Source: Pelobacter propionicus DSM 2379
Lineage (GTDB): Bacteria > Desulfobacterota > Desulfuromonadia > Geobacterales > Pseudopelobacteraceae
Assembly: GCF_000015045.1 (NCBI RefSeq)
Contig: NC_008609.1
Span: forward strand, 3,895,501-3,959,500
DNA: 64,000 bases
Direction of reading: 5' to 3'
Shown: one piece after another, positions 1 to 64,000 of the stretch
How positions within the stretch are numbered: position 1 is the stretch's first letter
Layout: each line of letters starts with the position of its first letter
Program-made: the position numbers and the translations under genes
Notes under the pieces: model-generated
What the model was told of the DNA's origin: nothing
The model's input: only the letters and a program-made list of their open reading frames with translations
Database searches by the model: none

Positions 1-774
1 GAGCAGGAAACCGGCCAGGGGTCCCAGACCAAGCCCAAAGGGAAGGAATACCGCCGCCAGCAGGGAGGCCAGAACTATCATTTCAATGCTGATGGCCATC
101 CGAAACAGGGCCAGCAGACGGCCGCTGTACTCGGTGAAGGCACCGGCAACGATCTCGGTTTCAGCCTCGGGGGTGTCGAAGGGGACCTTCTCCAGTTTAC
201 CCAGCATCACCACCAGCCCTACGCCAAAACCGATCAGGTTCAACAGCCAGCGCCAGGGGTGGGCGCCATAGTAGGCGGCCATACCGGCCAGGGACCAGCT
301 GTCGGCCAGACAGGCCGGCGCCAGCAGCGCCAGGTAGAGCGGCACCTCGTATGCCAAAAGCTGGGTCAGGGAGCGGACCGCGCCGATCATGGAGTAGAGC
401 GAGGCCGAATACCACCCGGCCAGGAAGAAGGTCATGGTGGGGATGGTCAGCAGGTAGACTACGATCACCAGATCCCCCTCGAAGGAGAGCAGCGCCCCCC
501 TTCCCCAGATGGGGATGTAGAGGATGGCGCATACCGAGGCGGCCAGCGCCACCAGTGGCATCAGCCTGAACATGAACGGGTCGGCCTCCTCCGGTATGAT
601 GTCCTCCTTGGAGGAGAGCTTGATGAAGTCGGCAAAGGGCTGGAACCAGGGAGGCCCCTGCCTGTTCTGCATGCGGGCGTACAACTTCCTGTCGCAGAAT
701 TCCGCCACCATCCCGGCCAGGCTGAGGAAGAGAAAACCGGGGAATATCAGAAGATTGAAGAGTGCCTGTGTCAT
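1..774 (-). CDS. NuoH/HyfC-like membrane subunit of group 4 hydrogenase (partial)
   Basis: The reading frame starts at ATG 774 and runs off the left edge, so the C-terminus is missing. The translated start contains the ARMQNRQGP and FADFIKLSSKED signatures of the NuoH / HyfC / EchB family, the membrane subunit that anchors the hydrogenase module and forms the entry to the ion path. Its ATG overlaps the TGA of the upstream large-subunit gene as ATGA, indicating translational coupling. It belongs to the operon that begins at 8817. Length and last helices cannot be judged. An ordinary complex I NuoH is the alternative, but the hydrogenase-type cysteine motifs in the neighbouring large subunit argue against that. 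Confidence 0.8.
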   Translation of the reverse strand, partial: MTQALFNLLIFPGFLFLSLAGMVAEFCDRKLYARMQNRQGPPWFQPFADFIKLSSKEDIIPEEADPFMFRLMPLVALAASVCAILYIPIWGRGALLSFEGDLVIVVYLLTIPTMTFFLAGWYSASLYSMIGAVRSLTQLLAYEVPLYLALLAPACLADSWSLAGMAAYYGAHPWRWLLNLIGFGVGLVVMLGKLEKVPFDTPEAETEIVAGAFTEYSGRLLALFRMAISIEMIVLASLLAAVFLPFGLGLGPLAGFLL

Positions 775-2000
775 GGCCGTCTGTCTCCACGCAGCATCTG
801 CAGCCTGCGGCTCGGGCCGCTGAAATCGATCCCCCGGTTGCGGCGGTACCATTCCACGCCCCGACGGCGCAGCTCGCTCCATTCCATCAGCTGCCTCCCC
901 TCACCCAACAGTTCCAGACAGCGATCGGCACAGGAGAAGCAGGGGTCGATGGCGGCAACGATGATCGGCACGTCCGCCAGGTTGTTGTTTTCCATCATCT
1001 TGGCCACCGCCTGGATGTTGGCGAAGGTGGAGGCACGCACCTTGACCCGCTCCGGTTTATCCGTGCCGTTGGCCCTGATGTAGTGGAAACATTCTCCCCG
1101 CGGGGCTTCGTAGCGGGAGCAGGCCTCGCCGGCCGGTATCTTGCGCGGCGCCTTGACCGACACCTCTCCCTCCGGCAGTTCGTTCAGTATCTGGCGGATC
1201 ATCCTGAAGGACTCCATTAGCTCCCCGACTCTGACCAGGGTCCGTCCGTACACGTCGCAGTGGTCGTCGGTGATCACCCTGAAGTCCAGGCTCCCGTAGG
1301 CGGCGTAGGGGTCGTCCCTGCGGATGTCGCGGTCCACGTTGGATGCCCGCAGGGTTGGTCCAACCGCCGAGAGCAGCAGGGCATCCTCGTGGGACAGGTA
1401 GCCCACTCCGGCGAGACGAGCCGCCAGGGTCGGTTCTTCCGTTGCCACCTCGATGTAGTACTTTGTCCGCTCCTCCAGGGTGTTCACGGAATTACGAATC
1501 ATCTCGATCTGTTCCGGCGTGATGTCGCGCCGCACCCCTCCCAGGGTGTTGATGCCGTAGTTGACCCGGTTGCCCCCCAGTTCCGCCAGTATGTCCATGA
1601 CCAGTTCGCGGTCGCGCCAGCTGTACATCAACAGGGTGTCGAAACCGATCTCGTGCCCGGCCACCCCCAGCCAGAGCAGGTGACTGTGGATCCGCTCCAG
1701 CTCTCCCACCAGTGAGCGGATGTAGTTCGCCCGTGGCGGAATGGTCAGGCCGGCGATCTCCTCAACCGCCTGGATGTAGGCCGTGGAGTGGGTGTGGGAG
1801 CAGATTCCGCAGATCCGCTCCAGCAGATAGAGGCACTGCAGGTACGAGCGTTCTTCGCACGCCTTCTCGATCCCCCGGTGGTTGTAGCCGAGACGCATGC
1901 TGGTGGTGACAATCTTCTCGCCGGTAACGGTAATGGAGAAGTTGGCCGGCTCCTTCAGCGCGGGATGCTGCGGGCCGATGGGGATGGTGACCGGTGACAT
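771..2000 (-). CDS. Group 4 [NiFe]-hydrogenase large subunit (NuoD/HycE-like)
   Basis: Catalytic subunit of a membrane-bound energy-converting hydrogenase. Numbering from the GTG at 2009, it has an N-terminal RICGICSHTH motif (C67, C70) and a C-terminal DPCFSCADR motif (C357, C360). These are the L1 and L2 CxxC pairs that hold the Ni-Fe centre in [NiFe]-hydrogenases and are absent from true complex I NuoD. About 50 residues follow the L2 motif; related HycE-type subunits have a tail removed by a maturation protease, so this may be a cleaved extension. GTG 2009 abuts the Shine-Dalgarno sequence, whereas ATG 2000 has AGGAAGGAG eight bases upstream, so 2000 is preferred. The gene directly follows the NuoC-like gene. 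Confidence 0.85.
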   Translation of the reverse strand: MSPVTIPIGPQHPALKEPANFSITVTGEKIVTTSMRLGYNHRGIEKACEERSYLQCLYLLERICGICSHTHSTAYIQAVEEIAGLTIPPRANYIRSLVGELERIHSHLLWLGVAGHEIGFDTLLMYSWRDRELVMDILAELGGNRVNYGINTLGGVRRDITPEQIEMIRNSVNTLEERTKYYIEVATEEPTLAARLAGVGYLSHEDALLLSAVGPTLRASNVDRDIRRDDPYAAYGSLDFRVITDDHCDVYGRTLVRVGELMESFRMIRQILNELPEGEVSVKAPRKIPAGEACSRYEAPRGECFHYIRANGTDKPERVKVRASTFANIQAVAKMMENNNLADVPIIVAAIDPCFSCADRCLELLGEGRQLMEWSELRRRGVEWYRRNRGIDFSGPSRRLQMLRGDRRP

Positions 2001-2005
2001 GGCAA

Positions 2006-2470
2006 TCACTCCTTCCTGTCAAGCATTTCCGTCTTCCACTCCTTGCGCAGGGGGTACTGGCCCTCGGGCCAGTCATCCGGCAGCGGGTAGCGGGGGCCGG
2101 GGGGCAGACCCTCGATTCTGAAGCCGAGCAGGTCCACCAGTTCTTTCTCGTAGTACTCCGCGTTGGGGAATTTCCCGGTCATGGTGGCGATCACCGGATC
2201 GGTCTTCGGCTGATAGCGCCTGACGGTCAGCAGGATCCCGTCATCGGCGGCCAGCACGTACATGACCCCCAGAGTCTCCCCCTCGTCGGTTCCCACCAGG
2301 GATACCAAGGAGATGAACCCAAGTTCGCTGTAGGCGAAATCGATCAGGCTGTTGAGGGTCTCCGCAGGGGTGTCCACAAAGATGCGTCGTTCCCGCTGGA
2401 CCCGGATACTCTCCTTGAGCCCGGGAAAACGTCTGGCCAGCTCCTCGGCAATGGTTGTTTCGCGTGTCAT
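2006..2470 (-). CDS. NuoC-like (30 kDa) subunit of group 4 hydrogenase
   Basis: A 154-residue NuoC / HycE-N-terminal family protein that would sit beside the large and small subunits in the peripheral arm. The family's C-terminal block is visible around residues 100-150: FPNAEYYEKELVDLLGF followed by PLPDDWPEGQYPLRKEW. In E. coli Hyc/Hyf this domain is fused to the large subunit; here it is a separate gene, as in many complex I operons. It starts at ATG 2470 with AGGAAGG upstream and ends 5 bp before the preferred start of the large-subunit gene, so the two are probably coupled. Confidence 0.8.
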   Translation of the reverse strand: MTRETTIAEELARRFPGLKESIRVQRERRIFVDTPAETLNSLIDFAYSELGFISLVSLVGTDEGETLGVMYVLAADDGILLTVRRYQPKTDPVIATMTGKFPNAEYYEKELVDLLGFRIEGLPPGPRYPLPDDWPEGQYPLRKEWKTEMLDRKE

Positions 2471-2512
2471 GTCCAGCCTGCCTTCCTGGTGATACCACTG
2501 TTGTTTAGTATA

Positions 2513-2947
2513 TCAGTCTGCTTTCAGAGTTGACAGCAACTTGACCACGCCGTCGATGATCGCCTCGGGGCGGGCGGCGCAGCCGGGGATGTAGGCCGAG
2601 ACGGGCAGCACCGTATCTGTCCCCCCCAGCACGTTGTAGCACCCCTGGAAGACGCCGGCGGAGCAGGCGCAGGTTCCCACCGCAATGACAAATTTAGGGT
2701 CCGCCATCTGCTCGTAGATGCGCAGCAGGCGGTCCTTGGTCTGCCTAGTTACCGGGCCGGAACAGAGCAGCACATCGGCATGCCGGGGAGTTCCCTTGAG
2801 CTGGATTCCGAAGCGCTCCAGATCGAAGCGGGGGGTCAGCGAATCGACAATTTCGATGTCGCAACCGTTGCAGGCGCCGGTATTGAAGTGGATCACCCAG
2901 GGGGATTTGATCCGCGCCCATGTCACCAGTTTGTCCAGTGCTTTCAT
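2513..2947 (-). CDS. Group 4 [NiFe]-hydrogenase small subunit (NuoB/HycG-like)
   Basis: A 144-residue protein carrying the proximal [4Fe-4S] cluster that passes electrons to the Ni-Fe centre. Cysteines at C26 and C29 (GACNGCD), C93 (GTCAC) and C123 (PGCAARPE) match the four-ligand pattern of the family. An upstream ATG at 3013 would extend the protein into the NuoA-like gene. ATG 2947 lies 1 bp after that gene ends and has AGGAAGG nine bases upstream, so it is chosen. The CxxC spacing resembles hydrogenase small subunits rather than the tandem CC of complex I NuoB. Confidence 0.83.
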   Translation of the reverse strand: MKALDKLVTWARIKSPWVIHFNTGACNGCDIEIVDSLTPRFDLERFGIQLKGTPRHADVLLCSGPVTRQTKDRLLRIYEQMADPKFVIAVGTCACSAGVFQGCYNVLGGTDTVLPVSAYIPGCAARPEAIIDGVVKLLSTLKAD

Positions 2948-2948
2948 G

Positions 2949-3290
2949 TCAGGCATCCTTCCTGAAGAGTGCCGCCAGCCCCGTTGCCGCGGAGATGGTG
3001 AACAGTGCGGCAAACAGCGAATCCGGGAGGGAACCGGAGGGGACCGTGGCGATGATCATGGCAACCACATGCATGATGGTGAAGAAGAAGGCGAAGGAGA
3101 AAAACTGGCCGTAGTCCGGCTGCAGGCGATGGTGTTGCACATCCTCGCCGCAGGCATAGGGCTTGCTCTTTCCCTTGCGCTCGGTCCCCTTGTTGACGAT
3201 GATTCCCAGCAGCCAGAAATCCACCAGCGCCGAGATCAGCAGCAGCACGAAGGCAATGGGCGGAGACAGAAGCAATGACGTCGTATCCAT
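2949..3290 (-). CDS. NuoA-like membrane subunit
   Basis: A 113-residue protein with three predicted membrane helices and the NuoA hallmark KPYACGE in the loop after helix 1. The acidic residues normally found in NuoA helix 2 are replaced by a hydrophobic, His-containing stretch (FFFTIMHVVAMI). NuoA-type subunits belong to complex I and are not usual in the Hyc/Hyf/Ech hydrogenases, so its presence makes this operon unusually complex-I-like. ATG 3290 has a GGGAGGG ribosome binding site; the ATG at 3308 would overlap the preceding gene. Family assignment is good, exact role inferred. Confidence 0.7.
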   Translation of the reverse strand: MDTTSLLLSPPIAFVLLLISALVDFWLLGIIVNKGTERKGKSKPYACGEDVQHHRLQPDYGQFFSFAFFFTIMHVVAMIIATVPSGSLPDSLFAALFTISAATGLAALFRKDA

Positions 3291-3304
3291 GGTCGGCCCT
3301 CCCT

Positions 3305-3637
3305 TCAACCCTTGAGGTTGTTCATCCGGCGGCTGTCCAGGTCGCCGTTTTTCCTGAAGTGGCCGATGACCACTCCCGCGGCCGCCACCAGGATCACTAC
3401 CTCCATGACGATCAGGGTGATGATGAATGCCTGGGAGATACCGGTGTTTCCGGTCAGGTAGCCGGCAGCGGCCAGGATCAGGGTGACCCCCTTGGTCATC
3501 AACTCCACGCCGATCAGGACGCGGATCAGGTTATGGGTTATCCACATGCAGTAGAAGCCGGTTACGATCAGCATGGCCGAGACGATGAAGTAATCTCCGA
3601 ATGCGGATCGGCTGAGATTGATCCCCTCATTTATCAT
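3305..3637 (-). CDS. NuoK/HyfE-like membrane subunit
   Basis: A 110-residue protein with three membrane helices matching the NuoK/MnhC family: helix 2 carries IRVLIGVELMTKGVTLIL, including the conserved membrane glutamate, and helix 3 has the FIITLIVMEVVILVA block with a second acidic residue. These buried glutamates are part of the ion-translocating path in complex I relatives. ATG 3637 has AAGGGG seven bases upstream and overlaps the end of the NuoJ-like gene by 11 bp; the ATG at 3661 lacks a comparable site. Confidence 0.78.
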   Translation of the reverse strand: MINEGINLSRSAFGDYFIVSAMLIVTGFYCMWITHNLIRVLIGVELMTKGVTLILAAAGYLTGNTGISQAFIITLIVMEVVILVAAAGVVIGHFRKNGDLDSRRMNNLKG

Positions 3638-4118
3638 GGCTGATCCCCTTGAAAAGAACAATTACCCCGTAGATGCCTGCGAACATGGCCGCCAGTTGCC
3701 CGAATACATCGGTTCTGCGCAGGTTCCAGAGCGTATGGCGGATATCCTGGCCGGACAGGGCATGGGACACCGGAACCGGGTTATCGTTGAAAACCGATTG
3801 TGCAGCCCAGGCCATCAGCAGGACCAGGATGACCATGGGAAAAAAGCGGGAGTAGTGGTTGACCTCCCCCTTCTGCTGCTCCCTGGGCGATGCGGGTTGG
3901 GTGAGGCTGATCACGCTGACGAAAACAACCGTTATCAGGCCGGCGCAGACCGAAAGCTCGAACACCGCCGCCAGGGGGGAGTTCATGGTGAACAAGAGCG
4001 CCGTCAGGGTGGCGCTCACCAGGGCCAGCCCAATGGCCATCCTGAGCAGGCTCTTGGAGAGCACGGTGTAGAAACCGAACAGGACCAGCAGGGGGAGCAG
4101 TAGCGTGGTGATGTTCAT
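3627..4118 (-). CDS. NuoJ-like membrane subunit
   Basis: A 163-residue membrane protein of about five helices. Helix 3 contains VFELSVCAGLITVVFVSVISL, matching the NuoJ / MbhD-type segment that lines the central hydrophilic axis of complex I and related hydrogenases. Its ATG overlaps the stop of the NuoN-like gene by four bases (ATGA), so the two are translationally coupled. The long polar stretch between helices 3 and 4 is typical of the family. Confidence 0.75.
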   Translation of the reverse strand: MNITTLLLPLLVLFGFYTVLSKSLLRMAIGLALVSATLTALLFTMNSPLAAVFELSVCAGLITVVFVSVISLTQPASPREQQKGEVNHYSRFFPMVILVLLMAWAAQSVFNDNPVPVSHALSGQDIRHTLWNLRRTDVFGQLAAMFAGIYGVIVLFKGISHDK

Positions 4119-5527
4119 AAAAGCCCCCCCAGCGGCAGGATGATGGTATCGAACAGGAACGGCAGCAACAGCCCCACCGCGATGATGATCAGGCTGAAGA
4201 GTATGCTCGGCCCGGTAATCAGGCTGCCCGCCTCGTTAATGCCCTCCCACTCCGGGGCCAGTTTCCCGAAGAAGACCTTGCGCTGCAGGATCAGGAAGTA
4301 GGCCAGGGTCAGCAGGCTAGCCAGGATGGCAACGGCCATGTAGCCGCCGTGGCCGGCCCTCCAGAGGGCGACCACGATCACCAGCTTGCTCCAGAAGCCG
4401 GCCAGGGGAGGGATTCCGGCCGCCGACAGGAAGGCGATGACGGAGGTCGTACCGGTGATCGGCATCCTGGCGCTAAGACCACCCAGACGGTCCAGGTCGC
4501 GGATCCCGGTACTGGCCTCAACCGCGCTGGCGTTCATGAACAGCTGGGTCTTGAAGAGGGTGTGGTTGAAGAGGTGGAAGATGGCGCCAGCCACCCCCAG
4601 TTCGGAACCAGCCCCCAGACTGAGTATGATGTAGCCGACCTGGCTGATGCTGGAGTAGGCGAGCATGCGCTTGAAGTCCCGCTGCCCCATGGCAGCCAGG
4701 GCACCGGTGACGATGGAGAGCGCCCCGACGAAGAGCAGCATCTGCTCGGTCTTGGGAGTGAAGCCGAACACATCCCTGACCAGGCGGATCAGGGTATAGA
4801 TGCCGGAGACCTTGGTCACGATGCCGGCCAGCAGCATGGAAACCGGCGCCGAAGCCGACGTGTAGGCGTCGGGGAGCCAACCGTGGAACGGCACCAGCCC
4901 CCCCTTAATGAACAGTCCGGCAAGAAAGGCAAGCACGGCGAACTGCACCAGGAAGTTGTCGTGGTGGCTGGCTATGGCCCCCGCCACCAGCGGGAAATCC
5001 GTGCCGCCGCCAACCAGCAGGAAGATTCCGTTGGAGGCCAGCATCAGTATGGTGGCGATGGCCGAGAGGATGATGTATTTGAACGACCCCTCGAAGGCGT
5101 CGTGTTCGTGCCGGAAGGCGATCAGGACGAAGGAGGTAACCGAGACGATTTCCATGAACACGTAGAGCGAGAAGGTGTCCCTGACCAGCACGACCCCGTT
5201 CATCCCCAGCAGGGAGATCAGCAGCAGGCTGGCAAAGTTGTGCCGCTCCCGCTCATCGGTGATCAACTCCCGGGCGACGATGGACGAGGCACAGGTCACC
5301 AGGCCGATGATCAGAAGCATCAGCTGACTGAGTCCGTCGGCCGGCGCCAGGGGGATCAGCGCGGATGGCATCCCCCACACAGCCGCCTGGGGAAAGAGGG
5401 AGACCACAACCTGGGCAGCTCCCAGCAGAAGCGGCCAGAGCGTCAAGGCCCGCCTCGTGGAACGCCCCAGGGGGAGGTTCGATGCGATTACGCCTAACAA
5501 CGGAAGAACAAGCAGAAGCGAGCTCAT
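4115..5527 (-). CDS. NuoN/MnhD-type antiporter-like subunit
   Basis: A 470-residue polytopic protein of the proton_antipo_M family. Signatures include a membrane glutamate in FMEIVSVTSF, the FIKGGLVPFHGWLPDAY block with the pumping lysine, a second lysine in LAGIVTKVSGIY, and HTLFKTQLF in the C-terminal half. It is one of three antiporter-like subunits in the operon, each expected to move one ion per cycle when coupled to the hydrogenase. It starts 18 bp after the NuoL-like gene ends. Confidence 0.8.
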   Translation of the reverse strand: MSSLLLVLPLLGVIASNLPLGRSTRRALTLWPLLLGAAQVVVSLFPQAAVWGMPSALIPLAPADGLSQLMLLIIGLVTCASSIVARELITDERERHNFASLLLISLLGMNGVVLVRDTFSLYVFMEIVSVTSFVLIAFRHEHDAFEGSFKYIILSAIATILMLASNGIFLLVGGGTDFPLVAGAIASHHDNFLVQFAVLAFLAGLFIKGGLVPFHGWLPDAYTSASAPVSMLLAGIVTKVSGIYTLIRLVRDVFGFTPKTEQMLLFVGALSIVTGALAAMGQRDFKRMLAYSSISQVGYIILSLGAGSELGVAGAIFHLFNHTLFKTQLFMNASAVEASTGIRDLDRLGGLSARMPITGTTSVIAFLSAAGIPPLAGFWSKLVIVVALWRAGHGGYMAVAILASLLTLAYFLILQRKVFFGKLAPEWEGINEAGSLITGPSILFSLIIIAVGLLLPFLFDTIILPLGGLL

Positions 5528-5545
5528 CCCACTATCCTCCTTGTG

Positions 5546-7378
5546 TCACACATTCAGGTACAGCCCCATCAGGATCAGGCCAATGGCCACCCAGGCCATG
5601 TAGGTGGCGTAACTGCCGTTATGCAGCGCGGACAGGGAACGGGAGCAGAACTGCGCCGTCCGCACCGCCATGACATTGAACAGCCAGTCGTTGGCGCGAT
5701 CGATCCACCACGCCAGCCGGGAGAAGCCCTGGACAACTTTCATGCCCAGGTCGTAGGGATCGAACAGGCGCCGTTCGGCACGCTCGTAGACCGGATGCAG
5801 CAGGGGCGAGTAGTGGATGTGATCGGACGCCCCGACTCCCGTGCCACTCTTCCTGACGCCGTAGAGGTGGTTGATCCAGGCAGCGAAGAGCACCAGCATG
5901 GTCATGAATACCAGGAAGCGGTTCTGGGGGAATCCGCCGAAATGGTGCCCGGCCGCCAGCTGGGGGCCGATGATTGGGACGATCAGGGTGTCCAGCGGAA
6001 GCCGGTTGGCCACCCCGAAGAGGACGCATCCACCGGCGATAGTGACCATGGGGATCAGCATGGAGAGCGGCGCCTCCCTGACCAGGGAGAAGGAAGCCTC
6101 ATCCTCGGCCTTGCCGAGAAAGACCGCATGTCCCAGCTTGAGGAATGATGCCGCGGTCAGGAACGATCCGGCCAGGGCGCCCGCGTAGAAAATCCAGTGC
6201 CGCTCCAGGGCGCCGTCGTAGATCAGTTCCTTGGAGAAGAAGCCGTTGAAGGGGGGCACGCCGGATATGGCGGCGGCGGCGATGATGAAGCAGATGAAGG
6301 TGATCGGCATGCGCATGCCCATGCCACCCAGCTTCTTCAGGTCGGTGGTGCCGGTCTGGGCCTCCACCGAGCCGCTGGTCAGGAACAGGCAGCTCTTGTA
6401 CATGGCGTGGTTAATCATGTGGAAGATGCCGCCAACAATCCCCACCGGGACCGCAGTGCCGATGCCCAGGATCATGTAGCCAACCTGGCTGATGGCGTGG
6501 TAGGAGAGCAGCCGCTTGTAGTCCTTCTGGATCAGGGCCATCATGACCGCCAGCAGGATGGTGACCACCCCCAGGGTCATGAGCAGCGGGCTGAGCCAGG
6601 AAGCGGGGGAGAGGGCGAACAGGTCCAGGGTGATGCGGGAGAGGAAGTAGATCCCCAAAAGCTTCTCCAGGGCCGCCGGCATCAGGGCCATGAAGGGGAG
6701 CGGTGCATCCACCGCCGCGTCCGGAATCCAGCTGTGGAAGGGCATGCTGCCGGCCTTGGATGTTGCGCCGATCACCAGCAGCAGGAAAGCGGCTCCGGCC
6801 AGTGCCGAATCGGGGCTGAGGTGGATGCGGCTGATGGTCATGGTGCCTGCCAAAAAGCCGGTCATGCCGATACCGACCATCATCAGGATGTCGGATACGC
6901 CGATCAGGACAAAGGCCTTGATGGCCGAACGGAATGATTCCCCGCTGCCGATGACGATGAATCCGAAAATGGTGCACAGCAGTCCTTCCCAGAAGAAGAG
7001 CATCAGGATCAGGTTGTCGGCCAGCACCGCGCCGTTGACCATCCCCAGGGAAATCAGCAGGTAGGCATAGAACTGGTTGGTGTGGCTGCGCCTGGCCATG
7101 AAGTGCAGGGAGTAGAGGGAGACCAGAAGGGCAAAACCGGCGGCGGCGGCCAGGATGAAGGCGCTGAAATGGTACAGGCGCAGCTCGAACAGCATGCCGA
7201 AACCGGCCCAGGGGAGGGAGAGCAGCACCTCATGGCCGAACATCCACAGACAGATCAGGAGGTTGGCGAGCGTTGCCAGCAGGGCCAGTGCGCCCTGCCC
7301 CCCCTTGGGGAGAACCAGTGCCACTGATCCACACAGGGCCGGAAGCAGTATGGCGCACATCATCATGCTTTCCGTCAT
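5546..7378 (-). CDS. NuoL-type antiporter-like subunit
   Basis: A 610-residue proton-pumping subunit homologue, the longest of the three antiporter-like proteins and close to the usual NuoL length. It shows LFFWEGLLCTIFGF with the membrane glutamate, SKAGSMPFHSWIPDAAVDAP with the key lysine, and HAMYKSCLFLTSGSVEAQTG. A C-terminal extension of some 150 residues carries extra helices, but I cannot tell whether it forms the long lateral helix of NuoL. Its ATG overlaps the stop of the NuoM-like gene (ATGA). Confidence 0.8.
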   Translation of the reverse strand: MTESMMMCAILLPALCGSVALVLPKGGQGALALLATLANLLICLWMFGHEVLLSLPWAGFGMLFELRLYHFSAFILAAAAGFALLVSLYSLHFMARRSHTNQFYAYLLISLGMVNGAVLADNLILMLFFWEGLLCTIFGFIVIGSGESFRSAIKAFVLIGVSDILMMVGIGMTGFLAGTMTISRIHLSPDSALAGAAFLLLVIGATSKAGSMPFHSWIPDAAVDAPLPFMALMPAALEKLLGIYFLSRITLDLFALSPASWLSPLLMTLGVVTILLAVMMALIQKDYKRLLSYHAISQVGYMILGIGTAVPVGIVGGIFHMINHAMYKSCLFLTSGSVEAQTGTTDLKKLGGMGMRMPITFICFIIAAAAISGVPPFNGFFSKELIYDGALERHWIFYAGALAGSFLTAASFLKLGHAVFLGKAEDEASFSLVREAPLSMLIPMVTIAGGCVLFGVANRLPLDTLIVPIIGPQLAAGHHFGGFPQNRFLVFMTMLVLFAAWINHLYGVRKSGTGVGASDHIHYSPLLHPVYERAERRLFDPYDLGMKVVQGFSRLAWWIDRANDWLFNVMAVRTAQFCSRSLSALHNGSYATYMAWVAIGLILMGLYLNV

Positions 7379-8817
7379 GGCGTCACCCCCATGATCTGCT
7401 GTACGGCGGTCTGGACATAGAGCGAGGGATAACTGATCAGCAGCCCTCCTGCCAGGGAGAGCAGCGCCAGCAGGGCGACGCTCACCAGCATGACCGGGGC
7501 ACCCTCGGCAACGGGAGTGGTCTTGGGCTCACCCAGGAAGATCATGGCAAAGATCCTGAACAGATAGATCACCGTCAGGAAGGCCCCCAGGATGAAGATG
7601 GTCGTCAGCAGGTAGTCGCCGCTCCTGATCGCTCCGGCGATGACCATGTACTTGCTGAAGAATCCGCCGAAGGGGGGAATGCCCATGACTGAAAAGGAGC
7701 AGAGCAGGAAGGAAACCGCGGTCACCGGCATGGTCTTGATCAGCCCCCCCAGCTTGGTGATGTCTTTTACGTGCAGCTTCTGCTCCACCACACCGGCACA
7801 GAGGAAGATGCCCCCCTTGGCGATGCTGTGCATCAGGATGTACAATAGTCCTCCGGCGAATCCCAGGGGATTGCCGATGGAAAGCCCCAGCAGGATGAAC
7901 CCCAACTGGCTGACCGTGGAGTAGGCGATGATGCGTTTCATGTCGGTCTCGATCAGGGCAGCCCCGCCCGAGACCAGGGCGCTGATGCCGGCGATCATCG
8001 GCACGACGCTGTTCCAGGCCGGGTCCACCGTGAACGAGGCAACAAACAGCCTGGCATAGACGTACACGCCGATCTTGACCAGCACCGCGGCGTGCAGCAG
8101 GGCGGTCACCGGCGTGGGGGCCACGCCCGCGTCGGGAAGCCAGGTGTGCAGGGGGAAGGTAGCCGATTTGGAGAGGATGCCGAAGAGGATCAGCAGCACG
8201 GCCAGATTGGCCACCGGGTTGGCTGCCGAGGCGCTCTTGATCACCTGCAGGTCGAAGGAGCCGTACTGGCCGTGGATCATGATGAAGCCGATCAGCATGA
8301 CAAAGGCGCCGAAGCCGGTCATCAGGAAGGCCTTGTCGGCCCTGACCACGCAGAGCGGCTCGCGGAAGAATCCGATCAGGCGCCAGCAGGCGATGGCGGT
8401 GATCTCCCAGAACAGGTAGATCAGGATCAGGTTGGCCGAGTAGACGATCCCCATCATGGAGCCGAGGAACAGCACCACCATGAAATAGTATTCGTTCTGG
8501 TTATCGTAATGGCTGATGTAGCCCATGGAGTAGAGCACGATGACGGCACCCACCAGCATGGAGACAATGGCCATGAAGACCGCCAGGCTGTCCGCCAGAA
8601 AGAGGTTGTTCCCCCCGAGAAAGGGAATGGAGATGCTCTCCGTCCCGCCGGCCAGCACCAAGGGAACCAGGGATGACGAGCAGATCAGGGAAGAGGTAAC
8701 CAGGGCAAGGGCGCCCAGGTTTCTGAGCCCCTTGGACAGCTGGCCCATGAGGGGAAGTAGAAAAGCTCCCGCGATCGGAACGAAAACAGCCATCCACACA
8801 ATGATGTTGGTTTTCAT
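7375..8817 (-). CDS. NuoM/HyfB-type antiporter-like subunit, first gene of the operon
   Basis: A 480-residue proton_antipo_M protein. Visible are YLFWEITAIACW (membrane glutamate), LSKSATFPLHTWLPDAGVAP (pumping lysine) and LYILMHSIAKGGIFLCAG. It is the first gene of the hydrogenase operon, with about 265 bases of leader between the candidate promoter and its start. The frame could begin at a TTG at 8841, but ATG 8817 has GTGGAG six bases upstream and begins directly before the first hydrophobic helix, so it is preferred. Confidence 0.8.
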   Translation of the reverse strand: MKTNIIVWMAVFVPIAGAFLLPLMGQLSKGLRNLGALALVTSSLICSSSLVPLVLAGGTESISIPFLGGNNLFLADSLAVFMAIVSMLVGAVIVLYSMGYISHYDNQNEYYFMVVLFLGSMMGIVYSANLILIYLFWEITAIACWRLIGFFREPLCVVRADKAFLMTGFGAFVMLIGFIMIHGQYGSFDLQVIKSASAANPVANLAVLLILFGILSKSATFPLHTWLPDAGVAPTPVTALLHAAVLVKIGVYVYARLFVASFTVDPAWNSVVPMIAGISALVSGGAALIETDMKRIIAYSTVSQLGFILLGLSIGNPLGFAGGLLYILMHSIAKGGIFLCAGVVEQKLHVKDITKLGGLIKTMPVTAVSFLLCSFSVMGIPPFGGFFSKYMVIAGAIRSGDYLLTTIFILGAFLTVIYLFRIFAMIFLGEPKTTPVAEGAPVMLVSVALLALLSLAGGLLISYPSLYVQTAVQQIMGVTP

Positions 8818-9237
8818 GACGTACTCCACCCTCCCCCGCAAGAGAACGATCTGGTTCCGTGGTTTCCCTGATGGTGAAAAGATGACCCGCTAAATGACGT
8901 GTGATTCCAATTCCAACTCAAAGCGCTCTCTTCGTTGGCTCGTCGAAGGCTCCTCAACGTACCATCTGTACGCCTCCGTCACCTTCTCACCGCCTTGATA
9001 TCATCTTTGATTTGAAACGGGAATGAAGCCCTCTGCGCTACGGGCAGGTACTCGCGCCGAGACTGCCCGAGTAAGAGTATACATCCTTTTCAGTCTTTTT
9101 CATTTTTGGTACATCGCGTTCTGAGCCAAGCCGCTGTGTCACGGTTCGGACCGGGGGAGCTGTGGAAGAAAAAAGGGAAATGCCGAATAATGCCGGTATC
9201 CCCCGATGCTGCTTTACATACGAGTTGTGTGCCTGGA
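8818..9237 (-). other. Leader/intergenic region of the hydrogenase operon with structured RNA-like segment
   Basis: This 420-bp gap separates panD from the hydrogenase operon. Read on the minus strand it holds a candidate -10 (TATACT, 9076-9081), a nested hairpin (9041-9069), a short reading frame (GTG 8982 to TAG 8890, 30 codons with no clear ribosome binding site) and a small perfect inverted repeat, CGTAC-5-GTACG (8958-8972). The segment from about 8885 to 9075 has an organised look unlike random spacer. I suspect, from memory of related genomes only, that it is a dispersed family repeat. No known riboswitch class fits. Confidence 0.45.
9041..9081 (-). promoter_or_regulatory. Candidate -10 and nested 5' hairpin of the hydrogenase operon transcript
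   Basis: TATACT (minus strand, 9076-9081) is a good -10 match; the -35 is poor. Immediately downstream, CGGGCAG (9041-9047) pairs with CTGCCCG (9063-9069), enclosing a second stem CTCG/CGAG (9051-9054 with 9058-9061). TACTCG at 9049-9054 can alternatively pair with CGAGTA at 9068-9073, so two mutually exclusive folds exist. No T-tract follows, so it is not a simple terminator. Confidence 0.4.
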
Positions 9238-9633
9238 TCAGTGTACGCAGCGCACCCTGGCCTGTCCCGCCTCTTCGGCGCGGGTCGGCAGCATGCGGTT
9301 TTTTCCGTCAACGAAGACCAGCTTCGGTTCGTGCTTGATGGCGGCCTGATTGCTCATGTTCACGAAACTGGCGATGATGACGACGTCCTTGGGTGCAACC
9401 AGCCGCGCGGCGGCTCCGTTGAGGCAGATGACTCCCGAGCCCCGCTCACCCTCGATGGCATAGGTTTCCAGGCGACTGCCGTTGGTGACATCCCATACAG
9501 CCACTTTCTCGTAGGAAACGATGTCGGCGGCATCCATCAGGTCGCGGTCGATGGTGATGCTTCCCTCGTACTCCAGGTCAGCTCCGGTGATCGTTGCGCG
9601 GTGGATCTTGCTCTTCAGCATGATTCTTTCCAT
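9238..9633 (-). CDS. panD: Aspartate 1-decarboxylase
   Basis: Makes beta-alanine from aspartate for pantothenate synthesis, using a pyruvoyl group made by self-cleavage. The cleavage site YEGS with Ser25 is present, followed by [11 protein letters not shown] and [14 protein letters not shown], as in the E. coli enzyme; length (131 residues) is normal. ATG 9633 gives the same start-to-Ser25 spacing as E. coli PanD. The IS element lies immediately upstream, cutting the gene off from panBC; without the insert its start would lie 2 bp after the panC stop. Expression must now come from read-through or an IS-borne promoter. Confidence 0.93.
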
Positions 9634-9653
9634 GACTACCTATTCTCCCCTAG

Positions 9654-11330
9654 GAGTCTGTCGGGCTTAACGCATTCAGCCGTCATCTCCAGGGCGTTTT
9701 CAATTGGTTAACCTGCTGTATTTATTGAATAAGTCGTCAGCTTTAGCTTGCGTTTTCTTGGTGTATCCCGTATATTTGTCCGGTAATATCAACTGGTTAG
9801 GTATCGGGGTTGACTATGAAATCAAAGTTTATTGAAGTTGACCGGGAAACACCCTATCTGCTCCCGCCATCGCTGCAGGATTGGCTACCAGAAAAGCACT
9901 TGGCCCGGTTTGTGGTCGAAATTGTCGAACAGCTCGACCTGCGCTCTTTGAAAGCTACCTATGCCGGCCGAGGCTCGCAGCCCTATAACCCTGAGATGCT
10001 GGTAGCATTGTTGTTTTACGGTTATGCGACAGGCGTATTCTCCAGCCGGAAGCTTGAGCGCAGCACCTACGACTCCGTGGCATTCCGGTTCATAGCGGCA
10101 AACAGTCATCCTGACCACGATACCATTGCCACCTTCCGCCGGCGTTTTCTGCCGCAACTGAACAAGCTGTTTGCCCAGATTCTGCTGATCGCTCATCAGA
10201 TGGAGGTGCTGAAACTGGGCAACGTTAGTTTGGATGGCAGCAAAATCAAGGCGAACGCCTCCAAGCACAAGGCGCTGAGCTATGAGCATGCCTGCAAGCT
10301 TGAAGAGCAGATCAAGGCTGAGGTTGGCGAACTGCTCAAAAAGGCCGAGGCAGCGGACCGTGCCGATATTCCGGACGGCATGAACATCCCCGAAGAACTG
10401 GAACGTCGGGAAAAGCGTCTTTCCGCCATTGCCGCAGCCAAGGTCGAGATCGAAAAACGAGCCGCTGAGCGCCATGCTCGTGAACAGGCCGCTTATGAGA
10501 AGAAAGTCGCCGAACGGGCCAAGAAGGAGCAGGCAACGGGCAAGAAGGCCAAGGGGAAAGAGCCGAAACCGCCCAAATCCGGCCCCACTGCCAAAGATCA
10601 GGTCAATCTGACCGATGAAGAGTCGCGGATCATGCCGACCTCCGGTGGCGGATTCGAGCAGACTTACAACGCCCAGGCCGGTGTGGATACAGCATCAAAG
10701 CTCATCGTTTCGGCCCATGTTACCCAGAATCCCAATGACAAACAGGAGCTGACACCGACCCTGGAGAACCTGGCGGCGCTGCCTGAGAAGCTTGGCAAGG
10801 CAACCGATCTGGTAGCTGACAGTGGCTACTTCAGCGAAACCAATGTAACTGCCTGTGAGGAGAACGGGATAACTCCCTACATTGCCGTAGACCGGCAGAG
10901 TCACAACGTGCCACTGATGGAGCGCTTTGCCGAACCGCCGCCGTTACCCGAAGATGCCGATTCCGTGGCCAGAATGAAGCATCGCCTGAAGACACCTTCC
11001 GGCAAGGCGATCTACGCCCAGCGAAAAGTCACCTCGGAACCGGTCTTCGGCATCATCAAGGCGGTCATGGGATTCAGAAGCTTTCTTCTTCGTGGCTTTG
11101 AAGCAGTAAAAGGCGAATGGAACCTCGTCTGCATGGCCTACAACATCAAACGGCTGCATGTCTTGGCCGGATAGAATGAGAAATAGCGAAAATCAGCCTG
11201 TAATAACCGCAGTCATCGCTGAAAGGGCTGAATTAACCAGGTTGCCGGTGGGAAGACGAACACATACGGAACTTTTTTAATCGGCTTGGCCACAAAAGAG
11301 GGCGCCCCTGAGGTCAAGCCCGACAGACTC
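9654..11330 (+). mobile_element. IS1182-family-like insertion sequence between panC and panD
   Basis: A 1.68-kb element bounded by a perfect 15-bp inverted repeat, GAGTCTGTCGGGCTT (9654-9668) and its complement (11316-11330). Each end is flanked outward by CTAG (9650-9653 and 11331-11334), which looks like a 4-bp palindromic target duplication. It encodes one intact transposase on the opposite strand to the pan genes. Joining the flanks at a single CTAG restores a plausible panC-panD junction, so the ends are well defined. Confidence 0.88.
9816..11174 (+). CDS. IS1182-family transposase
   Basis: A 452-residue DDE transposase. The N-terminal DUF772-type domain carries PYNPEMLVALLFYGYATGVFSSR. 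Catalytic aspartates are in NVSLDGSKIKA and DLVADSGYFSET, and the glutamate is in SEPVFGIIKAVMGFR. A central Lys/Ala/Glu-rich coiled region (about residues 160-260) is typical of this family. The frame opens at TTG 9810, but ATG 9816 has a GGGG-containing site upstream and is preferred. There is no frameshift or stop, so the element may still be active. Confidence 0.9.
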   Translation: MKSKFIEVDRETPYLLPPSLQDWLPEKHLARFVVEIVEQLDLRSLKATYAGRGSQPYNPEMLVALLFYGYATGVFSSRKLERSTYDSVAFRFIAANSHPDHDTIATFRRRFLPQLNKLFAQILLIAHQMEVLKLGNVSLDGSKIKANASKHKALSYEHACKLEEQIKAEVGELLKKAEAADRADIPDGMNIPEELERREKRLSAIAAAKVEIEKRAAERHAREQAAYEKKVAERAKKEQATGKKAKGKEPKPPKSGPTAKDQVNLTDEESRIMPTSGGGFEQTYNAQAGVDTASKLIVSAHVTQNPNDKQELTPTLENLAALPEKLGKATDLVADSGYFSETNVTACEENGITPYIAVDRQSHNVPLMERFAEPPPLPEDADSVARMKHRLKTPSGKAIYAQRKVTSEPVFGIIKAVMGFRSFLLRGFEAVKGEWNLVCMAYNIKRLHVLAG

Positions 11331-12168
11331 CTAGTACGGTGTTATCGATAAGACGCGTTGTTCCAACGTTAACAGCCAGGGCGAACAGCGTGTCACCGGC
11401 TGCCTCGGATATGGGTTGCAGTGTTGCCTCGTTGCGGAACTCCAGGTAGTCGATCTTGAGCAGCGCCTCCTGGCTGATGATGTCCCGGGCCATGCGCGAG
11501 AGCGCCTCGACGGAGCGCTCTCCGGCGGCATACGCGTTGCGCACGGCGGCTATGGAGCGGGAGAGGGCCAGGGCACTCTGACGCTCCGGAGGAGCGAGGT
11601 AAGCGTTGCGCGAACTCATGGCCAGGCCGTCGCTTTCCCGGACGATGGGCATGCCGACGATAGTCACCCCCTGGCTCAGGTCGGCGACCATGCGCCTGAT
11701 CACGGCCAGCTGCTGGTAATCCTTGCGCCCAAACAGCGCAATGTCGGGCATGACGATGTTGAACAGCTTGGTCACCACCGTTGCCACGCCGTCGAAATGC
11801 CCGGGCCGGCTGGCTCCGCACAGCGGCTGCGATACCCTGGACACGCTGATGGAGGTCTGGAATTCCTCGGGATACATCTCCGTGGCGGAAGGGGTGAAGA
11901 CGATGTCCACCCCGCAGTCGGCAGCAACGCCCAGGTCCCGCTCCAGGTCCCGCGGGTAGCGGTCCAGGTCTTCGTTCCGGCCGAACTGGATCGGATTGAC
12001 GAACAGGGAGAGCACCAGGATATCGCCCCGTGCGCGTCCCTCCCGCAGCAGCGAGGCATGCCCCTCGTGCAGGAACCCCATGGTGGGGACAAAGGCGATG
12101 CTCTTGCCCTGCTGTTTCAGAGAGCGGGCGGTTGTCTGCATTTCGTTGATGCCGGCGATGATGTTCAT
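11314..12168 (-). CDS. panC: Pantothenate synthetase with IS-altered C-terminus
   Basis: Joins pantoate and beta-alanine using ATP. Family motifs are [18 protein letters not shown] (HIGH-type), [30 protein letters not shown] and [13 protein letters not shown] (KMSKS-type); length (284) is normal. The insertion sequence begins within the last codons: the present end, LGVCRA, is read from the IS inverted repeat. Joining the flanks instead gives ...DNTVLGENR and a TAG two bases before the panD ATG. The affected residues are at the extreme C-terminus, so activity is probably kept. Confidence 0.93.
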
Positions 12169-12185
12169 GGTTTTCCCCGAATACT

Positions 12186-12219
12186 AAAAACTCCGCCCGG
12201 GTCATGCCCTGGGCGGAGT
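12186..12219 (-). terminator. Intrinsic terminator-like hairpin between panB and panC
   Basis: On the minus strand ACTCCGCCC (12211-12219) pairs with GGGCGGAGT (12190-12198) and is followed by a T run (12186-12190). It lies in the 58-bp gap between panB and panC, so it should lower panC expression relative to panB unless read through. Confidence 0.7.
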
Positions 12220-12226
12220 CGTTGCA

Positions 12227-13036
12227 TCAATTGAAGGAGTGTTCCTCGGTGGGGAAGGCGCCTGAGCGAACCTCCTCCACATACCTGTTGACGGCATCGG
12301 TGATGACCGGAGCCAGTTCAGCGTAGCGTTTGACGAACTTGGGTGAATACTTCTCACACAGCCCCAGAATGTCGTGGATCACCAGCACCTGGCCGTCGCA
12401 GTCGGGGCCGGCGCCGATGCCGATGGTGGGGATGGAGAGCTCCGCGGTGATGCTGGCCGCCAGGGAGGAGGGAATACCCTCCAGCACGATGGAAAACGCT
12501 CCGGCAGCCTGAACCGCCAGGGCATCCTCCATGATCCGCTCCGCCTGTTCCTTGCGACCCTGTACCCTGTAGCCCCCCATGCGATGGATGGACTGGGGTG
12601 TCAGGCCGATGTGCCCCATGACCGGGATGTCGATGGAGGTCACCGCCCGGATCACGTGGGACATGTTCATGCCCCCCTCGATCTTGACCGCCTGGGCGCC
12701 CCCCTCCTGGATCATCCTGCCGCAGTTGCGACAGGCCTCTTCGACGCTCACCTGGTAGGACATGAAAGGCATGTCGGTCACCAGCACTGCCTGCGGCTTG
12801 GCGCGGGCGACGGCCCTGGTGTGGTAGATCATCTCATCCATGGTGACGCTCAACGTGTTGTCATGACCGGAGAAGACAACTCCCAGGGAGTCCCCCACCA
12901 GGATGGCATCAACGCCGCCGCTGTCCACCAACCGCGCAAAGGGGTAGTCGTAGGCGGTCATCATGGTGATGCGCCGCCGCTCCTGCTTCATCTTGAGTAT
13001 GTCCGGTATGGTCACTTTTTTTCGCATATCGCTCAT
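12227..13036 (-). CDS. panB: Ketopantoate hydroxymethyltransferase
   Basis: First step of the pantoate branch: adds a hydroxymethyl group from methylene-tetrahydrofolate to ketoisovalerate. Family motifs present: TAYDYPFARLVD, AILVGDSLGVVFSGHDNTL (metal-binding Asp), DMPFMSYQ, KIEGG and GHIGLTPQS. Length is about 269 residues, normal. Two starts are plausible, ATG 13036 and ATG 13027, neither with a strong ribosome binding site; a TTG at 13051 is unlikely. ATG 13036 overlaps the stop codon of a short upstream reading frame, which may supply the ribosomes. First gene of the pan cluster. Confidence 0.93.
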   Translation of the reverse strand: MSDMRKKVTIPDILKMKQERRRITMMTAYDYPFARLVDSGGVDAILVGDSLGVVFSGHDNTLSVTMDEMIYHTRAVARAKPQAVLVTDMPFMSYQVSVEEACRNCGRMIQEGGAQAVKIEGGMNMSHVIRAVTSIDIPVMGHIGLTPQSIHRMGGYRVQGRKEQAERIMEDALAVQAAGAFSIVLEGIPSSLAASITAELSIPTIGIGAGPDCDGQVLVIHDILGLCEKYSPKFVKRYAELAPVITDAVNRYVEEVRSGAFPTEEHSFN

Positions 13037-13095
13037 CCCGTTTTTTCCCAAAAAAAAACACGCTCCAGGGGCGCGTGACGGACAGACTTTGCCAT
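13033..13095 (-). CDS. Possible 20-residue leader peptide upstream of panB
   Basis: A short frame from ATG 13095 to TGA 13033 overlaps the panB ATG (ATGA at 13033-13036). It begins MAKSVRHAP and ends FFWEKTG. Its codons run through the terminator-like hairpin and A/T tract at 13050-13077, the arrangement expected of a translated attenuator or a coupling ORF. The ribosome binding site is weak and there is no run of one amino acid, so this is a hypothesis from layout only. Confidence 0.3.
   Translation of the reverse strand: MAKSVRHAPLERVFFWEKTG
13050..13077 (-). terminator. Terminator-like hairpin just upstream of panB
   Basis: On the minus strand CACGC (13073-13077) pairs with GCGTG (13059-13063) across a 9-base loop and is followed by nine Ts (13050-13058). 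It lies only 14 bases before the panB ATG and downstream of the candidate promoter, so it would act in the panB leader (attenuation) rather than merely ending the chemoreceptor transcript. The 5-bp stem is modest. Confidence 0.45.
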
Positions 13096-13227
13096 GGTGG
13101 CAGCATGCCTGAGGGGATATTCCCTTCCGTCCCGGTTCGCCTTCGAATCCGCGCGGTATGTGGTTACTGTATGGCCATCAGCTTCCAATCGGCTCCCGTG
13201 GGTAGCCGTTGTCGTTTGAAAGTGTAA

Positions 13228-13256
13228 TTTATAGCAAAAAACGAAAGCTGTTTCCA
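13228..13256 (-). promoter_or_regulatory. Candidate sigma-70 promoter for panBCD
   Basis: On the minus strand TGGAAA (13251-13256) and TATAAA (13228-13233) are separated by exactly 17 bp. This would give a leader of about 185 nt before panB, containing the short ORF and hairpin described separately. It lies between the chemoreceptor gene and panB, so the two genes need not share a transcript. Confidence 0.45.
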
Positions 13257-13300
13257 GATAAAAATACACTGGGGCCGGGCGGGCAGAGCGCCAGCGGGCC

Positions 13301-15292
13301 TCAGAGTTGGCAGGTGAGGTTCTTCATGGACTCCAGGTCCTTGACCACCTCCGCGCTCTGGTTGCGGCGCTGTTCCATGTTGTCGAACATCTCCCTGACC
13401 ATGTCGCTGACCGACTCCACGGAGTGGCGGATCTGGTGGCCATCCCGCACCTGGCGGGAGGTTGAATCGACCATTTCGTGGGCCATCTCGGTGATGGTTT
13501 CGATGGAGCGGGCAATGCTGCGGGTCGCCTTGGCCTGATCCGCTGAAGCCGCCAGTATCTGGGATGTCATGGAGCTGATCTCTTCCATGGAGGTGGCCAC
13601 CATACGGACACTGGCCACCTGTTCCCGGGTGGCCTGTTTGATCTGCTGGGTCATGTCCATGGAGCAGGCCGAACTGTCGTGGATCGCCCTGAGCGCCTCG
13701 CCCGTGGAGGAGCCCAGCTCCACGCCGCGCTGGACAAGCTCTTTGCTGGCGGTGATGTTGTCGGCGGCGGTGCGGGACTCGGACAGGATCTCTTTGATGA
13801 TGCCGGTGATCTCGCCGGTGGAGTGGCCGGTCTGCAGCGACAGGTTGCGGATCTCGTCGGCCACGACGCCGAAGCTCTTGCCGTACTCCCCGGCCTGGGC
13901 CGCGATGATGGCGGCATTGAAGGCCAAAAGATTGGTGCGCTTGGTGATGTCGTTGATAACGTTGACGACGTTTTCGATGCGGGCGCTGTTCTCCGCCAGA
14001 CGGCTGATTGCCGTATAGGAGAGCTCGACCGAGGACTGGATCTCGGCCAGGGAATTGATCGTTTCGGTGACCACGCTGAAGCTCTCGTCGGCCCGGGACT
14101 TGACCTGGCTGGAGACCTCATGGGAGATGGCGGCGCTCTGTTCCACGTTGTTGATGGTTCTGGTGATCCCCTCCATGGCCGCCGCGGACTGCCGCACAAT
14201 TCCGGCCAAGTGGTCCAGGTTGCGGGTCACCTGTTCGATGGCCACGGAGATCTCGTTGACGGCCATGCCGGTCTCGTCAACCGCCGCCATGACCCCCTCG
14301 GATGCGGAGGCTATGGCGCCAGACCCCTCGGCCACCGAATCCACCGCCTCCTTCAGCTCAACGACGTTGCGCGAATACTCCGGCCGACTGCCCAGCAGGA
14401 AGGCGAAGGAATTCTCCAGTTCGCTGGTCAGGGCATCGATGGAGGTGAGCAGGTTGATGCGGGTAATGGCCGATGCCACCTGGTCGGCGAAGAGCATGAT
14501 GGTGTCCACGTCCGAGTCGTTCAGGGCGCGTTTGCTGGTCTTGTTGTCGATGCCGAAGGCGCCGATGGCCTCCCCCTTGACCACGATGGGGCAGAGGATG
14601 AAGCTGCGCGAGCGGAGGGGAGCCTGGCGACGGTGCGGTTCCTGGATCTGGTAATCCTGGGGATAGCGCGAGATGTCGTCGATCAGGAAGACCTTCTTCT
14701 CGCTGAGGCACTTGTAGATGACGCCGATGGAGGGATCCAGCGGCAGGGTGACGCCGGTTATGTCGAAGCTGTCGCTTCCGGTGGCGGTGACGAAGCGGAT
14801 CCGCTGGCCATGCTGGGTCATCAGGATGTTGACCCGTTCGTACCCCAGGATTTCGTGCAGCCCCTCGGCGCAGAGCAGCAGGATCTCCTCCAGGTTGAGC
14901 GAGGTCTGGATTTTGCTGCTGATGTGATGGAAGTTCTTAATGTTGTTGTCCAGCACCTGGTAGCGGTTCTGGAAGAGGTCCTTCTGGGAGGCGACTTCCC
15001 GGTGGAGCTGGGCCAGTTCGGCGGAGCGCCTGCGCCGTTCGTCGCCGTAGGAACCGATCAGGAAGCCGAGCAGAGCAAGAACCAGGGCCGTGCCGATCCC
15101 CATGTATGCGTAGAGGGCGAGATGCTCGCCACTCAGCAGGATGTCACCCAGCGCCTGCTCCACGAGCGGCTTACCGCCTGTGCGGAACAGCAGCAGCCTC
15201 AGGACGATCCAACCGACGGGCGCGCCGATGCCCAGCATGAAACCGATCAGGGAGAAGAGGGTGGCGTGCCTTGTCATGGGACTGGTGCTCAT
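13301..15292 (-). CDS. Methyl-accepting chemotaxis protein with GAF sensor domain
   Basis: A 663-residue chemoreceptor. Two membrane helices (about residues 10-85) are followed by a coiled segment, a GAF domain (about 130-290; [20 protein letters not shown]) and a long signalling domain. The hairpin tip reads [30 protein letters not shown]. The usual tip has E and R in NAAIEAARAGE; here they are I and Q. There is no periplasmic sensor domain, so the signal is probably cytoplasmic. ATG 15292 has GGGGAG upstream; the frame opens one codon earlier with TTG. It lies 15 bp after the PilZ gene and is likely cotranscribed with it. Confidence 0.88.
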
Positions 15293-15307
15293 CAACCGGC
15301 GACTCCC

Positions 15308-15682
15308 CTACTTCTGGTGGGCCAGCTTCTCGTCCATGGCGTGGTAGATCTCTTCCATCACCTTTTCGGAGTCCTTCATGTTGTAGGAGATGATGTTTTT
15401 CAGGTGGGTGTAGGAGTCCAGTTCGATCTGCTCAAAGGTAAAACCGATGCCGTCCTCAGTCAGCCGACAGGCCCTCCCGCTCAGGTTGACCTCGATCTCC
15501 GGTTCTGAACCGGTGAGCTGGATGCTGATCTCCACCGCTTCCCCCGTGGCAATCTGTTCGCCGGTGACCAGAAACATGCCGTTCATGCTCAGATTTTCCA
15601 CACTGCCCTGGAACTGGCGCTCGGCTGTCCTGACGGTTGCGTTTACCCTGAATCTGACGCGGGAAAATTTTCTGGTGTTCAT
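15308..15682 (-). CDS. PilZ domain protein
   Basis: A 124-residue single-domain PilZ protein, expected to bind cyclic di-GMP. The N-terminal RKFSRVRFR segment supplies the RxxxR motif and NLSMNGMFL the (D/N)xSxxG motif. The C-terminal part (YTHLKNIISYNMKDSEKVMEEIYHAMD) is helical. ATG 15682 has GAGGAG upstream. It directly precedes the chemoreceptor gene, suggesting c-di-GMP input into that signalling unit, though this is inference from position. Confidence 0.85.
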   Translation of the reverse strand: MNTRKFSRVRFRVNATVRTAERQFQGSVENLSMNGMFLVTGEQIATGEAVEISIQLTGSEPEIEVNLSGRACRLTEDGIGFTFEQIELDSYTHLKNIISYNMKDSEKVMEEIYHAMDEKLAHQK

Positions 15683-15857
15683 GGCTCAACTCCTCATGAA
15701 TCGGGTACGACCGGGCCCGGCTTCGCTTCTTTCACGTCCCTGCGCTGGCAGGGGGGGCGTACCTGTCCTGCCCGCGGCGAGGGTCGGTGCTTTACGCATA
15801 CCATGTAAGCCGAAGCGAATCAAGGAGTAAGCCATGGACTTTTCAGTTACTTCCCTG

Positions 15858-15886
15858 TTGTCAGCAGGGCGTGAGTAGCCTATACT
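15858..15886 (+). promoter_or_regulatory. Promoter of mnmH
   Basis: TTGTCA (15858-15863) and TATACT (15881-15886) with a 17-bp spacer are both 5/6 matches to sigma-70 consensus. The start codon of mnmH at 15910 follows after a leader of under 20 nt that contains GGAGAG. The promoter overlaps a 14-codon frame (ATG 15834) with a strong ribosome binding site, which may be a relic or chance. Confidence 0.6.
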
Positions 15887-15909
15887 CGCCGGCCGGAGAG
15901 TACAAGCAG

Positions 15910-16959
15910 ATGCCTGAAACGTTATCATTCACACCGGAGCTGCTGGACAGCCACTGTATCGTCGATGTCAGGACGCCACTGGAGTTCATTGAGGACCACC
16001 TGCCGGGGGCCGTCAATGTTCCGATCCTGACCGATCAGGAGCGGGTGGAGATCGGCACCATCCACAACCGGATCGGGCCGCGGGAGGCCCGCATGCGCGG
16101 ACTGGAGCTGACCTGCGGCCGCTTCGCCGACATGGTGCGTCAGGTGTTTGGCCTTGCCCAGGGGCGGCCGACACTGGTCTACTGCTGGCGTGGAGGGCTG
16201 CGCAGCCGCTCCATGGCAGTCCTGCTGGAGGCAACTGGCCAGCGGGTGTTCCAGCTTGCCGGCGGCTACAAGTCCTTCCGCAATCATGTCAACGATTACT
16301 TCCAGTGTTTTGAGCCGCAGGCTCCCCTGATCGTCCTGCACGGCATGACCGGAACCGGCAAGACGACCTTTCTCAACCGCCTCGACCGCGGGAAGTGGAC
16401 TCCCATCGACCTGGAGGGGTTGGCCTGCCACCGCGGCTCGGCCTTCGGCTCCCTGGGACTCGAACAGGACCTGAGCCAGAAGCGCTTCGACACGCTGCTC
16501 TGGGAAGCCTTCCGTAAGGCGCCAGTCGACCGCCCCATCGTCCTGGAGGGGGAGAGCCAGCGCATCGGCAGGATCATGCTCCCCGGACGGCTGTATGAGG
16601 CCATGTCCGACGGCTACCGCATCTGGTGCAGCGCCAGCCTGGAGACCCGCGTCAAACGCCTGGCTGAGGAGTATGCCCGCGAGGAGTACCGTGACGAGAT
16701 GGCCGCGTCGCTCACCCGCATCAGGAAGAAGCTGGGTGGTCCCCACTACGCCGAACTGTCCGGGATGCTTGAGCGCTGGGATGTGGAGGGGCTGGGACGT
16801 GGGTTGATCGAGCAGTACTACGACAAGCTCTACTACAAGCACCGCCCCTGGGAGCCGGATCTGGAGATAGACCTGGAGGATTTCGGCCAGGCTGAGCAGC
16901 GGCTGGAGGCGTTCCTGGCCGAGCTCAAGAAACCTGCGCCAGGGGATGGCGAGGGGTGA
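15910..16959 (+). CDS. mnmH: tRNA 2-selenouridine synthase
   Basis: Also called SelU or YbbB. It replaces sulfur by selenium in the wobble thiouridine of tRNAs, using selenophosphate. The 349-residue protein has an N-terminal rhodanese domain (catalytic Cys in LVYCWRGGLRSRS) and a C-terminal P-loop domain (Walker A GMTGTGKTTFL). Length is close to E. coli SelU (364). The frame is open back to 15787, but ATG 15910 has GGAGAG upstream and starts just before the rhodanese domain. It implies the organism makes selenophosphate. Confidence 0.9.
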   Translation: MPETLSFTPELLDSHCIVDVRTPLEFIEDHLPGAVNVPILTDQERVEIGTIHNRIGPREARMRGLELTCGRFADMVRQVFGLAQGRPTLVYCWRGGLRSRSMAVLLEATGQRVFQLAGGYKSFRNHVNDYFQCFEPQAPLIVLHGMTGTGKTTFLNRLDRGKWTPIDLEGLACHRGSAFGSLGLEQDLSQKRFDTLLWEAFRKAPVDRPIVLEGESQRIGRIMLPGRLYEAMSDGYRIWCSASLETRVKRLAEEYAREEYRDEMAASLTRIRKKLGGPHYAELSGMLERWDVEGLGRGLIEQYYDKLYYKHRPWEPDLEIDLEDFGQAEQRLEAFLAELKKPAPGDGEG

Positions 16960-16961
16960 CA

Positions 16962-18191
16962 ATGGGCATGGATACGAGGATTGTGGGGCCGGAAACGGTG
17001 CGCATGCTGGAACTGGGACACCCCTGGATCATAGCCGACAGCCACACCAGGCGCTGGCCGTCTGGCCAGGCTGGCCAGACGGTGGCGCTGACCGATGCCA
17101 CGGGACGTTTTCTGGCAACCGCCCTGCTGGACCCGGACGACCGCATCGTGGCACGGGTGCTGTCGCATGAGCGGATACGGCTGGATGCCGCCTGGATCAG
17201 GCGTCGCCTGGAGGCTAGCCTTACCCTGCGCCGCGACCACGCCGACCTGGGGGAGAGCGACGCCTTCCGGCTGGTGAACGCCGAGGGGGACGGCCTGCCC
17301 GGCCTGACGGTGGATTGCTACGGCCAGTTCCTGATGGTGCAGCTCTACTGCGCCGGCTGGCGCCCCCATCTGAAGACCCTGTCCGGAGAGCTGATGGAGC
17401 TGCTGCAGCCCCGCGGCATCTACGAGAAGAGCAGGCCGCAGAAGACAAGGGAGCTGGAGGCGGCAAGAGACGACAAGCGCTACGGCCGGCTGCTCTCGGG
17501 CGAGTCGGCGCCCCAGCGGCTGCAGGTGCGCGAGAACGGCCTCTCCTTCCTGGTCAGCCTGGAGCAGGGCCTGAATACCGGCCTGTTCCTGGACCAGCGC
17601 CGCAACCGGCGCGACCTGATGAACCGGGTGGAGGGGAAGCGGGTGCTGAACCTGTTCGCCTACACCGGCGCCTTTTCCGTGGCCGCCGCGTCGGCCGGCG
17701 CCCGGGTGACCAGCGTGGACGTGTCGGCCGGCTACCTGGAATGGGCCAGGGACAACTTCGGCATCAACCGGCTCAACCCAAAGCGCCACGAGTTCATCAC
17801 CGGCGACTGCCTGGCGGTGCTGTGCCAGCTTGCCCAAAAAGGGCAGGGCTTTGACGTGATCCTGATGGATCCCCCCTCCTTCTCCACCACCTCCAAGAGT
17901 CGCTTCACCACCCGCGGCGGCACGGCGGAGCTGGTGGCGGCGGCGTTGCCGCTTCTGGCCGATGGCGGGCTACTGATCGCCTCCTCCAACCACCAGAAGC
18001 TGGAGGTGAACGACTATCTCAAGGAGTTGCGCCGCGGCGCGCTCATGGCCGGTTGCGAGCTGCGGGTAATTTCCCTGTCCGGCCAGCCGGAAGATTTCCC
18101 CTATGGGGTCTGCTTTCCCGAGGGGCGCTACCTGAAGTACGCGGTCTGCGTCGTCAGCCGGGAGCAGGGGCGCGTGCGCCGCTCCGTCTGA
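16962..18191 (+). CDS. RlmI-like 23S rRNA (cytosine-C5) methyltransferase family protein
   Basis: A 409-residue class I SAM-dependent methyltransferase with an N-terminal PUA-like domain (GHPWIIADS, about residues 15-75) and the catalytic Rossmann domain from about 215 (VLNLFAYTGAFSVAAASAGA motif I; VILMDPPSFS motif IV). This is the RlmI/RlmK architecture; members methylate cytosines or guanines in 23S rRNA, and the exact target cannot be read here. ATG 16962 has GAGGGG upstream and lies 2 bp after the mnmH stop, so the two genes are likely cotranscribed. Confidence 0.82.
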   Translation: MGMDTRIVGPETVRMLELGHPWIIADSHTRRWPSGQAGQTVALTDATGRFLATALLDPDDRIVARVLSHERIRLDAAWIRRRLEASLTLRRDHADLGESDAFRLVNAEGDGLPGLTVDCYGQFLMVQLYCAGWRPHLKTLSGELMELLQPRGIYEKSRPQKTRELEAARDDKRYGRLLSGESAPQRLQVRENGLSFLVSLEQGLNTGLFLDQRRNRRDLMNRVEGKRVLNLFAYTGAFSVAAASAGARVTSVDVSAGYLEWARDNFGINRLNPKRHEFITGDCLAVLCQLAQKGQGFDVILMDPPSFSTTSKSRFTTRGGTAELVAAALPLLADGGLLIASSNHQKLEVNDYLKELRRGALMAGCELRVISLSGQPEDFPYGVCFPEGRYLKYAVCVVSREQGRVRRSV

Positions 18192-18227
18192 CCTTTGGCA
18201 CCATATCACGATAAAGGAGATCTCCCT

Positions 18228-19133
18228 GTGTTAAGTGAAAAGAGTAAACAGCTGCGGCTCTGGTTGACCAAGACCCTTAAAAACGCCCCCCCGCCCGCTT
18301 CGATCCAGCAGGCGCGGGCGATCGTCGAATTCGGCGCCTCCCGGGCCGTCCTGCCTGCCGGCACCACGGTGGAACCGGTCAAGGCCGGCGCGGTTCGGGC
18401 CGAATGGGTGCGCGCCGAGAATGTGGCCACGGACAGGGTGATCATGTACCTCCATGGCGGCGGCTTCAGCAAGTGTTCCTGCAATACGGCCCGCATGACC
18501 GTGGCCCAGATATCGGCGGCCACGGGATGCAGCGTCCTGTCGGTTGAATACCGCCTGGCGCCGGAGAACCCCTTCCCCGCCGCCCTGGAAGATGCCCTGG
18601 CCGCCTACCGCTGGCTGCTGGAGCAGGGCCATGACCCGCAGAAGCTGGTCCTGATGGGGGATTCCTCCGGCGGCGGTCTGGCGGTCTCCACCCTGGTCAG
18701 CCTGAAGGCCGATGGCGACAGGCTCCCCTGTGCAGCGGTGCTGCTCTCCCCCTGGGTCGACCTGTCCTGCAGCGGGGAATCCATCACCAGCCGTGCCGAG
18801 ATCGACCCCTGGATGACCGAGCAAGAGTGCCGCGCCTGCGCCGAGATGTACGCGCCGGGCGCCGACCTGAAAAACCCCCTGATCTCTCCGATTCATGCCG
18901 ACCTGCAGGGGTTGCCGCCGCTGTTGATTCATGTGGGGACCGACGAGATCCTGCTGGACGACTCCCAGCGCCTGGCCGGGAAGGCCAGGGAGGCCGGGGT
19001 GGAGGTGACCATGCACGTACAGGAGGGGATGTGGCACGTGTGGCACTACTTCGCCCCCCACTTGCCGGAAGGGGTCGAGGCCATCGGCCAGGTGGGCGAC
19101 TACGTCCGCAGCCGCATGGTCGCCGGCGCCTGA
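18228..19133 (+). CDS. Alpha/beta hydrolase of the hormone-sensitive lipase (GDXG) family
   Basis: A 301-residue esterase or lipase-like enzyme. It has the oxyanion-hole motif MYLHGGGF, nucleophile elbow GDSSGGG, catalytic Asp in GTDEILLDD and a C-terminal histidine in MWHVWHYF. The substrate cannot be told. GTG 18228 has AAAGGAG eight bases upstream and is preferred to the TTG at 18195. No signal peptide is seen, so it should act in the cytoplasm. Confidence 0.85.
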   Translation: MLSEKSKQLRLWLTKTLKNAPPPASIQQARAIVEFGASRAVLPAGTTVEPVKAGAVRAEWVRAENVATDRVIMYLHGGGFSKCSCNTARMTVAQISAATGCSVLSVEYRLAPENPFPAALEDALAAYRWLLEQGHDPQKLVLMGDSSGGGLAVSTLVSLKADGDRLPCAAVLLSPWVDLSCSGESITSRAEIDPWMTEQECRACAEMYAPGADLKNPLISPIHADLQGLPPLLIHVGTDEILLDDSQRLAGKAREAGVEVTMHVQEGMWHVWHYFAPHLPEGVEAIGQVGDYVRSRMVAGA

Positions 19134-19273
19134 GGCCGGGAAGCGCCGGGGCACACACCCCGCGTGGGTATAGGCTCTTTTGGCAGACAGGGAAAGGGGA
19201 CTGTTGAGAGAGGGGCTGACTGAACCTAGAATGCGGCCCAGCAAATTATTATCGACGCAAGGAGTTTCGCCGG

Positions 19274-20536
19274 ATGGATGGACGGAAGGGAATACTGGCC
19301 CGTAACAAGGCGATTGCCGGCGGGTTGATGGTGTCGGCCGCGGTACTGTTCGTCATTGCCCGCTCCCACGGGGGGAACGGCGTGTGGCAATGGGTCTCGG
19401 CCTTTGCCGAGGCAGCCATGGTGGGCGCCCTGGCTGACTGGTTCGCGGTGGTGGCCCTGTTCAGGCACCCCCTGGGGGTGCCCATACCACACACCGCCAT
19501 CATCCCCAACAAGAAGGAGACCATTGCCGAGAGCCTGGCCGAGTTCATCCGCGACAAATTCCTGGCCACCGAATCGCTGCTGTCCAAGATGCGGGAACTG
19601 AATCCGGCCGAGCGCCTCTCCGCCTACCTGATGTCCCGGGACAATGCCGACGGCCTGGCAATGGGGCTCACTAGGATCCTATCCGAAACCATCGATTTCA
19701 TCGACGACGAGCGGGTGCGCAGGATCCTGCTTGCAGCGCTGCACGACCGGATCGGGAAGATCGATCTGGCTTCCTCAGCTGGCCAGGTCCTGGAAACCCT
19801 GATGAAGAACAACCGCCACCAGGCGGTGCTGGACGACCTGTTGGCCCGAATCTCCGCCTGGATCTCCACCGCGGAAGCCCAGGAGCGGCTGGCCCATGGC
19901 ATCGACAACTGGCTCAGCACCGATTATCCGCTCTTAAGCAAGTTCATCCCCAACCGGGACCAGTTCACCAAGGGGGCCGGCGAAAAGGTGGCCAGGAAGG
20001 TGGACCTGTTCCTCCAGGAGGTCAACGAGGATCCCAGCCACGAGCTGCGCTGCCGGTTCGACCAGGCGGTGAGCGACTTCATCCACCGCCTGCGCCATGA
20101 CGCCGATCTGCGCTCCAGGATCGAGGAGATCAAGCGGGAGACCGTCAACAACGAGCAGCTGGCCTGTTATGTGACCGGCCTGGCCGGTGATCTCAAGGCA
20201 TGGCTGACGGACGACCTGGGCCGCTCCCATTCCCGCATCCGCACGAGCATAGCCGAGGCTGCCATGGGGTTGGGAACCACCCTGTCGCGCAACCGCGACC
20301 TGATGGATTCCATCAACGAACACCTGGAAACCATCGTGGTCAACTACTCGGACAAGCTGCGCGCCGTGGTGACCCGGCATGTCTCCGGGACGGTCAAGCA
20401 GTGGAAAGAGGACGATTTCGTCAGCGAAATCGAGCTGGCCATCGGTTCGGACCTGCAGTTCATCCGCATGAACGGCACCCTGGTGGGGGGCGTCATCGGC
20501 CTTCTGCTGCACGGGATCTCGCTTTTGATCGGTTAG
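19274..20536 (+). CDS. DUF445 family membrane protein (YjiN-like)
   Basis: A 420-residue protein with a hydrophobic helix near each end (about 10-30 and 400-420) and a long helical middle. The block VGALADWFAVVALFRHPLGVPIPHTAIIPNKK is the DUF445 signature. The function of the family is unknown; an envelope role is likely. ATG 19274 has AAGGAG upstream. It stands as a single gene between the hydrolase and the DUF3617 gene. Confidence 0.85.
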   Translation: MDGRKGILARNKAIAGGLMVSAAVLFVIARSHGGNGVWQWVSAFAEAAMVGALADWFAVVALFRHPLGVPIPHTAIIPNKKETIAESLAEFIRDKFLATESLLSKMRELNPAERLSAYLMSRDNADGLAMGLTRILSETIDFIDDERVRRILLAALHDRIGKIDLASSAGQVLETLMKNNRHQAVLDDLLARISAWISTAEAQERLAHGIDNWLSTDYPLLSKFIPNRDQFTKGAGEKVARKVDLFLQEVNEDPSHELRCRFDQAVSDFIHRLRHDADLRSRIEEIKRETVNNEQLACYVTGLAGDLKAWLTDDLGRSHSRIRTSIAEAAMGLGTTLSRNRDLMDSINEHLETIVVNYSDKLRAVVTRHVSGTVKQWKEDDFVSEIELAIGSDLQFIRMNGTLVGGVIGLLLHGISLLIG

Positions 20537-20679
20537 CCCCCGCCGACCGCCGGATTGGCAGCGTCTCCGACCGCGACGGAGGCTTGCGCCATGCCCTTCA
20601 GCCCGTATACTCGTTCCCATGGCCCGGCGGCTTTTTGCGAGCTCTGGGCACTGCATTACACCTCAAAGGAGAGCTGAAC

Positions 20680-21081
20680 ATGAGAAAGAGCGTTATCACC
20701 CTGCTGTGCGTCTTGGCCCTGCCGACCCTGTCATCCGCCGCGAACATGCGTGAGGGGCTGTGGGAGATACAGTCCCAGGTGGACATGCCCGGAATGCCGG
20801 TGAAGGTCAAGCCGACGGTGGTCCGGCACTGCTACACAAAGGAAGACGTGAAGGACCAGAAGAAGGTGATTGCCAGCGACAACAGCTGCAAGGTCACCCA
20901 GATGAAGAGCTCAGGCAACAAGGTGAACTGGACCATGAAGTGCACAGCGCCGAACGCGGCCACCATGACCGGCGAGACGGTTTTCGGCACCGATTCCTAC
21001 AGTTCGGTCATGCGCATGAACAGCGCCGGACACTCCATGACGACCAAGGTGAAAGCCAAGCGGGTGGGGAACTGTCCCTAG
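20680..21081 (+). CDS. DUF3617 family secreted protein
   Basis: A 133-residue protein with a signal peptide (MRKSVITLLCVLALPTLSSA) followed by the DUF3617 opening NMREGLWEIQSQVDMPGMP. Cysteines in RHCYTKED, SCKVTQ and MKCTA are typical of this periplasmic family, whose function is unknown. ATG 20680 has AAAGGAGAG upstream. A longer overlapping frame from 20200 is not real: its first part shadows the DUF445 gene. Confidence 0.82.
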   Translation: MRKSVITLLCVLALPTLSSAANMREGLWEIQSQVDMPGMPVKVKPTVVRHCYTKEDVKDQKKVIASDNSCKVTQMKSSGNKVNWTMKCTAPNAATMTGETVFGTDSYSSVMRMNSAGHSMTTKVKAKRVGNCP

Positions 21082-21192
21082 ACCACCCATCAAGACGACA
21101 ACCGATGGGGAGCCCGAAACGGGGGGGCGATGTGTGCAGCACACCGCTCTCCCGTTGTCGTGTCCGGAGCAGGAAGACAGGGTGGAGTTATT

Positions 21193-21651
21193 ATGAAAAT
21201 CTGGATCGATGCCGATGCCTGTCCGCGGGTAATCAAGGAGATCGTCTTCCGCGCCTCGGAACGACTGGAACTGCCGGTCTGCCTGGTGGCCAACAGCGGG
21301 CTGTCCAAGCATCACTCGCGCCTGATCAGCTCGGTGGTGGTGGCCGAGGGCTTTGACGCGGCCGATGACTATATCGTCCAGCAGGCCAGCTCCCAGGATC
21401 TGGTGATCACCGCCGATATTCCCCTGGCCGCGCGCATCGTGGAGAAGGGGGGCATTGCCCTCGAACCGCGCGGCGAGCTGTATGACGAGGAGAATGTGGG
21501 CGAACGCCTGGCCATTCGGGACATGATGCAGGAGTTGCGCGGGGCCGGGATGATCCAGGGGGGGCCGGGGCCGTTCAGCACCACCGACCGGCGCAGGTTC
21601 GCCTCGTCCCTGGACAGCCTGCTGACCCGCATGGTCAGGGGGAGGCGCTGA
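21193..21651 (+). CDS. DUF188 (YaiI/YqxD) family protein
   Basis: A 152-residue cytoplasmic protein with the family signature [21 protein letters not shown] at the start and [18 protein letters not shown] in the middle. The acidic residues resemble PIN-type nuclease sites, and a nuclease role has been suggested for the family but is not established. ATG 21193 begins directly with the signature; the frame is open upstream but has no better start. The next small gene starts 2 bp after its stop. Confidence 0.85.
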
Positions 21652-21653
21652 CC

Positions 21654-21824
21654 ATGAAGAAACTGCTCACCTGGGCGGGAGTCGGCCTGCTGACCACGGC
21701 GATCCTCGATCCGCTGATCTATTCCCTGCTGGAGCTGCCGATCCCCTGGCCGCGGGATTGCGTGATGCTGGCGGCCGGCGCGGCCTGCATCTGGCTGCTG
21801 GTCAGGTTCCGCCACCAATGGTGA
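21654..21824 (+). CDS. Small membrane protein of unknown function (56 residues)
   Basis: ATG 21654 to TGA 21824. The protein begins MKKLLTWAGVGLLTTAILD and contains two hydrophobic helices separated by PIPWPRD. It follows the DUF188 gene by 2 bp and ends 10 bp before cydD, with GGGGGAGGCGCTG serving as ribosome binding region. Compact spacing on both sides and a basic C-terminus (VRFRHQW) support a real gene. I do not recognise the family; a link to CydDC is possible only by position. Confidence 0.55.
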   Translation: MKKLLTWAGVGLLTTAILDPLIYSLLELPIPWPRDCVMLAAGAACIWLLVRFRHQW

Positions 21825-21834
21825 CAGGCCGAAG

Positions 21835-23556
21835 ATGAGCTCCCCTGAACCGAATATCGGCCAGCGCCCGGAGGGGTGGCTGCTGGGAGAGGCACGAGCG
21901 GTGCGCACCGAACTCACGGCCACGGTGGCCGGGGGCTGCGGGGCGGCCCTGATGATGGTGCTCCAGGCACGCCTGCTGGCCCTGGTTTGCCAGCGTCTGG
22001 TCATTGATCGGGTTCCCTTTTCGACCCTGCTCCCCCTAGTGGCCGGGGTTGTCGCCGCGGCAGCGGCCCGGGGGGGATTGGCGCTGTTCTCCGAGCAGCG
22101 GGCCGTGGCCGCCGCCGGCCGGGTCAAGCAGCGGGTGCGCAGCCGGCTCTTCCGCCGGCTTCAGGAGCTGGCGCCGACGGATGCGGCGGGCAGGGAGACC
22201 GGTGACCTGGTGGAGGTGGTCACCAGCGGGGTGGAGGGGCTGGAAGCCTACATCGGCCGCTTCCTCCCCCAGCTGGTGCTGGCGGGACTCCTGCCGCTAC
22301 TGGCCCTGCTGCTCGTACTCCCCGTGGAGTGGCGCTCCGGGCTGGTGCTGCTCTTCTCGGCCCCTTTCATCCCGCTCTTCATGGTCCTCATCGGCCGCGG
22401 CGCGGAGCGGCTCAACCGCCGCCAGTGGACGCAACTCTCCCGCATGGCCGGACACCTGCTGGATCTGGTGCAGGGGCTGCCTGACCTGAAGATCTTCGGC
22501 GCAGCCCGCCGCGAGTCCCGGGTGGTGGGGCGCATGGCCGAGCAGTACCGCCGGGGCACCATGGCCGTGCTGCGGGTCGCCTTTCTCTCCGCCTTCACCC
22601 TGGAGTTCTTCGCCACCGTGGGAACCGCCGTGGTGGCCGTGGTGATCGGCTTCCGCCTGCTGAACGGCTCCCTCTCCCTGCTAAACGGCCTGTTCGTGCT
22701 GCTGCTGGCGCCGGAATTCTACCTGCCGCTGCGCAGCCTGGGGCTCTCCTACCACTCCCGCATGCAGGGGATAGCGGCGGCGGAACTGATCGCTCCGCTC
22801 CTTGACTCGTCGGTTGATGGGGGCTGCGCGGGAGCGCTTCCCGCACCGGCAACGGCGCCGACCCTGGTGTTCGAAGGGGTCTCCTTCCGAAGCCGGGCAG
22901 GGCGGGGCGGCCTGGAGGGAATCGACCTGGAACTGCCGGCCGCCAGCCTGACCGCCCTGGTGGGGGAGAGCGGCGCCGGCAAGAGCACCCTGGCACGCCT
23001 GCTGACCGGTCTGACCCGCCCCGACAGCGGACGCATCACCGTTGACGGCATCGACCTGCGCCGACTGGACCCGGAATCCTGGCGAGCCGGGCTGGCCTGG
23101 GTGTCCCAGAAACCGTTCTTCTTCCCGGGGACCATCCGGGAGAACCTGCTCTTGGCCCGCCCCGACGCCGGGGAGGACGAGATCCGCCAGGCCCTGGATG
23201 ACGCCGCCGCAACCGGCTTCATCCAGCGTCTCCCCGACGGCATCCAGAACCGCCTGGGCGACCGGGGGGCCGGTCTCTCCGGCGGGGAGCTGCGCCGCCT
23301 GGCCCTGGCGCGGGCCTTCCTGCGCAGGGCGCTGCTGGTGGTGCTGGACGAGCCGACCGCCGGTCTGGACCGGGAGAACGAGCGGCTGGTAGCCGAGGCC
23401 ATCCAGCGCCTGTCCATCGACCGGACCGTGCTGGTGATCAGCCACCGTGAGGAGACCGTGAGTCGGGCCGAACGTGTCATCCTGCTGACCGCCGGGAGGG
23501 TGGAGCGGGTGGTGACGCCCAGCGGGCGCGAAGCAGCGGGCGGGGTGGCGCCGTGA
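21835..23556 (+). CDS. cydD: Heterodimeric thiol/haem ABC exporter subunit CydD
   Basis: A 573-residue half-transporter: six-helix membrane domain (about 1-320), then an ATPase domain with Walker A GESGAGKST, signature LSGGELRRLALAR and Walker B LLVVLDEP. With CydC it forms the inner-membrane exporter of cysteine and glutathione needed for assembly of cytochrome bd oxidase. No cydAB genes lie in the window. The stop overlaps the cydC start. Confidence 0.88.
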   Translation: MSSPEPNIGQRPEGWLLGEARAVRTELTATVAGGCGAALMMVLQARLLALVCQRLVIDRVPFSTLLPLVAGVVAAAAARGGLALFSEQRAVAAAGRVKQRVRSRLFRRLQELAPTDAAGRETGDLVEVVTSGVEGLEAYIGRFLPQLVLAGLLPLLALLLVLPVEWRSGLVLLFSAPFIPLFMVLIGRGAERLNRRQWTQLSRMAGHLLDLVQGLPDLKIFGAARRESRVVGRMAEQYRRGTMAVLRVAFLSAFTLEFFATVGTAVVAVVIGFRLLNGSLSLLNGLFVLLLAPEFYLPLRSLGLSYHSRMQGIAAAELIAPLLDSSVDGGCAGALPAPATAPTLVFEGVSFRSRAGRGGLEGIDLELPAASLTALVGESGAGKSTLARLLTGLTRPDSGRITVDGIDLRRLDPESWRAGLAWVSQKPFFFPGTIRENLLLARPDAGEDEIRQALDDAAATGFIQRLPDGIQNRLGDRGAGLSGGELRRLALARAFLRRALLVVLDEPTAGLDRENERLVAEAIQRLSIDRTVLVISHREETVSRAERVILLTAGRVERVVTPSGREAAGGVAP

Positions 23557-25211
23557 GGGCGCTCCGTTCCATCCTGGGGGTCGGCAGGCGTCAGTGGGGA
23601 TGGATGCTGGCCGGGATCGTGCTGGGCGTGATCGTCATCGCCGCCAACGCACTGCTGATGGCGCTCTCCGGCTGGTTCATCGCATCCATGGCAATCAGCG
23701 GCGCCAGCGGGGCGGCCTTCAACTACTTCCTCCCCTCGGCCGGCATCCGCGCCCTGGCAATCCTGCGCACGGTGGGGCGTTACCTGGAGCGGCTGGTGAC
23801 CCATGAGGCGGCCTTCCGCTTTCTGACATCCCTCAGGGTCTGGCTCTTCCGCCGCCTGGAGCCGCTGGCCCCGGCCGGGCTGGAAGGCTACGCCAGCGGC
23901 GACTTGGCCGGACGGCTGCGGGGGGACGTGGACAGCCTGGAAAACCTCTACCTGCGGATCATCGCTCCCCTGGCGGTGGGAGGCTGCTCGATCCTGCTGG
24001 CGGTCATCTTCGTGGCCCTGTGGGACCGCGCAGCAAGCTTCGTGCTCTGCATGGTGCTGCTCCTGGCCGGCGTGGCCCTCCCCCTGCTGGGGCGTCGTCT
24101 TGCGCTGGAACCGGGGCGCCGTTCAGCCCGCCTGGCGGGAGAGCTGCGCACGGCCGTGACCGAGGGGCTGCAGGGAGCAGAGGAACTGACCCTGCTGGGA
24201 TGCATCCAGCGCCAGACCGAGCGGGTGGACGACCTCTCCAGCCGACTGGTGGCTGAGCAGCAGCGCCTGGGTAACATCAACGCCCTGACCCTGGCACTGG
24301 CCTCCGGATGTGGCGGCCTGGGCATGGCGGGCGTGCTGGCCGTGGCCGGTCCCCGGGTGACTGACGGCTTTTTGTCCGGGCCGGCTCTGGTCATGCTGCT
24401 GCTGTTCAGCGGCGCTGCCCTGGAGGCGGCCGGCTCGCTCCCCGCCGCGCTGCAGATGGCTCCGGCAGTGGCGGAGTCGCTGCGACGAATCTTCCAGCTG
24501 ACTGGCGCGCCAGCACCGGTTGCCGAGCCGCGCAAGCCGGAGCCACCGCCCGCACAAACGGAGATCGTCTTCCGCGATGTCTCCTGCACCCCAGCCGCCG
24601 GTCGGCCACTGCTGTGGGGGTTCTCCCTGCTTGTCCCGGCCGGAACCCGGGTGGCGCTTTTGGGGCCCAGCGGCAGCGGCAAGAGCACGATCATGGCCCT
24701 TCTGCTCCGCTTCCGCGACTACGGGGGGAGCATCACCCTGGGGGGGACGGAACTCCGTTGTCTGGCCAGTGACCAGGCACGGCGGCTCTTCTCGGCCTTG
24801 CCGCAGCAGCCGCACCTGTTCAACGCCACCATAGGCGAAAACATCCTGCTGGCGCGACCCGAGGCATCGCAAGAGGAGCTGCGGCTGGCCCTGGCCGACA
24901 GCGGCCTTATCCGCTGGGTGGAGGGGCTTCCCCAGGGGCTGGACACCCCGGTGGGCGAGGGGGGCTGTAAGGTCTCGGGAGGGGAGGGGAGGCGCATCGC
25001 CCTGGCCCGGGCCCTGCTGAAGGACGCGCCGCTGCTGCTCCTGGACGAGCCAACCGAGGGGTTGGACGTCGAGACGGAACGGCAGGTGGTTGCCCGCCTG
25101 GCCGAGCGCACCCGTGGGAAAACGGTGCTGCTGGCCACCCACCGCACCGCCTGCCTGGCGATGGCCGACCGGGTGGTGCGGCTGCCGGATGTGCAGGAGA
25201 ACCGATCATGA
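23553..25211 (+). CDS. cydC: Heterodimeric thiol/haem ABC exporter subunit CydC
   Basis: A 552-residue partner of CydD. The GTG start at 23553 overlaps the cydD stop (GTGA), so translation is coupled. The membrane domain begins GWMLAGIVLGVIVIAANALLM; the ATPase domain has Walker A GPSGSGKST, signature VSGGEGRRIALAR and Walker B LLLLDEPTEGLD. The CydC-typical segment LSGWFIASMAISG is present in helix 2. Confidence 0.88.
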   Translation: MRALRSILGVGRRQWGWMLAGIVLGVIVIAANALLMALSGWFIASMAISGASGAAFNYFLPSAGIRALAILRTVGRYLERLVTHEAAFRFLTSLRVWLFRRLEPLAPAGLEGYASGDLAGRLRGDVDSLENLYLRIIAPLAVGGCSILLAVIFVALWDRAASFVLCMVLLLAGVALPLLGRRLALEPGRRSARLAGELRTAVTEGLQGAEELTLLGCIQRQTERVDDLSSRLVAEQQRLGNINALTLALASGCGGLGMAGVLAVAGPRVTDGFLSGPALVMLLLFSGAALEAAGSLPAALQMAPAVAESLRRIFQLTGAPAPVAEPRKPEPPPAQTEIVFRDVSCTPAAGRPLLWGFSLLVPAGTRVALLGPSGSGKSTIMALLLRFRDYGGSITLGGTELRCLASDQARRLFSALPQQPHLFNATIGENILLARPEASQEELRLALADSGLIRWVEGLPQGLDTPVGEGGCKVSGGEGRRIALARALLKDAPLLLLDEPTEGLDVETERQVVARLAERTRGKTVLLATHRTACLAMADRVVRLPDVQENRS

Positions 25212-25287
25212 AGCGGCGGCTTTTCAACCCGGATTCGGCGGTTGAGAGCTGCCGGAGTTCGTGAGGACAGGGGAAAGGATGACGACC

Positions 25288-25608
25288 ATGGTCGAGATCA
25301 GGGAAGAGGATATCAGGATCGAATACTACCGTGCTTCCGGGCCGGGCGGCCAGCACCGCAACACCACCGACTCGGCGGTGCGCATCCGCCACCTCCCCAC
25401 CGGCATCGTGGCCCAGGCGTCCGAGAGCCGCTCCCAGTCGCGAAACCGCGAGAGGGCCATGGAACGGCTGACCGCGGCACTGGAAAAGCGTGAACGGGTT
25501 GTGAAGAAGCGCATCGCCACCAGGGTGCCCCGCGGCGCCCGGGAGAAGCGCCTGGGCGACAAGAAGATCGTCTCCCTGCGCAAGAGGGAACGCTCCACGT
25601 TGGACTGA
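25288..25608 (+). CDS. Release-factor-like protein with GGQ motif
   Basis: A 106-residue RF-1 domain protein. [18 protein letters not shown] carries the catalytic GGQ that triggers peptidyl-tRNA hydrolysis, and the basic C-terminal tail ([20 protein letters not shown]) resembles the ribosome-binding tails of rescue factors. It lacks the codon-recognition domain of true release factors, so it may act on stalled ribosomes. Starts at 25261 (GTG) and 25279 (ATG) are open, but ATG 25288 has AAAGGA eight bases upstream and is chosen. Confidence 0.75.
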
Positions 25609-25702
25609 ATGGATGCAAAAAGACGTTGGAATAGCACCGCGGGCTTGCTATTCTGCTCTGCCAGCCGCAGGCTGTGCGTGTTTTTTTCTGAAAGGAACTC
25701 CG

Positions 25703-26560
25703 TTGCAACGACCGTTTGTGATCTATCATGGAGGCTGTCCCGACGGCTTTGCCGCCGCCTACGCCATATCGCTCCGCTTCCGCCAGGGGACGGAGCATGT
25801 CTGCGACCTGCTGCCGGGCGTGTATGGCCAGGAGCCGCCCGACGTGGCGGGACGTGATCTGTTCATCGTCGACTTTTCCTACCACCGGCCGGTGCTGAAG
25901 GATCTCTGCCGTTCGGCCCGCTCCGTGATCATCATCGACCACCATACCTCTGCCGAACAGGATCTGGCCGGCCTTGAGCTGGAACACGACAACCTGAAGG
26001 TGGTCTTCGACATGAACAGGTCCGGGGCCGTGCTGACCTGGGAGTACTACCATAAAAGCCCGCCCCCGCGACTCTTGCTGCACATCCAGGACCGGGACCT
26101 GTGGCGCTTCGAGCTGGAGGGAACCTGCGACATCTACGCCGCCCTCATGTCACGCCCCTTCGACTTTTCCATCTGGGAACAACTCTGCACCGGGGAAGAA
26201 TCATTGAAACCGCTTCTGGAAGAGGGGAAGGCCATCAACCGCTACCGACGGCGAATGATCGACCTGCACCGGGAGAAGGCGGTCATGGCTACCATTGCCG
26301 GCTATCGGGTGCCGGTGGTCAACTGCTACGAGGACATCATGAGCGACCTGGTGGGAGAGCTGTCCCACGGCTTTCCCTTCGCCGTCGGCTACCAGGACCA
26401 GGGCTCCCTGCGCAAATGGTCGCTGCGCTCCAGTTCCGGCGGCATGGATGTGGCCGCCATCGCCAGCCGCTTCGGCGGCGGCGGGCACCTGCACGCGGCA
26501 GGCTTCACCACCCGTCTGCCGGCCACCCTGCTCTGCGTCCCGGAAGGTGAGTGCGCCTGA
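25703..26560 (+). CDS. DHH-family phosphoesterase
   Basis: A 285-residue phosphoesterase. It shows FIVDFSYH, the IIIDHHTSAEQ DHH motif, and a C-terminal GGGGHLHAAG DHHA1 motif. Homologues include oligoribonucleases and cyclic-dinucleotide phosphodiesterases, so the substrate is open. Nothing in the frame before residue 31 looks like the family. TTG 25703 has AAAGGA six bases upstream and begins just before YHGGCPDGFAAA, so it is preferred over the earlier ATG at 25613. Confidence 0.75.
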   Translation: MQRPFVIYHGGCPDGFAAAYAISLRFRQGTEHVCDLLPGVYGQEPPDVAGRDLFIVDFSYHRPVLKDLCRSARSVIIIDHHTSAEQDLAGLELEHDNLKVVFDMNRSGAVLTWEYYHKSPPPRLLLHIQDRDLWRFELEGTCDIYAALMSRPFDFSIWEQLCTGEESLKPLLEEGKAINRYRRRMIDLHREKAVMATIAGYRVPVVNCYEDIMSDLVGELSHGFPFAVGYQDQGSLRKWSLRSSSGGMDVAAIASRFGGGGHLHAAGFTTRLPATLLCVPEGECA

Positions 26561-26594
26561 CCTGTCGCCCAAGCGGGGTGACGGGAAAAAGGTG

Positions 26595-26624
26595 TTGCCG
26601 CACCGCGCATAAACGTGCTATAAA
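26595..26624 (+). promoter_or_regulatory. Candidate promoter of the ABC-F gene
   Basis: TTGCCG (26595-26600) and TATAAA (26619-26624) are separated by 18 bp. Transcription would start near 26632, directly before a strong terminator hairpin. An ATGTGA (start-stop) hexamer lies at 26635-26640, between the predicted start and the hairpin. Confidence 0.5.
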
Positions 26625-26640
26625 TCTGGACAATATGTGA

Positions 26641-26668
26641 ACCACAGGGATCACCCCTGTGGTTTTTA
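26641..26668 (+). terminator. Intrinsic terminator in the leader of the ABC-F gene
   Basis: ACCACAGGG (26641-26649) pairs with CCCTGTGGT (26655-26663) around a 5-base loop, followed by a T run. It can end the DHH transcript, but because it follows the candidate promoter and lies about 28 bases before the ABC-F start it may also attenuate that gene. Confidence 0.8.
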
Positions 26669-26695
26669 TTTTTTCGGCAAGGGAGTACGAGCACC

Positions 26696-28333
26696 ATGAT
26701 AGCTGCAACAAACGTCACACTTTCCTACGGCAAACGGGTCCTGTTCAAGGACGTCAACATAAAGTTCACGCCGGGCAACTGCTACGGGCTGATCGGCGCC
26801 AACGGCGCGGGCAAGTCCACGTTTCTGAAGATTCTGGCCGGCGAGATCTCTCCCGACGCCGGCTCCATCAGCACCGGCCCCCGCGAGCGCATAGCGGTGC
26901 TGCGCCAGGACCAGTTCGCCTTTGACGAGGAGACGGTGCTGAACACGGTCATCAGGGGGCACGAGCGCCTCTACACGATCATGGTCGAGCGGGAGGCGAT
27001 CTACGCCAAGCCGGACTTCAGCGAGGAGGACGGGGTCCGCTCCGCCGAGCTGGAGGGGGAGTTCGCCGAGATGAACGGCTATGAGGCCGAATCCGAGGCT
27101 GCCGTGCTGCTGAACGGCCTGGGTATCCCGGAAGAGCTGCGCGGCCGCCAGATGAAGGAGCTGGAAGCAGGGCAGAAGGTGCGCGTGCTCCTGGCCCAGG
27201 CGCTGTTCGGCAACCCGGACGTGCTGCTTTTGGACGAACCGACCAACAACCTGGACCTGAAATCCATCTCCTGGTTGGAGGAATTCCTCTTCCGTTTTTC
27301 CAATACGGTCATCGTGGTCTCCCACGACCGCCACTTCCTGAACCAGGTCTGTACCCATACGGCGGACATCGACTTCGGCAGGATCCAGGTCTACGTGGGC
27401 AACTACGATTTCTGGTACCACGCCAGCCAGCTCAACCTGCGCCAGCGCCAAAACGAGAACCGCAAGGTCAGCGACAAGGTGACCGAGTTGAAGGAGTTCA
27501 TCCAGCGCTTCAGCTCCAACGCTTCCAAGGCCAAGCAGGCCACCTCGCGCAAGAAGCTCCTGGACAAGCTGACCCTGGAGGATATGCCGGTCTCCTCCCG
27601 CAAGTACCCGCACGTGGTGTTCAAGCCGGAGCGCGCCTGCGGCGACATCATCCTGGAAATCCAGGGGCTGTGCAAGCAGGTGGACGGAGTCGACGTGCTG
27701 AAAGATCTGGACCTGATCGTGCGCAAGGGGGACAAGATCGCCTTCGTGGGGGGCAACGGCCTGGCCAGGACGACCCTCTTCCAGATCCTGGCCGGCGAAC
27801 TGGAGCCGGACAGCGGCAGCTTCCGCTGGGGGGTGACCATCACCAGCTCCTACTTCCCCAAGGAGAACAGCGCCTACTTCGACAACGATTTCAACTTGGT
27901 GGAGTGGCTGGGGCAGTTCGCCCCCGCCACCGAGGGGGAGACCTTCGCCCGCGGCTTCCTGGGCAGGATGCTCTTCTCCGGCGACGAGGCGCTGAAGAAG
28001 ACCCGCGTCCTCTCCGGCGGCGAGAAGGTGCGCTGCATGCTGTCGCGCATGATGCTCACCGGCGCCAACGTGCTGATCCTGGACGAACCGACCAACCACC
28101 TGGACCTGGAGTCCATCACCGCCCTGAACGACGGCCTGATCGCCTTCAGCGAGGTCATCCTGTTCGCCTCCCACGACCATGAGTTCGTCTCCACCATCGC
28201 CAACCGGATCATCGAGATCACCCCCCACGGGGTCATCGACCGGGTGATGGGTTTTGACGAGTACCTGGAAGACGCCGATGTGACTGCGGAGCGGGACAGC
28301 CTGTATGAGGGGCATGCGGAGCTGACGCTGTAG
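26696..28333 (+). CDS. ABC-F family ATPase (YbiT-like) with altered second Walker A
   Basis: A 545-residue soluble protein with two ATPase domains and no membrane part, acting on the ribosome in this family. NBD1 has Walker A GANGAGKST and Walker B LLLDEPTNNLDL. The linker (residues about 245-320; RFSSNASKAKQATSRKK) is typical of YbiT. NBD2 has LSGGEKVRC and LILDEPTNHLDLES, but its Walker A reads GGNGLARTT instead of GxNGxGKST, so the ATP-binding lysine is arginine and the glycine before it is alanine. NBD1's signature is ELEAGQK rather than LSGGQ. ATG 26696 has AAGGGAG upstream. Confidence 0.88.
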   Translation: MIAATNVTLSYGKRVLFKDVNIKFTPGNCYGLIGANGAGKSTFLKILAGEISPDAGSISTGPRERIAVLRQDQFAFDEETVLNTVIRGHERLYTIMVEREAIYAKPDFSEEDGVRSAELEGEFAEMNGYEAESEAAVLLNGLGIPEELRGRQMKELEAGQKVRVLLAQALFGNPDVLLLDEPTNNLDLKSISWLEEFLFRFSNTVIVVSHDRHFLNQVCTHTADIDFGRIQVYVGNYDFWYHASQLNLRQRQNENRKVSDKVTELKEFIQRFSSNASKAKQATSRKKLLDKLTLEDMPVSSRKYPHVVFKPERACGDIILEIQGLCKQVDGVDVLKDLDLIVRKGDKIAFVGGNGLARTTLFQILAGELEPDSGSFRWGVTITSSYFPKENSAYFDNDFNLVEWLGQFAPATEGETFARGFLGRMLFSGDEALKKTRVLSGGEKVRCMLSRMMLTGANVLILDEPTNHLDLESITALNDGLIAFSEVILFASHDHEFVSTIANRIIEITPHGVIDRVMGFDEYLEDADVTAERDSLYEGHAELTL

Positions 28334-28360
28334 GGAAAACTGCTACCTCAGGAAGACGGG

Positions 28361-28390
28361 ACGGGCGCCGATTGCGGCGCCCGTTTTTTT
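28361..28390 (+). terminator. Intrinsic terminator after the ABC-F gene
   Basis: ACGGGCGCCG (28361-28370) and CGGCGCCCGT (28375-28384) form a perfect 10-bp stem with a 4-base loop, followed by seven Ts. Confidence 0.92.
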
Positions 28391-28474
28391 ATACGCTGGC
28401 ACGACCGACGACAGGCCTGCATCTGTGTGGTAGCGCACAGGGATTGTTCTTTGGATGTTCCCGCAATCCGGCGA

Positions 28475-28642
28475 TATTCCTTGACTCTCCCGATTATGGT
28501 GTGAATCTTATAAAAATCATCCATGAAGTGTCCATGAGCAGCGGTGTGAGGAACGGAGAGTTTGTTCAAGAGAGTCGTTTTGTCAGCATGGGTACTGATG
28601 GAACTATTTTTTGTTGACAGGGCATTGAATACACTGTCCCCA
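28475..28642 (+). repeat. Intergenic repeat, copy A (upstream of the antiporter gene)
   Basis: About 168 bp from ATTCCTTGACT to TGTCCCC that resembles 31432-31596. Shared blocks include ATTCCTTGACT, CATGAAGTGTCC, GTCGTTTTGTCAG and ATTGAATA. It ends 13 bases before the antiporter start codon, so it probably contains the promoter or a leader RNA of that gene. Confidence 0.6.
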
Positions 28643-28655
28643 GAAAGGATGTTCA

Positions 28656-30311
28656 ATGGAAAACGTGTACCGTGAATTCGCCCTTCTGTTGCTTGCCTCA
28701 GCCGGGGCCGGTTTCCTGGCGCTGCGCATGCGGCAACCGCTGCTTATCGCCTACATTGCTGTGGGCATCATCGCCGGACCAGCAATGCTCGGTTGGGTCA
28801 CGGCCCACGATCAGATCGATCTGCTTGCCCAGATCGGCGTAACTGTCTTGTTGTTTGTCGTCGGCCTGAAACTTGACTTGCACAGTGTGCGCCATATCGG
28901 ACCAGTCGCATTGGCAACGGGACTCGGCCAGCTCACGTTCACGATCCTCATCGGTTTTGCGCTTCTGCTTGCTTTCGGCAAAGATATGCTCACGGCACTG
29001 TATGTTGCCGTAGCCCTCACCTTTTCCAGTACGATCATCATCGTCAAACTCCTGTCAGATAAAAAGGAACTGGACTCCCTTCATGGACGCATTGCCGTCG
29101 GCTTTCTCATCGTACAGGATATTGCCGTTGTTCTGGCCATGATGGTAATGAGCGCCCTGCGCAGTACTACCGGCTCGGCAGCTCCCGGGGAAATCATCCT
29201 GTCACTGGCCACCCGCCTCGGCGGTGCCGGCATCATCCTCTTCCTGGTGATGCGCTATGTCTTTCCCTGGCTCATGGAACGCATTGCCCGCTCCTCTGAA
29301 CTGCTGCTGATATTTGCCATCGCCTGGGGCGTCGCCCTGGCAGCCCTGGGTGAATGGTCGGGGTTCAGCAAGGAGGCAGGAGCATTTCTCGCCGGATTTT
29401 CCCTGGCATCAACCGGCTACCGGGAAGTAATCGGCTCGCGCCTCTCCAGCATGCGCGATTTTTTGCTGCTGTTCTTTTTTGTCGAGTTGGGCTCAAAACT
29501 CAACCTGTCCACCCTCGGCGACCAAACGGTGACGGCAATCGTACTCTCCTTGTTTGTCCTGATCGGCAATCCGCTCATTGTCATGGCCATCATGGGGTTC
29601 ATGGGCTACCGCCGCCGTACCGGTTTCCTTGCCGGGCTGACCGTTGCCCAGATCAGTGAGTTTTCAATTGTCTTCGTAGCCATGGGCATCACCCTCGGCC
29701 ATGTGGGTGAAGCAGCATTGGGCCTGACAACATTGATCGGTCTGATCACCATAACCCTGTCCACATACATGATTCTCTACTCGGAGCCGCTTTATCAGCG
29801 GATGAAAGGATTCCTCGGCATCTTCGAGCGATACAAACCATTCCGGGAAATGGCCATGGAACAGGAGCACCAGGATACAAGTCTCCCTGAAATTGTCGTA
29901 TTCGGTCTCGGCCGTTATGGTGGAAGACTTGCCAGGAAACTGAATGATGCCGGACTCGATGTGCTGGGAGTCGACTTCGACCCGGAGGTGATAGTCTCTT
30001 TAGAGCGAGAAGGGTTGCACGTTCATTTCGGCGACAGCGAAGACATTAACTTCCTGGAAACATTACCCATTGACGCTGCAAAATGGATCGTCACGACCCT
30101 GCCGCAGCCGGATTCTCATCAGATTCTCATGTCCGGACTGAAACACATTGGTTATGAGGGAAGAATAGCCGTGCTTGCCAGAGATGAAAATCAGGTAGCC
30201 GTTCTGGAGACCACGGAAACTGACAAAATTCTGTACCCGTTTAACGACGCTGCCGATTTCGCGGCGAAGGAACTGGCCGATCTGCTGCGGACAGCAGACA
30301 ATGCAGCCTGA
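28656..30311 (+). CDS. CPA2-type cation:proton antiporter with RCK/TrkA-N domain
   Basis: A 551-residue Kef/YbaL-type transporter. The first about 380 residues form some 12 membrane helices, including the FLIVQDIAVVLAMM motif with the conserved Gln-Asp and the GAFLAGFSLAST block. The cytoplasmic C-terminus holds a nucleotide-binding RCK-N domain (VVFGLGRYGGRLARKL, about 410-430, then GVDFDPE). It probably exchanges K+ or Na+ for H+. ATG 28656 has AAAGGA upstream. It is a single gene ended by a terminator shared with the convergent SseB-like gene. Confidence 0.85.
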   Translation: MENVYREFALLLLASAGAGFLALRMRQPLLIAYIAVGIIAGPAMLGWVTAHDQIDLLAQIGVTVLLFVVGLKLDLHSVRHIGPVALATGLGQLTFTILIGFALLLAFGKDMLTALYVAVALTFSSTIIIVKLLSDKKELDSLHGRIAVGFLIVQDIAVVLAMMVMSALRSTTGSAAPGEIILSLATRLGGAGIILFLVMRYVFPWLMERIARSSELLLIFAIAWGVALAALGEWSGFSKEAGAFLAGFSLASTGYREVIGSRLSSMRDFLLLFFFVELGSKLNLSTLGDQTVTAIVLSLFVLIGNPLIVMAIMGFMGYRRRTGFLAGLTVAQISEFSIVFVAMGITLGHVGEAALGLTTLIGLITITLSTYMILYSEPLYQRMKGFLGIFERYKPFREMAMEQEHQDTSLPEIVVFGLGRYGGRLARKLNDAGLDVLGVDFDPEVIVSLEREGLHVHFGDSEDINFLETLPIDAAKWIVTTLPQPDSHQILMSGLKHIGYEGRIAVLARDENQVAVLETTETDKILYPFNDAADFAAKELADLLRTADNAA

Positions 30312-30521
30312 CGGCGCGCACCATGGCAATTTTTGGCTGGGTGATTGCCACCCACATGAGCACCAGAAACGTCACTACGCCATTGCGTCACTAATCTCCT
30401 GCAGTTCACCCGTAACGATAGCGCGGCCGACGGGCGGTCCGCTTTAAAGAACGACTCAAAACTGGCTGTTACTAGTAAAAGCAAGGCTTTTATGTTGCTC
30501 CAGCGGTAAAGCATATGAATC

Positions 30522-30558
30522 AAACAGGACAGGCGGCCAATCGCCGCCTGTCCTGTTT
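30522..30558. terminator. Bidirectional terminator between convergent genes
   Basis: A perfect 16-bp stem (30522-30537 with 30543-30558) and a 5-base loop, with short T runs on either strand. It lies between the antiporter gene (plus) and the SseB-like gene (minus). Confidence 0.8.
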
Positions 30559-30643
30559 CTACGCAAACCACCCAACTAATTGCCACATTTCAGCAGACAG
30601 TTGTCATGCCTGCCGGGAAGCATGCCGGCACCGTCGTGACGAC

Positions 30644-31105
30644 CTATGGATTCGGCTGCGCCTGCTCTGGTTCTGCCTCGTTGCACCGCTCCACAACCTC
30701 CCGCAGCCAGGCGATTTCATCGGGAAGAAACCGTTTCGAGTATTCGGTGCCGACGTTCAGCGCCATGTGGAGCGGCGGCATGGCCGTGGCAGCCAGAACG
30801 TATCCCGGAACCCCGACCCACTTGACATCGTCTCCTGCCCACTTCTTCAAGCGCTCTTCGGTGTTGAAAAGCATCAGGTAATCATTCCCCTCACATTCGA
30901 TGATCAGGGGAAGAATCTGCCCTTCCTCAACCGCCGATTCTCCGTCGAGTTCCTGCTGGTCAAATGTAGGGACACAGAAGATCGTATTGAGGAAGGTATC
31001 GTAAAACTTCGACTGGCGCTTGGCGTCGGCCATGTCCTCGCGCAGTGTCAGCAGCGCCTGATCGAGTCCATTCGTCTCCTGGGGTGTTTCCGGTGATGTT
31101 TCCAT
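30644..31105 (-). CDS. SseB N-terminal domain-like protein
   Basis: A 153-residue soluble protein. The segment FYDTFLNTIFCVPT, then GQILPLIIECEGNDYLMLFNTEERLKKWAG, resembles the SseB N-terminal domain fold found in many small proteins of uncertain role. ATG 31105 has AAGGAG upstream; the frame is open to 31216 but without a ribosome binding site. No partner gene is adjacent. Confidence 0.6.
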   Translation of the reverse strand: METSPETPQETNGLDQALLTLREDMADAKRQSKFYDTFLNTIFCVPTFDQQELDGESAVEEGQILPLIIECEGNDYLMLFNTEERLKKWAGDDVKWVGVPGYVLAATAMPPLHMALNVGTEYSKRFLPDEIAWLREVVERCNEAEPEQAQPNP

Positions 31106-31683
31106 CAGTTCTCCTTGGCATGAGTGAAAATTTTCCGGCATCGTAACCGAAATGGGGGAACAGGGCAATCGGCAACTTCCGCAACGCCGGATGGCGCGAA
31201 AAAGGTCGGGGCGCACGCAAGGGGTGAGTTCGACGTTTTAGAACGGACACATTCAGCGCATCCACTGAGCATTCATCGACGGAATGAGTCTGTTCGGACA
31301 AACTATAACCGGCCACCGCCGTGGCGCATGGGTTAGTCGTGCTTACGCGGCATGAGGAGGATATGGAGCGATGCAGGGCCTGGGTGTGCATCCCCCAGGT
31401 GGGGGTGGAGTGTGGCGTTAGAACCCTCCGCATTCCTTGACTATCATGGTTACGATGTGTAACTTATGAAAACTTCGCATGAAGTGTCCGAGAGGGGCGA
31501 TGTTTGAGTTGATCGGTTGTTTGATAGGGCCGTTTTGTCAGAGTATGTACTATTGGATCGGTTGTTTGGTTGAATAGTATTGAATAACTGCCCCCCGAAC
31601 ACACCCCACAACCGCTTATTTCGCGCTCACTATCCGCCGCATTCACGCCCACGCTGTTCATCCTGGTGTACATAGATGATCCC
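31106..31683. other. Intergenic region holding the second intergenic repeat
   Basis: A 578-bp gap between the divergent SseB-like gene and the diguanylate cyclase. Its only recognisable content is repeat copy B at 31432-31596 and a short CCCCCAGGTGGGGG palindrome (31392-31405). I see no coding frame with a ribosome binding site in 31217-31430. Confidence 0.5.
31432..31596 (+). repeat. Intergenic repeat, copy B (upstream of the diguanylate cyclase gene)
   Basis: Related to 28475-28642 in the same orientation, with conserved blocks ATTCCTTGACT, CATGAAGTGTCC, CCGTTTTGTCAG and ATTGAATA. Differences are mainly substitutions and small indels. It ends about 88 bases before the cyclase ATG. Confidence 0.6.
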
Positions 31684-33533
31684 ATGAAACTTTTTTTTGC
31701 CGCCCTGGCCCTACTCTTCGGACTCCATAGCAGTACTCCACCGGTTTTTGCCGAAGACCTGGTTGTGTCGCGCGCCGTGCTGGAAGACAAGGCCGGAACG
31801 CTGACGATCGCCGATGCGGCGAGAAGCACGTTCAAACCGGTCGGACCCACGCTTTCCAGGGGTTTCACCAACTCCGTGTATTGGCTGCGCCTGCGTGTCA
31901 GGGCACCCGCCAAAGAGAGCGAGGTGGATCTTTTTATCCGCCAACCCTTTCTCAATGAAATCCGCCTTTACGAAGCCGATGCGGGGCCCCCGTCAAACTG
32001 GAAGACGCGCGTGACCGGCAACCACTACGCGTTCAGCGAGCGTGACCGCGCCAGAAGTTCCCTGGGATTTGTCGTCAATGTTACCTCCCCCGAGGCCACG
32101 TACTATCTTCGTCTGAAGACCAGGTCCACGTTGCAGATGAGTGTGGAAGCCCTGCACCCGGACGAGGCGGAACATAAGAGCCATCAGTTCGATCTGCTGG
32201 AAGTGTTTTTCGTGACCTCCATGCTGTTGTTACTGCTCTGGGCGATCCACAGCTATCTGCTGGACCGGTTGCCGGTGGTTGGGCTGTTTGCCATTCACCA
32301 AGCAGTGTACACACTGTATGGCATAGCCATTACGGGCTACCTGGCTCCCCTGCTTCCCGCCGGTTTTCCTCAACTGGCGGATTTATCCACCGCTGTTTCC
32401 TACTGCGCGGTAAGCTTCACGACACTGCTCTTCTGCCGGACTCTGTTCACCCCCTATCAGCCACCTCCGCTGCTGATGCGCGGGCTCAACCTGTTTCTGC
32501 TGGTGTTTCCTTTTCAATTGGCGGCAATGGCTTTTGGATATACTACCTTTGCCGTCATCCTCAACGCCGTGCTGATCCGGGTCAGCTGGTGGTATTTTGT
32601 CGTCATGACCTTTACCCTCCGTAAGGAGCACTCGCCAAGCCGGCGTTTGCTGCAACTCTTCTTCGTTGCAATTACGATTATTTTCACCCTGTTCTGGCTT
32701 TCCAGTCACAGCAGCCCGTTAGGCCCGATCAACAATATGGGCAGACAGATACTGATTGCCAACGGCCTTATCATTGGCGGTTTGTTTGCCATGATCTTAA
32801 ACTCGCGTTTACGCAGCTTGCAGCAGGAGGCGCAGCAATCCGCCCTTGACCTTCTCGTGGCACAAAAAACCCTTGAGCTCGAACGCACTCTCAAGGAAAA
32901 AGCAGAGATACAGGCACGCACAGACTACCTGACCGGGCTCCACAACCGACGTCACTTCATTGAACAGGCCGAGCATGAGCTCGCGCGTGCGGTGCGCTAC
33001 CATAGGCCGCTATCGCTGCTTATGATTGACATTGACCATTTCAAATCGATCAACGACACCTGGGGACACAGCACCGGCGACGCAGTTCTTCGGAAAGTGT
33101 CACTCCTGATCCGGAATACGCTTCGCAAGGTGGATATCATGGGTCGTATGGGTGGAGAAGAGTTCGCCGCAGTTCTGGTTGAAATCGACGTGGAGCAAGC
33201 CATGCAGGTGGCGCAACGTCTCTGCACGACGGTCGCGGAAACCAGCTTCGCAAGGTGGATATCATGGGTCGTATGGGTGGAGAAGAGTTCGCCGCAGTTC
33301 TGGTTGAAATCGACGTGGAGCAAGCCATGCAGGTGGCGCAAAGTCTCTGCACGACGGTCGCGGAAACCAGCATAGTTGTGCAGGAGGGCGAATCGCTGCA
33401 GGTCACCATCTCGCTTGGACTCACAGGATTGAAGGGACGCACCATCACTTTTGACAGCTTGCTGAAGGAAGCAGACCTGGCCCTGTACCGGGCAAAGCAA
33501 TCGGGACGCAACAGAGTTGTGTGCAACGATTAG
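31684..33533 (+). pseudogene. 7TMR-DISM diguanylate cyclase disrupted by a 125-bp tandem duplication
   Basis: The intact ancestor would be 574 residues: signal peptide, periplasmic 7TMR-DISMED2 domain (about 30-150), seven helices (about 180-380), coiled coil, and a GGDEF domain with DYLTGLHNRRHF, DIDHFKSINDTWGH, I-site RKVD and GGEEF. A 125-bp tandem duplication beginning around the GGEEF region shifts the frame, so the present product ends at 33375 with about 45 unrelated residues; the true C-terminus (ISLGLTGL, EADLALYRAKQSGRN) is in another frame and ends at 33533. Removing one copy restores a single frame. ATG 31684 begins the signal peptide but lacks a clear ribosome binding site. Confidence 0.85.
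33121..33370 (+). repeat. 125-bp tandem duplication inside the GGDEF domain
   Basis: 33121-33245 is repeated at 33246-33370 with one visible difference (CGCAACGTC against CGCAAAGTC). The unit begins CTTCGCAAGG and ends GAAACCAG. 125 is not a multiple of three, so two copies shift the frame. Confidence 0.95.
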
Positions 33534-33579
33534 TGTCACTGTTCCTTGAGGGGCCTGCACCGCACCAGTGACATTATTT
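33534..33579 (+). terminator. Possible terminator after the diguanylate cyclase
   Basis: TGTCACTG (33534-33541) pairs with CAGTGACA (33566-33573), followed by TTATTTTTC. The 24-base loop is long but contains further GC pairing. Confidence 0.5.
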
Positions 33580-33628
33580 TTCAACCAGGATGGACAGGGC
33601 ACAGACGTGACAAGAGGAATGGGCGAAC

Positions 33629-33820
33629 ATGTTTGACGGGATTTTCTGGGACAACGACGGGGTGCTGATGGAGACACAGCAGCTCTACTAATCAGGCCAA
33701 TACCGGGGCGCTGGCCCGGGCGGGGGTGGAGCCTACCCTGGAAGAGGGGGCGATTTCGGCGTCGCCCGCTGGCTTCTGGAGGGCATCCACCAGCTCCCGG
33801 CGCTGCTGAGCCGGGACTGA
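33629..33820 (+). pseudogene. Remnant of a HAD-superfamily hydrolase gene
   Basis: ATG 33629, preceded by AGAGGAA, opens with MFDGIFWDNDGVLMETQQLY, which matches the DxD(G) motif I of HAD phosphatases of the beta-phosphoglucomutase type, then stops at TAA 33689. In other frames the following bases read like a continuation (QANTGALARAGVEPTLEEG) and a plausible C-terminal end (RWLLEGIHQLPALLSRD). The piece is far too short for a HAD enzyme, so it has frameshifts and a large internal deletion. Confidence 0.6.
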
Positions 33821-33934
33821 CGGCCATCCGCGGGCAGGCGTTATGCAGTGCAGGACATGCTTCGCAAGGCGGCCAAGCAGCCTCCTTTGCCGTTCGAAGC
33901 GGGACAGGCGGCGTGATTCCCGCTCTGCCGGTTA

Positions 33935-33970
33935 AGCAAAAAGGGGTTACGCCTGATGACGTAACCCCTT
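33935..33970 (-). terminator. Terminator of tRNA-Pro
   Basis: AAGGGGTTACG (33941-33951) pairs with CGTAACCCCTT (33960-33970). On the minus strand it is followed by TTTTTGC, so it ends the tRNA transcript, 9 bases beyond the CCA. Confidence 0.85.
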
Positions 33971-33978
33971 GATTTGTC

Positions 33979-34055
33979 TGGTCGGGATGACTAGATTCGA
34001 ACTAGCGACCCCCTGCTCCCGAAGCAGGTGCGCTACCAGGCTGCGCTACATCCCG
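33979..34055 (-). tRNA. tRNA-Pro (CGG anticodon)
   Basis: A 77-nt cloverleaf on the minus strand: acceptor CGGGATG / CATCCCG, D-loop with GCCTGGTAGCGC, anticodon stem CCTGC/GCAGG with loop TTCGGGA (anticodon CGG), T-loop GTTCGAATC, and encoded CCA (33979-33981). The gene is the insertion site of the island: its 5' half from the anticodon loop onward is duplicated at 44376. Confidence 0.95.
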
Positions 34056-34270
34056 AAGAACCACTTTTTTAGCCGTTCCGAAGAGTTTTGTCAACAGGAA
34101 AGACGACCGCTCAGCCTGGAGAACAGGCGAAAATGTGCCGCCACGGACAGTTTGCCCATGTACTACAAGAATTTTTCGTAACGCCCATTCAGCCCACCAT
34201 TGCTCGGCAATCCCCGCACCATCAGCCATACCCGGCAAACGCGCACAATCCGGACCGGAGGGGGACCGGT
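34016..34270. repeat. Left att-flank repeat (tRNA-Pro 5' half plus upstream DNA)
   Basis: 34016-34071 is identical to 44376-44431. The next 200 bases align without gaps to 44431-44630 at about 78 percent identity (counted by eye). Conserved blocks include the tRNA promoter and TACAAGAATTTTTCGTA. The 56-bp part is the likely attachment core. Confidence 0.9.
34066..34094 (-). promoter_or_regulatory. Promoter of tRNA-Pro
   Basis: TTGACA (34089-34094, minus strand) and TAAAAA (34066-34071) with a 17-bp spacer. The same promoter is conserved in the right-hand copy (TTGACA about 44449-44454, TAAAAA 44426-44431), so both halves of the split locus carry promoters. Confidence 0.75.
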
Positions 34271-34583
34271 AGTCAGAGTGATCTGGTGGTCGTGGCCGCT
34301 GTGTTGTCACTAACGGTTAAGTCACAATACGGGGTTGTCGTTGATTTACACCGGGGGATTTGTATTTTTGAATAATATTTCATGCATTCTCATTTGACAA
34401 GAGTCGTGGTCAATCATATAGTACGTTTAATTTGCGATTTCTTACACGCTCTCTTCAACTGGACAGCCCAAAATGCTTCTTGAAGAGACTTTAATTTTCC
34501 AACGCGGATTTGTCTATTAGCGAGTGGATAAATACGTTTAACATAATTACTGTAAATAATTAATCGGTAAAAAAGGTGTAATC
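34271..34583. other. AT-rich non-coding DNA at the left end of the island
   Basis: After the att-flank homology ends the base composition drops sharply to AT-rich. No convincing coding frame is seen before the ribosome binding site of the gene at 34584; two ACCGG motifs occur near the inner edge of the repeat (34254, 34265). Confidence 0.5.
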
Positions 34584-34967
34584 ATGGAATATGAATACAA
34601 AGTAATAGATGTTGCTGATGGTGCAATTAGCTCTCTACTGCTCGGAGAAGGAAGAATTGAAACAAACGTACTTCAAGCGTACATAAATGCAATGGCGTCA
34701 GAGGGCTGGAGATTGGTATTTATGGTAAACGTGATGCAGCGCCACCTTGTTGTTGCTGATCGTGAAACTCTAATGATCACGTTTGAGCGTCGAGTACCTG
34801 AGTCAGAAAAGGCTGCTCGTGCAGCACGTTGTATTGATGACGTAATTGCTGCAGAAGATGAGGCCAAAAAGAAAGGGTATGTAGCAGCGGCTGGAGCTAC
34901 TGGGATGGCAGTTGTCGGTAGCGGATTAATCGGCGCATTAGTAAATAGCATTGGTAGCGATGAGTAA
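34584..34967 (+). CDS. DUF4177-like small protein with C-terminal hydrophobic segment
   Basis: A 127-residue protein. The N-terminal 75 residues (MEYEYKVIDV, then INAMASEGWRLVFMV, then ETLMITFERR) resemble the DUF4177 beta-alpha fold of unknown function. The C-terminus (GYVAAAGATGMAVVGSGLIGALV) is Gly/Ala-rich and could insert in a membrane. It starts at ATG 34584 after AAGGTG and is followed 22 bp later by another short membrane-associated gene, so the pair may form a unit. Confidence 0.6.
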   Translation: MEYEYKVIDVADGAISSLLLGEGRIETNVLQAYINAMASEGWRLVFMVNVMQRHLVVADRETLMITFERRVPESEKAARAARCIDDVIAAEDEAKKKGYVAAAGATGMAVVGSGLIGALVNSIGSDE

Positions 34968-34989
34968 TTACAGTTTAAAGAGGTGAATA

Positions 34990-35445
34990 ATGGACTTGAA
35001 TGAAAAAATAGCCGCACGCAGGAGAGAATTGGCTGCTGAGGACGAAAAGACCAAGCAAGCAGAGAAAGCTAGAGAGGCAGAGCAGCAAAGATATGTTCGT
35101 AATGAAGCAATCAAACAACTTTCAGAAAATGGAATTGAATTGCCTGATTACAAGGGAATTCCTTTGGAAAAAGTTGATGCAGAAGTAGAAAAACTTCTTG
35201 ATAAGGCAGCCAGTGATAGAATGACTTCAGGTGAAAACACAACACTTATAGTACTTTTTGTTTTTGGCTTATTGAGCTTTTTAATTACATGGTGGTTGGG
35301 TGTTTTTTTCATAATAGGTGCTTTTGTTTACTCTTCTAAAACAACAAACCGATACAAGGAGCAAATTAAAGCTGAAGGAAAGGTACAACTCGAACAGAAC
35401 CAGCGGAATTTGGAAGAGCGATTGAAAAACTCTTCGTCATTTTGA
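34990..35445 (+). CDS. Coiled-coil protein with two membrane helices, unknown function
   Basis: A 151-residue protein. The first about 75 residues are charged and helical (RRRELAAEDEKTKQAEKAREAEQQ), then two hydrophobic helices (TTLIVLFVFGLLSFLITWWLGVFFIIGAFVY), then a second charged helix. ATG 34990 is preceded by AAAGAGG. It follows the DUF4177-like gene and shares its AT-rich codon use. I do not recognise the family. Confidence 0.6.
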   Translation: MDLNEKIAARRRELAAEDEKTKQAEKAREAEQQRYVRNEAIKQLSENGIELPDYKGIPLEKVDAEVEKLLDKAASDRMTSGENTTLIVLFVFGLLSFLITWWLGVFFIIGAFVYSSKTTNRYKEQIKAEGKVQLEQNQRNLEERLKNSSSF

Positions 35446-35691
35446 GTGGTACCATTGAGGCCATTTGGAAAACTAGACTACCTTCCAATTTCACCGTGGT
35501 CATATTCAATATTGCGCGACACCAATCAACTTGTTCAATATCAGGGCGTTACAGGTAACTTAGTCTAACAGGGGGGTAAATATTTGACTCTTGTCTGTAA
35601 GCCAGCTTATTCAGTAACCGCCCAAATGACGAAGAACCCATATCACCCTCACGAAACAACGAAGAACAAATTTTAAAGGAAATCTTACCTC

Positions 35692-36378
35692 ATGCCTGCT
35701 AACACATCTAAGTTACTTGTCTTGCTTGTCCTTCTCACCGTAGCGTCCAATGCTCAAGCTACGTTATATGATCGTGGCGGTGGCTTGCTATACGACGATG
35801 TACTTAACATCACTTGGCTTCAGGACGCTAATTACTCCAAGACAAGTGGTTACGACACAGATGGGTTGATGAACTGGAGTTCAGCGAACACTTGGGCTAA
35901 CACTCTTTCCTACTATGACAGTGTACGCAATGTAACGTACGATAACTGGCGCCTAGCAAGTTATACACAGCCAGGACGCCCTGTTCATTATAGTTGGTGG
36001 TATAGTGTTTCCGATTGGATACCAGATGTCGATAGTGAATTGAGCTATATGTTTTATTCGAATCTTGGACAGAACCACTCTGGCATTTTCGGCAATTATC
36101 AAATCGGAGGTCAAAGAAGCGTCGGGCTGGTGAACAACATTCAATCAGACAGATATGTGCTTGGTGATACCGCGCCTGATGGATACCGGAATTTAATACC
36201 ATGGGCCTTTTTATTCAACGACGGTGAACATATTGAATTTAACGAATATGCAAAAGCATATGCTTGGGCTGTACGTGACGGAGATGTTGCATCCATGGCT
36301 TCGCCTGTTCCAGAACCTTCAATAATGATCCTTCTAGGTGGTGGTCTTGCTGTTCTTGCCTTCTGGAGAAGAAAGTAA
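35692..36378 (+). CDS. PEP-CTERM anchored exported protein with DUF1566-like domain
   Basis: A 228-residue protein: signal peptide (LLVLLVLLTVASNAQA), a domain with ITWLQDANYS, WSSANTWANTLSYY and YDNWRLAS that resembles the DUF1566 / Lcl lectin-like family, AWAVRDGD near the end, and a C-terminal VPEPSIMILLGGGLAVLAFWRRK sorting signal. Proteins of this kind are handled by an exosortase encoded elsewhere and released into extracellular polymers. ATG 35692 is preceded by AAAGGAAA about 13 bases upstream. No exosortase lies on the island, so it depends on the host. Confidence 0.8.
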   Translation: MPANTSKLLVLLVLLTVASNAQATLYDRGGGLLYDDVLNITWLQDANYSKTSGYDTDGLMNWSSANTWANTLSYYDSVRNVTYDNWRLASYTQPGRPVHYSWWYSVSDWIPDVDSELSYMFYSNLGQNHSGIFGNYQIGGQRSVGLVNNIQSDRYVLGDTAPDGYRNLIPWAFLFNDGEHIEFNEYAKAYAWAVRDGDVASMASPVPEPSIMILLGGGLAVLAFWRRK

Positions 36379-36464
36379 ATTCATATTCAATAAACTATCT
36401 AGACAATAAAGAATTTCCAAAATCAGTTAGTCATACTTTATTCAATCAATACAAAGGAACAACA

Positions 36465-36761
36465 TTGAAAAAATATATTATAATAATACTTGCCTTACTA
36501 TCATTATTCTATATTTGCGGTTGCTCTAATAGTGATTATATGACTGAGGAAGAATTGAGCGAAATGAGTCTATATTCACTAAATGAGTACGCTTATAAGC
36601 TTGAAGGTAAAATGTTAAGCTTGGATGGAGTACCTAGTGAAATAAAATCATCAATAGTACTAAGAAGATCTTGTACGCACCAAAATAGTAGATTACTCAC
36701 AGAATACATCATATCTCTACAAAAATTAATTGTTACGCACAAGGCTATTATTAATCACTGA
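36465..36761 (+). CDS. Small lipoprotein of unknown function
   Basis: A 98-residue protein starting at TTG 36465 with AAAGGAAC upstream. It has a lysine-led hydrophobic signal and a lipobox-like LFYICGC ending in the cysteine to be lipidated. The mature part is polar (EEELSEMSLYSLNEYAYKLEGK). Codon use is very AT-rich. No family recognised. Confidence 0.6.
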   Translation: MKKYIIIILALLSLFYICGCSNSDYMTEEELSEMSLYSLNEYAYKLEGKMLSLDGVPSEIKSSIVLRRSCTHQNSRLLTEYIISLQKLIVTHKAIINH

Positions 36762-37105
36762 AATAAAAGCGAGGTTAAATATTAATATTTAAAACCTAGC
36801 ACGAAAACTAATCTTAGCCTTTTACCAAAATTAGAAGTGCATGGTGCTCAAATAATTATTATTTAACTGAGCCAGACTTTAACAAAATATAATATCAGAT
36901 CAAAGGAGCAATTTATTTTATCATAACAAAAATAATACTCACAGAATAGATTTTGAACAATAAACGCTCAAACTGACTAGGCTATCATCAAGTTGTAATA
37001 AATTTTTTAATGATCTAACCAGCTCTGCGCACCCCTCTTAAGCCCCTTGGCCATCCCGGTCATGGGGCTTTTTTGTTTCCTCAAACCTCACAGAAAGGAG
37101 ATTTT
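36762..37105. other. AT-rich non-coding gap ending in a terminator-like hairpin
   Basis: No coding frame is visible from 36762 to 37035. At 37040-37074 AAGCCCC pairs with GGGGCTT (37064-37070) across a 17-base loop and is followed by TTTTTT. The hairpin lies about 30 bases before the next start codon. Confidence 0.55.
37040..37074 (+). terminator. Terminator-like hairpin before the gene at 37106
   Basis: Stem 37040-37046 with 37064-37070, then a T run. It is the first of four such hairpins placed just upstream of small genes in this part of the island. Confidence 0.65.
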
Positions 37106-37357
37106 ATGAACCACAACGAAATTATCTCTCATCTTTCCGTTCTCGACGTCAACCCCTCAGAAATCATCTATTCAATCACCATGGAAACTATTCTGTCCGC
37201 GATAGTGCAGCGCTTGGGGGAGGATGCGCTCACCTTGTCCTTAGAGGATCTGCACTTGGCACGAGAGGAGGTGAAGGAGGCCCTCAACCACAATCTGGAT
37301 GAACGGGACTACATAGATATGGGTCTTGATTCCTGGGAAATCATCCGGAATCTGTAA
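37106..37357 (+). CDS. Small acidic protein, unknown function
   Basis: An 83-residue soluble protein (MNHNEIISHLSV to DSWEIIRNL), helical and acidic, with no motif I recognise. ATG 37106 has AGAAAGGAG seven bases upstream, a strong site; the frame open from 37073 is not needed. Preceded and followed by terminator-like hairpins. Confidence 0.6.
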   Translation: MNHNEIISHLSVLDVNPSEIIYSITMETILSAIVQRLGEDALTLSLEDLHLAREEVKEALNHNLDERDYIDMGLDSWEIIRNL

Positions 37358-37390
37358 GAAAAACGTCATACTATCGAGTTGTGTCACTGG

Positions 37391-37404
37391 AGCCCTTCGG
37401 GGCT
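37391..37404 (+). terminator. UUCG hairpin before the gene at 37439
   Basis: AGCCC-TTCG-GGGCT followed by ATTTCTATTTC. The U-tract is weak, so termination may be partial. Confidence 0.5.
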
Positions 37405-37438
37405 ATTTCTATTTCAACCACAAAGAAAGGAAAAATCT

Positions 37439-37603
37439 ATGTTCATGTCATTCATAATCTTTGTCGTAATGGGCATCATACTCTTCAATCTTGGCGCATT
37501 ATCAATCATGGTCGCACTCTTGCTACCGGCCTTCAAAGCAGCTTTGTTGATCATCGTACTACTGGCAGGGGTACTCATATGTCTACGGCGTAGAAGCAAC
37601 TAG
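37439..37603 (+). CDS. Small membrane protein (54 residues)
   Basis: ATG 37439 after AAAGGAAA. Nearly all hydrophobic (FIIFVVMGIILFNLGALSIMVALLLPAF, then LLIIVLLAGVLICL) and ending in a basic tail RRRSN. Two membrane helices are likely. Size and shape would suit a holin, a type I toxin or a superinfection-immunity protein, but nothing specific supports one of these. Confidence 0.5.
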   Translation: MFMSFIIFVVMGIILFNLGALSIMVALLLPAFKAALLIIVLLAGVLICLRRRSN

Positions 37604-37631
37604 AAGCCGACATATCAATCAAATTCACAGG

Positions 37632-37651
37632 CCACCTTCGGGTGGTTTTTT
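37632..37651 (+). terminator. UUCG terminator before the gene at 37672
   Basis: CCACC-TTCG-GGTGG followed by TTTTTT. A good small intrinsic terminator placed 20 bases upstream of the next ATG. Confidence 0.75.
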
Positions 37652-37671
37652 CGTTTCAGGAGACAAAATAA

Positions 37672-38037
37672 ATGACACAGCCTATATGGTTCAAGGATCT
37701 TATAAATCGCTTGGATACCGATTTTCTGGAGGACTATGAGGAACGCGCTGCGATCATGCAATTTGACGGTGGCCTATCTCGGGATCATGCCGAATGTCTG
37801 GCTCTGCTGAACATTTTCAGGAAGCATCCCATGGCACAGGCTGGCTTGAGTGTAGTCAAGGCAGAACTGGATGGCGACACCGAATTCATTGTAACTACCA
37901 ACAAAGAGTCGGCATGCCAGCTCCTTTCCGCTATTGGATGCGAAATCACAGTGCAAAACGACCTGGCTTCCGTGGTGGATTCAGAATTTGATGGCACTGC
38001 AAGGCTCGCAAAGTTTGCCATCTTATTTGAAGGATGA
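37672..38037 (+). CDS. Hypothetical protein of the island (121 residues)
   Basis: Starts at ATG 37672 after CAGGAGAC. The segment YEERAAIMQFDGGLSRDHAECLALLNIFRKHP resembles a short helical motif seen at the ends of many mobile-element primase and hypothetical proteins. The rest (LSVVKAELDGDTEFIVTTNKESACQLLSAIGC) is unassigned. It is followed 19 bp later by a small membrane protein gene, probably cotranscribed. Confidence 0.55.
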   Translation: MTQPIWFKDLINRLDTDFLEDYEERAAIMQFDGGLSRDHAECLALLNIFRKHPMAQAGLSVVKAELDGDTEFIVTTNKESACQLLSAIGCEITVQNDLASVVDSEFDGTARLAKFAILFEG

Positions 38038-38056
38038 GAAAAGAGGAGATTTATCA

Positions 38057-38254
38057 ATGGGTGTAATACTGTTTATTGCCATAATGGTGCTTCTCTTCAA
38101 GTTCACAGAGGTGGACAAATGGATTTTATGGTTTGTAGTACTTATTGTATTGCTTACAAGATTAGGGTGCAATTTCGGCATGCTAGGAATCATGGTCCTG
38201 ATTGTAGTTTTCAAGGTACTGAAAGATATATGCACGTATAGCCGCAACAGATAA
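38057..38254 (+). CDS. Small membrane protein (65 residues)
   Basis: ATG 38057 after AGAGGAG. Two or three hydrophobic helices (VILFIAIMVLLFKF, WILWFVVLIVLLTRLG, FGMLGIMVLIVVFKVL) and a basic tail. Shares the compact cassette layout of its neighbours. Function unknown. Confidence 0.5.
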   Translation: MGVILFIAIMVLLFKFTEVDKWILWFVVLIVLLTRLGCNFGMLGIMVLIVVFKVLKDICTYSRNR

Positions 38255-38278
38255 TTGGCGACTGGTTAACCTGAATCT

Positions 38279-38311
38279 GGCTGGTATCTCAATCGAGGTA
38301 TCAGCCTTTTT
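38279..38311 (+). terminator. Terminator before the antirestriction pseudogene
   Basis: GGCTGGTATCTC (38279-38290) pairs, with G-U wobbles, with GAGGTATCAGCC (38295-38306) around AATC, followed by TTTTTATTTC. Confidence 0.7.
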
Positions 38312-38322
38312 ATTTCTGGCAA

Positions 38323-38723
38323 GTGAATAGAAAGCAGATTTGTATGACCATACTTAGAGTAAGCCTGAATAATACCAACCGAATAAACTACACCGTCAAG
38401 ATCTTTGGTGCTCACTTCCCATTCCGACTGGAGCCGTTTATATATGACATGGCTGGGGGCTGTCAAAAGATTACCATGGTGGGTACTGGTATATGTACTC
38501 TCTAAGTAACGGAGGATTCTATTTGGCACCCGAATCTGATACCCCTTTTCAAGTGTCATGCATGAACGGATACGAAGGGACACTGTCAGCGGATGCTCTG
38601 GGCATCACGGTTTGTATGTACGCATACAGCCAGTGGTCATTTTCCGACATCCCGGAATTGGCTGAAGCATGTGCCGGGCAGTACCACCTGCTGAGGGAGT
38701 ACATGTTCGAGCACCGGAGGTGA
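38323..38723 (+). pseudogene. ArdB/KlcA-type antirestriction protein gene with a frameshift
   Basis: The second part (YSLSNGGFYLAPESD, GYEGTLSADALGI, REYMFEHRR) is a clear match to KlcA/ArdB, small proteins that block type I restriction. The first part (HFPFRLEPFIYDMAGGCQ, from ATG 38344 or GTG 38323) is the matching N-terminal half in another frame. The break is at CAAAAG, near 38463-38468: adding one A to the run restores KDYHGGYWYMYSLSNGG. A one-base deletion is most likely; a programmed minus-one shift or a sequence error is possible. As written the protein is truncated. Confidence 0.75.
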
Positions 38724-39104
38724 AGGGGATACTGGGGGCGATCGACTGACCAATCGCTAGGAGAAACTGAAAAACTGCGGTTCTGGAACACTGTGTCTAG
38801 CGACGAGAACTGAAATCCTGCGAAGTTGGAGCGTAGGGGGCTAACACCTCGAAAATATTAATTTTTTAGACATAAGAGATGGCGCTTCCCCAGTTTTTCA
38901 GTTTTATAGGTCCCCGCGCTCCCCCCTCTTTTTCCCACCTGTCACTCGGTGCCACCTTTCATTTATTTACATCAAATTTCAGGTAACTCGAAAAATAGAT
39001 TGGCAGACAAATATAGCCTATTCACCCACTTAGTTTTGGTTTGTTTGCTACCTGTTAACTTAAACCATAAATACAGAAAGCAATAGCCAAATTTCAATTA
39101 CAAT
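38724..39104. other. Non-coding region with inverted repeats, candidate replication origin or regulatory site
   Basis: No gene is seen. TCGCTAG (38754-38760) pairs with CTAGCGA (38796-38802), enclosing AACTGAAAAACTG (38766-38778), whose 13-bp exact inverse CAGTTTTTCAGTT lies near 38892-38906; a related GAACTGAAAT follows the first stem. The rest is AT-rich. Its position between the accessory genes and the replication gene pair suits an origin, but this is inference. Confidence 0.4.
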
Positions 39105-40001
39105 TCAGTCGTTGCTCATATTACTGTCAAGACATGGCCTTTTATCATATATAACATATTTTTTTGTTTTTGGTTGACGTGTTGGGTGTAATTCTATCTT
39201 GTTTTTATTATCAAATACCCAATCTACTACTTGTTTTCCTGAGTAATATTTAAAATCATCACGTATCAGTATCACGTGCTTATTTAATCCATTTATCAGT
39301 GCCTTCAAAAATTTTATCTGCTTATCTTGTGTATATTTACCCTTAATAAACATCCAGTGCTCTTTACCTTTATTGCTAATAACGTATATCAACGATAGTT
39401 TCGGTGATCTGGAATTATTTTCAGATGTCGGTTTTTTGATAGTGTCAACTGATTTTTTGTTTATCCAGTAAATGCCAGCATTTTCTATTTTAGCGCGTTC
39501 TCCAATTTTTTCGTAATTTTCATCGAGCCATTTTTTGACATGTTTAGAGCACAGCTCTTTTGGCTGCTGATGCCGTTTCATCGATGAAAAACCCCATCGT
39601 TCAAGATATTTAGCCACACATCGTACTGATAACCTGACTCCACACTTCTGTTCAATCAATTGCATGACTGCATCCCGATTCCACAAGAATAGTTTTCGTG
39701 AGGAGCCCCTGATACCAAGTTGCCATGGTCGCTTCGTGTAGAAAATGTTGCGTAATTCGTTTTCTTGCTCCTCAGTCAATGATCGACCTGTACCTAGTTT
39801 TCTGCCCCGTTGCGCAGGTTTGAGTGCTGATTCACCCCCTGCAGTGTAATGTTTGATCGCAGCATTCACAGCAGGCCAACTCAAGCCACTGGCCTCAACT
39901 ATCTTCATCACAGGGACCTTCTCTTCGTAAAGACGAATCACCTGCTGACGCCTTGCAAGCAATTCCTCTCTCGATTGTTTCCTGGCATCGATTTTTTCCA
40001 T
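39105..40001 (-). CDS. IS630-transposase-like DNA-binding protein lacking catalytic residues
   Basis: A 298-residue protein. The N-terminal 130 residues are two helix-turn-helix units of the IS630 type (IRLYEEKVPVMKIVEASGLSWPAVNAAIKHY; CGVRLSVRCVAKYLERWGFS). The C-terminal half follows the IS630 DDE fold (SPKLSLIYVISNKGKEHWMF, HVILIRDD), but the first Asp site reads YWINKKSVD and the usual SPxLNPxE block with the Glu is replaced by HPTRQPKTKK. The frame is intact and no inverted repeats are seen around it, so it looks like a retained regulator rather than a live IS. It diverges from the primase gene across palindromic DNA. Confidence 0.65.
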   Translation of the reverse strand: MEKIDARKQSREELLARRQQVIRLYEEKVPVMKIVEASGLSWPAVNAAIKHYTAGGESALKPAQRGRKLGTGRSLTEEQENELRNIFYTKRPWQLGIRGSSRKLFLWNRDAVMQLIEQKCGVRLSVRCVAKYLERWGFSSMKRHQQPKELCSKHVKKWLDENYEKIGERAKIENAGIYWINKKSVDTIKKPTSENNSRSPKLSLIYVISNKGKEHWMFIKGKYTQDKQIKFLKALINGLNKHVILIRDDFKYYSGKQVVDWVFDNKNKIELHPTRQPKTKKYVIYDKRPCLDSNMSND

Positions 40002-40010
40002 GGCAAAAAA

Positions 40011-40065
40011 ATATTACAATTTGCGTCTAAAATCAATTATAAATCGTGCCATATAATTGTAATAT
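40011..40065. promoter_or_regulatory. Palindromic operator-like sites between divergent genes
   Basis: Two nested inverted repeats: ATATTACAATT (40011-40021) with AATTGTAATAT (40055-40065), and CAATTATA (40034-40041) with TATAATTG (40052-40059). They begin 10 bases from the start codon of the IS630-like protein and would overlap its promoter, as expected for autoregulation. Confidence 0.55.
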
Positions 40066-40194
40066 AAATAATGAATATCAACCTTTTGCAGAACCCGTTA
40101 CATTAAATTTATAGCACATAAAATTTGGACTCTGTAAATTATTCCGATATGTTGCGATCGTATTGCTACGAAATTATTTACAGGAGTCGAATGT

Positions 40195-42399
40195 ATGTAC
40201 ACACAAGATGAACAAAGCAAGCAATCTACCTCGCTGATTGATCCCAGAGACATAGTAATTCCATCACGAAAAAGGACCCCACAAACTATGGGGGTTTCTC
40301 AAGCAGGTTCGCTAGAACCTGAAATAGTCAGTAAAGAGTGCGATTTCTCACATGTCACTAACGCCGAATTTATAGCTGCTGTTTTTCCACAACTACCCGA
40401 AGGCGCATTTGCTGCGGTCTGCTCAAAAGCGGGGGATCCAACTGAAGGTGGATGGTTCGCAAGGAAAGTTGATTCCAATATTACAGAGCTTTCAGCCAGC
40501 AACAACAATTACATATCTTGCTCAAGCTTCTATCCTGGCAATGAAGGTATCTTTAATGTCCGCAAGCCTCAGTTTGCAGCATGCCATTTTCTGATGCTCG
40601 ATGATCTCGGCACAAAGGTTCCGTTGGAGAAACTCGGCGATTTTGAATTGTCCTGGCTGATCGAGACGAGCCCTAATAATTTTCAAGGCGGGATTATTCT
40701 AACTTCTCCAATTACCGAGGGTAATGTAGCTGAAGAGTTACTCAAATCTTTGATTGCAGCAGAGCTCTGCGATGCGGGTGCTTCCGGCCCACTGACTAGA
40801 TGGGCACGCCTACCAAATGCAATCAATGGCAAACCCAAACACAACGATATAAACGGGGCCTCATTTTGTTGCCGATTGATTCAATGGCATGCTGAGAAGC
40901 GTTACACGGAACAAGAGATTGTGGAAGGCCTAAAATTAGAACTGAGACAAAAGAATGAGCCCAAAACGGCTATCGAACGTCAACACAACCTGGGTTTTGA
41001 CAAACAAATTGACCAAGAAGCAAATGATACCTCGATTCAAAAGATAGAAGCACTGCTGAATAGAATTGATGCTGATTGTGGTTATGATGACTGGCTGCAT
41101 GTGGGCATGGCTGTATTCCATGAAACGTCAGGTAGTGATGAAGGCTTGGCTCTGTTTGATCGTTGGAGCAGCAAAGGCAGCAAATACAAGGGAATCAAAG
41201 AAATCGAGTACAAGTGGCGTTCATTTCGTTTTGATGAGTCCACCCCCGTGACCATCGGCACACTGATCAAAATGGCCCGCGATGCTGGTGCTGATGGCTT
41301 TGAGCCTTGTGGATATGAGGTAATAAGCAACACCAATGAAACATCTTCAAACAGCGTAGATATAGGCAACCCGCTGGCAAAGTATTTTCTGAATAACGTT
41401 GATGAACTCGAAGAAAAGGCGGTGGAACAAGTGCCGATTTTGGGCAATATTGTGCTCTTAGGACAATCAACAGCTATTTTCGCCAAACCAAACACAGGCA
41501 AAACTCTGCTCTCTCTTTATCTTATTGTCCAAGGCATTAAGGCAGGAATGTTTGACCCGGCGAAGCTCATATATATCAATATGGACGACGACAGTAATGG
41601 CCTTGTTGTGAAGGCAAGACTCGCAGAAGAATATGGTTTCAAAATGATTGCTGATGGTCATAAGGGGTTTGAGGCGAATGTATTCCGAGAGGCCGTTATG
41701 AATATGACCACAACCGACTCAGCCCGAAACGTGATCATTGTCCTTGATACACTAAAGAGGTTCGTAGACACCATGAACAAGGGTAAAAGCGCATGTTTTA
41801 CCAAATTCATCCGCCAATTCACCCTCACTGGTGGCACTGTCATAGCACTGGCCCACACCAATAAGAAACCAGGCTCCGACGGCAAACCAGTTTACTCCGG
41901 AACCGCTGACATTGTAGATGACTTTGACTGTGCATATACCCTGTTTAGCATTTCAGAGCAAACTGATGCAAACCAAAAGGTAGTTGAGTTCACCAACATT
42001 AAGCGCCGTGGAAACGTCGCCTTGTCTGCTTCCTACAGCTATTCTCAGGAGAGCAATATCTCATACTACGAACGCCTGTTGTCGGTGCAAGAGGTGGATC
42101 CAGAACAGTTGGTTCCAATCAAACACGTAACTGAATATAAGTCGGATACCGAAATGATTACAGCCATTTCAAACTGCATCACAGATGGTATCAATACCAA
42201 AATGAAGCTGGCAGAGGAATCTGCTAGGCATGCCAAAGTTAGTAAAAGAACCGCCCTTAGGATCATTGAGAAGTACACCGGAGATGATCCAACCATCCAC
42301 CAATGGTCCTTTGTGGTACGCGAGCGTGGAGCCAAGGTTTTCAAGTTGCTAGAGCGCCCCACAGAGCACCCACCAGCCCCAGCCATCACCACCCCCTAG
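40195..42399 (+). CDS. Primase-helicase (RepB-like primase, PriCT_2 and RepA-type ATPase domains)
   Basis: A 734-residue replication protein. Residues about 60-235 resemble an archaeo-eukaryotic-type primase of mobile elements (CHFLMLDDLG, then SWLIETSPNNFQGGIIL, then GPLTRWARLPNAINGK). Residues about 280-360 are a PriCT_2 domain (DADCGYDDWLHVGMAVFHET). Residues about 410-640 are a RecA-fold ATPase with Walker A AKPNTGKTLLSLY and Walker B NVIIVLDTLKRF. It should prime and unwind the excised island. ATG 40195 has ACAGGAG upstream. Confidence 0.8.
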   Translation: MYTQDEQSKQSTSLIDPRDIVIPSRKRTPQTMGVSQAGSLEPEIVSKECDFSHVTNAEFIAAVFPQLPEGAFAAVCSKAGDPTEGGWFARKVDSNITELSASNNNYISCSSFYPGNEGIFNVRKPQFAACHFLMLDDLGTKVPLEKLGDFELSWLIETSPNNFQGGIILTSPITEGNVAEELLKSLIAAELCDAGASGPLTRWARLPNAINGKPKHNDINGASFCCRLIQWHAEKRYTEQEIVEGLKLELRQKNEPKTAIERQHNLGFDKQIDQEANDTSIQKIEALLNRIDADCGYDDWLHVGMAVFHETSGSDEGLALFDRWSSKGSKYKGIKEIEYKWRSFRFDESTPVTIGTLIKMARDAGADGFEPCGYEVISNTNETSSNSVDIGNPLAKYFLNNVDELEEKAVEQVPILGNIVLLGQSTAIFAKPNTGKTLLSLYLIVQGIKAGMFDPAKLIYINMDDDSNGLVVKARLAEEYGFKMIADGHKGFEANVFREAVMNMTTTDSARNVIIVLDTLKRFVDTMNKGKSACFTKFIRQFTLTGGTVIALAHTNKKPGSDGKPVYSGTADIVDDFDCAYTLFSISEQTDANQKVVEFTNIKRRGNVALSASYSYSQESNISYYERLLSVQEVDPEQLVPIKHVTEYKSDTEMITAISNCITDGINTKMKLAEESARHAKVSKRTALRIIEKYTGDDPTIHQWSFVVRERGAKVFKLLERPTEHPPAPAITTP

Positions 42400-42774
42400 G
42401 CGGCACCCCGGTTGGGGGCCAGGTTCGCAGTTTGGCAGTTTCTCAGGCCCCGCAGGTCTGCACCTGCCGCCCCCTTACTGGCCCCCTAACGTACCCCTTT
42501 GTGTACCCCTTAGGGATTTTCTCCAAAACAGCAACTGCTTGAAAAACAAAGAAAAGACAAGGTGAAATAATGGTTGTACGCAATTTCAGTTACCATCAGA
42601 TTATGCCATTAGGTCGTCAACCTGAAACTACATTCTGTGTATCCGGACCGGCCGAGGACCAGAGCACCCTTTAGATTTTGCACAAGATGTTACAAGGCAA
42701 TGATCCCCGGCCTTAGTGCATCTGCTTACAAAGGGGATGCGCCAAAAAAAAATAATATCGAGAAAGGAAAACAA
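42400..42774. other. Non-coding gap between primase and integrase genes
   Basis: GC-rich at its start (CGGCACCCCGGTTGGGGGCC), then a possible hairpin CCCTAA/TTAGGG (about 42484-42515) that contains two GTACCCCTT repeats and could terminate the primase transcript. A TCCGGACCGGCCGA sequence (about 42639-42652) resembles the ACCGG motifs near the island's right end. No gene is seen; the frame open upstream of the integrase has no ribosome binding site. Confidence 0.4.
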
Positions 42775-43983
42775 ATGAAGCCATACAGATCAAACACCAG
42801 CAGAAAATTTCCGTTCACTAAAAAGGCCATAGAAGCACTGCCAGCACATGATCCAGCAAGTCCATCCAGGGAAATGGAGTATGCCGACATAGAATGCATT
42901 GGCCTTCACCTGAGGGTATCCAAGAATGGTCGCCGCTTTTTTCAGCACAGATACCGATACCTCGGAAGAAAGATGTGCCTGTCACTGGGAGAATTCCCTG
43001 CGGTTAGCGTACAGGATGCCCGATCGCGGGTGGCAGAACACAAGGCGCTTCTGGCAAGGGACAAAGATCCTGCAGCAGAGAGAGGAAAAGTACGTGCCGA
43101 TCTGACGTTCGAAGAGTTTTCGACCCAGCACTACCTACCACACGCCAAGGCTCACAAACAGACCTGGGACGACGACAAGAACCAGATCGAGCGCCGACTG
43201 AATCCGATTCTGGGTAAACTTCGACTGCAGGCAATCACCCCCAGAGATGTGGCGATGGTTCACTCCAAAGAGAAGGAAAGAACCACTGCTTGCACAGCAA
43301 ACCATCTACTGGCCACTCTGAAGAGAATGCTGAATCTTGCCGTCAAGTGGGGACTGCTGGAGAAAAATCCTGCTGGTGGTCAGGAAAAGTTCAAGGAAGG
43401 TCCACTGAGAGAGCGCTACCTGAGCAAGGAAGAATTGCCGAAATTCCTGAAGGCACTGGAAGATCAAGATGACCTTCTCTCGGTGGCTGCATTGCGAATG
43501 CTGCTGTACACAGGTTGCCGACGTGAAGAGATCATGTCTCTACGCTGGGAAAATGTACGCCTTGATGAGGAGCGTATTTTCTTACCCAAAACAAAGAATG
43601 GCCGAAGCAGGACGGTACACCTGAATGCCAGGGCAAAAGAAGTGATACAGGACCTTCAGGCACGGAAAGATCAGGAGGACCGTACTCGTGGCAGTGAATA
43701 TGTATTCCCTTCACGACAAGGCACCAAGAAGGGATACATCTATGACCTGAGAAAACCTTTTGAGAAGGCATGCCTGAATGCCGGAATAGACAACTTCCGC
43801 ATACATGATCTCAGACACACATTCGCCAGTATGGCAGTCAGTTCAGGTGCTGACCTCTACGCCGTACAGCGGCTATTGGGACACCAAGATATAGCCATGA
43901 CCCAGAGGTACGCACATTTGAATGCTGATGATCTGAAGAAAGCTACAGAGGGTGTATCAGAAATGTTTGATCGTGCTGCCTGA
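42775..43983 (+). CDS. Tyrosine-type site-specific integrase
   Basis: A 402-residue phage-type integrase: N-terminal arm-binding DUF4102 domain (FTKKAIEALPAH, LHLRVSKNGRRFFQHRYRYLGRKMCLSLGEFP), core-binding domain (about 105-190), and catalytic domain with TGCRREEIMSLRW (Arg), HDLRHTFASMA (His-x-x-Arg) and LLGHQDIAMTQRYAH (His and Tyr nucleophile). The residues are all present. ATG 42775 has AGAAAGGA upstream; a longer frame from 42637 lacks one. It lies some 400 bp from the right attachment site, the usual place. Confidence 0.93.
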   Translation: MKPYRSNTSRKFPFTKKAIEALPAHDPASPSREMEYADIECIGLHLRVSKNGRRFFQHRYRYLGRKMCLSLGEFPAVSVQDARSRVAEHKALLARDKDPAAERGKVRADLTFEEFSTQHYLPHAKAHKQTWDDDKNQIERRLNPILGKLRLQAITPRDVAMVHSKEKERTTACTANHLLATLKRMLNLAVKWGLLEKNPAGGQEKFKEGPLRERYLSKEELPKFLKALEDQDDLLSVAALRMLLYTGCRREEIMSLRWENVRLDEERIFLPKTKNGRSRTVHLNARAKEVIQDLQARKDQEDRTRGSEYVFPSRQGTKKGYIYDLRKPFEKACLNAGIDNFRIHDLRHTFASMAVSSGADLYAVQRLLGHQDIAMTQRYAHLNADDLKKATEGVSEMFDRAA

Positions 43984-43993
43984 CATTTGAGTT

Positions 43994-44028
43994 CCCCCTA
44001 TCCGTTGTCACTGGGTAGGGGGCTTTTT
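43994..44028 (+). terminator. Terminator of the integrase gene
   Basis: CCCCCTATCC (43994-44003) and GGGTAGGGGG (44013-44022) form a stem with a 9-base loop, followed by CTTTTT. Confidence 0.85.
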
Positions 44029-44323
44029 GCGTGCTAAGACTGTTGAGCGTCACACTTTCAATTTTTTCGAAGGGTTACAGGGAGGCTCTGGAGCAAGCGT
44101 AACGGAAAAGGACCGGAAGAACCGGAGTAATTTTGCCCGATCAGCCAGCATGAGCGGACCTCTCATTTTTCACAAAGCCATGCTACACAAGGAATTGTAC
44201 GGATAGGGGTGGACCGGCAGTTACCGCACCGGGAGAAAAACAGCTAACTATCTGCAATTATGAGGCGACAGGAGAACCGGAGGGGTACCGGAGGACCGGA
44301 CAAGTAGTGGGGACAAAACTAAA

Positions 44324-44352
44324 AAACCTAACCATTTTATATGGTTAGGTTT
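44324..44352. terminator. Bidirectional terminator at the island's right boundary
   Basis: AAACCTAACCAT (44324-44335) and ATGGTTAGGTTT (44341-44352) form a perfect 12-bp stem with a 5-base loop. A/T runs lie on both sides. It would also stop transcripts entering the island from the duplicated tRNA promoter. Confidence 0.8.
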
Positions 44353-44375
44353 AAATTGATTGTATGAAATTACGT

Positions 44376-44630
44376 CTCCCGAAGCAGGTGCGCTACCAGG
44401 CTGCGCTACATCCCGAAGAACCACTTTTTTAACCGCTTCAAGGAGTTTTGTCAACAGGAAAGACGCGCGGGCGGCCTACGAAACAGGCGAAACCATGCCC
44501 TGACGGACCGTTTCCCCATGTAGTACAAGAATTTTTCGTACCACCCATGAATCCCACCACCACGCGGCACTCCCCGCGCCATCAGCCATGATCAGCAAAC
44601 AGGCTCACTCCGGACCAGAGGGGGACCGGA
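44376..44630. repeat. Right att-flank repeat (truncated tRNA-Pro copy)
   Basis: 44376-44415 is the 5' half of tRNA-Pro on the minus strand, cut at the anticodon loop; the repeat then includes its promoter and about 200 bp of upstream DNA. It has no 3' half, so it cannot make a tRNA. See 34016-34270 for the alignment. Confidence 0.9.
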
Positions 44631-44871
44631 CGGACCGGAGAGCGCACCTGTCCGGGCCATGGGTGTCCTGCCCCCACCCAGCAGCACGTCACCCCCCTCA
44701 TCCGCCCCTTCGGGGCACCTTCTCCCCACGGGAGAAAGGATACCAATCACACCCTCTCCCGGCGGGAGAGGGTGGCAGAAGGCCGGGTGCGGGGATAAAG
44801 GCAGCGTTTTAACTCTGTTGCATTTACCAAACCGACAGTACTGTCGTCATAATGTCTTCCGAACCATCCAT
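44631..44871. other. Intergenic DNA with palindromic REP-like units
   Basis: Contains TTCTCCCCACGGGAGAA (about 44720-44735) and a near-perfect palindrome CACCCTCTCCCG/CGGGAGAGGGTG (44750-44774). Such units are commonly dispersed in bacterial genomes and could serve as a terminator for the Tim44-like gene. No coding frame supported. Confidence 0.5.
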
Positions 44872-45825
44872 CTATTGGCTGATTGCCGACAGGCGCCACG
44901 GGTTGTTGCCGACAGACCTGGTAAAGGTCCAGTACTCTTCGAACTTCACCGGCTCCGACTTGCTGCCGGACACCACCGCGCCGGTGGCGTCATCGGTCGT
45001 GTAATCGAACAGGTTCGCGTGGACCAGGGCGGTGACGTAATCCTGGCCCGATTCCTGCCACACCTCCGTGATTTCAACCTTCCTGACGGCAATGTTCTCC
45101 AGCCTGTTGACCTGTCTGTCCCGCAGTAGCCGGTCCACATCCTCCTGGAATATCCGCTTCATCTCGTCCGTCAGGAGTGAGGAAACCGGTGCAAGATCAC
45201 GATTCATCCAGGCCCCCTGGATTCTGAAGAAGATATCCATCACCGCGTCGTTGAAACTGCTTTCGTCAAAAGTGGGGTCCATCTGGCGAACATGGGAGAT
45301 ACCGCTCTCCACATCGCTTGAAGCCGGTACTTCGGCTTGGTATCCGTAAGAAACTGGGGCTACGGCTTCACGTTGATAGCCCCCCTGCCCGGAGGGGGTT
45401 GCCAGGCTGAGTTCCCTTTTCTTCTTGATAAACCGGTAGATCAGATAGCCCAACCCGGCAAGGAGAATAATTTCAAACATACCGATACCGCCGCCTCCTA
45501 AACCGCCCATTCCGCCACCTGCTCCGGCAAAACTGCTGAACAGCATACTGCCCAGCATGCCCCCCATGATACCGCCGGCCATGCTCCTCATGAAGCCGCC
45601 ACCTGCCTGCTGCTGAAATGGGCTGGGGGCAGGAGCAGCTTGTTGCTGCCGTGTCTGGTGTGGCTGGGAGTAATTCGATGCCGGTTTGGAATAGCTGCGC
45701 GATCCACGGCTTCCGGATGAGCGGCTTCCGCCAGCCCTGGCTTCGGCATTCAGCTCAAGAACCGTGACCGACAGCATCATGATGGCTGCCATTAGCGTGA
45801 AAATCCTGACGATACTTTTATTCAT
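44872..45825 (-). CDS. Tim44-like domain membrane protein
   Basis: A 317-residue protein: signal-like hydrophobic N-terminus, low-complexity Ser/Arg/Gln-rich stretch (about 30-75), a Gly/Met-rich segment (GGGFMRSMAGGIMGGMLGSM), a membrane helix (GMFEIILLAGLGYLIYRFI) and a C-terminal Tim44-like domain (about 185-317; FDESSFNDAVMDIFFRIQGAWMNRD, EYWTFTRS). The bacterial role is unknown. ATG 45825 has AGGAGC upstream. It follows the UPF0182 gene by about 50 bp. Confidence 0.82.
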   Translation of the reverse strand: MNKSIVRIFTLMAAIMMLSVTVLELNAEARAGGSRSSGSRGSRSYSKPASNYSQPHQTRQQQAAPAPSPFQQQAGGGFMRSMAGGIMGGMLGSMLFSSFAGAGGGMGGLGGGGIGMFEIILLAGLGYLIYRFIKKKRELSLATPSGQGGYQREAVAPVSYGYQAEVPASSDVESGISHVRQMDPTFDESSFNDAVMDIFFRIQGAWMNRDLAPVSSLLTDEMKRIFQEDVDRLLRDRQVNRLENIAVRKVEITEVWQESGQDYVTALVHANLFDYTTDDATGAVVSGSKSEPVKFEEYWTFTRSVGNNPWRLSAISQ

Positions 45826-45874
45826 CTTCTCTGCTCCTTTGTGTGATGTTCGGCCCATGGACGTTGTTGTGCTG

Positions 45875-48550
45875 CTACCGGGCCATTTTCTTCAGAATCT
45901 GTTCCAGGCTTCTCAATTCTTCGCCATAGGCGGCCCAGTTGCCCTGACGTTGCAAAGTGATGGCCTTCTCATAAATGCTCACAGCTTCCTTGGCAAGCGT
46001 GGCAGGCGATGCTTGTGTGTCTGCCGAAACTCCGCTGGTTGCAGCAGGTGCGGCTTTTTTCCCGCCGAAAATCCTTTGCAGCGCCAGTTCCAGGTTTTCC
46101 TCCATGACCAGTTGATCTCCGAAGGCGACAATTACCCTCTTCAATTCCGGAAGGCCGGCTTTGTCTGCCGCAAGAAAGAGCGGCTGAACATAAAGCAGCG
46201 ACTTTTCGATGGGTATTACCAGCAAACTGCCCCGGATGGCCTCGGAGCCGCGTTGACTCCAGAGGGTCAACTGCTGAGAAATAAAAGAATCCTGGTTGAT
46301 GCGCGCATCGATCTGTTTCGGTCCGTAGATCAGGCGGTCACGCGGGAAGGTGTAGGCACGGATTTTTCCGTACTGCGGTTCATCGCAGCGGGCCGTAAGC
46401 CAGGCAGCCAGATTGTCCCGCTTTGAAGGGGTAAACGGCAGCAGCAGTATGTACTCCTCCGCTTTTTCACCCGGCAGCTTCATGATCGTATAATACGGCT
46501 CCATCGCCTTATCGCCGAGCACGGGAATCTCCCAGAGGTTTTCCTTGTTGTAGAATACCTTGGGGTCGGTCATGTGGTAGGTGGCGAACATGGCTGCCTG
46601 GATCTGCAGCAAATGGTGCGGGTAGCGAACGTGCTTGCGCAGATCGCCCGGCATTTCCGCCATTGGTTTGAAGAGTTTCGGGAAGATCCGCCCATGAACC
46701 TTGAGAATGACGTCATCCGGATCGCTGATATAGAAGTCAACAGAGCCGTCATAGGCGTCCACAACCGTCTTGACTGAATTCCGGATGTAATTGATGCCGC
46801 CTTTGAGCGGCCTTGAATAGGGGAGCCGGGTCGAATGGGTGTAGGCATCAATTATCCACTTGAGCCGTCCCTTTTGATCCACCACTAGGTAGGGATCGCT
46901 GTCAAAATGGAGGAAAGGCGCTATGGTTCTGATTCGTTCGTTAATGTTGCGGTTGTAAAGGATGCGACTCTCTTTGGTGATATCCGAGGAGAGCAGAATC
47001 TTTTCCGTTCTGAATTTTGCGGCAAAGAGCGCTTTTTTCAGGAGCGAATCCATCGGCACCCCGCCTGTGCCGGCATACGTCGTAGTGATGTTGCCGGTGG
47101 CGGTCGGGTAGCTGAACTCCGGCACGTTGGTTTTGACGATCACATACTCATTGGACAGCTCGCCGTAATAGATTTCAGGTCTGCTTACCTTGATATCGGC
47201 CAGACTGACGGCTGGAATATCCTTGACGAAAAACTCGGGTAGTCCCTCTTTGCTGATTCTGCTGACCGGACCGAACGTAATGCCATTGCCGTGGGTGAAA
47301 ATCAGGCGCTCGTTGATCCAGTTCTTGCTGGGCAGATCGGCGTAGGAAAGTTCACGCGGCGACAGCATGACCTGCGAGTAGCGCCCGTTGACCATGTAGC
47401 GGTCATTATCCACATCGAAAAACTTGTAGTAGGTCCTGATCTGCTGTAGCTGGCTGTACGTCTTCAGCAGCGGGGCATGGTCCCATAGTCTGATGTTTTT
47501 GATGGTTGCATCGTTGTTGGCTATATCAGCGGCGGTAAGTTTCGTATCAACATCGAAGGGCACCGTCTCGATTTTTTCCAGATCATAGCCGAAACGGGTT
47601 GCGGTAATGTTATTCATTATGTAGGGCGTCTCAAGGGCCATCTCGTTGGGCGCGACCTTGAATTTCTGCAGAACACCCGGATAGACACGGATGCCGAGCA
47701 TGTAGAGTGCGACCACAATGGCAGGCGCCAGCAGCGCCATCCGCCAGACGCCTTTCCAGATCCCGATCGCCAGCATGGCTCCCGCCAATGGTGTCAGGAA
47801 CGTCAGAACTCTGTAGGTCAGCAGTCGTGAGTTGACATCCACATACCCCGCGCCATAAAAAGCACCGTTATCGGCATACAGCAGCTTGAAGCTGTCCAGA
47901 TAGAAGCCCGCGGCGACGGCGCACGCAAAGATTCCCACCAGAACAGCCAGATGACGGCGAACTTTTTCATCAATAGCCACACCTCGCTCGGTCAGCAGTA
48001 TGCCACCCCGAACATAATACACAGCCGTTGCCAATGCCGCCGCAGCCAGAATGATAAAGCCCGAGACCCCCTTGACCGCATCCAAAAGCGGCAGACTGAA
48101 CAGGTAGAACCCCACATCCTTGCCGATGAGCGGATCCACGGTTCCAACAGTCAGGCGATTGGCGAAGAAGAGCAGATCTTTCCATTTCATGGCGCCCAGA
48201 TTGCCCGCAAGAAGCGCCAGGACAAAACTGACGAGCATGCTGACCGGCTTACAAAGACGAACCGCTTGATCCCGGTTTATCCCGAGGTTGCCTGCTCCCA
48301 GGAGATGCATGCCGGACAGGGGAAACTGCGCCCTGTTCGCAACGTGAAGGTTTATCTGTACAAACAGGAACAAGAGTCCGCCGAAGAGCAAACCGGCCCC
48401 AGTCTTTGCATACAGAGTCGTGGTGAAGACCGATGAGAATCCCGTTTCGTCGAAAAACAGCCAATCGGAATACAGATTCAGGAGATACGAAATCAGTGAC
48501 AAAAGTACTGAAACCAGTATCAGGAGGGGGAAAAATTTGTTCTTTAACAT
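45875..48550 (-). CDS. UPF0182 family membrane protein
   Basis: An 891-residue protein with about seven membrane helices in the first 320 residues and a large extracytoplasmic part. Family signatures include YSDWLFFDETGFSSVF, ETPYIMNNITATRFGYDL, LPFTPSKRDNLAAWLTARCD and INQDSFISQQLTLWSQRGSE. A Pro/Ala linker and helical tail close the protein. Function is unknown. ATG 48550 has GGAGG five bases upstream; the frame open to 48577 is not needed. Confidence 0.85.
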   Translation of the reverse strand: MLKNKFFPLLILVSVLLSLISYLLNLYSDWLFFDETGFSSVFTTTLYAKTGAGLLFGGLLFLFVQINLHVANRAQFPLSGMHLLGAGNLGINRDQAVRLCKPVSMLVSFVLALLAGNLGAMKWKDLLFFANRLTVGTVDPLIGKDVGFYLFSLPLLDAVKGVSGFIILAAAALATAVYYVRGGILLTERGVAIDEKVRRHLAVLVGIFACAVAAGFYLDSFKLLYADNGAFYGAGYVDVNSRLLTYRVLTFLTPLAGAMLAIGIWKGVWRMALLAPAIVVALYMLGIRVYPGVLQKFKVAPNEMALETPYIMNNITATRFGYDLEKIETVPFDVDTKLTAADIANNDATIKNIRLWDHAPLLKTYSQLQQIRTYYKFFDVDNDRYMVNGRYSQVMLSPRELSYADLPSKNWINERLIFTHGNGITFGPVSRISKEGLPEFFVKDIPAVSLADIKVSRPEIYYGELSNEYVIVKTNVPEFSYPTATGNITTTYAGTGGVPMDSLLKKALFAAKFRTEKILLSSDITKESRILYNRNINERIRTIAPFLHFDSDPYLVVDQKGRLKWIIDAYTHSTRLPYSRPLKGGINYIRNSVKTVVDAYDGSVDFYISDPDDVILKVHGRIFPKLFKPMAEMPGDLRKHVRYPHHLLQIQAAMFATYHMTDPKVFYNKENLWEIPVLGDKAMEPYYTIMKLPGEKAEEYILLLPFTPSKRDNLAAWLTARCDEPQYGKIRAYTFPRDRLIYGPKQIDARINQDSFISQQLTLWSQRGSEAIRGSLLVIPIEKSLLYVQPLFLAADKAGLPELKRVIVAFGDQLVMEENLELALQRIFGGKKAAPAATSGVSADTQASPATLAKEAVSIYEKAITLQRQGNWAAYGEELRSLEQILKKMAR

Positions 48551-48732
48551 TGTAACCTCCAGAAGAAGGGTGCCCATGGTTGGGCTCCCCTAGGGTACTG
48601 CCGCACAGATTCAGAGATGAACGTCAGTATGGGTTGTCGTGCGTCGAGCGATCCGGTTCCGGAGGCGCCCCCAAAAAACCCGCCACAAGTATGCATGTGA
48701 TTTTTTACCTGCCCCTCCTTTTTGTATGGTGG

Positions 48733-49671
48733 TCACACATTTGCCGGCACCCCTTCCCGCTGGCGCGGCCCGAAGAAGAGCGAAGCCAGGACGGCAACGG
48801 CCAGTGACAGGAAGATGACCGTCAGCGACACGGTGATGGGGATATGGAAGCCGCTTGCGGCCGCAATCATCTTTCCGCCCACGAAGAGCAGGATGAACGA
48901 TATGCCGAATTTGAGGTAGGCGAACATTTCCATGACGTTCGCCAGCAGGAAATACAGCGCCCGCAACCCCATGATGGCGAATATGTTGGAGGTAAAGACG
49001 ATGAACGGGTCGAGGGTTATGGCAAAGATGGCCGGGATGGAGTCGATGGCAAACACCAGATCGCTCCACTCGATCATGAGCAGTGTCACCAAAAGGGGGC
49101 TTGCCACCACCATCCCCCGCCGCCGGGTGATGAACCAGTCTCCCCAGGTGCGCCGGGTAACGGGCAACAGTTTACGGATTGCCCTGACCATCAGGTTCTT
49201 TTCCGGTTCCACCTTGCCCTCGCCGCCAAAAGCCATCTTGAAGGCCGTCACGACCAGCAGGGCGCCAAAAAGATAGAACAGCCAGTGGAACCGCGCCAGC
49301 AACCCGACACCGGCAAAGATGAAGATCGCCCGCATCACCAGGGCGCCGATAATCCCCCACTTGAGGATGCGTGCCTGATGGTGGCCACGCACGCCGAAGT
49401 AGGAAAAAATCATGATAAAGACGAACAGGTTATCAACCGAGAGTGACTTCTCGATGACATAGCCGCTGAAGAACTCCAGCGCCTTGGCGCTCCCCATGGT
49501 CATATAAATCCCCATGTTGAAGGCAAGGGCCAGGGCAATCCAGACCATGCTCCAGGTCAGAGCCTCGCGAAACGAAACCTCGTGGCTTTTCCGGTTGAGT
49601 CCAAGGTCAACGACAAGCATGGCGCCGAAGAGAAGAGTAAAAACGGTCCACATGATGGTGGTTTCAGTCAT
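48733..49671 (-). CDS. terC: TerC/Alx family membrane protein (probable manganese exporter)
   Basis: A 312-residue protein with about nine membrane helices and the TerC signature acids: SGYVIEKSLSVDNLFVFIMIFSYF (ExxLSxDN) and MIEWSDLVFAIDSIPAIFA (DxxFAxDS). TerC/Alx relatives export Mn2+ or protect against metal overload. It lies 121 bp downstream of htpX on the same strand with no strong terminator in between, so it is probably in the same Mn-riboswitch-controlled transcript. Confidence 0.87.
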   Translation of the reverse strand: MTETTIMWTVFTLLFGAMLVVDLGLNRKSHEVSFREALTWSMVWIALALAFNMGIYMTMGSAKALEFFSGYVIEKSLSVDNLFVFIMIFSYFGVRGHHQARILKWGIIGALVMRAIFIFAGVGLLARFHWLFYLFGALLVVTAFKMAFGGEGKVEPEKNLMVRAIRKLLPVTRRTWGDWFITRRRGMVVASPLLVTLLMIEWSDLVFAIDSIPAIFAITLDPFIVFTSNIFAIMGLRALYFLLANVMEMFAYLKFGISFILLFVGGKMIAAASGFHIPITVSLTVIFLSLAVAVLASLFFGPRQREGVPANV

Positions 49672-49792
49672 CGGGGATAATCCTTTTCATGGTGTCGAAG
49701 GCAGCAATCGTGGTGTGTGCTGCCGCGGCATCAGGGCGACGGCAGGGCGGCTGACCGTGCCGGTGGCGTTTTCGGCCTTGCGGAAAAACCGC

Positions 49793-50650
49793 TTACCGCC
49801 CTCTCGTTCCCATGCTTTCCAGCCGGGCAATGCGTTCCTCCATGGGAGGATGCGTGGAAAACAGGTTCGCCAGAGAGCGACCGCTCAGGGGATTCACGAT
49901 GAACATGTGGGCGGTCGCGGGTCGGGCCTCCTGCATCGGGATCATGTGGGATGCGGTATGGAGCTTTCGCAGTGCGCCGGCCAGAGCCAGAGGATTGCCG
50001 CATATCCTGGCGCCGGTCTCGTCGGCAAGATACTCCCGGGAGCGGGAGACGGCCATCTGGATCAGCATGGCCGCAATCGGGGCGACGATGGCCATGACAA
50101 GTGAACCGATCAGGCCTCCGGAACCCTCCTCGTCATCGCCTCTCCCCGCCCCGAGCAGGGCGCCCCACTGGAGCATGTTGCCGATCATGGAAATCGCGCC
50201 GGCAAACGTGGCGGCGATGGTGCCGACCAGAATGTCACGGTTCCGGACATGGGCCAGTTCATGGGCCATGACTCCTGCCAGTTCCTCGGACGAGAGAATG
50301 CGTAAAATCCCCGCGGTGGCGGCAACGGCGGCATGCTCCGGATTCCGGCCAGTTGCGAAGGCGTTGGGGCTTTCGGATGGAATGATGTAGACCTTTGGCA
50401 TGGGGAGACCGGCCTGGAGCGCCAGCCTCCGCACCATGCCGTAGAAGGCGGGGTTATCGTGCTCGCTGATCTCCTGAGCGCCGTACATCTTCAGGACTAT
50501 CTTGTCGGAAAACCAGTAGGAGAAGAAGTTCATGGCAGCTGCCATGAAGAAGGCGAAAACCATACCGGTCTTGCCGCCGATGGCGCTTCCCATCAGGACC
50601 ATCAGCACGGTGAGGAGAGAGAGGAGAAGGGTTGTCTTGAGTTGATTCAT
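49793..50650 (-). CDS. htpX: HtpX membrane zinc metalloprotease
   Basis: A 285-residue inner-membrane protease of quality control. It has two N-terminal helices, the zinc motif [10 protein letters not shown] (HExxH), a further hydrophobic region (about 150-200), the third ligand region [11 protein letters not shown], and the family end [17 protein letters not shown] 50650 has CGGAGGTAATCACG upstream. It is the first gene after the yybP-ykoY riboswitch. Confidence 0.93.
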
Positions 50651-50690
50651 CGTGATTACCTCCGACGATTGGGGTATCGCCGGGGGTAAT

Positions 50691-50840
50691 AAAAAAGACC
50701 TTTACCCCCGGCATGTGAGCCTGGATAAAGGTCTTGTTGGCACATGAATGCCCCGGTCCCGGGTCTTTCGACCGTAATGACGGAATCCGGGTCGGCCTTG
50801 TCGGTGGCCGATAACTACTCCCCTTTAGTGGAGGGGATAA
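50691..50840 (-). promoter_or_regulatory. yybP-ykoY family manganese riboswitch upstream of htpX
   Basis: Minus-strand sequence contains the aptamer hallmark AAAGGGGAGTAG (P1/L1), an internal CGTCATTACGG segment, and GCCAACAAGACCTTT closing P1. The closing strand GACCTTTATCC (50723-50733) also pairs with TAAAGGTC (50697-50704) to form a terminator followed by six Ts (50691-50696). The two folds exclude each other, so Mn2+ binding should favour read-through. The gene start lies about 40 bases downstream. Confidence 0.85.
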
Positions 50841-50994
50841 TAGTGTGAGCAGCGTGCGTGTGTCAATCTATTTTCCAACACGCCATGTAATCCCCCATTT
50901 TTCCCTGTCACCCTTCACCAGTTTCGCAAAAAGAGCTGCCGATGGGATAAACGAAACCGGACTGCGCGCCGGGCAGCATGAATCTGTCGTGCCA

Positions 50995-51771
50995 TCAGCG
51001 TTCCGGGCAATAGCGTTTGGGACGGTACACCTCAAGGCGCCAAACGTTAAGCAGGTTGACAGCAGCCCGGTACCAGGTCGGAACAACCGGATAGAGCTTG
51101 ACGCCATCCAGGACCTGATCTAGCAGTGATCTGTCCCGGATGCCATGGACCAGACGGATTTCCGGAGTCAGTCGAAGTTTTTCCTCATGGTGGACAAGGG
51201 CATACCACCGGTTAAGTTCAACGAACTTATCCCGATCAAGATCAGTAAAGGGGCGGCGGGTATCGAAGGTTCCATCCAGGTTGAATACGGGCTTTATGAA
51301 ACTCCAGTAATCCCGAGCGTAAATCGCCACCCCATTTATCCGTCGTTTCATACCCCACTTGCGGTCCCTCACTCGGTATCCCGCTATCTTACACCCGTCG
51401 TTCCACATCGATAGAAAGAAGTCAAAGGCGTCCCTGCGCACGGGGAGGACGTCAGACTCCCACCATAGCCAGGCATCGCAGTCCATGGACTCCTCGATGT
51501 ATCGCGCCACCCGGAACCATTCCAAGGCAACGCAAGCCCACCTCTTCGTGTTCGGAGGGTCTTCGTAGTGGAGGAACGAGTGATCGAAGTCTGTGGCGAG
51601 TCTGCAATCAAGGGCGCTGACAAATAGAAAATGGAAGGGGGATGACATCTCCACCAGGTCGTCCCAGCGGGAGAGCAGTTCCTGAAACATAGCGAACTCT
51701 CGTTCGTTATGGTACGCCATCACAAACAGGAGGGTTCGCTTCTGCGGAGAAGATTCAGATGAGAAGCTCAT
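50995..51771 (-). CDS. Possible glycosyltransferase (GT-A-like), uncertain
   Basis: A 258-residue soluble protein. The opening LLFVMAYHNEREFAMFQELLSRW resembles the first strand and helix of a nucleotide-sugar binding fold, and AWLWWESDVLPVRRDAFDFF looks like the acidic metal-binding turn of such enzymes. Otherwise I see no decisive motif. Its ATG overlaps the stop of the epimerase gene (ATGA), so the two act together, probably in surface polysaccharide synthesis. Function inferred mostly from context. Confidence 0.5.
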   Translation of the reverse strand: MSFSSESSPQKRTLLFVMAYHNEREFAMFQELLSRWDDLVEMSSPFHFLFVSALDCRLATDFDHSFLHYEDPPNTKRWACVALEWFRVARYIEESMDCDAWLWWESDVLPVRRDAFDFFLSMWNDGCKIAGYRVRDRKWGMKRRINGVAIYARDYWSFIKPVFNLDGTFDTRRPFTDLDRDKFVELNRWYALVHHEEKLRLTPEIRLVHGIRDRSLLDQVLDGVKLYPVVPTWYRAAVNLLNVWRLEVYRPKRYCPER

Positions 51772-52733
51772 ATTCCGGCTCTCACCTGTGCCTCGATCCA
51801 GCCATAGGTCGCGGCTATCCCCTGACGAAGGCTGATACTTGGGGTAAACCCGGTAACCTCGGCAAGACGTTTGTTGTCGGAGTTGCGCCCACGCACTCCC
51901 TGTGGTCCCTCAATATGTTCGATGCGGAGTTCGGCGCCCGCGACCTCGAAAATCAGCCGGGCAAGTTCGTTGATCGAAACCATCTCGTCGCGACCAAGGT
52001 TCAGTGGCTCGGTGTAGCCGGATTCCAGGATGCGCGCCAAGCCCTGGATGCAGTCATCGATAAAGCAGAATGAGCGGGTCTGTCTACCATCACCCCAGAT
52101 CTGGATACTATCCCTGCCCTTGAGACATGCCTCGGCTACTTTTCGGCACAGGGCAGCCGGAGCCTTCTCCCTCCCTCCCTGCCAGGCTCCCAGTGGGCCG
52201 TAGATATTGTGAAAACGGACAATACGGGTATCAACCCCGTGTTCGAGGCGGTAATAATGGCACAGTTGCTCGGCATAGAGTTTTTCCCAGCCATACCCGT
52301 CCTGGGGCTTGGCAGGATACGCCATTGTCTCTGCCAGGGGTATCGCCGCTTCCGCCTCCTGGAGGTGTTCAGGATAAACGCAGGCTGATGATGTGTAGAG
52401 CAGGCGCCCTACCTTCGCCTTGCGGGCGGCCTCAAGGGTGTTGATGTCAATACGGGTGTTGTCCCGCATGATATCGGCGTGATTGCGGGAGATGAAACCC
52501 ATCCCGCCCATGTCTGCGGCAAGCGCATACACATCGTCTACTCCCAGGAAGAGCGATTCCCATTCAGCCGTTGTTTCGCGAAGATCCTGCAACACGAACC
52601 GGCTCGCAGCACTCTTTTCGAACTCGGGGAGTTTTCGGTCCACAGCAATCACTTCGTGGCCCCGACGTACCAGATCCTTTACCAAATGGTGGCCGATAAA
52701 ACCACCGGCCCCGGTGACAAGCACTTTTCTCAT
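51768..52733 (-). CDS. NAD-dependent epimerase similar to GDP-mannose 3,5-epimerase
   Basis: A 321-residue extended SDR enzyme: Rossmann motif GAGGFIGHH near the start, LAADMGGMGFI, catalytic SSACVYPE and YGWEKLYAE (Tyr and Lys), and FHNIYGP. The MGGMGFI block resembles plant and bacterial GDP-mannose 3,5-epimerases; other nucleotide-sugar epimerases remain possible. ATG 52733 has GGGGGGAG upstream. Confidence 0.75.
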   Translation of the reverse strand: MRKVLVTGAGGFIGHHLVKDLVRRGHEVIAVDRKLPEFEKSAASRFVLQDLRETTAEWESLFLGVDDVYALAADMGGMGFISRNHADIMRDNTRIDINTLEAARKAKVGRLLYTSSACVYPEHLQEAEAAIPLAETMAYPAKPQDGYGWEKLYAEQLCHYYRLEHGVDTRIVRFHNIYGPLGAWQGGREKAPAALCRKVAEACLKGRDSIQIWGDGRQTRSFCFIDDCIQGLARILESGYTEPLNLGRDEMVSINELARLIFEVAGAELRIEHIEGPQGVRGRNSDNKRLAEVTGFTPSISLRQGIAATYGWIEAQVRAGI

Positions 52734-52884
52734 AACAAGAACTCCCCCCATGCCTCTCGAAACGACCAGAAGAGAACCGCAATATACTCAAAGTAGCCAG
52801 AAATTGACACCAATGCATCAGAATTCGACAGGTTCCGGGGTAATTCTATCGTCGGAATTGAAATCGACAGACCGGAATCTGCTC

Positions 52885-55800
52885 TCACACCTCGATCCTG
52901 AACTCGGCACCGCCGTCGATGTTGCGGGCGGTCAGCCTGCCACCCATGTTCTTCTCGATGATGGCCTTGGACATGAACAGGCCTACTCCCGTTCCCGACT
53001 GCGGCCCCTTGGTGGTGAAATAGGGATCGAAGATCTTGCCCTTGATCTCCTCGGGGATGCCGCCGGCGTTGTCCACAATCGTCACCACGGCCCTGTCGCC
53101 CTCGCCAAACATGCTGACCGTCACCCGGGGTTGATGCGTTCCCCGTTCCGCCAGAACATCCCTGGCGTTGTTCAGGATGTTGAGCAGTACCTGGGCAAAC
53201 TCGTTCCGGTAGCCGAAAATACTGGAGTCTTCCACGGCATTGACCACGATGCCGATATGCTGGTTCCTGAAACTGTCTCTGACAAGCGCCAGGGTGGTAT
53301 CGATCGCCTCGCGGACCCGGAAGTGCATTTTTTCCTTATCCGGCCTGAAATAGTTCCTGAAATCGTCGATGGTTTTGGACATGTGCTGGATAATATCCAT
53401 CGCCTGCAGCACGTTTTCGTCCAGAAACTCTCCGGTGAGTTCGCCGTAATCATGGAAGATGGGCAACTGCTGGATAATCAGCCCGAGATTGTTGAGCGGT
53501 TGGCGCCACTGGTGGGCGATGTTGCCGATCATCTCCCCCATTGCCGCCAGGCGGCTCTGCTGAATGAGCATGCGCTCTTTTTCGCGAAGGGCTTCCACCG
53601 CCTGCAGCCGTTCGATCGTCTCCTGGCGCAGGGCCCGCTCCGCCTCCTTCCGCTCGGTGATGTCGCGAAAGTACCAGACTTTTCCGAAGTATGTTCCGTC
53701 ATCTCCCAGCATGGGCGCCGAATACCTGTCAAATACCCTGCCGTCTTTCAGGAGGATCTCCTCCCAGCTCTTCTCCTCCCGGTTATCGTAGAGTTCATTC
53801 ACCCTGGACAGGAATCCCTCGCTGTCGGTTACCCTCGACGCAGCCAACTCCAGAAGCGGCGCTTCGCCAGCTTTCGTCAGTGCGGGCGGGATGCCCCACA
53901 GTTCAAGGAAGCGCCGGTTACAGGATATGATCTTATGCTCTTCGTCCACGACGAGGATGCCGTCGATAAACGTCTCGTTTTGCGTCGAAAGGATCAGATT
54001 CTTGAACTCCAGCTCCTTTGTCCGTTCGGCCACCAGGTTTTCAAGCTCTTCGTTCAGCTTTTTCAGGGCATCCTCGGCCCGCTTGCGCTGGAATGCCTCC
54101 ACGATGGCCGGCGCCAGACCTTCAAGGAACTCCCGTTCCTCCTGGCAATAGCCTCCATCGCGATTGCCCACCCCAATCATGCCGATGGTTTTTTCGCCGT
54201 CCTTCAGGGGAACACCGAGAAAAGACGCAAGCGGGGGATGCCCCGCGGGGAGGCCGATGCTGTCCGGGTGCGATGCAGGGTCATTGGTGAAGAACGATGC
54301 ACCGTCCAGGAGCACCCTGCTGTAGATACCGTGCATAGGGAAGACAGCCGATGGCCTATGGTTACCGTCACAATCGTGCATGGAGCAGGCAGCCCATCCG
54401 GTCTCGCTGATCACGATGTCATGAAACAGACCGTCGGCGCCGATTTCACCGATGAAGCCAAAGCTGCTGGCGGTGATCTCCTCGGCAACATTCAGGCAGG
54501 CATCCGCCAGCTCCTCCTCGGTCCGGCACTGAAGCGCCTCCTTGAAGATGAAGTTTATCCCCATGAGGAGCGCGTTACGCCGGGCAATCGCCTCCCCGGC
54601 CAACTTGCGCTCGGTTATGTCGGTGATGAAGGAATAGTAGTACTGCGGGGTTCCCTCCATATCCGAGACCATGTGGACCAGCAGTTCGACGGGCACACGG
54701 CTACCGTCCTTGCGGATCAGCTCCTTCTCGTACCTGACCGGCTTTCCGGTACGCTGGAGCTCATCCAACGTCTCCTGCTCGACCTGCCGCCATTCCGGCG
54801 GCGTGAGGGTCGTGGCCCAATCGATGCACATCAGTTCTGCGACGGTATAACCGCTGAGCTGCTCAAACGCATCATTGACAAGCCCCACCCGCCCGTCAGG
54901 ATAGCTCTGTACAAAGGGCTGGGCCGCATGTCGAACGATATCGGCCAGGAATTCATTTTGCTCTTGGCTCGTGCGCAGGGAATCCATCAAGGCGTCCCGC
55001 TCCGCCAGCGACCGGGCCAGCTTGATATTGCTGTAGCTGAGCTTGGAGATCAGGGCGACGAACTTGATGAAATAGTCCATGGCATGTTCCACTGAGCTCC
55101 TGCTCAGGCGCGGCACGGTTGCGAGGGCGGCCAGGTACTCCGCCTCGTCAAAACCGTAGCGCGCCGCCTGGGAGCGGAACAGCTCGTGGTCCGGCTCTTC
55201 GTCGTCAAAGAAGAATTGCCCCATGAAGAGATTGCCGAAGCACTTCCCTCCCATCACAATGGGGGTGGCGATATCCCACATGTTGTTCCTGCACTTGTAC
55301 AGCCTGAGCTCGCCCTCGGAAATACCGGCAGTGAGCTGGATGTCGCTTTCAACGCAGAACATGCTGGTTTCGGGGTGCCTCCGGTGGAAGGTAGTGCAGA
55401 TCGACTGCCATCCAACCCTGATCAGTATGGTGCCTTCGGAATCGATCAGCGCCATGGGAATACGGGTAAGTCCGTAAAAGGCATCCATGAGTGCCTGGAT
55501 CGTCTGCGTGTCAATGATGTCAGCCAGACTCAGGCTGCCGATGTCACCCTCGGGGGCGAGAATACTCTCCAGCTTCAGCCTGACACGCTGTTCGCTTGCG
55601 CGCAGGGCATCCTCCATCCGCTTCCGTTCGGTGATGTCGTGGGCGATATGAACGGAACCGATGCGCTCTCCCTCCTCATCCAGAAGCGGCGTGGTGACAA
55701 CCTGGAAATCACCGCCAAAGAGGTCGATACGCATCTCTTCCACATGTTCGCCGCCATCCCGTATGGTTCTCGAATGGGGGCAGCATTGATGGGGAACCGC

Positions 55801-56910
55801 TCCCCCATGAATAACCTCATAACAGGTCAGCCCGACGCACTGCTCGGGTTCGCGTCCGAGACGCCGCGCCATGGCTTCATTGACCCGCAGCACCCGGTGC
55901 TGGTTATCGATGATGGAGATCAGGGCCGGAACGCTGGCAAAGGTCCTTTCCCACTCTTCCTTGGCGCGGCGCTGCGCTTCCTCGGCCAGTTTGCGTTCGG
56001 TGATATCGATGAATGCGCCGATGGCGCCGCGCGGCCGGCCGCGGCCGTCCCGCAGCGGCACGGCATTGCCGAACATGGTACGAACGGTCCCGTCCGCGAA
56101 GACACGCTCATACTCGTAATCCCTGACCTCCTGTCCGGCTGCCGCCAACTGAACGGGCAGGAGCCGGGCCGGAATCTCCCGGCCATGTCTCATCAGGACA
56201 AAATTGGTCGGCTGTTCGAGAACAGGGGCTGATTTGGAAAAGTTGATGGTGAGGGGCAGCCCGCTCATTTCCTGGGTGACGCGACTGCCGGATATGTGAC
56301 GGCACTCCGCATCGTGGGCTATCAGGACCGCCGCCGGCACCGCATCCATGAGTGCCGCCATCTCCGCCCTGCAGCGTGCCGCCTCGCCCTGGGCTGCCCG
56401 CAATGCCTGCTCGGCCTGCCCGCGTCCGGTTATGTCCGTAACCACGGCACGGCATTCCTCCCCGGATCGGCAGACAATCGCCTCGATCTGAAGAGAGAGC
56501 AGCGTATGCCCGTGCTTGCGGAATACGATCTCGCAGGTTTCCGGGGCGCCCTCCGCGAAGACCCTTTGGAGAAAGTCATGGAAAAGGGGGCGGGCTTCAT
56601 CGGACAGGAACGGGTCCAGGGAGCAACCGACCAACGAGGAGCGGGAACTTCCCAGCAGTTCCGCGCAGCTGTGATTGACGGAACGGATATCCCCCTGGCG
56701 CCCCAGATACAGGTACCCCACCGGAGCGGCCTCGTAGAGGTCGCCGACCAGTTTCAGGAGGGTCTGCACCGTTTGGCTTCCGTCCTGCTGCCACGGGCGT
56801 TCATCGTCCTGCCTGAGCGGCGGGATTGGGCAGGTTTCAAGGCGCGCCAACTCTTCCATAAGGTATTCCAGCGTCGAGGAGCAGAGGGGTAGTCCGTTAT
56901 CGTTTCCCAT
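52885..56910 (-). CDS. Multi-PAS/PocR/GAF sensor histidine kinase
   Basis: A 1341-residue soluble hybrid sensor. Order: PAS (about 55-170), PAS (190-310, ending FIDITERKLAEEA), PAS (320-435), PocR ligand-binding domain (about 470-640; ALIDSEGTILIRVGWQSICTTFHR and FCVESDIQ with cysteines), PAS (690-790), GAF (about 800-960), coiled coil, PAS (1000-1100), HisKA with H1133 in NIAHQWRQPLNN, and HATPase (NEFAQVLLNILNNARD N-box, DNAGGIPEE, GTGVGLFM). No membrane helices and no receiver, so its partner regulator lies elsewhere. The frame is open from GTG 57024, but ATG 56910 begins the conserved part; its ribosome binding site is weak. Confidence 0.85.
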   Translation of the reverse strand: MGNDNGLPLCSSTLEYLMEELARLETCPIPPLRQDDERPWQQDGSQTVQTLLKLVGDLYEAAPVGYLYLGRQGDIRSVNHSCAELLGSSRSSLVGCSLDPFLSDEARPLFHDFLQRVFAEGAPETCEIVFRKHGHTLLSLQIEAIVCRSGEECRAVVTDITGRGQAEQALRAAQGEAARCRAEMAALMDAVPAAVLIAHDAECRHISGSRVTQEMSGLPLTINFSKSAPVLEQPTNFVLMRHGREIPARLLPVQLAAAGQEVRDYEYERVFADGTVRTMFGNAVPLRDGRGRPRGAIGAFIDITERKLAEEAQRRAKEEWERTFASVPALISIIDNQHRVLRVNEAMARRLGREPEQCVGLTCYEVIHGGAVPHQCCPHSRTIRDGGEHVEEMRIDLFGGDFQVVTTPLLDEEGERIGSVHIAHDITERKRMEDALRASEQRVRLKLESILAPEGDIGSLSLADIIDTQTIQALMDAFYGLTRIPMALIDSEGTILIRVGWQSICTTFHRRHPETSMFCVESDIQLTAGISEGELRLYKCRNNMWDIATPIVMGGKCFGNLFMGQFFFDDEEPDHELFRSQAARYGFDEAEYLAALATVPRLSRSSVEHAMDYFIKFVALISKLSYSNIKLARSLAERDALMDSLRTSQEQNEFLADIVRHAAQPFVQSYPDGRVGLVNDAFEQLSGYTVAELMCIDWATTLTPPEWRQVEQETLDELQRTGKPVRYEKELIRKDGSRVPVELLVHMVSDMEGTPQYYYSFITDITERKLAGEAIARRNALLMGINFIFKEALQCRTEEELADACLNVAEEITASSFGFIGEIGADGLFHDIVISETGWAACSMHDCDGNHRPSAVFPMHGIYSRVLLDGASFFTNDPASHPDSIGLPAGHPPLASFLGVPLKDGEKTIGMIGVGNRDGGYCQEEREFLEGLAPAIVEAFQRKRAEDALKKLNEELENLVAERTKELEFKNLILSTQNETFIDGILVVDEEHKIISCNRRFLELWGIPPALTKAGEAPLLELAASRVTDSEGFLSRVNELYDNREEKSWEEILLKDGRVFDRYSAPMLGDDGTYFGKVWYFRDITERKEAERALRQETIERLQAVEALREKERMLIQQSRLAAMGEMIGNIAHQWRQPLNNLGLIIQQLPIFHDYGELTGEFLDENVLQAMDIIQHMSKTIDDFRNYFRPDKEKMHFRVREAIDTTLALVRDSFRNQHIGIVVNAVEDSSIFGYRNEFAQVLLNILNNARDVLAERGTHQPRVTVSMFGEGDRAVVTIVDNAGGIPEEIKGKIFDPYFTTKGPQSGTGVGLFMSKAIIEKNMGGRLTARNIDGGAEFRIEV

Positions 56911-57532
56911 CGCGTGGTTTCCGTTTCGTACAGGCGTATGGTGGATGCTTCCCGAGGCAGCCTGACCATAAAATGCTTTAAGATAAAAACAGGCGGGGAA
57001 AAATGCAACTGATTTTTGAAACACCGTCTCGATTTGAAACAGAGGCGAAGTGGCGTGATCCTATGGGCGGACAACCGCCCCCGGAGAACGGAGATCGGAA
57101 TTCCGGGAAGCTAAAGCCAAGGTGAAAGTATCGCTCAGTCACAAGCCGCAACGGTCCGCCACGCCATGGGCGGTTGGCCGCCCCGAAACCGGCCACCATG
57201 CCTGACCGGCCGGTAGCCCCCCCGTTCACCGACGGGAGGGGGTCGGGGCAACAGGGAACGACTGTACCGGAACCTGTGTATCACATCTTGTTTTTTCGGG
57301 GCGTTCCGGGTAGGATGGCCCCCTGTCGCTCTCGAACAAGGGCAACAAAGTAAAGGCCGCGGAACGCCGGAAAGAAAAGGGCGGTTTTTTCGAGTAGTTG
57401 CTTCCGCCAGAGCCCGCCCGTCGCGGTTCGCATCCGAAGGGCAACCGGCGTTTTAGGAAACCGCGGGACAAGCGCCCGCAATTTCGTGGCACTCCCGTTA
57501 ATTTCAAAGCCCCTGCGAAAGGACCGTTGCAA
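56911..57532. other. Long intergenic region with paired GC hairpins
   Basis: 622 bp between divergent genes. GGGCGG-ACAA-CCGCCC (57064-57079) and GGGCGG-TTGG-CCGCCC (57168-57183) are two hairpins with the same stem 104 bp apart, with further GC-rich pairing (GGCCGGTAGCC about 57208-57218) between 57070 and 57240. It looks like structured RNA, but I cannot match it to a known class. From 57290 to 57400 the minus strand has a frame rich in Arg and Gly of the kind seen in dispersed repeats. No gene supported. Confidence 0.4.
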
Positions 57533-58447
57533 ATGAACAATGGCATCAAGGAACAGATCAGAGAGCTTCTCAAGCAGCACAATGCCGTGCTGCTGGCCCA
57601 CAACTACATGCGTGACGAGGTGCAGGAGATCGCCGACATCACCGGTGACTCGCTGGCGCTCTCCATCGAGGCGGCCAAGACAGAGGCCGACGTGATCGTC
57701 TTCTGCGGCGTGCACTTCATGGCCGAATCGGCAGCCATTCTCTCCCCGGACAAGAAGGTGCTGCTCCCCCGCCTGGATGCCGGCTGCCCCATGGCCGACA
57801 TGGTCGACGCCCGGGGACTGGAGGAGCTGAAGAAAAAACATCCCGGCGTGCCGGTGGTCACCTACGTCAACTCCACCGCCGAGGTCAAGGCCCACTCCGA
57901 CATCTGCTGCACCTCGGCCAATGCCACCAGGGTGGTAAAGTCCCTGCCGGACAAGAAGGTCATTTTCGCGCCCGACCGTAACCTGGGGAGCTTCGTGGCC
58001 AAATCAGTGCCGGACAAGGAGTTCATCTTCTGGGACGGCTACTGCCCCACCCACGAACGCATGACCGTTGAGGCGGTGCTGGCCAAGAAGACCGAATACC
58101 CCGAGGCACTGTTCATCTGCCACCCCGAGTGCGCCCCGGCGGTGACCGCCCTGGCCGACCAGGCCTGCTCCACCAGCGCCATGTACGACTACTGCCGTGA
58201 CAGCAAGGCCCGCCAGTTCATCATCGGCACCGAGGCCGGCATCCTCTACCGCCTGCGACTGGAGAATCCTGACAAGGAATTCATCCTGGCCTCGCCGGCC
58301 CTGTTCTGCCCCAACATGAAGCTGACTTCCCAGGAGGACGTGCTCCATTCGCTCAAGACCCTGACTCCGGTGGTCAGCGTACCGGAGGATATCCGCCTGA
58401 AGGCCAAGCTGGCCCTGGACCGCATGCTGGCCGTGCCCAGGGACTAG
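57533..58447 (+). CDS. nadA: Quinolinate synthase A
   Basis: A 304-residue [4Fe-4S] enzyme that condenses iminoaspartate with dihydroxyacetone phosphate in NAD synthesis. Substrate motif [14 protein letters not shown] and cluster cysteine regions [18 protein letters not shown] and ALFCPNM are present, with further family blocks [11 protein letters not shown] and GYCPTHERM. Length is normal. The frame is open from 57398, but ATG 57533 has AAAGGA upstream and starts the conserved domain. Single gene with its own terminator. Confidence 0.93.
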
Positions 58448-58492
58448 GTCGCCCAAAACCGGAGCGCGCCAGGTTCAGCCGCTCCCCCTAGA

Positions 58493-58549
58493 CAAAAAAA
58501 CGCCGCCACAGGCTCACCCATGGGGGTGCTCCTGCGGCGGCGTTTTTTT
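58493..58549. terminator. Bidirectional terminator between nadA and the next gene
   Basis: A run of seven As, the arm ACGCCGCC, a GC-rich inner part with CAGG/CCTG, the arm GGCGGCGT and seven Ts. Both strands end in a T run, suiting the convergent genes on either side. Confidence 0.92.
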
Positions 58550-58572
58550 CAACCAACGGAAGGGGAGGCCGG

Positions 58573-59010
58573 TCAGTCGTCAACGCTATCCGCTGCCAAC
58601 CCGAAGGAAGGGTCTTTTCTGCGCTTCTCGGCGAAGATGTCGGCCAACGCCTCCAGCCTGCGCAGCTCGGAACAGGCCAGCTCACCATGGGAAACCGCTT
58701 TCGCCAGGGGGGTGCCGGCTTCAGCGGAAGGCTCGATGATCTGCTCCCGCATCCATCTGCCGTATGCGCTGGCGCCGCTGGTCTCCAGCGAGTCCAGCAC
58801 CCCCTCCCGCGACAGAACGGGCAGCTCCAGGGCCTGGCGCATGCGCTCCAGGTCCTCTCTCAGTTCGTCGATCGTGTCCCTGCTGGGGCTGGCCGCGTCG
58901 GCGGAAACCTGCCGTATGTTCCCCTGCTCATCGTAGCAGACCTGATAGAGTACGTAGGACGCCCTGCCCGACGGCGAATCCTGCCTGATCACGCGAAACT
59001 CTCTGTCCAT
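58573..59010 (-). CDS. Hypothetical protein (145 residues)
   Basis: Soluble, acidic and helical: REFRVIRQDSPSGRASYVLYQVCYDEQG at the start, then a coiled DTIDELREDLERMRQALELPVL and a Ser/Ala-rich C-terminus. No family recognised. ATG 59010 has GAGGGGGAG upstream; upstream frame to 59151 is not needed. Stands alone 68 bp downstream of the DUF362 gene on the same strand. Confidence 0.65.
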   Translation of the reverse strand: MDREFRVIRQDSPSGRASYVLYQVCYDEQGNIRQVSADAASPSRDTIDELREDLERMRQALELPVLSREGVLDSLETSGASAYGRWMREQIIEPSAEAGTPLAKAVSHGELACSELRRLEALADIFAEKRRKDPSFGLAADSVDD

Positions 59011-59078
59011 ACTCCCCCTCGTCACCCTGAATACTGAACAACAGAACGCATTAGCCCAGAAAAAGCGGTCGTTCAGGT

Positions 59079-60182
59079 TCAGATCTTGACCAGATCGTAC
59101 ACCCTGCTCCCCAGTCCCACCTTTTCCCCATGCTCCAGGGTTACTTCCCACGGGATGCCGGGGTGCACGCCGCGGAACTTGTCCTCTCCCGGCTCGAAGC
59201 CGCTGGAAAGGGCCGAGCCCCGGTTGCCGTGGGCCCCATTGACCAGGTCGGCGCAGGCCTGGTCCACCGCCACCGGATCAATGGAGGCGCACAACCCGAT
59301 GTCGTTGACGACGGGGGCGTCGGAGTGGCCATAGCAGTCGCACTGGGGCGAGACCTGGGTGATGAAGTTGAGGAAGATCATCCTCTCCTCCTTGCCGGCT
59401 ACGGCTCCCCGTGCGTACTCGGCCATCTTTCTCATCACCAGGTCGGCGGCCTCGTTCCACTGCACCTGGATGGCCCGCACCGGGCAGACCGAGATGCAGC
59501 GGCTGCAGCCGGCGCATTTCAGCGCATCGATGTAGGCGATTCCGTCGTTGATGGCAATGGCATCGTGGGCGCAGGACTTGAGGCAGAAACCGCAGCCGGT
59601 GCAGGCCTTGGCCGACACCACCGGCGCAACGGTGGAATGCTGCACCATCTTTCCCTTACGACTGGCGCAGCCCATGCCCAGATTCTTGACCGCGCCGCCG
59701 AAGCCGGTCAGCTCGTGGCACTTGAAGTGGGACAGGCAGACCAGCGAATCTGCCTCCACGATCTCCCGCCCCAGAAACACCGAGCGCAGCAGCTCCCCCC
59801 TGACCGGCACCTCGATCTCGGTCACCCCCCGCAGGCCGTCGCTGATGATCAGCGGCGCGCCCACGCAGGCATAGGCGAAGCCGTTCTCGATGCCGCAGGT
59901 CAGGGCCGAGACCGCCTCCTTGCGCTGACCGGGGTAGAGGGTGGATGAATCGGTCAGAAACGGCTTGGCACCCAGCTTTTTGATCTCTTCCACCACCCGC
60001 CGGGCAAAGACCGGGCGGATAAAGGTGTGGTTCCCTTTCTCGCCGAAATGGATCTTGACGGCGGTCAGATCCCCCTCGCTCACCCGTTGCTCCAGGCCGC
60101 ACAGGGCCAGCAGCCTGGCTATCTTGTCGAACAGGTTTTCCTTGTGGCCGGTCCTCATATCCGCGAAAAAAACGGTGGACAT
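59079..60182 (-). CDS. DUF362 domain 4Fe-4S ferredoxin-like protein
   Basis: A 367-residue protein. The N-terminal DUF362 part carries AVKIHFGEKGNHTFIRPVFARRVV and LSHFKCHELTGFGGAVKNLGMGCASRKGK; the middle has two ferredoxin motifs, CTGCGFCLKSC and CAGCSRCISVCP, binding two [4Fe-4S] clusters. A redox or metallo-assembly role is likely but unproven. ATG 60182 is divergent from hcp, and the region between them holds an FNR-like palindrome that could serve both. Confidence 0.82.
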   Translation of the reverse strand: MSTVFFADMRTGHKENLFDKIARLLALCGLEQRVSEGDLTAVKIHFGEKGNHTFIRPVFARRVVEEIKKLGAKPFLTDSSTLYPGQRKEAVSALTCGIENGFAYACVGAPLIISDGLRGVTEIEVPVRGELLRSVFLGREIVEADSLVCLSHFKCHELTGFGGAVKNLGMGCASRKGKMVQHSTVAPVVSAKACTGCGFCLKSCAHDAIAINDGIAYIDALKCAGCSRCISVCPVRAIQVQWNEAADLVMRKMAEYARGAVAGKEERMIFLNFITQVSPQCDCYGHSDAPVVNDIGLCASIDPVAVDQACADLVNGAHGNRGSALSSGFEPGEDKFRGVHPGIPWEVTLEHGEKVGLGSRVYDLVKI

Positions 60183-60210
60183 AGACTGCTACCTCCCGAA
60201 TGGCAAAAAA

Positions 60211-60224
60211 TTGACAAAGGTCAA
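60211..60224. promoter_or_regulatory. FNR/HcpR-type operator upstream of hcp
   Basis: TTGACAAAGGTCAA, a perfect TTGAC-N4-GTCAA palindrome typical of CRP/FNR-family regulators such as HcpR. TATACG (60231-60236) lies 6 bp downstream as a possible -10. It sits 103 bases before the hcp start and 28 bases from the divergent gene. Confidence 0.65.
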
Positions 60225-60313
60225 GGTTGTTATACGCTTTTGTGGTTACTGTCATACCACAAAACACGTCTCACCACACGGAAATGAATACAACGACCAA
60301 GGAGGAAGCGGGA

Positions 60314-61909
60314 ATGTTCTGTAATCAATGCGAACAGGCGGCAAACGGGATTGGGTGCAACGTATCGGGCGTATGCGGCAAGAAACCGGAGGTAGCAACC
60401 CTGCAGGATCACCTGCTCTACGGCTTGAAGAGCCTTGCGCTGTACGCCGACAAGATCGGACGGCACCCCGAGATCGACCGCTTCACCATCGAGGGGCTGT
60501 TCACCACGGTCACCAACGTGGACTTTGAACCTGCTCGCATCGGCGCCATGATCAGCCAGTGTTATCAGCTTAAAGAAAAAGCCAAGGCCTCCTCCGGCGT
60601 CACCATTCCGGGCGACGTTGCCGCCTGGCAGCCTGCCACGGACCTGGCGGGCCAGATCAAACAGGGTGAAGCCTACGGCATTAACAGCCAGCACGACAAC
60701 GAAGACATCCGTTCCGTGATCGAGATCCTGATGTACGGCCTGAAGGGAATGGCCGCCTACATGGACCACGCCATGATCCTGGGCAAGAGCGACGACGAGG
60801 TCATGGCCTTCTTCCAGAGGGCGCTGGCAGCCACCACCGATCCCAGCCTGGGGCTGATGGACTTCGTCAGCCTGGCTATGGAGTGCGGCAAGCACAACCT
60901 GACCGTCATGGGGTTGCTCAACACTGCCCACACCGACACCTACGGCCACCCGGTCCCCACGCCGGTACAGCTGGGCACCAGGGGAGGCAAGGGGATTCTG
61001 GTCTCCGGCCATGACCTGAAGATGCTGGAGGAGCTGCTCAAGCAGACCGAGGGGAAGGGGATCAACATCTACACCCACGGCGAGATGCTGCCGGCCCACG
61101 GCTATCCCGGCCTGAAAAAGTACGCTCATCTGGCGGGCAACTTCGGCGGCGCCTGGCAGGATCAGGCCAAGGAGTTCGCGGAGTTCCCCGGCGCCATCAT
61201 CTTCAACACCAACTGCATCCAGCGTCCCGCCGAATCCTACACCGACCGCCTGTTCACCTGGGGCCTGGTGGCCTGGCCCGGCATCACCCACATTGACGGC
61301 TGGGACTTCTCCGCCCTGATCAACAGGGCACTGGAATGCCCGGACCTGCCGGAGAACCCGGGCAAGGAGATCCTCACCGGCTTCGGCCACAACGCCGTGC
61401 TGGGTGTGGCCGACAAGGTCATCGACGCGGTCAAGAGCGGTGCCATCAAGCACTTCTTCCTCATCGGCGGCTGCGACGGCGCCAAGTCGGGGCGCAACTA
61501 CTACACCGAGTTCGCCGAGAAGCTCCCGCAGGACACGGTCATCCTGACCCTGGCCTGCGGCAAGTACCGCTTCAACAAGCTGGACTTCGGCGACATCGGC
61601 GGCATCCCGCGCCTGCTGGACATCGGCCAGTGCAACGACGCCTACTCGGCCATCCAGATCGCCGTGGCTTTGGCCGGCGCCTTTGGCTGCGGCGTCAACG
61701 ACCTGCCGCTCTCCATGATCCTCTCCTGGTACGAGCAGAAGGCGGTGGTCATCCTGCTGACGCTTTTACACCTGGGAATCAAGAACATCAAACTGGGGCC
61801 GACCCTGCCGGCGTTCATCACCCCCACCGTGCTCAGCTTCCTGGTGGAGAACTTCAACATCGGCCCGATCACCACGGCCGAGGCTGACATCAAGGCCATT
61901 CTGGGATAA
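60314..61909 (+). CDS. hcp: Hydroxylamine reductase / hybrid cluster protein
   Basis: A 531-residue protein that carries a [4Fe-4S]-type and a hybrid Fe-S-O cluster and acts in nitric oxide or hydroxylamine detoxification. The N-terminal MFCNQCEQAANGIGCNVSGVCG holds the four cysteines of the first cluster. Hybrid cluster ligands lie in CGKHNLT, HGEMLPAH, TNCIQRP, GGCDGAKSGR and LACGKYRFN. The frame opens at 60227, but homologues start at MFCNQCEQ; ATG 60314 is chosen with GGAGG upstream. A terminator follows. Confidence 0.93.
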   Translation: MFCNQCEQAANGIGCNVSGVCGKKPEVATLQDHLLYGLKSLALYADKIGRHPEIDRFTIEGLFTTVTNVDFEPARIGAMISQCYQLKEKAKASSGVTIPGDVAAWQPATDLAGQIKQGEAYGINSQHDNEDIRSVIEILMYGLKGMAAYMDHAMILGKSDDEVMAFFQRALAATTDPSLGLMDFVSLAMECGKHNLTVMGLLNTAHTDTYGHPVPTPVQLGTRGGKGILVSGHDLKMLEELLKQTEGKGINIYTHGEMLPAHGYPGLKKYAHLAGNFGGAWQDQAKEFAEFPGAIIFNTNCIQRPAESYTDRLFTWGLVAWPGITHIDGWDFSALINRALECPDLPENPGKEILTGFGHNAVLGVADKVIDAVKSGAIKHFFLIGGCDGAKSGRNYYTEFAEKLPQDTVILTLACGKYRFNKLDFGDIGGIPRLLDIGQCNDAYSAIQIAVALAGAFGCGVNDLPLSMILSWYEQKAVVILLTLLHLGIKNIKLGPTLPAFITPTVLSFLVENFNIGPITTAEADIKAILG

Positions 61910-61938
61910 ACGGAAGATCAGACAGCCGTGATCATCAA

Positions 61939-61978
61939 CGAACGCCCCACGCCTATTGCGCGGGGCGTTCGCTTTTCT
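61939..61978 (+). terminator. Terminator of hcp
   Basis: CGAACGCCCC (61939-61948) pairs with GGGGCGTTCG (61962-61971), followed by CTTTTCT. Confidence 0.88.
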
Positions 61979-62071
61979 GGATGGTGCGCAACGGCGAGTG
62001 ACAGAAGTAGACGGGGCATGCTACAAAGGGCTTGGGATGATTCGGAATCAATGGCGGGGGAGGGCAGGGAT

Positions 62072-62473
62072 ATGGATCATTTCAAGGCAAGGATCGCAAA
62101 ACTGCTGGTGGAGTTCTTCGGAAACGACTACCGCCGAATAAACCATGCCCTGGAGGTGCTGAAGTACGCGGAGAAGATCCGCGACGATGGCCAGGAGTGC
62201 GATTACGAGATCCTGGTGGCCGCAGCACTGCTGCACGACATCGGCATCAAACGCTCCGAGGAGCTGCACGGCTACAACAACGGTAAGACCCAGGAGGAAT
62301 ACGGCCCCCCCATAGCCCGTGAGCTGCTGCAGGAGATCGGCTTCCCCGCGGACAAGACGGAAACCGTCTGCCGGATCATTGGCAATCACCACTCCCCCTC
62401 GCGCCATGACTATACGGAGCTGAAGATCCTCAAGGAAGCCGACCGGATCGTGAACAGGCTGGAGGGGGACTGA
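62072..62473 (+). CDS. HD domain protein (putative phosphohydrolase)
   Basis: A 133-residue single HD domain: INHALEVLKYAEKI, LLHDIGIKRSEE (His-Asp), NHHSPSRHDY and EADRIVNRL supply the metal-binding set. Small proteins of this type hydrolyse nucleotides or similar phosphates, substrate unknown. ATG 62072 has GGGAGGGCAGGG upstream; earlier starts in the frame lack a site. Followed 58 bp later by mqnE. Confidence 0.8.
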   Translation: MDHFKARIAKLLVEFFGNDYRRINHALEVLKYAEKIRDDGQECDYEILVAAALLHDIGIKRSEELHGYNNGKTQEEYGPPIARELLQEIGFPADKTETVCRIIGNHHSPSRHDYTELKILKEADRIVNRLEGD

Positions 62474-62531
62474 ACGCCGTACCCTACAAATACCTTGAAC
62501 CGGCGGGTATGTTTGACGTAGACTTCCCCCC

Positions 62532-63611
<1,080 letters not shown>

Positions 63612-63880
63612 CGACAAACCGCATATTCCCACCACAAGAGCGCAGCAATCACGACGATATCATTTTTTTCGGATTTCCCTTCACCCGCCAAAGATCCTGC
63701 TCTCCTGCGTATCTGGGGTCACTGTCTTGAATTGTTCCTGCAAAACCATATTCGCGAAAAAACAGGTGGATAAACAAAGCACTCGAATCAACTGTGTGGC
63801 GAAACATGATTATGGAACAACTATTTGGTCTCTTTGCGTCTTCGCGCCTTTGCGTGAGATGAATTGCCGCTTTTAGGGTT
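63612..63880. other. Intergenic DNA with a dispersed-repeat-like motif
   Basis: The stretch CTTTGCGTCTTCGCGCCTTTGCGTG (63831-63855 region) is of a type found scattered in many bacterial genomes. A 116-codon minus-strand frame across this region (63649-63999) lacks family features and includes low-quality peptide, so it is not called as a gene. No terminator obvious. Confidence 0.4.
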
Positions 63881-64000
63881 ATGATCTCCTTCGCCCCCTC
63901 CCTCGATCCGGCTGTCGCCACTGAAAACCTGTCCCTGATCCTGTCACCCCGGATGCGGTCGGAGCTGTTCCACGACCACATCCAGCGTCTGGGCGACATG
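63881..64000 (+). CDS. Start of an unidentified gene (partial)
   Basis: ATG 63881 opens a frame that stays open to the right edge. It reads MISFAPSLDPAVATENLSLIL, then SPRMRSELFHDHIQRLGDM, soluble and with backbone-like codon use. AGGG lies only 2 bases upstream, a poor spacing, so the true start may differ. The fragment is too short to identify. Its place after mqnE does not by itself make it a menaquinone gene. Confidence 0.4.
   Translation, partial: MISFAPSLDPAVATENLSLILSPRMRSELFHDHIQRLGDM

Follow-up and report, generated by a model that had tools for sequence, protein, structure and literature searches.

Integration of mobile DNA into a tRNA gene is usually viewed as harmless, since the gene keeps its own promoter. 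The only tRNA gene in a 64,000-nt stretch of the Pelobacter propionicus DSM 2379 genome (hereafter, the window) raises the question of what becomes of that promoter when the integrated DNA lies on the 5′ side. ARAGORN places this gene, tRNA-Pro(CGG), at 33979–34055 on the minus strand, and a gap-free direct repeat of 254 nt, with 83% overall identity, connects 34016–34269 with 44376–44629. The repeat has a sharp edge at the C preceding TCCCGAA, the anticodon-loop sequence (CTCCCGAA); to the left of this point the flanks match at 21 of 60 positions, which is not above chance. From the anticodon loop the repeat runs through the tRNA 5′ half, identical in both copies (40/40), and a promoter (TTGACA, a 17-nt spacer and TAAAAA in each copy) for ~170 nt more, and similarity drops to background past ~34270/44630. 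Identity is 59/60 over the first 60 nt, which cover the tRNA 5′ half and the −10 region, and ~78% further out. A sequence-only reading of the window had described both a repeat of the 5′ half beginning in the anticodon loop and ungapped upstream homology that keeps a TTGACA/TAAAAA promoter, and both descriptions held.

Within its own genome, the repeat matches only at its two known places, and no site outside these two copies has the −35 region motif (GTCTTTCCTGTTGACAAAA; 0 control hits), indicating that it is not the general form of tRNA promoter in Pelobacter propionicus. A sigma-70 scanner called no promoter, because it demands T at the final −10 position; the repeated promoter is presumably active. 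We refer to it, as an element-borne promoter different from the native one, as type A, and to the native promoter, with nadA directly adjoining the tRNA gene, as type N. The features at the two repeat copies are as follows.

33979–34055, minus strand: tRNA-Pro(CGG), rebuilt from a chromosomal 3′ half (33979–34015) and an element-derived 5′ half (34016–34055); ARAGORN call, repeat boundary in the anticodon loop, and a 3′ flank with terminator that is conserved in relatives with an empty site
34016–34269, no strand: element left end (tRNA 5′ half, promoter and further end sequence), from the repeat
34066–34094, minus strand: type-A tRNA promoter, element-borne, with −35 TTGACA (34089–34094), the 17-nt spacer and −10 TAAAAA (34066–34071); its type is tied to site occupancy in relatives
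44376–44629, no strand: displaced 5′ half with type-A promoter and end sequence; the repeat, the promoter type and a native flank that lies elsewhere make it most likely that an older element at the same site had its left end here

A GGDEF gene (31666–33375) adjoins the tRNA gene; two near-identical 125-bp tandem copies at 33120–33371 shift its frame, and this diguanylate cyclase is probably broken by them.

The element itself, 34016–44375, is a 10.36-kb AT-rich island on the 5′ side of the tRNA gene, with 34–51% GC inside and 54–64% in its surroundings. An island spanning 33979–44630 had been proposed earlier; those coordinates hold, but the element ends at 44375 and leaves 44376–44630 outside.

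34584–38723, plus strand: cargo, comprising a DUF4177 protein, a PEP-CTERM protein (35692–36378), small ORFs, a conserved small protein (37672–38037) and an anti-restriction-like protein (38493–38723) (Pfam, PHROGs)
39105–40001, minus strand: IS630-like transposase (Pfam DDE_3 and HTH), probably a passenger insertion
40195–42399, plus strand: RepB primase/PriCT-2/AAA replication protein (Pfam)
42637–43983, plus strand: tyrosine integrase, intact ORF (Pfam PF00589, E 3e-37; Arm-DNA-bind_3; R, HxxR, H and Y motifs; tree)
44324–44352, minus strand: terminator-like hairpin at the element right end, 26 nt from the crossover (fold z −4.5; terminator scan), facing transcription from the displaced promoter

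The integrase ORF ends ~390 nt short of the right-end crossover, close to the displaced fragment and remote from the intact tRNA gene. The element may excise actively. The 37672-type gene is also found in islands occupying the same tRNA site in two relatives (G053 and G044). The main ORFs, scanned with Pfam and PHROGs, include no virion or conjugation genes, and the element was accordingly not classed as a prophage or ICE. ACCGGA-like motifs, counted near element ends as candidate arm sites, were suggestive in some ends and absent in many.

The arrangement corresponds to the 5′-fragment islands of the Islander database, which make up 159 of 3919 islands, the other 3760 having a 3′ fragment (PMC4383910), so that the rarity claimed earlier for an element on the 5′ side is borne out. 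As in those islands, an intact tRNA gene is accompanied by a displaced 5′ fragment upstream in the same orientation, the crossover lies in the anticodon loop, an integrase (PF00589) is encoded between gene and fragment, and the length of 10.36 kb falls within 2–200 kb. A conventional 3′-type tRNA island would leave a displaced 3′-half fragment, and the window has none elsewhere. Unlike the Islander 5′-fragment islands, this element carries a segment with a complete promoter in it, and promoter replacement is documented here against empty sites in many relatives.

That documentation comes from ~50 relatives compared for occupancy of the tRNA-Pro(CGG) site and for promoter type. In the 21 genomes with an empty site, 52–132 bp separate the nadA start from the 5′ end of the tRNA gene, and the promoter is native in type, approximating TTGACA-18-TATAAA in the g6 and g1 genomes. 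In the 24 genomes with an occupied site, nadA is displaced by 0.7–23 kb, and 22 of them have a type-A promoter (Fisher p = 1.5e-9 for promoter type versus occupancy, a test that ignores relatedness). Occupancy changes at least eight times on the NadA tree, five of these changes falling on well-supported branches; phylogenetically independent pairs nearly all point in the same direction, but their number does not suffice for significance. A different family has ubiD as the native neighbour; there, two genomes (G062 and G081) have an empty site with ubiD at +175, and two others (G065 and G075) have a type-A promoter with ubiD 5–7 kb off. Occupied sites therefore use a promoter unlike the native one, as expected had an element-borne 5′ half and promoter rebuilt the tRNA gene, which was the sequence-only proposal. 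Its further suggestion of simple capture from the native flank of a related genome is not supported by the comparison, since the type-A promoter belongs to an element lineage with members in several genera and in at least one further family.

Individual sites add detail. The sole type-A site adjacent to nadA, in G127, has a nadA gap of 176 bp and probably had an island that has since been lost. G018 is occupied, yet its promoter resembles the native type of its own genus; just upstream of nadA (L119, ~5777) it has a degenerate displaced tRNA-Pro 5′ half with a native-type promoter, and may represent a recent promoter capture. The other occupied exception, G015, has a promoter of ambiguous type. 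In G128 and G129, one contig carries a full tRNA gene with a type-A promoter, and on another, 133 bp from nadA, lie a displaced 5′ half and the native promoter, a copy in decay in which both the tRNA half and the −35 are mutated; G132, whose NadA is nearly identical to theirs, has an intact empty site. Native promoter remnants also adjoin nadA in G036 and G040. G136 has a 2.4-kb island with type-A promoters at both ends and an integrase remnant 70% identical to the integrase in the window. At most occupied type-A sites the displaced 5′ half is unrecognisable, and many have no integrase, so that island history there is read from the insertion and the promoter.

Two further sites differ in layout. 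In G007 (L046, C13), a perfect displaced 3′ half of tRNA-Pro(CGG) (oriented 4673–4722) lies ~10 kb off on the 3′ side, and this genome seems to combine a type-A promoter on one side of the tRNA gene with a conventional island on the other. In G071 (L104), tRNA-Pro(CGG)-like copies at 8404 and 10494 are separated by 2 kb, and one of the two has a damaged acceptor stem.

Had the tRNA 5′ region been duplicated in tandem long ago, with mobile DNA inserting later by a route other than site-specific integration, the 17% difference between the repeat copies would be accounted for. However, the repeat starts sharply in the anticodon loop, an integrase lies beside one copy, and the same geometry recurs in G128, G129, G136, G044 and G053, making such a history scarcely credible; the version in which both copies are native, which the sequence-only reading had proposed to check against empty sites, is excluded by those sites. 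Alternatively, the island could have brought a whole tRNA-Pro gene whose right-hand copy later lost its 3′ half, in keeping with the terminator hairpin at the right end and a short TTGATT-GTATG stretch there that loosely resembles the tRNA 3′ flank. Immediately to the left of the displaced copy in G128 and G129, a hairpin ending GGTTAGG is followed by ~26 nt and then the crossover, the same kind of end as in the window, and like hairpins lie 25–27 nt from the crossover in G128, G129 and G084. An exact search of 277 genomes for the window's own hairpin beside the crossover matched only the window; the hairpins of relatives differ in sequence. From hairpin to crossover, the 26 nt bear just as little resemblance to tRNA in G128, G129 and G084, which fits an attP arm of fixed sequence better than decay in each genome separately, and none of the displaced fragments examined in relatives shows the 3′ half intact at the right end. 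We therefore regard import of a whole gene as very improbable, and favour an element that carries the 5′ half only.

If the element brought the 5′ half at 34016, the copy at 44376 might be expected to be the native one, and the sequence-only reading took it as such. The native flank, however, survives farther away, beside nadA.

57482–57532, no strand: native tRNA-Pro promoter remnant beside nadA, aligned to a same-genus empty site (L053; z = 11 versus shuffles)
57398–58447, plus strand: nadA, quinolinate synthase (Pfam NadA), native 5′ neighbour of the tRNA gene, which it adjoins in 21 relatives; real start near 57533

The remnant lies 23.4 kb from the tRNA gene and has a mutated −35, CGTTAA in place of TGTCAA. 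The nadA promoter region of G001, a genome of the same genus with an empty site, aligns from window position 57482 on. A decayed native tRNA 5′ half was sought beside nadA in the window and did not rise above shuffles. Since the native promoter remnant lies beside nadA, the 44376 copy is not the native flank; as judged from the alignments, neither repeat copy is native, and the 44376 copy itself is of element type. The simplest reading of the order is that the older insertion came first and the present element second, in which case 44376–57480 would have begun as an element.

The genes at 44630–57480 are ordinary (Tim44-like, UPF0182, TerC, M48 peptidase, epimerase, histidine kinase), and no integrase was found among them. 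The Tim44/UPF0182/TerC/M48 cluster (44872–52751) sits between the tRNA fragment and nadA; in relatives this cluster is chromosomal and located elsewhere. UPF0182 is present a second time (73% identity) at another place in the Pelobacter propionicus genome. These genes suit a different account, in which the 44376 copy is native flank, type A is the native promoter here, only one element (34016–44375) ever inserted, and the genes at 44630–57480 arrived by rearrangement between flank and nadA: 44630–52751 is a conserved chromosomal cluster in relatives with host-like GC, and the integrase expected of an element is missing from 44630–57480. Yet the remnant of the native promoter, identified by alignment with the empty site of the same genus, lies next to nadA at 57482, and type A accompanies displaced nadA in 22 of the 24 occupied genomes and is nadA-adjacent only in G127. 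We consider this account unlikely, and retain the reading of two successive insertions.

The closest integrases, with 81–83% identity, are those of Geomonas propionica (L033) and Citrifermentans bremense (L034), encoded beside the same tRNA gene. These two elements share with that of the window the tRNA gene, the crossover, the integrase polarity and a related RepB-type primase (52–59% identical, beside the integrases). They differ in lying on the 3′ side, with a native 5′ flank: as conventional 3′-type islands they carry the 3′ half, displaced fragments of which lie on other contigs (L151, L152), and the host promoter is kept, whereas the element in the window carries the 5′ half. The integrases of the window, G136, L033 and L034 form one well-supported clade, within which crossover and integrase polarity are constant and the carried gene half differs. 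Integrases of 46% identity that have a tRNA gene nearby lie by tRNA-Lys or tRNA-Arg, on the 3′ side; viral contigs yielded no relative of the window integrase, and phages and plasmids only distant ones (<36% identity among the matches listed).

Taken together, we think it very likely that 34016–44375 is an integrative element with an attP-borne 5′ half and promoter that takes over transcription of tRNA-Pro(CGG). In the mechanism we propose, the tyrosine integrase would recombine a 7-bp anticodon-loop sequence of the tRNA gene with an attP in which the tRNA 5′ half is joined to a full tRNA promoter. Integration would join the chromosomal 3′ half to the element-borne 5′ half and promoter, and push the prior 5′ half and promoter to the far end, beside the integrase gene. 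Because the two 5′ halves are identical, the tRNA sequence would be unchanged and the promoter would now be that of the element. The right-end hairpin probably stops the transcript of the displaced promoter from running antisense into int and, in the circle, would also halt the element's own tRNA promoter. The element lineage would have taken over the promoter of tRNA-Pro(CGG) repeatedly; in the window, the element would have inserted beside the left end of an earlier one, with the original promoter decaying beside nadA.

According to a review, a rebuilt bacterial tRNA gene keeps its original promoter with few exceptions, and archaeal pTN3-type integrases, which use the integrase promoter, are exceptional (PMC8371274; PMC5495485). 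Like the element in the window, pTN3/TKV4-type integrases use the tRNA 5′ half and part the rebuilt tRNA from its original promoter (PMC5495485, PMC8371274), but their integrase gene is split and the tRNA comes under the promoter of the integrase. The element in the window brings a dedicated promoter of tRNA type, its att site lies outside int and the ORF is intact, so this is not a suicidal integrase. Integration at the 5′-distal part of a tRNA gene, the reverse of the usual, is attributed to Zhao and Williams 2002 in PMC6563490, and as cited there it has the same reversed geometry. In tRNA-dependent lysogeny of actinobacteriophages (PMC10865867), a mobile element likewise supplies an essential tRNA, but the phage carries the whole tRNA and the host gene is not rebuilt; in the window the host gene is rebuilt, and the rebuilt tRNA is the only one, which sets the element apart from that class. 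The literature searched, with incomplete coverage, contained no report of tRNA promoter replacement in Geobacter relatives.

On balance, we lean towards a broader interpretation: in several genera, belonging to more than one family, a lineage of promoter-carrying integrative elements would repeatedly have replaced the native promoter of a single-site tRNA, and irreversibly so. The CCG-decoding proline tRNA of the host would then depend on element DNA, with the promoter kept even where the island has decayed; the arrangement would have arisen when, inside a single integrase clade, the attP homology arm switched between the 3′ and the 5′ half. At tRNA-Pro(CGG) it is the promoter that the element takes over, and empty, occupied and decaying sites coexist in close relatives. 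This series of sites allows us to ask whether promoter capture alters tRNA supply and whether capture fixes the element in the population, and it also bears on how an integrase lineage switches the gene half that it carries.
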